Positions 1 to 39,721 of a DNA stretch of 39,721 nt are shown here, in pieces. The stretch covers positions 1-39,721 of the forward strand of contig JACPAJ010000013.1 of the NCBI GenBank assembly GCA_016180865.1, given 5' to 3'. The stretch comes from Deltaproteobacteria bacterium (GTDB lineage: Bacteria; UBA10199; GCA-002796325; 1-14-0-20-49-13). How positions within the stretch are numbered: position 1 is the stretch's first letter; each line of letters begins with the position of its first letter. Made by a program: the position numbers and the translations under genes. Below the pieces are notes generated by a model that did not search any database, was not told where the DNA came from, and was given only the letters and a program-made list of their open reading frames with translations.

Positions 1-1069
1 GTTTGAGATAGAAGAGCTTATAGCCGTGATAGAAAAGCTGACGCGCACGCAGGAAGTAAGAAAAAGGCATAACGCGCTTTTGGAAGATGTATGCGGAACA
101 AACGCAGCGACGCGGTTTTTAGGAAATAGTCCTGCATTTTGCGAGCTTTTAAATACGGCCAGCCGGTTAAGAGGGCATAACGCAAACATATTAATAGAAG
201 GCGAAAGCGGAACCGGCAAAGAGCTTTTGGCAAAATATATACATAGCTTGGAGCGGGACATCCATCGGCCGTTCGTTGCTGTAAATTGCGCCGGAATACC
301 CGATACGCTAATGGAATCGGAGCTGTTTGGGTATGAAAAAGGCGCGTTTACCGGCGCGGTATGCAGAAAGATCGGCAAGTTTGAGTTTGCTAATAACGGA
401 GATATATTTTTAGACGAGATAAGCACGCTTAAGCCTGAACTGCAGGCAAAGCTTCTGCGCGTATTGCAGGAGAGAGAGGTAACTAGGCTAGGCGGAAACA
501 GCGTTATAAGGATAAATTTTAGAGTTATAGCGGCAACCAACCAGAATTTAGAGAAGATGGTGGAAGCCGGCCTGTTCAGGGCCGATTTGTATCATCGTTT
601 GGCGGTTGTTCATTTAAACGTGCCGCCGCTAAGGGAAAGGATCGACGACATACCCTTTTTAGCTAAACATTTTTTGGATAAATATAAGAGAGGGGATAAA
701 GCCAAAGAGATAACGTCTAAGGCGCTGAGCGCATTAAAAGACTATATTTGGCCCGGGAACGTCCGTGAGCTGGAGAATTTAATGCACAGTTTGACTGTTA
801 TGGTGCCGGAGCAGATAATAGACGAAGACGATTTGGCTGAACTGCGTAGCAAGAATCCTTATAGATATAAGACTAAGATGGAAGAAGACGGCAGAATATC
901 GAATTTAGCGCTGGATGAATATGTGGATACGCTGGCGCGTGATTATATAAAGCGGGTTTTAAGGATAAGCAAAGGGAATAAAACTGCCGCGGCAGAAAAG
1001 CTGAAGGTCAGCCGGTCGACGTTTTATAATCGCTGCAAGGAGCTTGGCATACCGCTGGAGAGGGAATAA
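1..1069 (+). CDS. sigma54-dependent response regulator, NtrC family (5' truncated; AAA+ and Fis-type HTH, tail of receiver domain)
   Basis: Frame is open to the window start (FEIEELIAVIEKL, like the end of a REC domain). Walker A GESGTGKE, GAFTGA loop, FLDEI, C-terminal NKTAAAEKLKVSRSTFYNRCKELGI HTH. Confidence 0.93.
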   Translation, partial: FEIEELIAVIEKLTRTQEVRKRHNALLEDVCGTNAATRFLGNSPAFCELLNTASRLRGHNANILIEGESGTGKELLAKYIHSLERDIHRPFVAVNCAGIPDTLMESELFGYEKGAFTGAVCRKIGKFEFANNGDIFLDEISTLKPELQAKLLRVLQEREVTRLGGNSVIRINFRVIAATNQNLEKMVEAGLFRADLYHRLAVVHLNVPPLRERIDDIPFLAKHFLDKYKRGDKAKEITSKALSALKDYIWPGNVRELENLMHSLTVMVPEQIIDEDDLAELRSKNPYRYKTKMEEDGRISNLALDEYVDTLARDYIKRVLRISKGNKTAAAEKLKVSRSTFYNRCKELGIPLERE

Positions 1070-1073
1070 GGCC

Positions 1074-1271
1074 ATGAACGAATACGAAATAGGCATAAAA
1101 AAGCTTTTGCATGACATAAATAGTTCGCTGACGCCGTTAATCGGATTTTTGCGCGAAGTGGAGGCCAAAATAAGCAATAATCCCGATCTCTCCAAATATC
1201 ATGCCCTCGCAAAAAAAAGCGCGGAGAAGATTAAAAAGGCTATTTCGGAAGAAGGGAAGATGAAGAGATGA
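1074..1271 (+). CDS. 65-aa mini-protein resembling an isolated histidine kinase DHp/HisKA-like helical hairpin
   Basis: MNEYEIGIKKLLHDINSSLTPLIGFLREVEAK...; the HDINSSLTPLIGF segment resembles an H-box; stop overlaps the next start (ATGA). Confidence 0.6.
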   Translation: MNEYEIGIKKLLHDINSSLTPLIGFLREVEAKISNNPDLSKYHALAKKSAEKIKKAISEEGKMKR

Positions 1272-2014
1272 CACCCGCAGGCGTCAAAATTCTTGGCGTG
1301 TATAATAGCATTGAGATAATGCATATATCCAAGCCGGAGGATTCTCTGCTATCGGATCCTCAATTAAAAAGTAAAATACTTACTGAATGTAGGGAAGTGC
1401 AACTGGAGGTTTGGAATCCCAAAATGTCAATAGAAGAAAATACCATTAAAAATAGTGGATTAACTCTTTTGTCGCACGCCGGTAATTTTATTGGATTTAT
1501 CTCATATCAGGTCTTGCAATGTTCCAATTCACATATTCTATATTTTCATGACTTGATGATAAAAAAATCTTTTCAAAGTTTAGGGCTTTTTCGGACAGCG
1601 TTAATGATGTCTATCGTCTGCGCCTCTCAAGATTATAAGATGGATGAATTTACCGGTATGACGATTACGTACAATGCGAGGGTGATTAAGAGCTTATATT
1701 TCAAGCCGCATATTTTTAAAAATATCTCATTTCCGACGCCATCAAATAAGCACAAGATGCTGTTAAGAGAGCATGGAAGCCATTTTTTTGACCCAAGAGA
1801 ATTAGATATAGAAAACGGAATAGTAAGAAAAATGTGGCTGCAATCCAAGAAAGACGGCCAACATATAAATGATAATAGCGAACTTTCGATATTGACTGGC
1901 ACATATCTGAATCCCGTTGATGGAGACAGCATAGTACTATTATTTGATATTGATGAAAAGTCCATTGAACATATAAATAATTTTTTAAAGGAAAGGGTTG
2001 GTCAAACGCCATGA
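1268..2014 (+). CDS. GNAT-like N-acetyltransferase domain protein (putative)
   Basis: 248-aa ORF with a GNAT-like pattern (FIGFISYQVL...YFHDLMIKKSFQSLGLFRTAL); start and stop overlap neighbours. Confidence 0.5.
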   Translation: MTPAGVKILGVYNSIEIMHISKPEDSLLSDPQLKSKILTECREVQLEVWNPKMSIEENTIKNSGLTLLSHAGNFIGFISYQVLQCSNSHILYFHDLMIKKSFQSLGLFRTALMMSIVCASQDYKMDEFTGMTITYNARVIKSLYFKPHIFKNISFPTPSNKHKMLLREHGSHFFDPRELDIENGIVRKMWLQSKKDGQHINDNSELSILTGTYLNPVDGDSIVLLFDIDEKSIEHINNFLKERVGQTP

Positions 2015-3594
2015 AAAGAAATGTAGCCATGTTTGCAGTTGTTATCATGGCGGTAGGTGCTGTGGGCTTTTTATTATGCGGAAGTTATTTTAAGGGAGAT
2101 TCTCTGCCAAAAAATCCAACTATCGGCAATAGTATTTATTATATGCCATTGGAGGATCGCGTTCAAACACTTAACCCGCGTGAAGTGCGGTTCAGATCCG
2201 ATTATCAAATAATGAAAGCTATATATGATCAGTTTATAGGGATTAGTCGTGACGGTTATGTTGCGCCGCGTGTTTGCTATCGCTGGGAAATTTCTGATGA
2301 TTTTAAGCGATACACCTTCTACTTAAAGGATGGTGTGTTTTTTCACGACGGTAAAAAGTTGACATCACGCGATATTCTTTTTTCATTTCATTATGCAGGC
2401 AAAAACCCAACGATATTATATAAACTATTTACCGATATTGATGGCTACGAAGAATATTACAGAGGGAAAGCAGATCATATAAGTGGCATAAAAATCATCG
2501 ACGATTATACAATTCAGATAACACTAAAAGACTCCAAACCAATCTTTTTATATAAGCTTTCCGATCCAAGATTTGTTATTCTACCGGAAAACTTTCATGG
2601 CATCGATGAGGCGGATTTTTTTAAGATGCCGATTGGCGCAGGTCCATATATGCTCAAATTTTGGGATGAAAATAAAATAGTGATTTCAAGATTTGATAAT
2701 TACTATGGGCAAAAAGGGTACATAAAAGAATTTCACATTATCCCTATGGAACGGCAGGATGTAATTAAAACATTTGAAAATGGCAAAATTTTTAATTTAC
2801 CATATTCATTAAATATTAAGACTAGTGAAATAAATAGGACTGATATTGCTTTTCAACGTGCCGATATGATTGGCGTACACATGTTATTTTTTAATAATCA
2901 AAAATATCCATTGACAAATAAATTTGTGCGTTTGGCAATAAGAGCCGCTATAGACAGAGATAGATTAGTCGAAAAATGTTATCCGGAGAATGAAGTTGCT
3001 TCCGGAATAATACCAACTGGACTTGTTGGTTCTGCAAATTCACGTGGCGAATTCTATGATTTGAATAATTCCGTTGAATATTATCTAAACAAAGCAGGAC
3101 TTAAGACTAAGGACTTGCCGCTAATGCATGTGATTCGTTTTAAGGAAACACAAGATAACTGTTTTAAACCCACCATTGAGAAGATGTTTAAGAACGCAAA
3201 GCTCCCGATTACTGTTGAAATTTTGTCATATGAGGATGGCATGAAGCTTTTTTCCGATAATGATTATCATATTTTGTCGGAATGGATAACTGTAAGAAAC
3301 CTTGAACCGCTAAATATAATTCATTTCTTTGATGGCAGATCCACACAAAATCTGGCAAAGATTGATGATATAGATATTAACAAATTGATCGATCTTGCAG
3401 AAGGTGCAAGATCCAGAGCATCGAGAGCGGCAATTTACAAGGAAATTAGCGATCATATCGTCAGAAAAGCATATGTCGTAGACATGGATTATCTTCGCAG
3501 AGATTTCATTTACGATCAGCGTGTTAGGGGGCCTTCAATTCCTGATCCAATAAGTCAATTAGTAGGGTTCAATGAGATATGGTTGGAGGACTGA
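2011..3594 (+). CDS. ABC-type extracytoplasmic solute-binding protein, family 5 (SBP_bac_5)
   Basis: N-terminal hydrophobic segment; RWEISDDFKRYTFYLKDGVFFHDGKKLTSRDILFSF and FVRLAIRAAIDRDRLV are typical of family 5 peptide/nickel-binding proteins. Confidence 0.85.
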   Translation: MKRNVAMFAVVIMAVGAVGFLLCGSYFKGDSLPKNPTIGNSIYYMPLEDRVQTLNPREVRFRSDYQIMKAIYDQFIGISRDGYVAPRVCYRWEISDDFKRYTFYLKDGVFFHDGKKLTSRDILFSFHYAGKNPTILYKLFTDIDGYEEYYRGKADHISGIKIIDDYTIQITLKDSKPIFLYKLSDPRFVILPENFHGIDEADFFKMPIGAGPYMLKFWDENKIVISRFDNYYGQKGYIKEFHIIPMERQDVIKTFENGKIFNLPYSLNIKTSEINRTDIAFQRADMIGVHMLFFNNQKYPLTNKFVRLAIRAAIDRDRLVEKCYPENEVASGIIPTGLVGSANSRGEFYDLNNSVEYYLNKAGLKTKDLPLMHVIRFKETQDNCFKPTIEKMFKNAKLPITVEILSYEDGMKLFSDNDYHILSEWITVRNLEPLNIIHFFDGRSTQNLAKIDDIDINKLIDLAEGARSRASRAAIYKEISDHIVRKAYVVDMDYLRRDFIYDQRVRGPSIPDPISQLVGFNEIWLED

Positions 3595-4847
3595 TGGTGG
3601 ATATCAAAACCCGCATTTATCATAAGTTGGATAATATACCTCAATTAGAGTGGGATTGCCTAGCCAAAGGCTCTTCGATTTTCTACAATTATGGTTGGTT
3701 CAAAACGTTTGAACACGAGTTGTCAAATGAACCTGTTTATATAACAGCATATGCCGGTAAACGCCTGCTAGGTATATTGCCTGCTTTTATAGTGCGCGAT
3801 CCTAATACGTATGTATACCACAATCCACGTGACGTTATATTTTCCGACGATTTTTTGTTGCAAGCGGCCAATTTCGGAAGGGCTCATGTTTTAGTGCGAG
3901 CTTTTAAAAAGCTGAACAAGCGGATACATCCCATTCTTAATAAGATATTTTTCCCGGCATTGGTGTGTGTATCTCCCCTTGGATATGAAAGTGATCTATT
4001 GGTTGATAGAACGGATGTTTATCACAATGATATTGTTGTTCATTTGCTCAATGAAGCAGAACAAGTGGCTCAATCGCATAGAATACGAAGTGTAATGTTT
4101 TTGTGGGCACACAATACAAATACTATGCTTACAAAAAAACTGTATGAACACAAATATCTGGGTTCATATGGAAAACCAACATTTATAATGCCGGTAAAAT
4201 GGAGTTCGTTTGATGGCTATTTGTCAGATTTTAATTCCAACAGAAAATACTCCATTAATAAAGAAATAAAACACTTTGCCAAAACTGGCATTAGCCTTGA
4301 ATGTTGCCATAATCAAGAAATGAGTGCCAGCTTAGATAAGGTTGCGGCCCTCGTTAAAGAGCTTATGCAGAGACATGGGTATGAAATTTCCTTTGATAAA
4401 CAATTTAATAGAATAAAGGATTTATATCACAATTTGCCAAATGAGACGGTTACTTACCTCGCTAAAATAGATAATAAAATAATAGGTTACCTTCTTTCTT
4501 TTGTCAAAAATGGAATCTGTTATCCTAAATTACTTGGCTTTGATAATAACTTCACATCAGGAACATTTACGTATTTTAATATATTTTTTTATAACCTAAT
4601 CAAATCTGTAATAGAAACCGGTAAAATAAAACAAATTTACTATGGTTTTGCTTCTGAAGAGGCAAAATTTAAAAGAGGTTGTCAATCTTATAATGCCTAC
4701 AATTACTATAAGTTAATGAATTCCACTTGGCATTGCCTACTTGATAAATTTCTTAAACATTACAATAAAGCTAGAAAAAACTATTATAAGTCAAAATATG
4801 GGCATCTGGTTTTAGAAAAAGAAAATAGCTTTTTGAACAGCGAATAA
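3594..4847 (+). CDS. FemAB/GNAT-like acyltransferase (COG3146/Acetyltransf_6-like)
   Basis: WDCLAKGSSIFYNYGWFKTFEHE...PVYITAYAGKRLLGILPAFI plus C-terminal GNAT-like half; ATG overlaps the previous TGA at 3594. Confidence 0.55.
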   Translation: MVDIKTRIYHKLDNIPQLEWDCLAKGSSIFYNYGWFKTFEHELSNEPVYITAYAGKRLLGILPAFIVRDPNTYVYHNPRDVIFSDDFLLQAANFGRAHVLVRAFKKLNKRIHPILNKIFFPALVCVSPLGYESDLLVDRTDVYHNDIVVHLLNEAEQVAQSHRIRSVMFLWAHNTNTMLTKKLYEHKYLGSYGKPTFIMPVKWSSFDGYLSDFNSNRKYSINKEIKHFAKTGISLECCHNQEMSASLDKVAALVKELMQRHGYEISFDKQFNRIKDLYHNLPNETVTYLAKIDNKIIGYLLSFVKNGICYPKLLGFDNNFTSGTFTYFNIFFYNLIKSVIETGKIKQIYYGFASEEAKFKRGCQSYNAYNYYKLMNSTWHCLLDKFLKHYNKARKNYYKSKYGHLVLEKENSFLNSE

Positions 4848-4854
4848 AAAATAT

Positions 4855-7611
4855 ATGGCAAAGAAAAAAATGCTTTTGCATGTGATTTTATCGAATGAGC
4901 TGAAATACTTTGTAATAGTTTTTATGGCGTCCACAGCACTTATTTTGCTGGCAATTTCCGATTCCATTAATAAATATGGTAAAGCTTCAAATGAAGCCAC
5001 TATCAAGCAGACAACCGCCGCAATTTTGACATATTTACAGGAAGGCAATTATTACTCTTTAAAACATAACCTTGATCAGTTAACCTCCTCAGAGGTTCTA
5101 AAAAATGCAGTAGTGTTCGATCACCACGGCAAAAAATTTAGTGAAAGCGGAACTAATACAACCACTTTAGGAAAAATCAAAATTGATCAATCGTTGCCTC
5201 AAAAGCCAAACGAACTCAGTTATCAAAAAATCGGCACGCGTGAAATTATAGTTGCACATATTTATGATTCTGAGGGTGTTTTATGGGGTATCTTGGCTGT
5301 GGAAGCCAATAACGCTTTATCGTACTATCTTTTGAAAAATGTCTCTATAATTTTACTGATAAGCGCTGTCTTGCTGCTATTTTTGCATACTATGGTGAGT
5401 TATAAAGTAGTTTCTAAAGCGATTATGCCTTTGCGATTATTGACAAATGAGGTTGATAGCATCTCTACAAGTATACAGAATACCAGTAAAAATGGTTTTC
5501 ATCTTGATAGCAATATGATGACATACATTGAATCTCTATCTTTGAAGCTTAATCAGTTTACTGATGAAAAAGAGGAAATTCAAATTTTGATGTTTTCTTT
5601 CCGCAAATTATTGGAGGTCTTGATTACTTATTGGAGGCTTACCATTCAAAATAAATCCCTTGCCTCCATCGGCTCCTCTACGGCGATGGTGGCGCACGAT
5701 GTAAGAAAGCCTTTGACGAGCATGAAGGCGCTGCTGACGAGCTTGCCTGCGATAAAGGATAATCCGGCGGAACTGAAGAAGATGATATCGGTTGTGGACG
5801 GGAGCATAGTTCATACAAACGCCATGCTGAACGAGATACTGGATTTTTCGCGGGATTCTACGGCTTTGGAATTAAATGAGCACGATCCCGTAGGAGTGAT
5901 AACATCTGCTTTAAGCGATGTGCTTAGGAATCATCCTGGGAGCGATGTTAGAATAGAATATGATTTAAAGCACGCGCACGTGCTGCATGTGGACGGCAAT
6001 CGCATAATCAGAGTGCTTACGAATATAATAGACAACGCTCTAAGCGCGATGACGAACGGAGATGGCAAAGCGGTTGGGAGATTGCGGGTGAGGACGGAAG
6101 AGAAATCAGCAATCAATGCCCCCTCACCCTATCCCTCTCCCTCGAGGGGAGAGGGGAAGGGAGAGGGTGATAATATCATACGGATTATCATCTCCGATTC
6201 CGGACCCGGAATACCTGAAGACGCTTTGCCAAGGCTATTCGATCCATTTTTCACATTTGGGAAGAAGGGCGGCACGGGCTTAGGGCTAGCAATCTGCAAG
6301 AAAGTAATAGATATGCACGGGGGGAAGATAGAGGCGAGGAATGCATGTCATCCTTCAACGACCTGTCATCCCCGTGAAAACGGGGATCCAGAGTGTATGC
6401 ATGAGATTCCTGCTTTCGCAGGAATGACAGAGCACGGCGCTGAATTCATCATCGAGCTTCCGGCCGGCGAAAAAACCGCCGCAATAAACGAGTCAGAGCT
6501 GATAAATGATTCCAGCGAGCTAAAGGCATTTCGCGAAGAGGAGGCTCTGCGGGAGGATAGCGGGGGCGACATAGCCAACACGGCGGAGTTTATGCGAATA
6601 AATAAGGAGCGCGGGCGGTTATCCCGCATGCTGATAGTAGATGACGAGCCTTTGTTCAGAGAAACGATACGATATATGCTCAACGGTTTAGATCAGGTAA
6701 AAGACCATATAAGAGTAGTTGAAGTCGATAGCGCTGAGAAAGGGCTGGAGATGCTGGCTGGAGCAGGAGATCCTTCGGCCGCGCCTCAGGATGACAGGCC
6801 AATTTTTGACTACGTTATAGCCGACATAGATTTAGGCAAGCGGAAGATGAACGGATATGATTTTACGCAGGAGATATTAAAGAAATATCCAAATACATAC
6901 GTGCTGATACATTCAAATAAGCGGAAAGAGGAGCTGGATATAGAGATTCGCGTCATTGCGAGCGCAGCGAAGCAATCTCCCGAACCGAGTTGTATGCGGG
7001 AGATTGCTTCGTCGTCCCTCGATGGCCTCGGGACTCCTCGCAATGACATACAGCCCCGCTTCCTTGGCTTTCTCCCCAAGCCGATGAAGGCATCTGAGTT
7101 ATTGCAGTTTTTGGCTTGCAGGAGCTTTGAGATGGCGCAGCCACATGGCGGTGTCATTGCGAGCCGAGCACTCAATCCTTTGAGTGCTTCGGCGTGGCAA
7201 TCTCCCGAACACAATTGTATGCACGGGATTGCTTCGTCGCCTCCGGCTCCTCGCAATGACAAGAAGAATGTTCTTCTATTGAATGACGATGAAGGATTGA
7301 ATTTCAGCATAGGGATGACGTTGAAATCGCAGAATATGCATGTGACGGATGTAACGAGCGTTAAAGACGCGCTTCAAAAGTTAGCAAAGAACAAGTTTGA
7401 CATGATTATATCCGATATAAACTTGGGCGAAGGTCAGCCGAACGGATATGATTTTTTGAAAGAGGTGCGTAAAACCGAAAGCAGCGTTCCCTTTATCTTC
7501 GCATCCGGCTACAGCAAGGCCGAAGAATGGCCCAAAGCCTCCGCTGCAGGCGCAACCGCTTATCTTCAGCTCCCGATTGACCTAAAAGAAATGGTGGAAG
7601 TTTTTAGTTAA
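4855..7611 (+). CDS. membrane hybrid sensor histidine kinase with two C-terminal receiver domains, interrupted in frame by palindromic repeats
   Basis: N-terminal TM helices, MVAHDVRKPLTSM H-box, NIIDNALSAM N-box, ISDSGPGIPEDALPRLFDPFFTFGKKGGTGLGLAICKK, two REC domains (LIVDDE.../LLLNDDE...). Confidence 0.9.
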   Translation: MAKKKMLLHVILSNELKYFVIVFMASTALILLAISDSINKYGKASNEATIKQTTAAILTYLQEGNYYSLKHNLDQLTSSEVLKNAVVFDHHGKKFSESGTNTTTLGKIKIDQSLPQKPNELSYQKIGTREIIVAHIYDSEGVLWGILAVEANNALSYYLLKNVSIILLISAVLLLFLHTMVSYKVVSKAIMPLRLLTNEVDSISTSIQNTSKNGFHLDSNMMTYIESLSLKLNQFTDEKEEIQILMFSFRKLLEVLITYWRLTIQNKSLASIGSSTAMVAHDVRKPLTSMKALLTSLPAIKDNPAELKKMISVVDGSIVHTNAMLNEILDFSRDSTALELNEHDPVGVITSALSDVLRNHPGSDVRIEYDLKHAHVLHVDGNRIIRVLTNIIDNALSAMTNGDGKAVGRLRVRTEEKSAINAPSPYPSPSRGEGKGEGDNIIRIIISDSGPGIPEDALPRLFDPFFTFGKKGGTGLGLAICKKVIDMHGGKIEARNACHPSTTCHPRENGDPECMHEIPAFAGMTEHGAEFIIELPAGEKTAAINESELINDSSELKAFREEEALREDSGGDIANTAEFMRINKERGRLSRMLIVDDEPLFRETIRYMLNGLDQVKDHIRVVEVDSAEKGLEMLAGAGDPSAAPQDDRPIFDYVIADIDLGKRKMNGYDFTQEILKKYPNTYVLIHSNKRKEELDIEIRVIASAAKQSPEPSCMREIASSSLDGLGTPRNDIQPRFLGFLPKPMKASELLQFLACRSFEMAQPHGGVIASRALNPLSASAWQSPEHNCMHGIASSPPAPRNDKKNVLLLNDDEGLNFSIGMTLKSQNMHVTDVTSVKDALQKLAKNKFDMIISDINLGEGQPNGYDFLKEVRKTESSVPFIFASGYSKAEEWPKASAAGATAYLQLPIDLKEMVEVFS
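6121..6170. repeat. GC-rich imperfect palindrome, in frame in kinase ATPase domain (encodes PSPYPSPSRGEGKGEG)
   Basis: ccctcaccctatccctctccctcgaggggagaggggaagggagagggtga; arms are near reverse complements. Confidence 0.85.
6363..6430. repeat. inverted-repeat element of the 'CTGTCATCCCCG...GGAATGACAG' type, in frame
   Basis: Inverted termini CTGTCATCC/GGAATGACAG with two internal hairpins (CCCCGTGAAAACGGGG, ATTCCTGCTTTCGCAGGAAT); encodes CHPRENGDPECMHEIPAFAGMTE. Confidence 0.85.
6767..6797. repeat. short repeat-derived segment of the 'GAGATCCTTCGGCC...CTCAGGATGACAG' type, in frame
   Basis: gagatccttcggccgcgcctcaggatgacag, encodes GDPSAAPQDDR; resembles one half of a common intergenic repeat. 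Confidence 0.6.
6952..7047. repeat. inverted-repeat element 'GTCATTGCGAG...CTCCTCGCAATGAC', in frame (96 nt)
   Basis: Inverted termini GTCATTGCG/CGCAATGAC; internal AAGCAATCTCCCG/CGGGAGATTGCTTC pairing; encodes VIASAAKQSP...IASSSLDGLGTPRND. Confidence 0.9.
7153..7260. repeat. second copy of the 'GTCATTGCGAG...CTCGCAATGAC' element, in frame (108 nt)
   Basis: Same termini and internal GGCAATCTCCCG/CGGGATTGCTTC core as 6952-7047, plus nested hairpin GCACTCAA/TTGAGTGC. Confidence 0.9.
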
Positions 7612-7739
7612 GACGTGTGGTGAGGATACCCCATTTTTATGGGTTTTCTGCGACGCTCACGATAGTCGGATAAACACACAGACAACTAACCGAAATTCCA
7701 CAATAATTATAAAAAAAGAACTTATCATTTTTAAGTTGA

Positions 7740-7756
7740 TTGGCACGTTTTATGCT
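7740..7756 (+). promoter_or_regulatory. candidate sigma54 -24/-12 element upstream of the 7771 kinase
   Basis: tTGGCACgttttATGCt: TGGCAC-N5-ATGC, correct GG-GC spacing, one mismatch to TTGC. Confidence 0.4.
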
Positions 7757-7770
7757 TTGTTATTGGTTTC

Positions 7771-8607
7771 ATGAAAGAGGCATTTAAAACAATTGATAGA
7801 ATAGCGCACGATATGGCCTCATCCATCATGGCGATCCGTTTCTTTCTTAATAAGTTATTGAATTTCGATCCAACAGCTAAACTTGAAGAGTTGAGAGACA
7901 GCTTAAGAGAGTCTTTGAGAAATATAAAAGATGATGCAAAACTCAATTCAATTATCAGAGAAATCTCGGAAAGCATGCGCTCAGAAATTCAATTTATAGA
8001 AAAAGCGGCCGCATCGATACAAAAGGCGGACGATGAAACTATAGAAAGGCTCTGTGCCGCAAAACGATCGATAGATAAGATTAAGGCAATGGCCGACAAT
8101 CTTAAGAAAGCCGGCGAATGCAAAGAGGCGTTAAGCTGCCAAACATCCGTCGCCAGAATCATTAAAGGAACAATTGAGGAGCTTCGGCCGGTATTGGGCG
8201 AAAAAAATATTTCGCTCGATTTTATTTATAATGCCGAGGTGATTGTAAATATTGATGAATCAACTATTAACCGCGTTATCAGCAATATGATAGTAAATGC
8301 GTCCGAAGCCATGAGTGAAGGAGATATAGCCGTTCATCTTCATACGCACGAAGATGTGATAAGAATAGAAGTTGTAGATAACGGAAAAGGAATTCTGGAC
8401 AGGATTGCCCCGAAGATATTCAAACAGGGTTTTACATTCGGCAAAAAAGACGGAACCGGAACCGGCCTTGCATTTTGCGAAGAGGCTGTAAATTCACATG
8501 GAGGCCGATTAGCGGTTCATAGCAGATCAAAACAGGGATCTATTTTTGCCGTAAGCCTGCCCGCCAAAAGAGAAACGCCCACGCTGGATGAAGATTCGGT
8601 TGAATAA
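7771..8607 (+). CDS. soluble sensor histidine kinase
   Basis: IDRIAHDMASSIMAIRFFL H-box, NMIVNASEAMSEGD, VVDNGKGI, FGKKDGTGTGLAFCEEAVNSHGG. Confidence 0.9.
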   Translation: MKEAFKTIDRIAHDMASSIMAIRFFLNKLLNFDPTAKLEELRDSLRESLRNIKDDAKLNSIIREISESMRSEIQFIEKAAASIQKADDETIERLCAAKRSIDKIKAMADNLKKAGECKEALSCQTSVARIIKGTIEELRPVLGEKNISLDFIYNAEVIVNIDESTINRVISNMIVNASEAMSEGDIAVHLHTHEDVIRIEVVDNGKGILDRIAPKIFKQGFTFGKKDGTGTGLAFCEEAVNSHGGRLAVHSRSKQGSIFAVSLPAKRETPTLDEDSVE

Positions 8608-8676
8608 CCGCCCATTATTTTTTTGACAAAGCCGCCGTTATTAAGCTAAGCTTCTTCTCAGAAAGGATAAAAATAT

Positions 8677-9159
8677 ATGAAAATAAAAATTATTTTGCTG
8701 TCTGTTTTTCTTGCGTTGCCGGGTCTTGCCAAAGCGGAATTAATAAAAGGCGATATTTTAGCAGGCGTCGGGGCGGGATTCACAATTCACGGCGGAGCGT
8801 TTGACGGCCAGGCGGCGGGGGAATATTATTACAAAAATAACATTTCTTTTTTGATGAATTTTGACACTTTTGCGAATTCCTCCGGCGCTGTATTTAATTT
8901 TCAGCCTGCCGCCAGATATCATTTTAATATAAAAGAAGCGCCCAAATTAACGCCGTTTTTGGGGATTGGACTCGGGGCTTTTGTTAATAACCACGGAAAC
9001 GGGGGTTTAAGCATTGCCGCTCCTGATTTTGGCCTCGATTATAACGTCGCGAGAAATGTCTACCTTTATTCAAATATTGATTTTTTGCATCTCACTGATT
9101 TCGACGGCTATGAATGGACGTTTAAATGGACTGTTGCCGGCGTGAAATTTAAATTTTAA
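8677..9159 (+). CDS. predicted outer-membrane beta-barrel protein
   Basis: Signal peptide MKIKIILLSVFLALPGLAKA; alternating aromatic/Gly strands ending in ...GVKFKF. Confidence 0.7.
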   Translation: MKIKIILLSVFLALPGLAKAELIKGDILAGVGAGFTIHGGAFDGQAAGEYYYKNNISFLMNFDTFANSSGAVFNFQPAARYHFNIKEAPKLTPFLGIGLGAFVNNHGNGGLSIAAPDFGLDYNVARNVYLYSNIDFLHLTDFDGYEWTFKWTVAGVKFKF

Positions 9160-9165
9160 CTCGGC

Positions 9166-10326
9166 ATGAAAAAATGTCTGCCATTTCTTTTAGTTCTGCT
9201 CTTGGCATCGTGTGCCGGCTCAAAAAAGACGGAAGATTCCAAGCTTAACTGGCTTATGTCGTGGGATGAGGCGGCTTCCGTTGCGACAAAGGAAAGCAGG
9301 CAGATGATTGCGGAGTTCTCCACCGAATGGTGCCCTTACTGCAAATTTATCGATGAAAAAATCTTTACCGATGGAGAAGTGGGCGATAAATTATCCAAAT
9401 TTGTTCTGCTTAGACTTGACGGCGATAAGGCTTCAAGCCAAACCTACATGGACAAATTCGATGTAAAGGGATTTCCCACCTTCATTATATTTGATGAAAA
9501 AGGGGCTGAACTAAAAAGGTTCAACGATTTGAATGACAAAGGAGATCTGCTGGCGATTTTGGAAAATACAGCTTCCGACGAAACAAAACTATCCGAAAAC
9601 ATAGATTCTATAGAAATTGCTAAATTGCTTATTTCCAAATTTCCGCACTCTCCATTTTTGCCGGTTTATTATAAAAAACTCGCCGATTTCTATGCCTCGG
9701 CGACCGTAAAAAACAGTTATCTGAAGGCTGCAAAAGGCATAATTGAAACAGCGCTAAATCATTTTTCAACTCTGGATTTAAGGACTCAAAGAATCGCTGC
9801 CGATCAATATGTAGATCTTCTGGCTGAAATTTTAAAAGAGCTGGAAGAATATCAGGGCATAAAGGGCGTTTATTCAAAAGGAGCCGCATTATCAAAAGAG
9901 ATCGTCCAGAAAAACGGCGGCATTGAAAATAACCGTTACCTGATAGGAAATATAGTTTATTATTATTTAAAAGTAGGCGAGCTGAAACACGCAAAAGATT
10001 TTTTAATCGCTGCGGAAAAAGCCAATCCTTCATATTGGCCGGTTTATTCCAATTTTGCGAAAGTCTATAAAGCGCTCGGTGAAACGGACGAAGCTGTCAA
10101 ATACTGCAAAAAAGGATACGAGCTTGCCGAAGAAGTTGCCAGACCCAGAATAGCGTTGATTTGGGCGGAAGTTCTTGCAGACGCAAAAAAATATAAAGAA
10201 GCGGTCGATGTATTGAAATCGGCGGAAGACGATCTTATCAAGACCGGCTCGTCCGATAAAGGCCGCGCAAAAAAATTATCAGAGCAGCTTAAGAAAAGCA
10301 GAATTGAAATGGAATCCTTCCTCTAA
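9166..10326 (+). CDS. thioredoxin-fold lipoprotein with C-terminal TPR-like repeats
   Basis: Lipobox LLASC; FSTEWCPYCKFIDEKIF (CxxC); helical TPR-like C-terminal half. Confidence 0.85.
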   Translation: MKKCLPFLLVLLLASCAGSKKTEDSKLNWLMSWDEAASVATKESRQMIAEFSTEWCPYCKFIDEKIFTDGEVGDKLSKFVLLRLDGDKASSQTYMDKFDVKGFPTFIIFDEKGAELKRFNDLNDKGDLLAILENTASDETKLSENIDSIEIAKLLISKFPHSPFLPVYYKKLADFYASATVKNSYLKAAKGIIETALNHFSTLDLRTQRIAADQYVDLLAEILKELEEYQGIKGVYSKGAALSKEIVQKNGGIENNRYLIGNIVYYYLKVGELKHAKDFLIAAEKANPSYWPVYSNFAKVYKALGETDEAVKYCKKGYELAEEVARPRIALIWAEVLADAKKYKEAVDVLKSAEDDLIKTGSSDKGRAKKLSEQLKKSRIEMESFL

Positions 10327-10778
10327 TTCGCCCCTTCGCAAATCCAGCGGGCAATAGTTAAGATGTCATCAGAACTCCACGCAGTGCCGCCATTAGGCAT
10401 TCTTACTCCCGAAACAGGGTCGGTTAGCTTATTATAAAGATAGCTTTCGGTTGTATCCAGAGAACCGCCCGTAATATAAGTTCTTGTGCCGCCGATGGAG
10501 GCTACTTCGACGATATTTGCCTTTGCCTCTTCTTCCGTGCTTAAATCGGGCGTTCTTGTTCCGCCGTGGCAGCTTGAATTGACGCAGCCTTTTCCCGATG
10601 TGGCGTTCATTATGGCATATACTTCGCTAAATGTTGCCGTTCCGCTGACTTCAGCGCACGTTATGGGAAATGTCGTTTCATCGGTTGTTGTGCTGCTTGA
10701 ACTTGTTGTGCTATTATAACTGCCACAGGATGCCGCCAAAAGCGCAGCGATTAAAATTATTTTTTTGATGTCCATAAA
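10323..10778 (-). CDS. small lipoprotein with cytochrome c-like motif
   Basis: MDIKKIILIAALLAASCGS lipobox; GCVNSSCHGG...VRMPNGG...IARWICEG resembles heme-binding lipoprotein domains; stop overlaps the convergent gene. Confidence 0.65.
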   Translation of the reverse strand, partial: FMDIKKIILIAALLAASCGSYNSTTSSSSTTTDETTFPITCAEVSGTATFSEVYAIMNATSGKGCVNSSCHGGTRTPDLSTEEEAKANIVEVASIGGTRTYITGGSLDTTESYLYNKLTDPVSGVRMPNGGTAWSSDDILTIARWICEGAN

Positions 10779-10946
10779 ATAAATTAAAATCACCAAAAAC
10801 AGGCGAATTCAATTATCTATTCATAAAAGGCGAAAAAAATCAAAAATTTTGTTCAATATGCCAGTACAGATAATGCCAAATTCATCTATACATTGCAAAT
10901 ATATTACTTTAGTTCTCAGAAAAAATATATTAATCTCTGCAACTGA

Positions 10947-12752
10947 ATGGATAACTTGGAATTTCTTCAAAAAATTGCTGTCAGGCTCCGGATAGATTCT
11001 CTCATGATGACTACGGAAGCGGGTTCCGGGCATCCGACCACATGTCTTTCTGCCGCAGAATTAATAAGCAGTCTCTTTTTTAGCGAGATGAACCTTAATG
11101 AAGATGAATTCATCCTGTCCAAAGGGCATGCTGCGCCGATACTGTGGGCGGCGTATGCCGAAGCAGGTTTAATAGACAGGAATGAATTAAAGGGGCTGAG
11201 AAAGATTACAAGCAGTCTTGAGGGGCATCCAACGCCGCGGATGCCTTTTGTAAAAGTTGCGACAGGTTCATTAGGCCAGGGATTGAGCATTGGAGTTGGA
11301 TTTGCAGCCGGCGCCAAAATGAAAAAAACTAAAAATAAGGTTTATGTTCTTCTCGGCGATGGTGAATGTGCGGAGGGGAGCATTTGGGAGGCGGCAAATT
11401 CGGCGGTTTTTCATAAATTGGATAATCTTTATGCGATAGTTGATGTTAATAGGCTTGGCCAAAGCGGTCCGACGTCGCACGGACACGACATTGAAAGGCA
11501 TGTCGAAAAATTTTCGGCTTTTGGCTGGCATGCGGTTGCCATAGACGGGCATTCAATAGAGGAAATTTTAAAAACGTTTAAAGATTTATCGGGCATTAAA
11601 AAACCCAAAGCGATTCTTGCAAAGACGTTTAAAGGAAACGGAGTTTCGTTTTTAAAGGATAAGGACGGCTGGCATGGAAAGCCCTTGAATCGCGAAGAAC
11701 TGAAACTTGCTCTTGCGGAGCTTGGTGGATATCCAGAAATTAAAAATCTTTCCGATAAAATGGCGGTTTTAAATCAAGCCCATGCTTTAAGATTTAAATT
11801 CTCGCTTCCACCTAAAGAATATCCCTCGGATTCTGAAATTGCGACAAGGGAAGCTTTCGGACACGCGCTATTGGATATCGGAAATTTAAGCGATAAGGCG
11901 GTTGTTATCGATGGAGATGTTAATAATTCAACTGGAACAAATCTTTTTTTTAAAAAATATCCAGAACGGTTTTTTCAATCGTTTATAGCCGAACAAAATA
12001 TGGCTGGCGTTGCTTTAGGCTTTTCAAAGGCGGGATTTTTGCCGTTTGTCGCCACATTTTCCTGTTTTCTTTCACGTGCGCACGATCAGATAAGGATGGC
12101 CGCATGCTCTTCCGCTAACATTAAATTCATTGGCTCACATGCCGGCGTGAGCATTGGCGAAGACGGCCCTTCGCAAATGGGATTGGAGGATCTGGCTATT
12201 TTCAGGCCGATACCGCAATGCGCAATACTTTACCCTGCGGATGCTTATTCAACAAGAGCTTGCACGGAACTTATCGCCAATAGCGCTAACATTTCATACT
12301 TGAGAACAACGAGGCAAAAAACTCCGGTAATTTATGCAATAAATGATAAATTTGAAATTGGAGGTTCCAAAACAGTAAAAAAATCATCCAAAGATTTAGT
12401 GACGATAATTGCGGCGGGCATAACCGTGCATAATGCGATTGCTGCATATGAGGAGCTTAAAAGAGATGGCGTGCTCGTGAGAATTCTAGACGCGTATTCG
12501 GTAAAGCCGATAGATGAAAAAGGCATTAATGCAGCTATTAGCGAAACATCTGACCGCGCAATAATAGTCGAAGACCATTTTGAGGCCGGAGGCTTGGGCG
12601 ATGCGGTTCGTGCGGCGATCAAAGGAGATGCAAAAATAATTCATCTTGCGGTCAGGGAAATTCCGCGTTCGGGAAAACCGGAAGAACTTATGGAAAAATA
12701 TGGGATAGGGAAAGAATCCATCATTAAAGCAGTAAAAGACCTTATATGCTGA
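10947..12752 (+). CDS. tkt: transketolase
   Basis: TTEAGSGHPTTCLSAAEL, FILSKGHAAPILWAA, LLGDGECAEGSIWEAAN TPP motif, and pyrimidine domain FIAEQNMAGVALGFSKAGFLPFVATFSCF. Confidence 0.95.
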   Translation: MDNLEFLQKIAVRLRIDSLMMTTEAGSGHPTTCLSAAELISSLFFSEMNLNEDEFILSKGHAAPILWAAYAEAGLIDRNELKGLRKITSSLEGHPTPRMPFVKVATGSLGQGLSIGVGFAAGAKMKKTKNKVYVLLGDGECAEGSIWEAANSAVFHKLDNLYAIVDVNRLGQSGPTSHGHDIERHVEKFSAFGWHAVAIDGHSIEEILKTFKDLSGIKKPKAILAKTFKGNGVSFLKDKDGWHGKPLNREELKLALAELGGYPEIKNLSDKMAVLNQAHALRFKFSLPPKEYPSDSEIATREAFGHALLDIGNLSDKAVVIDGDVNNSTGTNLFFKKYPERFFQSFIAEQNMAGVALGFSKAGFLPFVATFSCFLSRAHDQIRMAACSSANIKFIGSHAGVSIGEDGPSQMGLEDLAIFRPIPQCAILYPADAYSTRACTELIANSANISYLRTTRQKTPVIYAINDKFEIGGSKTVKKSSKDLVTIIAAGITVHNAIAAYEELKRDGVLVRILDAYSVKPIDEKGINAAISETSDRAIIVEDHFEAGGLGDAVRAAIKGDAKIIHLAVREIPRSGKPEELMEKYGIGKESIIKAVKDLIC

Positions 12753-14365
12753 ATATTTTATTAAAAAATCAGCTTCTGGTTCTATTAGCCATAATTTTTT
12801 TGGGATATATGCTCGGCAATATCCGCTTCAAGGGGATAGCCGTCGGCAATCCGATGTGCCTCTTTGTCGCGATTGCCGCCGGCGCGCTCGGGGCGGAAAT
12901 TCCCGCTATCATTACAAATTTAGGAATTGTATTTTTTGTTTATTCGGTTGGCCTTCAAGCCGGTCCCCAATTCTTCGCTCTTTTTGGAAAACGCGGGCTT
13001 AAGTTTTCAGCTCTTTCCATATTTACGGTTTGTTTTGGCGCTGCGATAACGCTTTTGCTGGCTTATCTATTGAATGTCAGGCTGGAATCGGCGGTTGGAA
13101 TTTTCGCCGGCGCGGTGACAAGCACGCCGGCTCTTGCTTCGGCAATAAATGCGCTGGAAGCGTATTTCCCTGCGTCAAGCGGCGTTACCTCGCTTGGCTA
13201 TGCTTTTGCCTATCCTTTCGGCCTTGTCAGCCAGCTGATATTCATACAGCTTGCGCCTAAAATATTTGCGGCAAAAATAAATGAAGAAAAGCAATTGGCC
13301 CGGGAAGCGAAACAGAGGCTCGAATTTCATTCGCGCCAGTATCTTCTTACCAACGCAAATTTCGCCGGCAAAAAGATAGAAGAATATGATCTGCATAATT
13401 TTTGCAGAGTCAATCTCAGCCGGTATAAGCACGGAAACGAAATTAAAATATGCGTTCCGGAGTCGGTGTTGAGGTTGGGCGATATTGTCATTGCCGTAGG
13501 CTCCGAGGAAGAGCTCGAAAAATTTAAAGTGCTGTTCGGGGAAGAAGTGAAAACAGAAATGCCGAAGGACTCCAATTTCGAATCAAAAGATATTTATATA
13601 AGCGGGCCAAATGTGATCAATAAAACGCTTCGGGATCTGGCGCTGCCGGAAACGCGGGGGATAACAATAACGAGGCTTTACAGGGGCGATACGATAATAT
13701 CGCCGACCGGACATGTAGTGCTTGAAACAGGAGATCTCATTAGAGTTGTCGGCCAGAAAGAGGATGTTGCGTATTTTGCCGGACAGGCCGGTTCGGAAAA
13801 AAGAAGGCTGGACGACACAAATCTTTTGATTTTGGCGGTTGGCATGTTTGTCGGCGCTCTTATCGGGGAAATTCCGATAGAAATAGGGAGGCTTTCGTTT
13901 AAACTCGGTCTTGCGGGAGGGCCTCTTCTGGCGGCGCTGATTTTAGGGCATTTCGGGCGCGTTGGCAGACAATCGGTTAGAATTCCAAATGCCACGAAAT
14001 TTTTTCTGCGCGAGATAGGCCTTGTTTTCTTTTTAATTGGAGTGGGCGTAAAAACCGGCCATGAACTTGTAATGGCGGCTCATACATACAATGCCTTTGT
14101 GTTCCTTTTTATGGGGGCGGTAATCTCGCTTGTAACGATTTTTGGCTCGATGTTTTTAATTTATAAGGTTTTTAAGACGCCTGTTACGGAATCCCTTGGC
14201 GCGCTTTGCGGCGCCAGAACAAGCAGTTCATCGCTGGGCGTATTGATAAAAACGCTGGATGACGAGTCCCCGAGCATAACTTATGCGGCCGCTTATCCCG
14301 TTGCCATAATTGCTCTTACGCTTATGGGGCAGATTATGGTCTGGGTTGGAATGATTTTTCTTTGA
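12746..14365 (+). CDS. AspT/YidE-YbjL family antiporter-like membrane protein with two RCK_C domains
   Basis: Paired membrane halves (GAVTSTPALASAI; GARTSSSSLGVLI) flanking two TrkA-C-like domains. Confidence 0.85.
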   Translation: MLNILLKNQLLVLLAIIFLGYMLGNIRFKGIAVGNPMCLFVAIAAGALGAEIPAIITNLGIVFFVYSVGLQAGPQFFALFGKRGLKFSALSIFTVCFGAAITLLLAYLLNVRLESAVGIFAGAVTSTPALASAINALEAYFPASSGVTSLGYAFAYPFGLVSQLIFIQLAPKIFAAKINEEKQLAREAKQRLEFHSRQYLLTNANFAGKKIEEYDLHNFCRVNLSRYKHGNEIKICVPESVLRLGDIVIAVGSEEELEKFKVLFGEEVKTEMPKDSNFESKDIYISGPNVINKTLRDLALPETRGITITRLYRGDTIISPTGHVVLETGDLIRVVGQKEDVAYFAGQAGSEKRRLDDTNLLILAVGMFVGALIGEIPIEIGRLSFKLGLAGGPLLAALILGHFGRVGRQSVRIPNATKFFLREIGLVFFLIGVGVKTGHELVMAAHTYNAFVFLFMGAVISLVTIFGSMFLIYKVFKTPVTESLGALCGARTSSSSLGVLIKTLDDESPSITYAAAYPVAIIALTLMGQIMVWVGMIFL

Positions 14366-14399
14366 ATTTGCGGGAGTATATTGTAAATTATAGGGTGAT

Positions 14400-16073
14400 A
14401 TGACAAAAGCACTGGAAGAAATTCTTTTAAGCGAAGGCTTGATCACAAAAGACAGGCTTGCTGTGGCAAAAGAATCTTTGAAAAATCTAGGCGGAACACT
14501 GGATCAGGTTTTAATCGAAAAAGGATTCTTAACCGAAGAGCAGATTTTAAAGGCCCTTGCCAAAAGAATGAACACTATTTTTGTAACGCTTTCCAAATAT
14601 AAAATCGATCCGGCGGCAGTAAGGCTTTTGAACGTTTCGCTGGCCAGAAAACACCGCGCGATACCGATTTTCAAGATAGAGGATAAAGTGACAGTCGCCA
14701 TATCGAACCCTCTTAATGTTTCGGCTCTTGATGACATTCGCGATGCAATCGGACATGAAATCAATCCTGTGCTAGCTCTGGATGCCGACATTGAAAAAGC
14801 GATAAAAGAATTCTACCGGGGCACAGGTTTAACGGAAGAGGGGGCGGTGGCAAAAGTGGAGGTGATAGGGTTTGAAGATAGAAGCGAAGAGTCAGTCTCA
14901 ATTGAAAAAATAGCGAAAGCGGCCAGCGGGGAGCAGATTGTTACGGCGGTAAATAATATAATAGCTCAGGCCGCGGCCGACCGCTCGAGCGATATTCATT
15001 TTGAGCCTGTGCGCGACGCCTTAAAAATCAGATTCAGAATCGACGGCGTTTTAGAGGATTTTTCCAGCCTCCCCAAAAAAATGCACATGCCGACCGTCTC
15101 CCGAATTAAAATTATGGGCGGGATGGATGTTGCGGAACACCGAATTCCGCAGGACGGCCGCGTGAGAGTCAGAACGCAGGGGCGCGAAATAGACATGCGC
15201 ATTGCGACATATCCGACGGTATTCGGAGAGGCGGCAACGGTCAGGCTTTTAGGCAAAGAAGAACTTTTAACTCTTGAAGATATAGGATTTTGCAAAAACG
15301 ATCTTAATGTTTTTATACAGCTTATAACCAAACCGCATGGAATTCTGCTTGTTACGGGGCCCACAGGCAGCGGCAAAACAACGACGCTATATGCGTCCCT
15401 TATGCATGTGAATTCAAGGGACAAGCATATTCTTTCAATTGAAGATCCGGTTGAAAACGAAATTCCGGGCATTGATCAGCAGCAGATAAATCCGAAAGCG
15501 GGCCTTACATTCGCCTCGGCCTTAAGATCGATGCTAAGACAGGATCCGGATATAATAATGGTCGGAGAAATCAGGGATAAAGAGACCGCGGATATGGCGA
15601 TCCGCGCTTCCATGACCGGCCATTTTGTTTTTTCAACGCTCCACACAAATACAGCCATAGGCGTCATACCGCGCCTTTTAGACCTTGGCGTGGAATCGTA
15701 TCTTCTTTCATCAACGCTGCTTGGCGCCATATCGCAGCGGCTTGTGAGAAAAATCTGCCCAAAGTGCAAAGAGGAAGCCGAGATCCCGCGCGAGCTTGCT
15801 GTGGGGCTCGGAGTTAAAAGCATAAAATCATTCAAGGGCAAAGGCTGCAAAGAATGCCGCAATACCGGATATTTCGGACGCACGGCGATTTTTGAAATTA
15901 TCCAGACAGATGATGATTTAAAAAAGATGATCAGCGAAAAAATGCCGGAAGTAAGGATTATGGAAGCCGTTAAAGATAAAGGGTATCATTCTATTCTCGA
16001 TGACGGACTGGAAAAAATTAAGAACGGCATAACAACCGTGGAAGAAGTCCTTAAAGTCACCGAAAGTTTGTAA
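14400..16073 (+). CDS. GspE/PilB/MshE-type secretion/pilus assembly ATPase
   Basis: T2SSE N-terminal domain, GPTGSGKTTTLYASL, DPDIIMVGEIRDKETADMAIRASMTGHFVFSTLHTN, CxxC zinc motif. Confidence 0.97.
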   Translation: MTKALEEILLSEGLITKDRLAVAKESLKNLGGTLDQVLIEKGFLTEEQILKALAKRMNTIFVTLSKYKIDPAAVRLLNVSLARKHRAIPIFKIEDKVTVAISNPLNVSALDDIRDAIGHEINPVLALDADIEKAIKEFYRGTGLTEEGAVAKVEVIGFEDRSEESVSIEKIAKAASGEQIVTAVNNIIAQAAADRSSDIHFEPVRDALKIRFRIDGVLEDFSSLPKKMHMPTVSRIKIMGGMDVAEHRIPQDGRVRVRTQGREIDMRIATYPTVFGEAATVRLLGKEELLTLEDIGFCKNDLNVFIQLITKPHGILLVTGPTGSGKTTTLYASLMHVNSRDKHILSIEDPVENEIPGIDQQQINPKAGLTFASALRSMLRQDPDIIMVGEIRDKETADMAIRASMTGHFVFSTLHTNTAIGVIPRLLDLGVESYLLSSTLLGAISQRLVRKICPKCKEEAEIPRELAVGLGVKSIKSFKGKGCKECRNTGYFGRTAIFEIIQTDDDLKKMISEKMPEVRIMEAVKDKGYHSILDDGLEKIKNGITTVEEVLKVTESL

Positions 16074-16078
16074 AGTTT

Positions 16079-17298
16079 ATGCCCGTATTTTTATACAAGT
16101 CGCGCGATTCAAAAGGGACGCTCGTTTCAGGTGAAATGGAGGCCGCAAACGCCGACGATGTGAGAAGAAACCTTTCGGAAAAGGGGCTTCTTCCGACCCG
16201 TATCGAGCCAAAGGGCTTGTCGATATCCATCCCGCAATTTTTCAGGCAAAGATCAAAGGGAAAAGTCCGCGATCTAATAGCGCTAACGCGCCAGTTTTAT
16301 GCTCTGTTTAAGGCCGGCGTTAACATGGATAGAATTCTTTTCACCCTTGCGCGCCAAAGCGAAAATTCAAGATTGAGAATCGCTCTTGAAGAGATAAGAC
16401 GCGATGTTTCCAAAGGATCGGGCCTGGCAGCTGCTTTTGGAAAGCATCCGGATATTTTTAATGAATTATACGTAAATATGCTGAGCGTCGGCGAGACCGG
16501 AGGCGTATTGGAGCAGTCGCTTTTAAAACTGGTGGAAATTTTAAAAAAAGAACATAAACTTATCACAAGCGTTAAATCGGCCACTCTCTACCCAAAGATC
16601 GTCATTGTAGTGTTCTTTATGGTTGTGGCTTTAATGATTGTTTTTGTAATTCCGCGGTTTGCCGACTTTTACGCGGGATTTAAAGCGGAGCTTCCTTTGC
16701 CGACGCGGATTTTAATTGCCGTTAGCGATTTTGTGTCGGCGTACTGGTATTTTTTTCTGGCCGGAATTGCTTTCGGAACTGTTTTTGTAAGAAGGCTGAA
16801 AAATACATCGAAAGGAAATATTTTTTTCGATCGCCTTAGATTTAAAATTCCGGTCTTTGGAAAACTTCACCAGCTTGTTATCAATGCAAGGTTCGGCCAC
16901 CTTGTGGCGGCGATGTATAAAAGCGGTTTGCCGCTTGCAACGGCTTTGGATATAGTCGGCAGAACGATCGGCAATAAAGTTTTCCAGAAAGAGATCGAAG
17001 GCTTGAATGACGATGTTTCAAAGGGCTCTTCCTTGTCGGCTTCCATGGAGGCAAAGCCGTACTTCACGTTTCTAATGACTGAAACAACCGCTGTTGGCGA
17101 ACAGACGGGGTCTCTCGATGAAATGATGGAGACGACCGCGCAATTTTATGATGAAGAAATAGATGCCATGCTCGTCAATTGGTAACGCTTATTGAACCGA
17201 TGCTGCTTGTAGCGATATTTGGCCTTGTGGCACTGCTTGCGCTTGCCATATTTTTGCCGTGGTGGAACGTCACAAGGCTTATTTTACAGGGAGGATAA
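16079..17298 (+). pseudogene. GspF/PilC/MshG-type inner-membrane platform protein; 3' end in the -1 frame (frameshift near 17176-17185)
   Basis: ORF stops at 17185 (EEIDAMLVNW*), but the overlapping frame continues LVTLIEPMLLVAIFGLVALLALAIFLPWWNVTRLILQGG* to 17298, matching the conserved GspF C-terminal helix. Confidence 0.85.
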
Positions 17299-17358
17299 AA
17301 TAATCTTTTGATGTCAAGGCACTTTTTTTTGACATAATTGGGCTTATATATTATTGTT

Positions 17359-17724
17359 GTGAATAAAATAAGGCGTTATAAAAATGATTGGATTGTAATT
17401 GCCGGAATTTTATTGGTATTATCCTCAATTTATGGCACAATGATTTACGAACAAAGGATGAGGCTTCATGAAGAAGCGCTGATAAGCGAATTACGATCTT
17501 TGAGAATTGCGGTGGCAGCTTTTCATATTATTAACGGGAGAAATCCGAGGGATTTTAACGAGCTTTCGGCGGCGGTTATGAAAACAGCCGACAATAAAGA
17601 ACGCAGATTTCTTCCTTCAAATATTATAAAAAGAGATTTCATGGATGTGTTTGGCAACCCGTACGTTTATGATCCTTCGATTGGATGGGTTAGATGCACA
17701 ACGTCGGATTATAGTGATTGGTGA
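17359..17724 (+). CDS. pseudopilin-like membrane protein lacking a prepilin peptidase motif
   Basis: One N-terminal TM helix, C-terminal MDVFGNPYVYDPSIGWVRCTTSDYSDW like GspG-family ends; probable GTG start (ORF track starts at 17338). Confidence 0.6.
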   Translation: MNKIRRYKNDWIVIAGILLVLSSIYGTMIYEQRMRLHEEALISELRSLRIAVAAFHIINGRNPRDFNELSAAVMKTADNKERRFLPSNIIKRDFMDVFGNPYVYDPSIGWVRCTTSDYSDW

Positions 17725-17763
17725 TTTAAGTGCGAAGGCTGATAGTATTAAAGTAAACAAATA

Positions 17764-17829
17764 GCCCGCCACTAAACCATTGGCGGGCGTAAGAACGCCT
17801 AAACTCATCGGAATTCGCTAAGGCGTTCT
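17764..17829 (+). promoter_or_regulatory. two tandem hairpins in the leader of the major pilin-like gene
   Basis: GCCCGCCA(9-nt loop)TGGCGGGC at 17764-17788 and AGAACGCCT...AGGCGTTCT at 17792-17829, just upstream of GGAGG and the ATG at 17844. Confidence 0.65.
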
Positions 17830-17843
17830 AACGGAGGATAATT

Positions 17844-18266
17844 ATGCGAAGAGAAAAAGGTTTTACATTAATTGAACTTGTGCTTGTCATTGCCGTACTG
17901 GGGGTTTTGGCCGTGTCGGCGCTGCCCAACCTTTTCGATATTTCATTGACGAACGCCAGAAATAATGCGCGAGACGGCGTAGTCGGCGCAGTTCAGGCCG
18001 GTCTTTCACTTTACGGAGCCAACCAAATTTCTCAAGGGAACACCGAATCGTATCCGACATTGCTTGAAACAAGCGATTTGGCCGATGGAACGGCTTCCAG
18101 CCGCACGAATCCGCTTTTCAATAATATCCTGCAGGGCGGCGTAACGCGCGATTGGACAAAAAAGAACGATACCTGTTACACCTATACCGGAGGAGGAGCG
18201 ACGGATGATTATCAGTATACCGCCGGAACGACGGGCACGTTTGTATTTGCCAGCGGCGGATGCTAA
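17844..18266 (+). CDS. type IV pilin/pseudopilin (PilA/GspG/MshA-like)
   Basis: MRREKGFTLIELVLVIAVLGVLAVSALPNLF prepilin signature. Confidence 0.93.
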   Translation: MRREKGFTLIELVLVIAVLGVLAVSALPNLFDISLTNARNNARDGVVGAVQAGLSLYGANQISQGNTESYPTLLETSDLADGTASSRTNPLFNNILQGGVTRDWTKKNDTCYTYTGGGATDDYQYTAGTTGTFVFASGGC

Positions 18267-18277
18267 ACGAGGTGTTT

Positions 18278-18637
18278 ATGAAGAGATCCAAAATTGAAAT
18301 TTTTGCCGTTGTTGCGGTTGTAATCTTGGCAGTCGGAATTTTCGGCGTTAAATCATTTTTAATAAATAAGGCCGAAAAAGAGAATGCGCTCATGGCTGAA
18401 CTCAAGTCTTTGCGGACATCGGTTCAAATTTATCTTGTGCTGAATAAGAGCTATCCATCGGACCTGAAAAGCCTTGCCGGCCAAAAATTCGTTCTCGGCA
18501 ATAAAGAAGAATCCTACGTTAAGGGCATTAAACTTGATAGAGATGGATATCCGATAGATGTTTTCGGCCAAAAGTTTGATTATAACCCAAGAACGGGCTG
18601 GGTAAATTCTTCAGTAAAAAGATATTCAGAATGGTAA
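18278..18637 (+). CDS. pseudopilin-like membrane protein lacking a prepilin peptidase motif, similar to 17359-17724
   Basis: MKRSKIEIFAVVAVVILAVGIFGV TM; PIDVFGQKFDYNPRTGWVNSSVKRYSEW parallels the earlier protein. Confidence 0.6.
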   Translation: MKRSKIEIFAVVAVVILAVGIFGVKSFLINKAEKENALMAELKSLRTSVQIYLVLNKSYPSDLKSLAGQKFVLGNKEESYVKGIKLDRDGYPIDVFGQKFDYNPRTGWVNSSVKRYSEW

Positions 18638-19095
18638 AAGCTTTAAAGGGTTTTACCCTTATTGAAACGCTTTTAGTGATCGCTATTCTGGGAATTTTGT
18701 CTATAGCGCTCGTTACGCGCATATTTAATTATAAAAGATCCTATATTGAAGTAACGTCAAAGAAAGCCGCGAGCGATATTGAATATGCCAGAAGCCTTGC
18801 GATGATGAAACAGGGGACGACTTACGGGGTTTTTTTCGATGACGCCAATGATCGATATACGGTTTATGCAACAAGCACTGCAACTCCCGTTGCGGACCCC
18901 CAAACGAAGCAAAATCTTATTGAAACATTTTCAAGATGGCCCGGAGTTACGATTACCGGAGGCAATTTTACTGTTGAATTCAATCAATGGGGGTCTCCTA
19001 CGACAGGCGGCGGCGGAAGCGTGACGCTTACCGACGGCACAAACTCAAAGACGGTCACCATTACGGCAGGCACGGGGAAGGTGAGTGTGCAATAA
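18631..19095 (+). CDS. GspH/FimT-like pseudopilin
   Basis: KGFTLIETLLVIAILGILSIALV signature; ARSLAMMKQ; FNQWGSPTTGGGGSVTL C-terminus. Confidence 0.85.
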   Translation: MVKALKGFTLIETLLVIAILGILSIALVTRIFNYKRSYIEVTSKKAASDIEYARSLAMMKQGTTYGVFFDDANDRYTVYATSTATPVADPQTKQNLIETFSRWPGVTITGGNFTVEFNQWGSPTTGGGGSVTLTDGTNSKTVTITAGTGKVSVQ

Positions 19096-19529
19096 TGTTC
19101 AAGCAACAAGCAACTAGCAAGGGTGTGACGTTGATCGAGGCAGTTCTAATGATCGGCATTGTCGGGGCCGGTCTCATTGGAATAGCTTATACAATGTTCG
19201 GCGGCCCCAAATCCGCTCTGATAGCCGACCAGACAGTTGTTGCAGCCCATTTGGCCCGTGAAAAGATGGAACAGATCCTTGCGGACAGGGCAAATAACGG
19301 TTACGCAACGACAATTGCCACAAGTTATTCCGATGGCGCATTAACCGGCAATTACAGCATTTATACGAGAAACGTTACGATTACGGAAGTTGATTCAGAT
19401 GCTGACGGCGGCAGCGACGATTTTCTGGATGCTTTAGCCGGTTCAGGATACGCCAGAGTAACTACGACTGTAACATGGAACAGCGGAAACAACACCGTAA
19501 AAGAGGAGATGCTGATTGCAAATTATTAG
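19095..19529 (+). CDS. GspI/PilV/MshD-like pseudopilin
   Basis: MFKQQATSKGVTLIEAVLMIGIVGAGLIGIAY; AAHLAREKMEQILADRANNGY; ATG overlaps the upstream stop. Confidence 0.85.
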   Translation: MFKQQATSKGVTLIEAVLMIGIVGAGLIGIAYTMFGGPKSALIADQTVVAAHLAREKMEQILADRANNGYATTIATSYSDGALTGNYSIYTRNVTITEVDSDADGGSDDFLDALAGSGYARVTTTVTWNSGNNTVKEEMLIANY

Positions 19530-20034
19530 AGCCCATTTGCGGCGCGGCGGATTTACGCTTGTAGAACTTGTTTTGTCTATTGCTATCATTGCGATTCTTG
19601 CTGCAAGCGTCGGGCCGATTTTAACGACAAGTTTCAGAGGCTATGATCTTGTTGCAAAAAGACGGATAGCGCTGGCCCAAATCAGAATAGCGCTGGACAG
19701 AATGTGCGGTGAAATTGCTCTTATTCCGGACACAGCCAATATTGTCACATTTACCTCTACAAATTTCACATTTAATATTCCGAGCGAAAGCAATGTTGCA
19801 TATACAACAAGCGGAAGCACTCTTACACGTAGCGGCGTGAATCTGGCCGATAATGTAACTTCGCTCGCATTTACTTATCTTGATTCGGCCGGCAATTCAA
19901 CGGCGACAAAGGCAAATATAAAAAGGATAAAAGTTGAAGCGTCGGTTACAGCAGGTGCCGGCATGGGAACGTTAAATATAAGGGATCAAGTTTTTCCGCG
20001 GAGGTTTGCAAGCGCTTATGCAGGGTATCAGTAA
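19516..20034 (+). CDS. GspJ/PilW/MshO-like pseudopilin
   Basis: RRGGFTLVELVLSIAIIAILAASVGPIL; QIRIALDRMCGEI; TTG start likely. Confidence 0.8.
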   Translation: MQIIRAHLRRGGFTLVELVLSIAIIAILAASVGPILTTSFRGYDLVAKRRIALAQIRIALDRMCGEIALIPDTANIVTFTSTNFTFNIPSESNVAYTTSGSTLTRSGVNLADNVTSLAFTYLDSAGNSTATKANIKRIKVEASVTAGAGMGTLNIRDQVFPRRFASAYAGYQ

Positions 20035-22270
20035 ATATAAGGGCCAAAACGGAGTAACCGTCATCGCAGCGCTTGTTGCGGTATTTTTCATCGGCGCTGT
20101 CGGCGCGGGAATGGCATATTTTGTCGCGTCCAATCAGCAGACCCGGATACAGCAGGTGACGCGCGATCAGGCTCTTTATTCAAACATGGCCGGGATGGAA
20201 TTTGCGCTGCGCCAGATTATGGTCAGCGGCTCGCAGGCAACTTCTATCACGCGGAAATTTGTCGGCGAAACCATAACAATAACTCGCTCAAGCGGAGCGA
20301 TAAACGTTTCAACGGCAAAAAAGGACGCGTTTTCTTCTCATTCGATCACAGACCCGAATCCCCCGAATCTTGCAAATTGCCTTGTTATAAATACCGCTGC
20401 CGCCGCCGTAACCGACCAGAATCCTGGAGATAAGCACAGGCTTACCGGCATAACTCTAAGCCGCGATGCGAGCTGCACGGATGCGCTTACAATCAACTCC
20501 ATGAGCACAACTACATGGGCGCCCGATAACGGAGAGCTTTTAAATGCGATTGAAATTGCCGGTTCGCCGACCGAATTCAGCGGCCCGGCGGCGGGAAGCG
20601 GCGGAACGTTTGATTTCGGTTCGAATGATTATGCTATTAATGATGCCGCAACGCATAATCTCACATATGTCCAGTGGAATTCCGACATGAGCGGCCACAA
20701 TTTCCATCTTGTTTTTAACTTTACGATAAATGCCCAGACTTTCAGCAAATCGGCCGATGTCAATTTTTTGGCCGCGAATCAGGCCGGATGTTTCAGCTGG
20801 ACTACGACAAGCGCAAGGCTTTCATTTACTTCCAACGCGTGGCGCGATCTTATAAACACAAGCATTGCAAACTCCTGCGCGCAGCCGATAAGGCTTGATA
20901 AGATGACAGTTTCATGGACTCCGACAACGCCTTCGCGAAATCTTACGAATGTCCAGCTCAACGGCGGCTCGGAAGAGTTCACCGGTACGGCCGCAAGCGG
21001 AGTTCAAATTGAAGTCGATGATCTTATATCGGCATCTTCGTCTCAAACTGTCAATTATTTCAGATTTGACGGCGATATGCTGGGGCGGAATTATAGCGTT
21101 GTTTGGACATTTGCCGACGGAACGTCAACGACGCTATCTTTAAATCTTTTTAATGCAAATGAAAATAATTGTTTAACAATTAATACCGCCAATGTCGCGG
21201 TTTCCGGAAATGATGTTACCGGGCTTACCGTCCAAAATATCTGCAGCGCCGATATAGGAATGACTTCGGCAACGATGACGTGGAGCGGAGGGCCGGCAAA
21301 TTTCACGGCTATTTCAATCGACGATGTTGACGGCACAAATACCTATTCCGGAACTTTTGCAAGCGGCGCGGCGCTTGATTTTGCAACTGTAGATGCCGTT
21401 GACGGCAATCTGTATTATCCGGACGGAAGCGGAGTGAAAAATATAAATTCGCTTAGTTTCAGCTCCACTCCCGCCGGAACAACGTTTACTATTACGTTTA
21501 CAATGGCCGACGGTACGACTAAAGCCGCTACATTTACGCCTCAAACGCAGGCAAATTGTTTGAGCGTGAATATGCTCGGCAGTTCGCTTACAAACGGCAG
21601 CAAAGACCTTAGCGGGATAACAACTACCAATAATTGCAGCTTTCCAATCACATGGGCGCAGACAACGGTCACTACATCTTCGACGCGCAATTTGACGCAG
21701 ATAGTTGCCGATGGCGTAACTATTTTCAGCGGTAGCGCTGGCAGCGGCGTAACGGTCGACAACACGGATGTTGTTTATTCAGCATCGCAAACTGTTTCAA
21801 TCGACAGATTCAGGTTCAGCGGGAGCGTGGCCAATCGCGTCATAACGATAGATTTCATAATGGGAGATGGCTCGACTCAAACGGCTGAATTTTCAGAAAA
21901 ATTCTGCCTTGTGCCGAATACATCTGCAGCCACAATCGGCGGCACGGGAGGCGTCGATCTTTTGGGAATTACGATTAATAACCAATGCACCGCGCGTTCG
22001 ATCATTTGGATCACCACGGTTGCCAGTTGGACGCCGACGTCGCCTACAAGAAATTTAACGTCGATAGTCGTTGACGGTTCGTCTGTTTTCAGCGGTTCGA
22101 TGGCATCCGGCGGCACAACGAATAATTCCAACGTTACGCTGACAGCCGGTCAAACAAGGGCAATTACAAGATTTCGCTTCAGCGGAGATATGACCGGCAG
22201 AACGTTTACAATCACATTTAATATGCAGGACACATCGAGCGACACAACGCCGTCTTTCACGCCGCCGTAA
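20018..22270 (+). CDS. pilus-associated protein: MshP/PilX-like N-terminus fused to about five Cys-pair beta-sandwich-like repeats (MshQ-like position)
   Basis: NGVTVIAALVAVFFIGAVGAGMAYFVASNQQTR...ALYSNMAGMEFALRQIM followed by diverged repeats containing RNLTxIxxDGxxxFSGsxxSG and RFRFSGDMxGRTFTITFxMxDG. Confidence 0.8.
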   Translation: MQGISKYKGQNGVTVIAALVAVFFIGAVGAGMAYFVASNQQTRIQQVTRDQALYSNMAGMEFALRQIMVSGSQATSITRKFVGETITITRSSGAINVSTAKKDAFSSHSITDPNPPNLANCLVINTAAAAVTDQNPGDKHRLTGITLSRDASCTDALTINSMSTTTWAPDNGELLNAIEIAGSPTEFSGPAAGSGGTFDFGSNDYAINDAATHNLTYVQWNSDMSGHNFHLVFNFTINAQTFSKSADVNFLAANQAGCFSWTTTSARLSFTSNAWRDLINTSIANSCAQPIRLDKMTVSWTPTTPSRNLTNVQLNGGSEEFTGTAASGVQIEVDDLISASSSQTVNYFRFDGDMLGRNYSVVWTFADGTSTTLSLNLFNANENNCLTINTANVAVSGNDVTGLTVQNICSADIGMTSATMTWSGGPANFTAISIDDVDGTNTYSGTFASGAALDFATVDAVDGNLYYPDGSGVKNINSLSFSSTPAGTTFTITFTMADGTTKAATFTPQTQANCLSVNMLGSSLTNGSKDLSGITTTNNCSFPITWAQTTVTTSSTRNLTQIVADGVTIFSGSAGSGVTVDNTDVVYSASQTVSIDRFRFSGSVANRVITIDFIMGDGSTQTAEFSEKFCLVPNTSAATIGGTGGVDLLGITINNQCTARSIIWITTVASWTPTSPTRNLTSIVVDGSSVFSGSMASGGTTNNSNVTLTAGQTRAITRFRFSGDMTGRTFTITFNMQDTSSDTTPSFTPP

Positions 22271-22323
22271 GAGGCCGAAAGATAGTTGAATTTATTGAGC
22301 ATGAATGCTATCATTAACGACAT

Positions 22324-23868
22324 ATGAAACAACGAGTGAAACGCAAGCCGGCATCAGAAAAACTTAAAAAACCGATCGCCAAGGATAAAGATATAACCGT
22401 CCTTAATCAGACTTTATTGAATACCATCCCCTTTCCAATGGATATTGTGGACGATACAGGAACGATTCTTTACATGAGCGAATTAATGCAAAAAATGGCT
22501 GGTAAAAATGGCGCCGGCAAAAAATGCTGGCTGCTTTACAGGGATGATAAAGTCAGGTGTCCCGCATGCCCTCTTGAAACGGGAATAACCGTCGGAGAAA
22601 CGAAAACCATAGATGTGGGAAGCTGCTTTGGAGGAAAGCAGATGGAGGTTACTCACACCGGGATGATCTATAAAAGCAAAAAAGTGATTCTTGAAATTTT
22701 TTACGATATAACCGAAAGAAAAAAAGCCGATGAAGTTTTGAAAAATATCAGGGAAAAACTTGAAGAGAAAAATTTTGAATTAAAGCGGCTAAATGAAGTC
22801 AAATCCGAATTTGTGGCGACAGTTTCGCATGAGCTCAGAACTCCTTTGGCTTCGATCAAAGAAGCCATTTCGCTTATTTTGGACGGAGTGTCAGGGGAAA
22901 CTAACGAAAAACAGCGCAACTTTTTAAGCATCGCCAACAGAAATATCGACCGGCTTACCGGTTTAATCAACAATCTTCTCGATATTTCTAAAATCGAAAC
23001 CGGCAAGCTCAAGCTTTATAAAACGAATTTTTTGATGATGGATGTTATAAAAGAGGTTATCGATTCATTCAAACATCTTGCAGAGAATAAGAGAATTAAC
23101 CTGCGGCTGATCGAGAAAACCGACCTTCCGTCTGTATATGCGGACAAAGACAAGATAACGCAGATAATTATCAATCTCCTTTCAAATGCTTTAAAATTCA
23201 CGCCTGAAGGCGGTTTTGTGGAAGTTTCGACAGATTATACAAAATCGGATAAGGAATTCGTTGAAGTTGAAGTTAAAGATTCCGGAATGGGCATCGCCGA
23301 AGATGACATGCCAAAGCTTTTCCATAAATTCCAGCAGATCGACGGATCGATAACCCGCAAAATCGGCGGAACGGGCCTGGGGCTGGCCATCTCAAGGGAA
23401 ATTATCGAAATGCACGAAGGCAGAATCTGGGCGGCGTCTGAACTGGGCAAGGGGAGCCGCTTTGGGTTCATTCTGCCGGTTATTCCAATGGGGAAGATTA
23501 AAGTCGATAAAAAGAGGATTTTGATAATTGACGATGACCCCGATCTTTGCGAAACTCTAAAAACAAGGCTTGAAGCCAATGAATTTATCGTATTTACGGC
23601 TTTAAACGGGATGGACGGAATTGAACTGGCAAAGAAAAACAGGCCGAATCTTATTATTTTGGATTTAATGATGCCGGAAATGGATGGTTTTCAAGTTTGC
23701 CAGTCATTAATGAAAGACAGCCAGACATCTTCCATCCCCGTGGTGGTGTTGACTGTCCTTGATCAGGAGGAGGCAATACGAAAAGCCTTGTGTAAAGGCG
23801 CGGTAGGATATATGATTAAGCCATACGATTCCGAATCGCTGCTGGAAACAGTCAGGGAGTTTTTATGA
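22324..23868 (+). CDS. PAS hybrid histidine kinase with C-terminal receiver
   Basis: FVATVSHELRTPLASIKEAISLI, INLLSNALKFTPEGG, GGTGLGLAISREIIEMHEGRIW, REC ILIIDDDPDL...LIILDLMMPEMDG. Confidence 0.95.
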   Translation: MKQRVKRKPASEKLKKPIAKDKDITVLNQTLLNTIPFPMDIVDDTGTILYMSELMQKMAGKNGAGKKCWLLYRDDKVRCPACPLETGITVGETKTIDVGSCFGGKQMEVTHTGMIYKSKKVILEIFYDITERKKADEVLKNIREKLEEKNFELKRLNEVKSEFVATVSHELRTPLASIKEAISLILDGVSGETNEKQRNFLSIANRNIDRLTGLINNLLDISKIETGKLKLYKTNFLMMDVIKEVIDSFKHLAENKRINLRLIEKTDLPSVYADKDKITQIIINLLSNALKFTPEGGFVEVSTDYTKSDKEFVEVEVKDSGMGIAEDDMPKLFHKFQQIDGSITRKIGGTGLGLAISREIIEMHEGRIWAASELGKGSRFGFILPVIPMGKIKVDKKRILIIDDDPDLCETLKTRLEANEFIVFTALNGMDGIELAKKNRPNLIILDLMMPEMDGFQVCQSLMKDSQTSSIPVVVLTVLDQEEAIRKALCKGAVGYMIKPYDSESLLETVREFL

Positions 23869-24230
23869 CAAAAAAAATATTGATTGTGGATGACGAGAAG
23901 GATCTGGTTGAAACCCTTTCCTTCAGGCTGGAAGCCGCCGGTTATGCTATTATCACCGCTTTTGACGGGAAAGAAGGTCTGGAAAAAGCGCGTTCCGAAA
24001 AGCCGGATATCGTGCTTTTGGACATCATGATGCCCAAGATGGATGGCTATCAGGTTTGCAGGATGTTGAAATTCGATGACGAATATAAGCATATGCCGAT
24101 AATCATGCTTACCGCGCGGGGGCAGGAGCAGGATAAAAAGACGGGAGAAAACGTCGGAGCGGACGATTACGTCACAAAACCTTTTGACAGCGGGGACCTT
24201 CTCACGCGCATTAAAAAGCTTTTAAAATGA
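23865..24230 (+). CDS. single-domain response regulator
   Basis: ILIVDDEKDLV...DIVLLDIMMPKMDGYQ...MLTARGQ...VTKPFD. Confidence 0.95.
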   Translation: MTKKILIVDDEKDLVETLSFRLEAAGYAIITAFDGKEGLEKARSEKPDIVLLDIMMPKMDGYQVCRMLKFDDEYKHMPIIMLTARGQEQDKKTGENVGADDYVTKPFDSGDLLTRIKKLLK

Positions 24231-24613
24231 AGTACGAAATTTTAATAGCGGACGATGATCGCGACTTTGTCACGGTTCTGAAGGAGCGTCTTGAATCAAG
24301 CGGCTTTATAACAGATTGCGCCTACGAAGGCGTCAGGACTATCGAGCTGGCCCATAAGAAAAAACCCGATTTGATTTTGCTGGACTGGAAAATGCCCGCA
24401 GGCGGCGCATCTACGGTTTTACAGTATTTGAAGGAGAAGCCGGAAACGAAAAACATCCCCGTTATTGTTATTACCGGAGTCGCCGATAATTTTTTGGAGT
24501 CTAAAGCGGCGTCATTGGGGGCCAAATATTTTATACGAAAACCGTACGATCCTCATCTGCTCATCGACACAATAAACGAAATCCTGGCTTTAAGAACCGA
24601 AAAATCAAAATAG
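24227..24613 (+). CDS. single-domain response regulator
   Basis: ILIADDDRDFV...DLILLDWKMPAGG...VITGV...IRKPYD; ATGA overlap with the previous gene. Confidence 0.93.
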   Translation: MKYEILIADDDRDFVTVLKERLESSGFITDCAYEGVRTIELAHKKKPDLILLDWKMPAGGASTVLQYLKEKPETKNIPVIVITGVADNFLESKAASLGAKYFIRKPYDPHLLIDTINEILALRTEKSK

Positions 24614-24659
24614 ATATTTTTCTTTAACATTTCATAAAGTTATGCTACTTTCATGACTT

Positions 24660-25535
24660 ATGTATCTTGAGTATTTTAATTTTACTGATGAGCCGTTTAA
24701 AATAACGCCGGATTCAAAATATCTTTATCTGTCCCGCCAGCACGAGGAGGTTTTGCAAGCGCTCCTTTACGGCATTACACAGCGCAAAGGCTTTATGGCT
24801 GTAATCGGAGACATCGGAACCGGAAAGACAACCATAAGCCGCGCGCTTTTAAACAGGCTTGATAAATCGATCGATACATCCATTATTTTAAATCCGATGC
24901 TTTCCGTTCAGGAGCTGCTGGAGGCCATTAACGACGATTTTGGAAATGCGGCAGCTACGAGAGATACGGTTAAGGGGCAGATAGATGCGCTGAATGAATT
25001 CATGCTGCGCCGCCTACGCTTCAATAAAAATGCGATTGTGATGATAGATGAAGCGCAGCATTTGAGCGTTGAATCCATGGAGATGCTGAGGCTGCTGTCA
25101 AATCTGGAGACCGAAGATAAAAAGCTGATGCAGATAATTTTTCTGGGGCAGAAAGAGCTTGAAACAAAATTGAAATCGCCGGAACTCCGCCAGCTCGACC
25201 AGAGAATAGGCATTCGCTATTTTCTGGGGCCGCTGAATTACACCGAGACGTGCAATTATATTGTTCACAGGATAACAATGGCCGGAGGCGGGGGCGGCAG
25301 CATTCAGCTTGAAGAGCGGGGGTTGAGGAAAATTTTTGAATATTCAAAGGGAGTGCCGCGCAGGGTCAATATGATTTGCGACAGAAGCCTGCTGGAAGCT
25401 TTTGCACAGAGAAGCAAGCTTGTTACCAGCGGGATTGTAAAAGCCGCTATTCGCGACATTGAAGGCCTCTCAAACCCGAGCGGAGTCGCATTTTCCGGCA
25501 GAAAAAAAGTTTGGGAATTCTGGAAGTGGTTTTAA
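24660..25535 (+). CDS. ExeA/MshM-like AAA ATPase
   Basis: YFNFTDEPFKITPDSKYLYLSRQHEEVLQALLYGI, GDIGTGKTTISRALL, AIVMIDEAQHLSVESMEMLRLLSNLET. Confidence 0.93.
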   Translation: MYLEYFNFTDEPFKITPDSKYLYLSRQHEEVLQALLYGITQRKGFMAVIGDIGTGKTTISRALLNRLDKSIDTSIILNPMLSVQELLEAINDDFGNAAATRDTVKGQIDALNEFMLRRLRFNKNAIVMIDEAQHLSVESMEMLRLLSNLETEDKKLMQIIFLGQKELETKLKSPELRQLDQRIGIRYFLGPLNYTETCNYIVHRITMAGGGGGSIQLEERGLRKIFEYSKGVPRRVNMICDRSLLEAFAQRSKLVTSGIVKAAIRDIEGLSNPSGVAFSGRKKVWEFWKWF

Positions 25536-25550
25536 AAATCAGGGGGATAA

Positions 25551-26336
25551 ATGTCCGTAATTTTAAAAGCTCTCAAAAGCCAGGAGAGAGAATCAAATAA
25601 TATCAGCAAGTCGCCGTTAATTATTCCAGAAGGCGAAGGTTTTTTTAAAGGCAGGCAGTCGATGGTTAAAAAAGATCCTTACGTCTCCAAAAAAAGGATT
25701 TATGTTTTAAGCGTTCTTTTTGCCGCTGCGGTTATTTTTGCAGTTGCTCTTCAGTGGGTGAAAAACAGGCCGGCCGAGCCTGAGTCTGCAAAACAACCGG
25801 CTGTTGCTCATGCGGTTGAAAATTCAAATCAAACCGCACTGGCTGTTCAAGCGGAAACAAGCGAGGCTGTTCCGGCAGACATAGTTGAACGGGCAAATGC
25901 AGCTTTTGCCGGCGGAGATTATGAAACCGCAGTGAAATTGTTTAAGGAAGCAATCGCGAAAGATCAAAACAATGCAATGCTTCATAATAATTTAGGGCTT
26001 ATATTTGTAAAAAAAGAGCTCTATTCCAGCGCGGAAGATGAGTATAAAAAAGCGCTTGAATCTGACGATAAGTGCGCGGAATGTTTTAATAATTTTGGAT
26101 ATCTGAAATCGATATTGGGAGAATCGTTTGAGGCGAGGAAATATTTTGAAAAGGCATCGGTGTTATTAGCATCGTACGCAGATCCGTATTTTAACCTGGC
26201 GGTCTTATCCGAAAAAGAAGGGGACATAGGCAATGCCGTTAAATATTACAGGCAGTTCATCGAGCTCTATCCGAATAAAAGCGATACGCTCTATTCTAAA
26301 GTCAACAAACGGGTAATTGAACTTGCCGGGAAATAG
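25551..26336 (+). CDS. TPR membrane protein (MshN-like position)
   Basis: MSVILKALKSQERE start, one TM helix, TPR repeats (NAMLHNNLGLIFVKKELYSSAEDEYKKALE). Confidence 0.8.
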   Translation: MSVILKALKSQERESNNISKSPLIIPEGEGFFKGRQSMVKKDPYVSKKRIYVLSVLFAAAVIFAVALQWVKNRPAEPESAKQPAVAHAVENSNQTALAVQAETSEAVPADIVERANAAFAGGDYETAVKLFKEAIAKDQNNAMLHNNLGLIFVKKELYSSAEDEYKKALESDDKCAECFNNFGYLKSILGESFEARKYFEKASVLLASYADPYFNLAVLSEKEGDIGNAVKYYRQFIELYPNKSDTLYSKVNKRVIELAGK

Positions 26337-26338
26337 TT

Positions 26339-27346
26339 ATGGCTAAGATTTCATTAGGGGTCGACATAGGCTCTGAAGATATAAAAGTAGTATGCCTGGA
26401 AAAAAATGAAGAAAGTTATAAGCTGAATTCTTACGGCCATTTCAGGTTCGGCGGCGACGAAGAGGCTTTAAAAAGATTTGTGCAGGAAGCAAAGCTTCCG
26501 AAGGGCGATGTAAGAATAAATATTGAAGACAGCTCTTTAAAAATAAGAAGGCTTGATCTGCCGACCATGACCGAAGAGGAATTTAATGAGGCCGTTCGCT
26601 GGGGGATGAAGGATATTGTTGAAGGGGATATTAACGATTTTATCTTTCGCTGTTCAAAAATAGATCCGACGGATCTGAGCCTTGAAAATAAAATTCCGAT
26701 GCTGGTTTTTGCAATCAAGGCCGATACGGTGTCTGGCAGGCGCAGTTTTGCTAAGCGCATAGGCTTTAAAATCCCAAGCATTATAGAACCCAATGCAGGT
26801 GCTCTGGCATGTCTTTTTGATGCGCTGAAGGGAAAAGAAAGAGACTCTTCAAAAGCGGTTGTTGATTTAGGGAGGGTCTTTTCGCCTTTTATCGTTATCG
26901 GGAAAAAAGGGCTGGTTTTTTCCAGGCCGATGAACGGCTGCAGCGAAATTAATTTTATCGGCCAGCTTGCGCGGGACTTAGGCATAGGCTCAAAAGAGGC
27001 GGAAGATTTAAAGCAAAAATTTTTTGGAGGAGGAAAAATAAGCGGAGAAATTGAGACAAGGCTTAAAAATTCCGTGACGCAGTTTTATTCAAAAATGGCC
27101 GTTGAAATTCAGCGGTCTATTGACGGGTATAATCTTGTTTTCGGCAGGCAGAAAGTCGATGAAATTTTTCTTTGCGGAAACGGCGCGTACAGCAAAGGGC
27201 TGATTGGTTATCTTAATCAGACTCTTGGCGTTAAAACGGGCATATTGGATCCGTTCGAATTTGCCGATACGCGAGAATTCAGCCCTGGGCCGTTTGACGG
27301 CAAACGGGCTCTTTTTGCGGTTGCTTGCGGGCTTGCGGTTGATTGA
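26339..27346 (+). CDS. PilM/MshI-like actin-fold pilus assembly protein
   Basis: SLGVDIGSEDIKVVCLEK; KAVVDLGRVFSPFIVIGKKG; EIQRSIDGYNLVFGRQKVDEIFLCGNGA. Confidence 0.88.
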   Translation: MAKISLGVDIGSEDIKVVCLEKNEESYKLNSYGHFRFGGDEEALKRFVQEAKLPKGDVRINIEDSSLKIRRLDLPTMTEEEFNEAVRWGMKDIVEGDINDFIFRCSKIDPTDLSLENKIPMLVFAIKADTVSGRRSFAKRIGFKIPSIIEPNAGALACLFDALKGKERDSSKAVVDLGRVFSPFIVIGKKGLVFSRPMNGCSEINFIGQLARDLGIGSKEAEDLKQKFFGGGKISGEIETRLKNSVTQFYSKMAVEIQRSIDGYNLVFGRQKVDEIFLCGNGAYSKGLIGYLNQTLGVKTGILDPFEFADTREFSPGPFDGKRALFAVACGLAVD

Positions 27347-27361
27347 TTCGGCGCAAATTTT

Positions 27362-27898
27362 ATGCATATTAACTTTGAAACAAAGAGAAATGTGTTTGAA
27401 ATGATTCTGTTGAAGGGGCTTGAAGTTAATAGGCTGCTGATGGTTTTTTTCGTTATCGGTGTAATTATGCTGATGGTTTTATTCGGCCTGGTTCAAAAAT
27501 TCCGCCTCGATTATCTTGGGGCAAAAAGAATAAAAATGGAACATCAGGTGATAGAATTGCGCAAAGGAACGCCCCTTGAAAATCTTTCGATAGCAAGCAG
27601 CGCAGGCAAGGATCAGATATTTATAAATTATGAAGAAAAAATCATCTGGTCGGATATTCTTAAAGAACTTTCGGTTTACTGCCCTGAAAATGTGCAAGTT
27701 ACGCAGTTTAAAAGTACTAGTTCCGGCCGGACAGTTAACATAGGCGGCGACGCGCCGGATCAGGCGAGCGTTGCCGATTTTGTAAAAGCCCTTCAGGGAA
27801 GCGGAACTTTTAAGGACGTTAAACTTTTGTCCTCAACATCCGTTCAGGCTGAGGGCGGGAGCACGAGGATCGTTTACAGCATTGCAAGCACAATATGA
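27362..27898 (+). CDS. PilN-like pilus assembly protein
   Basis: MHINFETKRNVFEMILLKGLEVNRLLMVFFVIGVIML; WSDILKELSVYCPENVQVTQFKS. Confidence 0.75.
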   Translation: MHINFETKRNVFEMILLKGLEVNRLLMVFFVIGVIMLMVLFGLVQKFRLDYLGAKRIKMEHQVIELRKGTPLENLSIASSAGKDQIFINYEEKIIWSDILKELSVYCPENVQVTQFKSTSSGRTVNIGGDAPDQASVADFVKALQGSGTFKDVKLLSSTSVQAEGGSTRIVYSIASTI

Positions 27899-28473
27899 AC
27901 ATTCATCTATCAAGCGTTGACTGGCAGCAGCGCCCCAACAGGCGCGAAAAAATCATATTTGCCTGTTCCGTTCTCATATTTTTTGCGGTTTTTTTAAAAT
28001 CATGCTGGTATCCGAGCAACAAAGCCATTGGGGTTGCAAAATCGGAATTGAAAGGCATTATCGAAGAAAAAATAGCCTTGGAAAGAAACGCCGGGTTGTT
28101 GCAGGACACAGATGCGAAAGGCAAGCTCTGGACGGGAACCCCCGATGAAAGGGTCGCCTATATTAAAATGGCCCAGAGAGTAAGCGAATCGCCGAATGTT
28201 GTTCTGATGAAAGAATTTTCCAACCCTGCGCTTTTGCGGGATGTGAAACTGTCAAACATAGATTTTCCGGACCAAAAAAATGAAAGCGGAATGATAAAGC
28301 AGCAGTGGAAAATCAATGTCAACGGAGCGTTTGTATCGGTAGGTAAATATATTGAGAGATTAGAAGGCTTGCCAATGCTTTTATTTATTGATAATATAAC
28401 GTTCAATTCGGCAAACGATCCGTTTGGGCGCGTTAATGCCGAGGTTGAAGGAACCGTTTATGGCTGGAAATAA
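27895..28473 (+). CDS. PilO/MshJ/GspM-like pilus assembly protein
   Basis: RREKIIFACSVLIFFAVFLKSCWYPSNKAI; position after PilN; ATGA overlap. Confidence 0.7.
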   Translation: MNIHLSSVDWQQRPNRREKIIFACSVLIFFAVFLKSCWYPSNKAIGVAKSELKGIIEEKIALERNAGLLQDTDAKGKLWTGTPDERVAYIKMAQRVSESPNVVLMKEFSNPALLRDVKLSNIDFPDQKNESGMIKQQWKINVNGAFVSVGKYIERLEGLPMLLFIDNITFNSANDPFGRVNAEVEGTVYGWK

Positions 28474-28831
28474 TTTATTCAGATTATCGTTTGCGGTGCT
28501 TGTCCTTGCTTTTGCGCTTTCAGCTTCTGCAGAGCAGGGGAAAAAGGCGCTTTCAGGCCTGAATATAGAGGAATTTGAGCAGAAAAAGGAGAGGCCGACC
28601 GACTGGAGCAAGAATCCTTTTGTCATTCCAGCGGCGGATGTGGCGGTAAGCGAATTAAAACTTTCGGGAATCGTTTACAGTGAAAAGGAATCCGCAGCGA
28701 TTGTAAGCGATAATATCGTTAAAATCGGCGATAAAATAGGATCGAACGAAGTTGTTGCAATAGAAAAGATGAGAGTTGTTATAAGAAACGAAAACGGCCT
28801 TTTTGGAATTGCCCTTAGCGGAGGGAAATGA
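28460..28831 (+). CDS. PilP/GspC/MshK-like protein
   Basis: Signal-like N-terminus; WSKNPFVIPAADVAVSELKLSGIVYSEKESAAIVSDNIVKIGDKIGSNEVVAIEKMRVVI. Confidence 0.75.
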   Translation: MAGNNLFRLSFAVLVLAFALSASAEQGKKALSGLNIEEFEQKKERPTDWSKNPFVIPAADVAVSELKLSGIVYSEKESAAIVSDNIVKIGDKIGSNEVVAIEKMRVVIRNENGLFGIALSGGK

Positions 28832-30198
28832 AGAAATTTATAATATTTTGCCTGCTGATGCTGTCGTGCGACCTCTGGTCTTATGAAAGGCTTTTCAGCG
28901 TCGAGTTTCGCGATGCCGATATCAAGAGCGTTCTAAGGCTCTTGGCAAAGATGGACGACCGGAATATCGTTGTTCCCGACAAAATTGAAGGAAAAGTAAC
29001 CGCCAGTTTTGAAAACATAGGATTATATGATGCGCTTGACGCTGTTTTAAAAACGCACGGCTATGGCGTGATTGAAGAAAATAATATCCTGCAGGTCCTT
29101 TCAAAGGACGAAATGCAGTCTTTAGGCGAAGATCTTCAGCAGGCGACATTCATTCTGCAGTATGCAAAAGCTTCGGACATCCTTCCGCAAATACAGGCGT
29201 TAATCACATCGCGCGGTTCCGCAGTTGCGGATGAAAGGACAAATACGATTTTCGTGAGAGATTCAAATGCCGCCGTTAACAACATAAGAGGGCTTGTCGC
29301 AAATATCGATAAAAAAGACAGCCAGGTGCTGATCGAAGCTAAAATAATCGAAGCGAGCCTGGATTTTATAAGAAGCCTTGGCGTGCAGTGGGGCGTCACG
29401 AAATCAGGCGGAAAAATCCAGACAGCGGGAGTTGAGGCCGTGGGAACCGCCGATAGCGGAAGAACTCTGATGCTGAATTCTCCGGCCGTTGGATTGAATT
29501 CCGGCGCGCCTTTGGGCGGTGTTGGAATGATTTTGGGGAGTTTCCGCGGGACGCTTACGGATGTGCAGCTGACAACCGCCGAACAGAAAGGGGATGTCAG
29601 CATTCTTTCAAGGCCGTCCGTTACGACAATCAATAATCATTCCGCATCTATCAGAAGCGGAGCCAAATTCTACGTCAAAACAAGCGGCAACGTAACGATC
29701 GGCGGAACAACAGGCGCTGCGGTTTCGACAGGCACAAATCTGCAGCAAATCGTTACGGGGATAGAATTGAAGGTGACGCCGCAGATTTCAATGGACGAAT
29801 TTATCAAGCTTGATATCGCAGCAACCGAATCCGAGGCGGATTTTACAAAAGCAATTGAGGGAATACCGGCAGTCCTTGATAATACAGCCACGACAACCGT
29901 TATGCTTAAAAACGGCGAAACAACAATTATCGGCGGACTTTTCCGCGTGCGCGATGCGAAAACCATTAAAGGGATTCCGGGACTCATGAAAATTCCGATT
30001 TTAGGAAATCTATTCAAGAGCAAGTCAAAAACTAAAGCCAGGAGCGAGCTGCTGATATTTATCACTCCTAAGATTATAGAATCTACTCTTTCAAGCCTTC
30101 CTCATTATGAGGAGCCGGACAGCATGTATTATACAGAGCCCATTTTAAATCCCGAACGAAAAGAGAAGAAGAAACGCAAATTCCGATTCAAGTATTAA
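28828..30198 (+). CDS. secretin (PilQ/GspD/MshL-like)
   Basis: FRDADIKSVLRLLAKMDDRNIVVPDKIEGKVT, secretin domain VLIEAKIIEASLDFIRSLGVQWG..., GGLFRVRDAKTIKGIPGLMKIPILGNLFKSKSKTKARSELLIFITPKII. Confidence 0.96.
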   Translation: MKKFIIFCLLMLSCDLWSYERLFSVEFRDADIKSVLRLLAKMDDRNIVVPDKIEGKVTASFENIGLYDALDAVLKTHGYGVIEENNILQVLSKDEMQSLGEDLQQATFILQYAKASDILPQIQALITSRGSAVADERTNTIFVRDSNAAVNNIRGLVANIDKKDSQVLIEAKIIEASLDFIRSLGVQWGVTKSGGKIQTAGVEAVGTADSGRTLMLNSPAVGLNSGAPLGGVGMILGSFRGTLTDVQLTTAEQKGDVSILSRPSVTTINNHSASIRSGAKFYVKTSGNVTIGGTTGAAVSTGTNLQQIVTGIELKVTPQISMDEFIKLDIAATESEADFTKAIEGIPAVLDNTATTTVMLKNGETTIIGGLFRVRDAKTIKGIPGLMKIPILGNLFKSKSKTKARSELLIFITPKIIESTLSSLPHYEEPDSMYYTEPILNPERKEKKKRKFRFKY

Positions 30199-30279
30199 TT
30201 GGTTTTCTGCTTTTCATTGACAATTTTCCCACTATCTATAAAATAAAGATCGTAGTTAACTGAAGATAAGGGAGCTTTT

Positions 30280-30996
30280 ATGCCATACGCAATATTATTG
30301 GTGGATGACGATAACATTTTCAGAGGTGAGTTAAAGGCAGCATTGTCGGACGAATATAATGTGTTTGAGGCTGCTAATGGCCATGAGGCGCTGGACATGC
30401 TGAAAAAGCCAAATGAAATCGACCTTGTGATTTTAGATGTGATGATGCCGGGGCTGAAAGGGACGGAAGTTTTAAAAGAGATGAAGAGAGTTTCTCCGGA
30501 ACTTGGGATTATTATTTTAACGGGATTCAGCACGAAGGATGTGGCGATCGATGCTTTAAAAGGGCGCGCGGACGATTACATTGAGAAGCCTTTTAAGCTT
30601 GAGAAACTGAATTCTGTTATGGAAAACCTGCTTAAATCAAAAAACGGAGAGCTTAATATTAATGAATGCGATGTAAAGGGAAAAGTCGAGCACGTTAAGC
30701 GTTTTGTCGAGAGAAATTATCACAAGAAAATAAGCCTTAAAGATGCTGCAACCGTTGTAGGGCTGTCGCCTAAGTATTTAAGCAGGGTATTCAGGCAGGA
30801 GACCGGGAACGGATTGAGCGATTATAAGTCCAGAATAAAAATTGACATGGCAAAATCATGGCTTAAATCGACGGGATATAATGTGAATCAGATTGCGGAC
30901 AGGCTCGGCTATCAAAATGTCGAATCGTTCATAAGAACATTTAAAAAATATGCCAGATGCACGCCGACGGATTATAAAAAAGTCAACGGATCTTAA
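30280..30996 (+). CDS. response regulator with C-terminal AraC-type HTH
   Basis: REC AILLVDDDNIF...LVILDVMMPG; AraC HTH SLKDAATVVGLSPKYLSRVFRQETGNGLSDY...RLGYQNVESFIRTFKKYARCTPTDYKK. Confidence 0.95.
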   Translation: MPYAILLVDDDNIFRGELKAALSDEYNVFEAANGHEALDMLKKPNEIDLVILDVMMPGLKGTEVLKEMKRVSPELGIIILTGFSTKDVAIDALKGRADDYIEKPFKLEKLNSVMENLLKSKNGELNINECDVKGKVEHVKRFVERNYHKKISLKDAATVVGLSPKYLSRVFRQETGNGLSDYKSRIKIDMAKSWLKSTGYNVNQIADRLGYQNVESFIRTFKKYARCTPTDYKKVNGS

Positions 30997-31004
30997 ACGC
31001 CGAC

Positions 31005-32357
31005 TCAACTTTTTTGGGGCAGGCGCAAAACCAAGGATGTTCCCGATCCCTCTTTGCTTCTAATATCAATCGAGCCGTTATGAAGATCTATGATTTGCCG
31101 GCAGACCGAAAGGCCCAGACCGGTGCCTTTTGACTTGGTTGTAAAAAAAGGTTCAAATGCCCTTTGTAAAATCTCTTTATCCATGCCGCTGCCGTTGTCG
31201 CTGATAAATATTTTTATGAATCCGTTTTCACAATCATACGTAATGCTGATTTTTCCGTCAGAATCTGAAACGGCGTCGAAAGCGTTATTTAATATATTGC
31301 AGAAAACCTCCCTCATTTGCAAGGGGTCTGCTTTAACATAGATATTTTCGGAATTTTTTAGTTCGTTATTGATAGTTACCTTTTTAGCGGATTGTTTCTG
31401 CGTGACAGAGACACATTCCTCAATAATTGAAGCGAGATTGACATCTTCGCGGGCAGGAGGTTTAATATGAGAATAATACAGCAGATTGCTGATTATTTGG
31501 GCGCTTTCGGCGACTTTTTTCTCTATATTTGAAACAAATCCTTCGAGGCCGGGGTTTTTTGCTTTAATTTTGATATTTTCGGCGGCAAGGCTTATGGCTG
31601 CGAGCGGATTGCGCAGTTCATGGGCAACGATTGCCGAAAGAGCTCCTATATCGGAAAGATGTTTTGTTTTTTCAAGCTCTATGTGGGCATTTAATAATGC
31701 ATCGGTTTTTTCTTTAATGAGTTTTTCAAGAGTTTCTTTGTCCCGTTTCAAAACTTCTTTGGCCTTTTTATATTCCGAACTCTCTATTATCTCCCATTCC
31801 CTGTCGCGCTTAATTATGGCAAACTGATGATTATTGACTACGTCTATGATTTCGGAAGCGCCGCATCTTTCAAGCGAATATGTGCATAGCGCGATCATGC
31901 GGTATTTTCCGATGACGGAATTAACCGCTTCTTCATAATCGGTAAAATCCCTCCAGTCTTTCTTTTCCAGCCAGAGGGTGTTTCCGGTAAGTCTCAGCCC
32001 TTCAAAACCTTTGGCCGATGCTTTATTTAATTTATCGACCCATCCGTTGAGGACTCTTCGCGATTCAAAACGGCCGTTTTGAATGTACCATTCGGAATAA
32101 GGGATGATTTCCAGCTGGCCTTTGTCCGTAAAACCTTGCAGGTTCTTAACGCTTTTTTTCAGTTCGGAGCGGGCTTCGTCTGTGTTTAACGGATCAGATG
32201 TCACCCACATGCAGAATTCATTATTATCAAGCCCGCTTTTGAAATACGGATCCTCTTTAGTTTTGTAAAACTGGCAGAAATGAGAGCCCCATTCAATATC
32301 GCCGATAACGCTTATTCCCGAGTTTCTTAATTTATCTGGATTTGATGAAGCATTCAT
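31005..32357 (-). CDS. MEDS-domain sensor histidine kinase
   Basis: N-terminal WGSHFCQFYKTKEDPYF...CMWVTSDPL (MEDS/DcmR sensory domain); kinase core IVAHELRNPLAAISLAAENI, GTGLGLSVCRQIIDLHNG. Confidence 0.9.
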   Translation of the reverse strand: MNASSNPDKLRNSGISVIGDIEWGSHFCQFYKTKEDPYFKSGLDNNEFCMWVTSDPLNTDEARSELKKSVKNLQGFTDKGQLEIIPYSEWYIQNGRFESRRVLNGWVDKLNKASAKGFEGLRLTGNTLWLEKKDWRDFTDYEEAVNSVIGKYRMIALCTYSLERCGASEIIDVVNNHQFAIIKRDREWEIIESSEYKKAKEVLKRDKETLEKLIKEKTDALLNAHIELEKTKHLSDIGALSAIVAHELRNPLAAISLAAENIKIKAKNPGLEGFVSNIEKKVAESAQIISNLLYYSHIKPPAREDVNLASIIEECVSVTQKQSAKKVTINNELKNSENIYVKADPLQMREVFCNILNNAFDAVSDSDGKISITYDCENGFIKIFISDNGSGMDKEILQRAFEPFFTTKSKGTGLGLSVCRQIIDLHNGSIDIRSKEGSGTSLVLRLPQKS

Positions 32358-32472
32358 ATTTTTTAAAACCCCCTCAATGCTGATTTTATAGCTCTTGTTG
32401 ATAAATTAGCAATGAATATAATTTACTATTATCCTCTTTTGTTTGACTTTACGCCGCAATGATAACGTCTGC

Positions 32473-32501
32473 TTGACACGGTAAAGTTAGACCTATAAAA
32501 T
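32473..32501 (+). promoter_or_regulatory. sigma70-like promoter upstream of 32513 kinase
   Basis: TTGACA-N17-TAAAAT ending 11 nt before the ATG; no obvious Shine-Dalgarno. Confidence 0.55.
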
Positions 32502-32512
32502 TAAAATTAGAT

Positions 32513-33577
32513 ATGAAAATTGAAAATGAAGTGTTGAACAGCATAATAGAGTTAAACCCGTATGCGATCGGTTTTGGGGATAAAGAAGGCCATGTTTTTA
32601 AGGTAAACAAAGCTTTTATTGATTTATTCGGAAGCGCTCCTCCGCCGGATTACAACATTTATAAAGATCCGAATCTGACTAAGCCCGAATTTTCGGAATT
32701 ATTCGAAAAAATGCGGAAAGGCGAGACAGTTGCTTTTCCCGAAATATGGTTTAATGCGCATAAAGCCAACCCGAATCTTCCCGACAAGGAAATATGCGTA
32801 AGGACGGTTGTCTTTGCCATCAAGGGTGCCGGCGGGGATATATTATATTTCATTGCAATGCATGAGGATATCACGAAGCGCAAACGCCTGGAAAAAATTA
32901 AAGATGAGTTTATAGGGATTGTTTCGCATGAACTGCGAACGCCTCTCACAATTCTCAAAGAAGGATTATCACAGGTTCTTGACGGCCTGCACGGCGCTAT
33001 TAACAATAAACTGAGGGATGCGCTGACAAACTCTCTTTCCAACGTGGAACGCCTTACAAAAAACATACAGAATTTATTGGTAGTTTCACAGGTTAGAACA
33101 GGGGATCTGCAGCTGAAAAAGGCGGCAGCGGACATCGTAAGCCTTATTAAAAAATCATGTTCTAAGTATAAAGTTATAGCCAAAAAGAACGGATTAAAAT
33201 TTAATCTTAAGGCTCCTTCAATGGCTGTAAAAACGTTCATAGATGCCGAAAAAATAATAAAAGCTTTTGAGCATCTGCTTGAAAACGCCGTTAAGTTTAC
33301 TAATAAAGGGGAAATAAATGTGGAGTTGAGAGTTAAAGATAAGCATGTCGAATGCTTGGTAAGCGACACGGGAACCGGCATTGCATCGGAAGATATGCCG
33401 AGACTATTTGAACTATTCGAACAGATTGAAAGAAAGCCCGGCCCCGGCGAAAGGGGCGTCGGGATAGGCCTTGCCATAGTTAAAGGAATTATTTTGCTGC
33501 ACGGCGGAAAAATTTGGGCTGAAAGTAAATTAGGCAGAGGCACAAAAATCACATTTTCCATCCCAAGAAAAATTTAA
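32513..33577 (+). CDS. PAS-domain sensor histidine kinase
   Basis: FIGIVSHELRTPLTILKEGLSQVLDG, LLENAVKFTNKGE, GVGIGLAIVKGIILLHGGKIWAES. Confidence 0.94.
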   Translation: MKIENEVLNSIIELNPYAIGFGDKEGHVFKVNKAFIDLFGSAPPPDYNIYKDPNLTKPEFSELFEKMRKGETVAFPEIWFNAHKANPNLPDKEICVRTVVFAIKGAGGDILYFIAMHEDITKRKRLEKIKDEFIGIVSHELRTPLTILKEGLSQVLDGLHGAINNKLRDALTNSLSNVERLTKNIQNLLVVSQVRTGDLQLKKAAADIVSLIKKSCSKYKVIAKKNGLKFNLKAPSMAVKTFIDAEKIIKAFEHLLENAVKFTNKGEINVELRVKDKHVECLVSDTGTGIASEDMPRLFELFEQIERKPGPGERGVGIGLAIVKGIILLHGGKIWAESKLGRGTKITFSIPRKI

Positions 33578-33585
33578 AATCTGCA

Positions 33586-33616
33586 TTGACATTGATTTAA
33601 AAAATCTGTATTTAAT
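33586..33616 (+). promoter_or_regulatory. candidate sigma70-like promoter of the RiPP-like cluster
   Basis: TTGACA at 33586-33591 followed by TGTATTTAAT; the -10 is weak or spaced 17-19 nt. Confidence 0.35.
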
Positions 33617-33648
33617 GGCCATTCTGAATTAACAAGGAGGAGGGGATA

Positions 33649-33801
33649 ATGGATAAGAAGAAAAAAGATGAACTGGCCAAAACGTGCTGCGGGCCTAAAG
33701 TAACGACGGAAAAGTCGTCTAAAAAGCAAAAGTGGGAAAAACCGTCGCTTGAAAATGTGTCGACCCGTGTTATGGCACAGCCGTATATCAGATTTACATG
33801 A
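33649..33801 (+). CDS. 50-aa candidate RiPP precursor peptide (absent from supplied ORF track)
   Basis: Strong RBS AAGGAGGAGGGG; MDKKKKDELAKTCCGPKVTTEKSSKKQKWEKPSLENVSTRVMAQPYIRFT; followed by PqqD-like and radical SAM genes. Confidence 0.8.
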   Translation: MDKKKKDELAKTCCGPKVTTEKSSKKQKWEKPSLENVSTRVMAQPYIRFT

Positions 33802-33827
33802 GTCGCAATTAGTTGATTTTATTAAAT

Positions 33828-33860
33828 AAAAGGAGCAGCCAATTTAAGCTGCTCCTTTTT
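33828..33860 (+). terminator. intrinsic terminator/attenuator between precursor and PqqD-like gene
   Basis: AAAAGGAGCAGC-CAATTTAA-GCTGCTCCTTTTT: 12-bp perfect stem followed by T tract. Confidence 0.88.
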
Positions 33861-33882
33861 AATTATCTACCGGAGGTTATAT

Positions 33883-34131
33883 ATGAAATTTGCAAATTCA
33901 GTAAAGGTGCGCAGTGAAAAATTTGGATCGGTTGTTTTTGAAACCCTTCGGGAAAGAGTTTTTGTCTCAAATACGACCGGAGCGGATGTTTTAAAACTTA
34001 TAGAAGACGGCAAAACAAAAGAAGAGATAATTGCCGATTTGTCCGCTAAATACGATGGCAACGAAAGCACAATAAAGAACGACATTGCCGAATATTTTGC
34101 ATGTCTTGAACAAAACAATCTATTAGCTTAG
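33883..34131 (+). CDS. PqqD-like RiPP recognition element protein
   Basis: 82 aa; FGSVVFETLRERVFVSNTTGADVLKLIEDGKTKEEIIADLSAKYD...NDIAEYFACLEQNNLLA. Confidence 0.85.
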   Translation: MKFANSVKVRSEKFGSVVFETLRERVFVSNTTGADVLKLIEDGKTKEEIIADLSAKYDGNESTIKNDIAEYFACLEQNNLLA

Positions 34132-34148
34132 AAAAGGAGACTAATAAA

Positions 34149-35141
34149 ATGGTTATCGAAAACGATCTTCGCATAATGGCGAAGCAGTACGTTCCGGAAG
34201 GCGGGAGCTTTGCCGATTTTGAGGCGCCTTTATTTATGGCGTGGCAGCTGAATCAGGAATGCAACATCGCATGCCTGCACTGCTGCGAAGAGGCGGGGCA
34301 TTTTATGCCGGACACTCTTAATTCAAACGAGGTTGCAAATTTTTGCGAGCAGATTACCACTATGAAAATTCCTTATGTCGCAATCTCCGGCGGAGAGCCG
34401 ATGCTGCACAAGGATTTTTATAAAATATGCGAATATTTCAGAAAGCATAATATAAGCCTGAAAGTTGAGACCAATGGGCTTCTTATCACAAAAGAAAAAG
34501 CCAAATGGTTTGGAAGCCTTGGATTCAGATCTGTTCAGGTGAGCGTTGACGGCGCAACCGCCGAGGCGCACGAAAAATTGAGAATTAAGGGCAAATGGCA
34601 GCCGACGATCGATGCGTGCAAATATCTTGTGGAAGCCGGAGTAACGACGGAAATAGTTTTTGTCCCCACAAAATTCAATATTCATGAAACCGGCCAGTTG
34701 ATCGATATGGCCCATAAAATGGGCATTTACGGCGTTTATACAGGCAAAACCATGAGAATTGGCCGTGCTGCCGAAAACTGGGACGCGCTTTGCCCGACGG
34801 ACGCTCAGTACGAAGAATTTTTTAAAGTGCTGAAGGAGAAACAGGCGTCTTATGAAGGCAGAATGAAGGTCTATTATTATCCTTATGATGTTATTGAGGA
34901 ACTGAAATACAGGCTGGAATATCCTTCGGCGAGTCTCCTTGTCATTCCCAACGGAAAAGTAAAGCTTATCGGGCCTATGCCGTTCTTGTGCGGAGATCTT
35001 CGGAAGCACACTTTGGCCGAAATCTGGGAGAGATATAAAAAATCGTGGAAGGACCCTAAAGTTACGGCGTTTGCCAAGAAAGTTATCGCGGATCCAACAA
35101 TGGTAGCGAAGGCCAATGACTGGGTTGAGCTATATAACTAA
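34149..35141 (+). CDS. radical SAM enzyme with degenerate SPASM-like C-terminus
   Basis: CNIACLHC (CX3CX2C), AISGGEPMLHKDFY, VQVSVDGATAEAHEKLR; C-terminal FLCGDLRKHTLAEIWERY retains only one Cys. Confidence 0.93.
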   Translation: MVIENDLRIMAKQYVPEGGSFADFEAPLFMAWQLNQECNIACLHCCEEAGHFMPDTLNSNEVANFCEQITTMKIPYVAISGGEPMLHKDFYKICEYFRKHNISLKVETNGLLITKEKAKWFGSLGFRSVQVSVDGATAEAHEKLRIKGKWQPTIDACKYLVEAGVTTEIVFVPTKFNIHETGQLIDMAHKMGIYGVYTGKTMRIGRAAENWDALCPTDAQYEEFFKVLKEKQASYEGRMKVYYYPYDVIEELKYRLEYPSASLLVIPNGKVKLIGPMPFLCGDLRKHTLAEIWERYKKSWKDPKVTAFAKKVIADPTMVAKANDWVELYN

Positions 35142-36000
35142 ATTACTCACGTTTATCCGGTACCGCTTTCTCCTTTTTGCAGGGGTTTTGCCGTATTTTC
35201 TCGGCGCGTCTATTGCCTATCAAAAGCTCGAGCTCTTTAATTTGAAGTTTTTTTTGCTTGGCTTAAGCGGCCTTGTTTTTGTGCTGATAGGAGTGGAAGC
35301 GTTCAATGAATATTTTGACTGGATCCTCGGCACCGACAGAATTTTTCAGATCGATCAAAAGCCTATCGGAAAGAAAAAATTTTATATCGGCATCGCGGCT
35401 TTTTTTGCAGCTCTCTTGTTTGCTGTTTATCTGACTTTAATAATCGGAAAGGGGATTGCGATATTTGCGCTTATTGGTTTTGCGGCGGCGGCATCTTATC
35501 TTGGACCGCCGGTCAAATTTGCGTATCGCGGTCTTGGGGAGGCGGTTATTGCTCTTGCTTATGGGCCGGCAATGGTTTTGGGAAGCTATTATTTGCAGAC
35601 TAAAACGGTGGATACGGAGCCGCTTTTAATTTCCATCCTTCCGGCGATATTATTATATTCAATAGCAATCATTAATGAAGTGCCCGATTTTTTGCAGGAC
35701 AGCCTTGTCGGCAAGCAAAATATCTGCGTAAGGCTGGGCAGGATCGGAGCGGTAAGGCTTTATGCCGGATTGCTGGGCCTATTTTTTGCAGCTGCTCTAG
35801 CTTTAATTGCTTTGCGTAAAATTCCGTTAACTGTGGGGGTGACTTTTTTTCTTATTCCTCTCGGTTTTTATAACTATCGCAAAGCGTGTAAATATTTTGA
35901 GGCCCCAGCCGATTTTTATCCGGTAATCCGCGGAACGCTTTTATTTTATATCATCGCAATGGTTATCTGCATTTTAAGCATTATTTTCCGGCCATTCTGA
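35116..36000 (+). CDS. UbiA/MenA-family membrane prenyltransferase
   Basis: NEYFDWILGTDR and DFLQDSLVGKQNICVRLG Asp-rich motifs, multiple TM helices; overlaps the radical SAM stop. Confidence 0.88.
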   Translation: MTGLSYITKLLTFIRYRFLLFAGVLPYFLGASIAYQKLELFNLKFFLLGLSGLVFVLIGVEAFNEYFDWILGTDRIFQIDQKPIGKKKFYIGIAAFFAALLFAVYLTLIIGKGIAIFALIGFAAAASYLGPPVKFAYRGLGEAVIALAYGPAMVLGSYYLQTKTVDTEPLLISILPAILLYSIAIINEVPDFLQDSLVGKQNICVRLGRIGAVRLYAGLLGLFFAAALALIALRKIPLTVGVTFFLIPLGFYNYRKACKYFEAPADFYPVIRGTLLFYIIAMVICILSIIFRPF

Positions 36001-36013
36001 TTTGTGCCGGCTT

Positions 36014-36091
36014 TCATCGAACTAACGCCTCTTTTTTCGCCCGCGGCCATGATTTTATCTCGGCCTCGCGCTTTAGCGCCTTGCTCTTGGA
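36014..36091 (-). pseudogene. C-terminal remnant of GIY-YIG endonuclease-like gene
   Basis: Minus strand reads KSKALKREAEIKSWPRAKKEALVR*, resembling the end of YhbQ-type GIY-YIG proteins. Confidence 0.6.
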
Positions 36092-36100
36092 AAAAATACT

Positions 36101-36118
36101 TTACAAATCCAAATTACG
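36101..36118. repeat. 18-bp direct repeat, copy 1
   Basis: TTACAAATCCAAATTACG, identical to 38382-38399. Confidence 0.85.
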
Positions 36119-36237
36119 TATTCCCATCTTTTCAAAAATAATACTTGTCACAGCCACTAGTTTATGAGGTTATGGCAGGTACATAAAAAGGGGGATGGCC
36201 AAAATGCAAAAAAGATTTATCAAAGGGAGAAAACATC

Positions 36238-36825
36238 ATGATTGATTTGAATAATGTTGTAACAAACTTGAGAAAAAATGGTTTCATTGCCGAGGTTTTT
36301 TCTGACCGGGCTTCTTTAGTGACCGCGATTCTCGAGAAGTTGGCCCATTCAAAAAGTATCAGCAGGGGAGGATCTGTCACATTAGATCAACTGGGTATTC
36401 CCGATGCCATTCGTGCCAAGGGATTGCCGTTCAGGGGAAATGCAACCTATGAGGATCGTCTCGCCGCTTTATCAGCGGATCATTTTTTGACAGGAACCAA
36501 TGCCATTACCGAAGAGGGATATTTGGTCAATGTGGATGGAACCGGAAGCAGGATTGCGGCGATTAGCTTTGGCCCCAAGCAGGTTTTCGTGGTCTGCGGC
36601 ACCAATAAAATCGTGAAAAACGTCAAGGCCGGGTTTGAACGGATAAGGGCCATTGCGGCACCCAAAACGAGCGCTTTGATAAAGAGAAACACCCCATGTC
36701 TATCTTTCGGACGGTGTATGAACTCAAACAGCCCGGACTGCATTTGCCGAAAACGGCATGTGACGCTTAGGGGTGAAGAAGGGAGAGTGAGCGTCTTTTT
36801 AATCAATGAACCGCTAGGGTTCTAA
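36238..36825 (+). CDS. LUD domain protein (LutC/YkgG-like)
   Basis: LRKNGFIAEVFSDRASLVTAIL, SRGGSVTLDQLGI, VDGTGSRIAAISFGPKQVFVVCGTNKIV, C-terminal TPCLSFGRCMNSNSPDCICRKRHVT. Confidence 0.85.
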   Translation: MIDLNNVVTNLRKNGFIAEVFSDRASLVTAILEKLAHSKSISRGGSVTLDQLGIPDAIRAKGLPFRGNATYEDRLAALSADHFLTGTNAITEEGYLVNVDGTGSRIAAISFGPKQVFVVCGTNKIVKNVKAGFERIRAIAAPKTSALIKRNTPCLSFGRCMNSNSPDCICRKRHVTLRGEEGRVSVFLINEPLGF

Positions 36826-36839
36826 AGGAGTGTCTCGAG

Positions 36840-37076
36840 GTGGAAAAGATAGAGGTCCTATTTAAGAATGAATCTTCCCGCCAATGCTCGGTGTATGTGG
36901 GGTCAGAAATAAGCGATCAGATTCCCAAAATTGCGGCGAACCTGAAAGCCAGCAAGGCTTTTGTGCTGTGTGATTCTAAGGTGCAAATGGTTGGACGAAT
37001 CATCGCCAAGAAGATACGTACGGTCTGCAATGTTGATCTCTATGTCATGGAAGCCACATCATATGTTAATACTTGA
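36840..37076 (+). pseudogene. N-terminal fragment of a 3-dehydroquinate synthase-like (AroB superfamily) gene
   Basis: GTG start; VYVGSEISDQIPKIAANLKASKAFVLCDSKVQMVGRIIAKKI...VMEATSYVNT* matches only the N-terminal fold. Confidence 0.55.
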
Positions 37077-37114
37077 ATGCTATAATCTGACCCCCAATTT
37101 ACACAAATAATACT

Positions 37115-37143
37115 TTGACAATTACAAAGTAATAATTTATAAT
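37115..37143 (+). promoter_or_regulatory. perfect consensus sigma70 promoter
   Basis: TTGACA-N17-TATAAT, 6 nt before ATG 37150. Confidence 0.85.
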
Positions 37144-37149
37144 AGCCAT

Positions 37150-38373
37150 ATGTATAAAAAAAGGCTTATAGAACAAGCTGTTATAAAGGCATCAAAGACC
37201 TTTCCAGTGATTATGTTGACGGGTAGCCGCCAGGCGGGAAAGACCACACTTTTTCGAACTCTTGAACCTAATAGACGATTCATTACCTTAGATGATCTTC
37301 AATTAAGGCGTTATGCAAAAGAGGATCCAAAGGGTTTTATAAACGAGTTTAAACCTCCGGTATTCATTGACGAGTTTCAATATGCTCCGGACATTTTACC
37401 GTATATAAAAATTGCCGTTGATGAAAAGAGGACAAAAACGCAAAGCGCCGATGGTTATTTTTGGCTTTCGGGTTCGCAAAATTTCAAGATGATGGAGCAT
37501 GTTCAGGAGTCGCTTGCCGGACGCGTTGCAATTCTGCAACTATTAGGATTTTGCAGGCCGGAAATCGACGACAGTCGCATGGAATTCGAAAAGCCTCCCT
37601 ATTTCCTTGCTCCAATCGAATCGCGCTTCGAAACGAGCCGGAATGTGAACGACATCTTTGAATTTATAGTTCGCGGAGATAAACCGGAAATATGGACCAA
37701 ACCGGAAATAGACAGAAATGTTTTCTATTCATCCTACATACAAACTTATCTTGAAAGGGACGTTCGCAGTCAAATCGGTATCAGAGATATCGGCCTATTT
37801 GAAAAATTCATGCGCATGCTAGCTGCGCGCAGCGCCGACCTTTTGAATCTATCTGCGCTTGCAAGTGATGTCGGGGTCACTCAACCGACGGTTGCGCAGT
37901 GGCTTAATGTGTTGGAAAGAAGTTATCAGATATTTATTCTAAAGCCTTATTACCGCGGCCACGCCAAAAGATGCGTTAAGACGCCAAAGGCATATTTCTT
38001 GGATACGGGGCTATTGTCTTATTTTCTTAATATCAACGATGTCAAAACAGCCGTTTCACATCATTTTAACGGAAAACTTTTTGAAACATGGGTTGTCTCC
38101 GAAACCATAAAAAGTCTTTGGCATAGGGGCCTCGATGCGAATCTCTTTTTTTGGAGAACAAGGGATGGCGATGAAATTGACCTCTTATATGAAGGCACAG
38201 AGCTTTTGCCCTCTGAGATCAAGCTTGCAAATTCACCTTCAATAGGCGTCATATCTGCCGCAAAAAAAATAAAGGGGATTAATGTGGGAGCAAAAAGGAT
38301 AATCTGTACCACAGAAAAAAATGCATCGCTTGCAAGTGATACTACGTTGATTTCAGCATGGAACTTGTTTTAA
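37150..38373 (+). CDS. AAA ATPase with DUF4143-type C-terminus
   Basis: MLTGSRQAGKTTLFR, FITLDDLQLRRYAKEDPKGFI, FIDEFQYAPDILPYIK, C-terminal LFETWVVSETIKSLWHRGLDANLFFWRTRDGDEIDLLYE. Confidence 0.92.
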   Translation: MYKKRLIEQAVIKASKTFPVIMLTGSRQAGKTTLFRTLEPNRRFITLDDLQLRRYAKEDPKGFINEFKPPVFIDEFQYAPDILPYIKIAVDEKRTKTQSADGYFWLSGSQNFKMMEHVQESLAGRVAILQLLGFCRPEIDDSRMEFEKPPYFLAPIESRFETSRNVNDIFEFIVRGDKPEIWTKPEIDRNVFYSSYIQTYLERDVRSQIGIRDIGLFEKFMRMLAARSADLLNLSALASDVGVTQPTVAQWLNVLERSYQIFILKPYYRGHAKRCVKTPKAYFLDTGLLSYFLNINDVKTAVSHHFNGKLFETWVVSETIKSLWHRGLDANLFFWRTRDGDEIDLLYEGTELLPSEIKLANSPSIGVISAAKKIKGINVGAKRIICTTEKNASLASDTTLISAWNLF

Positions 38374-38381
38374 AAAGGACC

Positions 38382-38399
38382 TTACAAATCCAAATTACG
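38382..38399. repeat. 18-bp direct repeat, copy 2
   Basis: TTACAAATCCAAATTACG, identical to 36101-36118. Confidence 0.85.
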
Positions 38400-38661
38400 C
38401 AGTAAAATGGAGTTATGTATTCCAGTTATCGAAGGACCTAAGAAATGAGCTTCCCGAAGTAAAAGGGTTTTCTGAACGAAATATGGGGCGCATGATTGCC
38501 TTTTATCGGGCATATCCTGCCCCGAATTCAATTTTGCCACAGGCTGTGGCAAAAATAGAGTTTGAAAACATTAATATTATCAAGATGATACCATGGGGGC
38601 ACCATTTTTTATTGTTAGAGAAGATCAAGAACATCGAAACAACAAAGGCCATAACCCGTTG
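38400..38661 (+). pseudogene. DUF1016 (YhcG-like nuclease) N-terminal fragment
   Basis: Reads AVKWSYVFQLSKDLRNELPEVKGFSERNMGRMIAFYRAYPAPNSILPQAVAKIEFENINIIKMIPWGHHFLLLEKIKNIETTKAITR*. Confidence 0.75.
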
Positions 38662-38677
38662 AAGATTATGGCCTTTT
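38643..38677 (+). terminator. intrinsic terminator-like hairpin at the DUF1016 fragment end
   Basis: AAAGGCCATAA...TTATGGCCTTT with short T run. Confidence 0.65.
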
Positions 38678-38901
38678 CGTTTTGCTCCGCTGGATAGACC
38701 AAGTTAGAACCTGTTTGTTTGATGGCTAGTTTTATCAATAGGGCCTTGTCTCAACCTTCCGAGTCCTACCTCGGAAAACCGGTTTAATAGCGTAACAAAT
38801 TGCATTGTATTTAGCCAACACAGCCCCCGTATAAAAGCCCAGTTATAAATAAGTTATTATTAGTTAGCCTTTTTTTATAACCCATGCTAACAATCCTAAA
38901 C

Positions 38902-39721
38902 ATGGATCCAAGAATAAACCCATACGCCCCCGGTGCAGGTACCATTCCACCCGAACTAGCAGGTCGTGACGATATCATTGAAAAAGCTTCAATAGCGCTG
39001 GATCGGTGCCGTAACGGTCTTGCATCGCGCGGCCTATGCTTGGTTGGACTGCGCGGGGTTGGAAAGACAGTTTTGCTGACACGCATTTCACAAGAAGCAG
39101 AAGCTAAAGGTTTTGCCGTGGTTTCCATCGAAACCCCTGAAAAACGATCCTTGCCTGCTCTGCTCATCCCCGCCCTGCGAACAGCCCTCATAAAACTGGA
39201 TGTAATGGTAGCGACCAAAGAGCTCGGTAAGCGCACCATGCGAGTATTGGGTGGTTTTGTTGGCGCAATGAAGGTCAAGTATAACGACATCGAATTCGGT
39301 TTAGATCTGGGTAGTGAAGATGGGGTCGCGGACTCAGGCGATCTAGAACACGATTTGATAGCATTGTTTACCGAGATCGGAAAAGTGGCCAAGACAAAAA
39401 ATACGGCGCTGGTCCTTTGCATCGACGAAATCCAATACATTGAAGAAGAGCAATTTGCGGCGCTCATCATGGCGCTACATAAATGCGCGCAAAATCAATT
39501 ACCAGTCATTTTAGTTGGCGCCGGTTTACCCCAACTTGTCGGACAGGCGGGGCGTGCCAAATCCTACGCTGAAAGACTTTTTGAATATCCTAACGTTGGA
39601 CCATTAAAAGAGACGGCTGCAATGGCCGCACTCGAAGTGCCAGCTGTCAAACATAACGTCCGGTTTGAGAGAAATGCACTGAACGAGATCATTTCCCAGA
39701 CAAAAGGCTGTCCGTATTTTT
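38902..39721 (+). CDS. AAA ATPase (AAA_16/Orc1-like), 3' truncated by window end
   Basis: GRDDIIEKASIALDR, GLRGVGKTVLLTRI, ALVLCIDEIQYIEEEQFAALIMALHKCAQNQLPVILVGAGLPQL; open to the end, hence absent from the ORF track. Confidence 0.88.
   Translation, partial: MDPRINPYAPGAGTIPPELAGRDDIIEKASIALDRCRNGLASRGLCLVGLRGVGKTVLLTRISQEAEAKGFAVVSIETPEKRSLPALLIPALRTALIKLDVMVATKELGKRTMRVLGGFVGAMKVKYNDIEFGLDLGSEDGVADSGDLEHDLIALFTEIGKVAKTKNTALVLCIDEIQYIEEEQFAALIMALHKCAQNQLPVILVGAGLPQLVGQAGRAKSYAERLFEYPNVGPLKETAAMAALEVPAVKHNVRFERNALNEIISQTKGCPYF

Follow-up and report, generated by a model that had tools for sequence, protein, structure and literature searches.

What would a cell make from a short ribosomal peptide whose gene sits beside those for a PqqD-type RRE, a radical SAM (rSAM) enzyme and a membrane prenyltransferase of the UbiA superfamily? 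These four genes lie together in the window, i.e., the entire 39,721-nt contig of a Deltaproteobacteria bacterium that we analyzed. We observe a cassette with an invariant precursor core and a constant UbiA, frequently linked to a gene for a polyprenyl-diphosphate (polyprenyl-PP) synthase, in genomes most of which lack quinone markers. It is present in about 57 genomes, from Omnitrophota, Planctomycetota and Elusimicrobiota as well as from the window's own phylum. We suggest, with a probability of roughly 0.5, that the cassette encodes a RiPP-type cofactor pathway yielding one conserved, prenylated, peptide-derived redox lipid that resembles a lipoquinone.

In the window, all reading frames of the original prediction were found, i.e., four plus-strand genes in the order precursor-PqqD-rSAM-UbiA, and their Pfam assignments are PqqD, Radical_SAM and UbiA (Table 1). 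The start of the UbiA frame overlaps the rSAM frame by 26 nt, and the precursor gene is preceded by a strong Shine-Dalgarno sequence, AAGGAGG. Thus, as in RiPP systems with a discrete RRE and an rSAM maturase, a short precursor ORF with a conserved core is genetically linked to both proteins.

Table 1. Features of the cassette in the window
Feature	Position	Strand	Remarks
Precursor peptide gene	33649..33801	+	50 aa; relatives share the C-terminal core
Predicted RRE recognition motif W-x-K-P-x-L-x-x-V (WEKPSLENV) in the leader	33733..33759	+	W, P and V kept in 28/28 precursors
Invariant core MAQPYIRFT and stop	33772..33801	+	Same in 28/28 distinct precursors
Hairpin between precursor and PqqD, stem about 11-12 bp, U-rich 3' arm	33828..33860	+	
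PqqD-family RRE	33883..34131	+	82 aa; PF05402, E 3.9e-12
rSAM enzyme, CX3CX2C	34149..35141	+	330 aa; PF04055, E 4.9e-22
UbiA-superfamily polyprenyltransferase, MenA/UBIAD1-like	35116..36000	+	PF01040, E 2.8e-18

The cassette occurs in two architectures. Scanning 85,462 species genomes for the rSAM enzyme gave 18 loci, hosted by MAGs of Omnitrophota, Planctomycetota, Elusimicrobia and Nitrospinota and by one genome binned as Ktedonobacter. Together with the window and a further locus in G021, a relative of the window's genome from the same family, these loci form a single-rSAM set of 20. An rSAM profile search added 37 Elusimicrobiota genomes, nearly all of which have two or three tandem homologues. 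All 29 three-homologue loci of Elusimicrobiota that were examined have the order polyprenyl-PP synthase-PqqD-rSAM1-UbiA-rSAM2-precursor-rSAM3; in those that were read, PqqD is extended at its N terminus and the precursor (e.g., MNDQKTVTDAKAEPKLAWETPSLEEVSERVMAQPYIRFT) is encoded in the gap of roughly 150 nt between rSAM2 and rSAM3. The same precursor in this gap rules out that the three-rSAM loci are an unrelated system. In the rSAM tree, each rSAM group is monophyletic; the window's rSAM pairs with the Omnitrophota-like sequence L007, whereas that of G021, from the same family, clusters with sequences of Elusimicrobia MAGs. The cassette is rare, with 5 carriers among 285 Omnitrophota genomes and 2 among 392 Planctomycetota genomes, and this sparse distribution suggests horizontal transfer. 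No peptidase, hydroxylase or methyltransferase gene recurs as a neighbor in the loci examined and no candidate lies within the cassette; an M29-type aminopeptidase considered after UbiA in L007 was discarded for lack of a Pfam match.

Several lines of evidence support the short ORF as a precursor. The window's peptide, MDKKKKDELAKTCCGPKVTTEKSSKKQKWEKPSLENVSTRVMAQPYIRFT, has no match at a trusted score in Pfam or NCBIfam. Its Tyr, which had been described as the C-terminal residue, is in fact the fifth residue from the end (−5), in the tail PYIRFT. A relaxed motif search of all DNA retrieved gave 28 distinct precursors from several phyla, all beside the same cassette genes and all ending in MAQPYIRFT-stop. 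At the DNA level, the nine core codons have 25 distinct versions, with a mean difference of 5 of 27 bases. A core shared by 28 precursors in spite of this synonymous variation rules out a chance short ORF. A precursor with this ending is present in nearly every single-rSAM locus that extends far enough upstream. Thus, the conserved short ORF expected near homologous rSAM genes does exist, and its tail is invariant. Comparison of the sequences indicates that the core is under strong purifying selection, unlike those of diversifying antimicrobial RiPPs. Because the core never varies, it points to a cofactor and argues against a bacteriocin or a pheromone.

The leader preceding the core is variable except for W-x-[KRT]-P-x-[LMI]-x-[DEN]-V. 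Recognition sequences of the W/Y/LxxP type have been reported in a 2025 RRE survey for a number of RRE groups, PqqD among them (PMC12710340), and the conserved leader motif is thus probably where the RRE docks. Downstream of the precursor gene, the hairpin in Table 1 has a z-score of −2.97, with an equally good fold in 0 of 200 shuffles; a strong hairpin is found at the same position in L006 and is absent from L007, L014, L016 and L018. We rejected a terminator between precursor and PqqD since this fold, although strong, is not flagged by a consensus terminator scan and is not general. The hairpin is possibly an attenuator that favors precursor expression.

The two maturation proteins resemble those of known pathways, yet all scores lie below the curated cut-offs, and membership in the PQQ, mycofactocin, lasso or GeoRSP systems was rejected on this basis. 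For the RRE, the nearest NCBIfam models are lasso PqqD, which is the best, and PQQ PqqD, with 28.4 bits against the PQQ PqqD equivalog model (cut-off 46). For the rSAM enzyme, the top NCBIfam model is MftC (137.6 bits; cut-off 265), and the PqqE model scores 86 bits (cut-off 381). Its predicted structure (pLDDT 83) has SkfB and PqqE as the nearest solved folds. The CX3CX2C motif is written CNIACLHC in the window, the only invariant cysteines are C38, C42, C45, C46 and C281, and the C-terminal region is degenerate. There is no SPASM match in Pfam, no auxiliary-cluster cysteines are present, and a single conserved Cys, C281, follows CX3CX2C. Because C281 is the sole further invariant Cys, the enzyme lacks SPASM clusters of the PqqE/MftC type, and the PqqE/MftC-like SPASM enzyme implied by the original prediction has to be given up.

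UBIAD1 and MenA enzymes prenylate quinone head groups. Both Asp-rich motifs of the UbiA superfamily are intact in the window's UbiA (N64/D68 and N187/D191/D195), and the nearest solved relative of the cassette UbiA, by sequence and by fold, is UBIAD1. Against the TIGR00751 menA model it scores 64 bits (cut-off 102.15). In a tree, the cassette UbiAs, whichever the architecture, fall into a single clade that is distinct from the other MenA-like UbiAs of their hosts. The UbiA gene directly follows the rSAM gene in 20 of 20 single-rSAM loci, the window included, is also present in 29 of 29 examined three-rSAM loci, and is never separated from an rSAM gene in these 49 loci. The proposal that UbiA is physically and evolutionarily linked to an RRE and rSAM peptide-maturation set is thereby supported. 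A polyprenyl-PP synthase gene lies directly after UbiA in four Omnitrophota loci (L008, L009, L010 and L013) and directly before PqqD in the 29 three-rSAM loci. As two gene orders share the same core and the same added prenyl genes, we consider prenylation to be part of the pathway. Five genomes (G051, G055, G056, G059 and G062) yielded no UbiA-family protein other than that of the cassette.

We compared 19 cassette genomes with 14 same-phylum genomes without a cassette. Marker genes of both menaquinone pathways were absent from 18 of the 19, whereas 10 of the 14 controls had a marker (MqnC in nine and MenD in the tenth, G002; Fisher p = 1e-4), in a comparison of mostly incomplete MAGs with few controls. 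MenD was above the cut-off in 0 of 19 cassette genomes, and MqnC was strong in one (G060, which has both MqnC and the cassette) vs. nine controls. UbiG had no convincing match in the cassette genomes; it exceeded the cut-off once, in G054, by summed partial matches in one 642-aa frame. By contrast, complex I or an RNF/NQR-like complex is encoded in 17 of 19 cassette genomes: complex I in seven, including the window's, and an NqrF-containing complex in 10 of the 12 others. These 12 belong to Omnitrophota and Planctomycetota; among Omnitrophota that lack the cassette, NqrF was found in 2 of the 14 genomes counted as controls. G021 has cytochrome bd in addition to complex I. In the three-rSAM genome G1022, complex I is encoded twice, and neither MqnC, MenD nor an MqnP-type UbiA was found in the 59% that was covered (2.24 of 3.80 Mb), which makes this partial result weak evidence. 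In L008, L011, L012 and L016, an NQR-like operon lies immediately upstream of the precursor gene. NQR proper was discarded as a name for this complex as RnfC takes the place of NqrA, and we refer to it as RNF/NQR-like.

Omnitrophota have been recorded that encode a UbiA, supposedly a 4-hydroxybenzoate prenyltransferase, while a chorismate lyase is missing (PMC10066038), and further quinones probably await discovery (PMC13386864). The respiratory complexes in cassette genomes without quinone pathways match both puzzles. The polyprenyl-PP synthase in the cluster, the NQR-like operon beside four loci and the missing menaquinone markers give independent support to the lipoquinone idea. Against it, the RNF/NQR hybrid may pass its electrons to something other than a quinone, and complex I is frequent in the window's phylum whether or not a genome has the cassette. 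It also counts against the idea that G060 has MqnC beside the cassette, that G000 and G021 encode an orphan MenA, that G022 has complex I and cytochrome bd but neither the cassette nor MqnC or MenD, and that the cassette offers no candidate for peptidase, hydroxylase or methyltransferase steps. On this genomic context, we judge the odds that the product acts as a lipoquinone-like electron carrier to be about even. The full joint reading, i.e., that a respiratory lipoquinone with a head group cut from MAQPYIRFT by RRE-guided rSAM chemistry and prenylated by UbiA would replace menaquinone or ubiquinone in some members of Omnitrophota, Planctomycetota and Elusimicrobiota and of the phylum to which the window belongs, is tentative and falls somewhat short of an even chance.

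We suggest the following scheme for the synthesis of such a redox lipid. The PqqD-type RRE would bind the W-x-K-P-x-L leader and present the MAQPYIRFT tail to the rSAM enzyme. The latter would alter the core, probably either at the Tyr, which is its sole phenol, or by linking core side chains; leader binding as well as the site and type of the radical chemistry are what we infer. UbiA would then polyprenylate the aromatic product in the membrane, and peptidases encoded elsewhere may trim the prenylated product. That the mature product derives from the core and carries a prenyl group is likely, with prenylation deduced from the gene linkage. Anchored in the membrane, this redox lipid would act as the electron carrier where neither menaquinone nor ubiquinone is made, and would serve complex I or an RNF/NQR-like dehydrogenase.

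The linkage of precursor, RRE, rSAM enzyme, UbiA and polyprenyl-PP synthase fits equally well a conserved prenylated peptide or peptide-derived lipid that is not a respiratory quinone but, e.g., serves one particular enzyme as a cofactor in the membrane, binds a metal or heme as a lipid-anchored ligand, or acts as a structural lipid, and the quinone role is based on genomic context only. This would, however, make the absence of menaquinone markers, the quinone-reducing dehydrogenases and the NQR-like neighbor a coincidence, and an enzyme cofactor like PQQ or mycofactocin should be accompanied by a dedicated dehydrogenase gene, of which none is found repeatedly next to the cassette. We regard a non-quinone lipid as unlikely but as a serious contender. 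A soluble cofactor resembling PQQ or mycofactocin, with UbiA serving separately, e.g., by prenylating scavenged DHNA to menaquinone, is distinctly improbable: UbiA accompanies the rSAM gene in all 49 examined loci, even overlapping it in the window, and belongs to a cassette-specific clade, and there is no MqnC or MenD pathway to feed it. This is so although the order of RRE and rSAM genes resembles PQQ and mycofactocin and the cassette UbiA is MenA-like. It is also in favor of the soluble cofactor that G000 and G021, both without MenD or MqnC, encode orphan MenA proteins above the TIGR00751 cut-off (L049:3402-4307 and L052:2722-3636, respectively), which possibly make menaquinone from scavenged DHNA.

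In ComX/ComQ and in the cyanobactin ABBA systems, a ribosomal peptide receives an isoprenoid. A secreted prenylated RiPP, either a ComX-type pheromone or an antimicrobial, would explain why a short precursor shares one operon with maturase and prenylation enzymes, and would suit a patchy distribution that probably reflects horizontal spread. A core identical in 28 of 28 precursors across phyla is the opposite of the diversification of pheromones and bacteriocins, and genes for transport, immunity or a receptor do not recur among the loci; we therefore give this explanation very little credence. The cassette peptide is likewise probably prenylated; however, the prenyltransferase is an integral-membrane UbiA rather than a ComQ- or ABBA-type enzyme, and the core is fixed.

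Similar part-likenesses extend to the other known systems. The cassette shares with mycofactocin (MftA/B/C) a short precursor, an RRE (MftB) and an rSAM enzyme in A-B-C order as well as a conserved core, which in mycofactocin gives a single redox cofactor. Unlike in mycofactocin, the precursor has no C-terminal Val-Tyr, the rSAM enzyme lacks SPASM cysteines, and UbiA and polyprenyl-PP synthase are found instead of MftD/E/F/G, none of which was seen in the loci. The peptide precursor, the PqqD-type RRE, the resemblance of the rSAM enzyme to the PqqE model and the Tyr in the conserved core recall PQQ (PqqA/D/E), but there is neither a Glu-x3-Tyr core nor SPASM clusters, and PqqB/C/F were not seen in the loci. 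The fold and both Asp-rich motifs of the cassette UbiA are those of MenA/UBIAD1, whereas the head-group genes for MenD and MqnC are absent and the protein, below the menA cut-off, falls in a separate clade. Finally, the W-x-x-P-x-L leader motif, of a kind described for many RREs (PMC12710340), is shared with lasso and other discrete RREs that have a (W/Y)xxP leader; in contrast to lasso systems, the cassette has no lasso protease or cyclase, and the core has no lasso ring/loop pattern.

We found no published work that unites PqqD, radical SAM and UbiA, and no mention of PYIRFT, in the literature (without subscription papers and preprints). We know of no RiPP with an intramembrane UbiA prenyltransferase. 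At the least, the cassette would represent a RiPP class not described before, whose product does not vary, as a variant of the RRE/radical-SAM pathways to peptide-derived cofactors. If the quinone role were proven, it would be categorically new, i.e., a new route to, and a new kind of, membrane electron carrier. A quinone product would answer which electron carrier is used by lineages that have respiratory complexes yet none of the known quinone pathways (PMC13386864), and would bear on the Omnitrophota UbiA that has no source of head group (PMC10066038). Some genomes would then have been wrongly classed as non-respiring or ubiquinone producing. With four small genes, the question of the missing quinone becomes directly testable.

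Some further observations concern individual genomes. In the RNF/NQR hybrid operon (L008:2-5478; also L011, L012 and L016), an RnfC-type protein with two 4Fe-4S motifs is encoded with NqrB/D/E-like proteins and NqrF; this arrangement is possibly an evolutionary intermediate between RNF and NQR. The Omnitrophota genome G047 has two cassettes, one beside the RNF/NQR operon (L008) and one beside a sulfhydrogenase-like beta/gamma operon (L010), and both are followed by a polyprenyl-PP synthase gene. G022, from the window's family, encodes complex I and cytochrome bd while the cassette, MqnC and MenD are all absent, reflecting either an incomplete assembly or yet another quinone source. Elsewhere in the window, positions 14400-30198 hold a gene run like those for type IV pili or type II secretion (ATPase, inner-membrane protein, pseudopilins and secretin). 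Downstream of the cassette, a LUD-domain ORF, an apparently truncated 3-dehydroquinate synthase ORF and an ATPase-like ORF (36238-38373) make the region look disrupted. Short, dispersed repeat-like peptides lie in frame inside coding genes at window positions 4855-7611, in L050:9874-10374 and in L052, e.g., CHPRENGDP...HEIPAFAGMT, VIASAAKQSP...GTPRNDI and SPQPSPSRGEGDGGG; one of the affected genes apparently encodes a complex I subunit of the window's genome.
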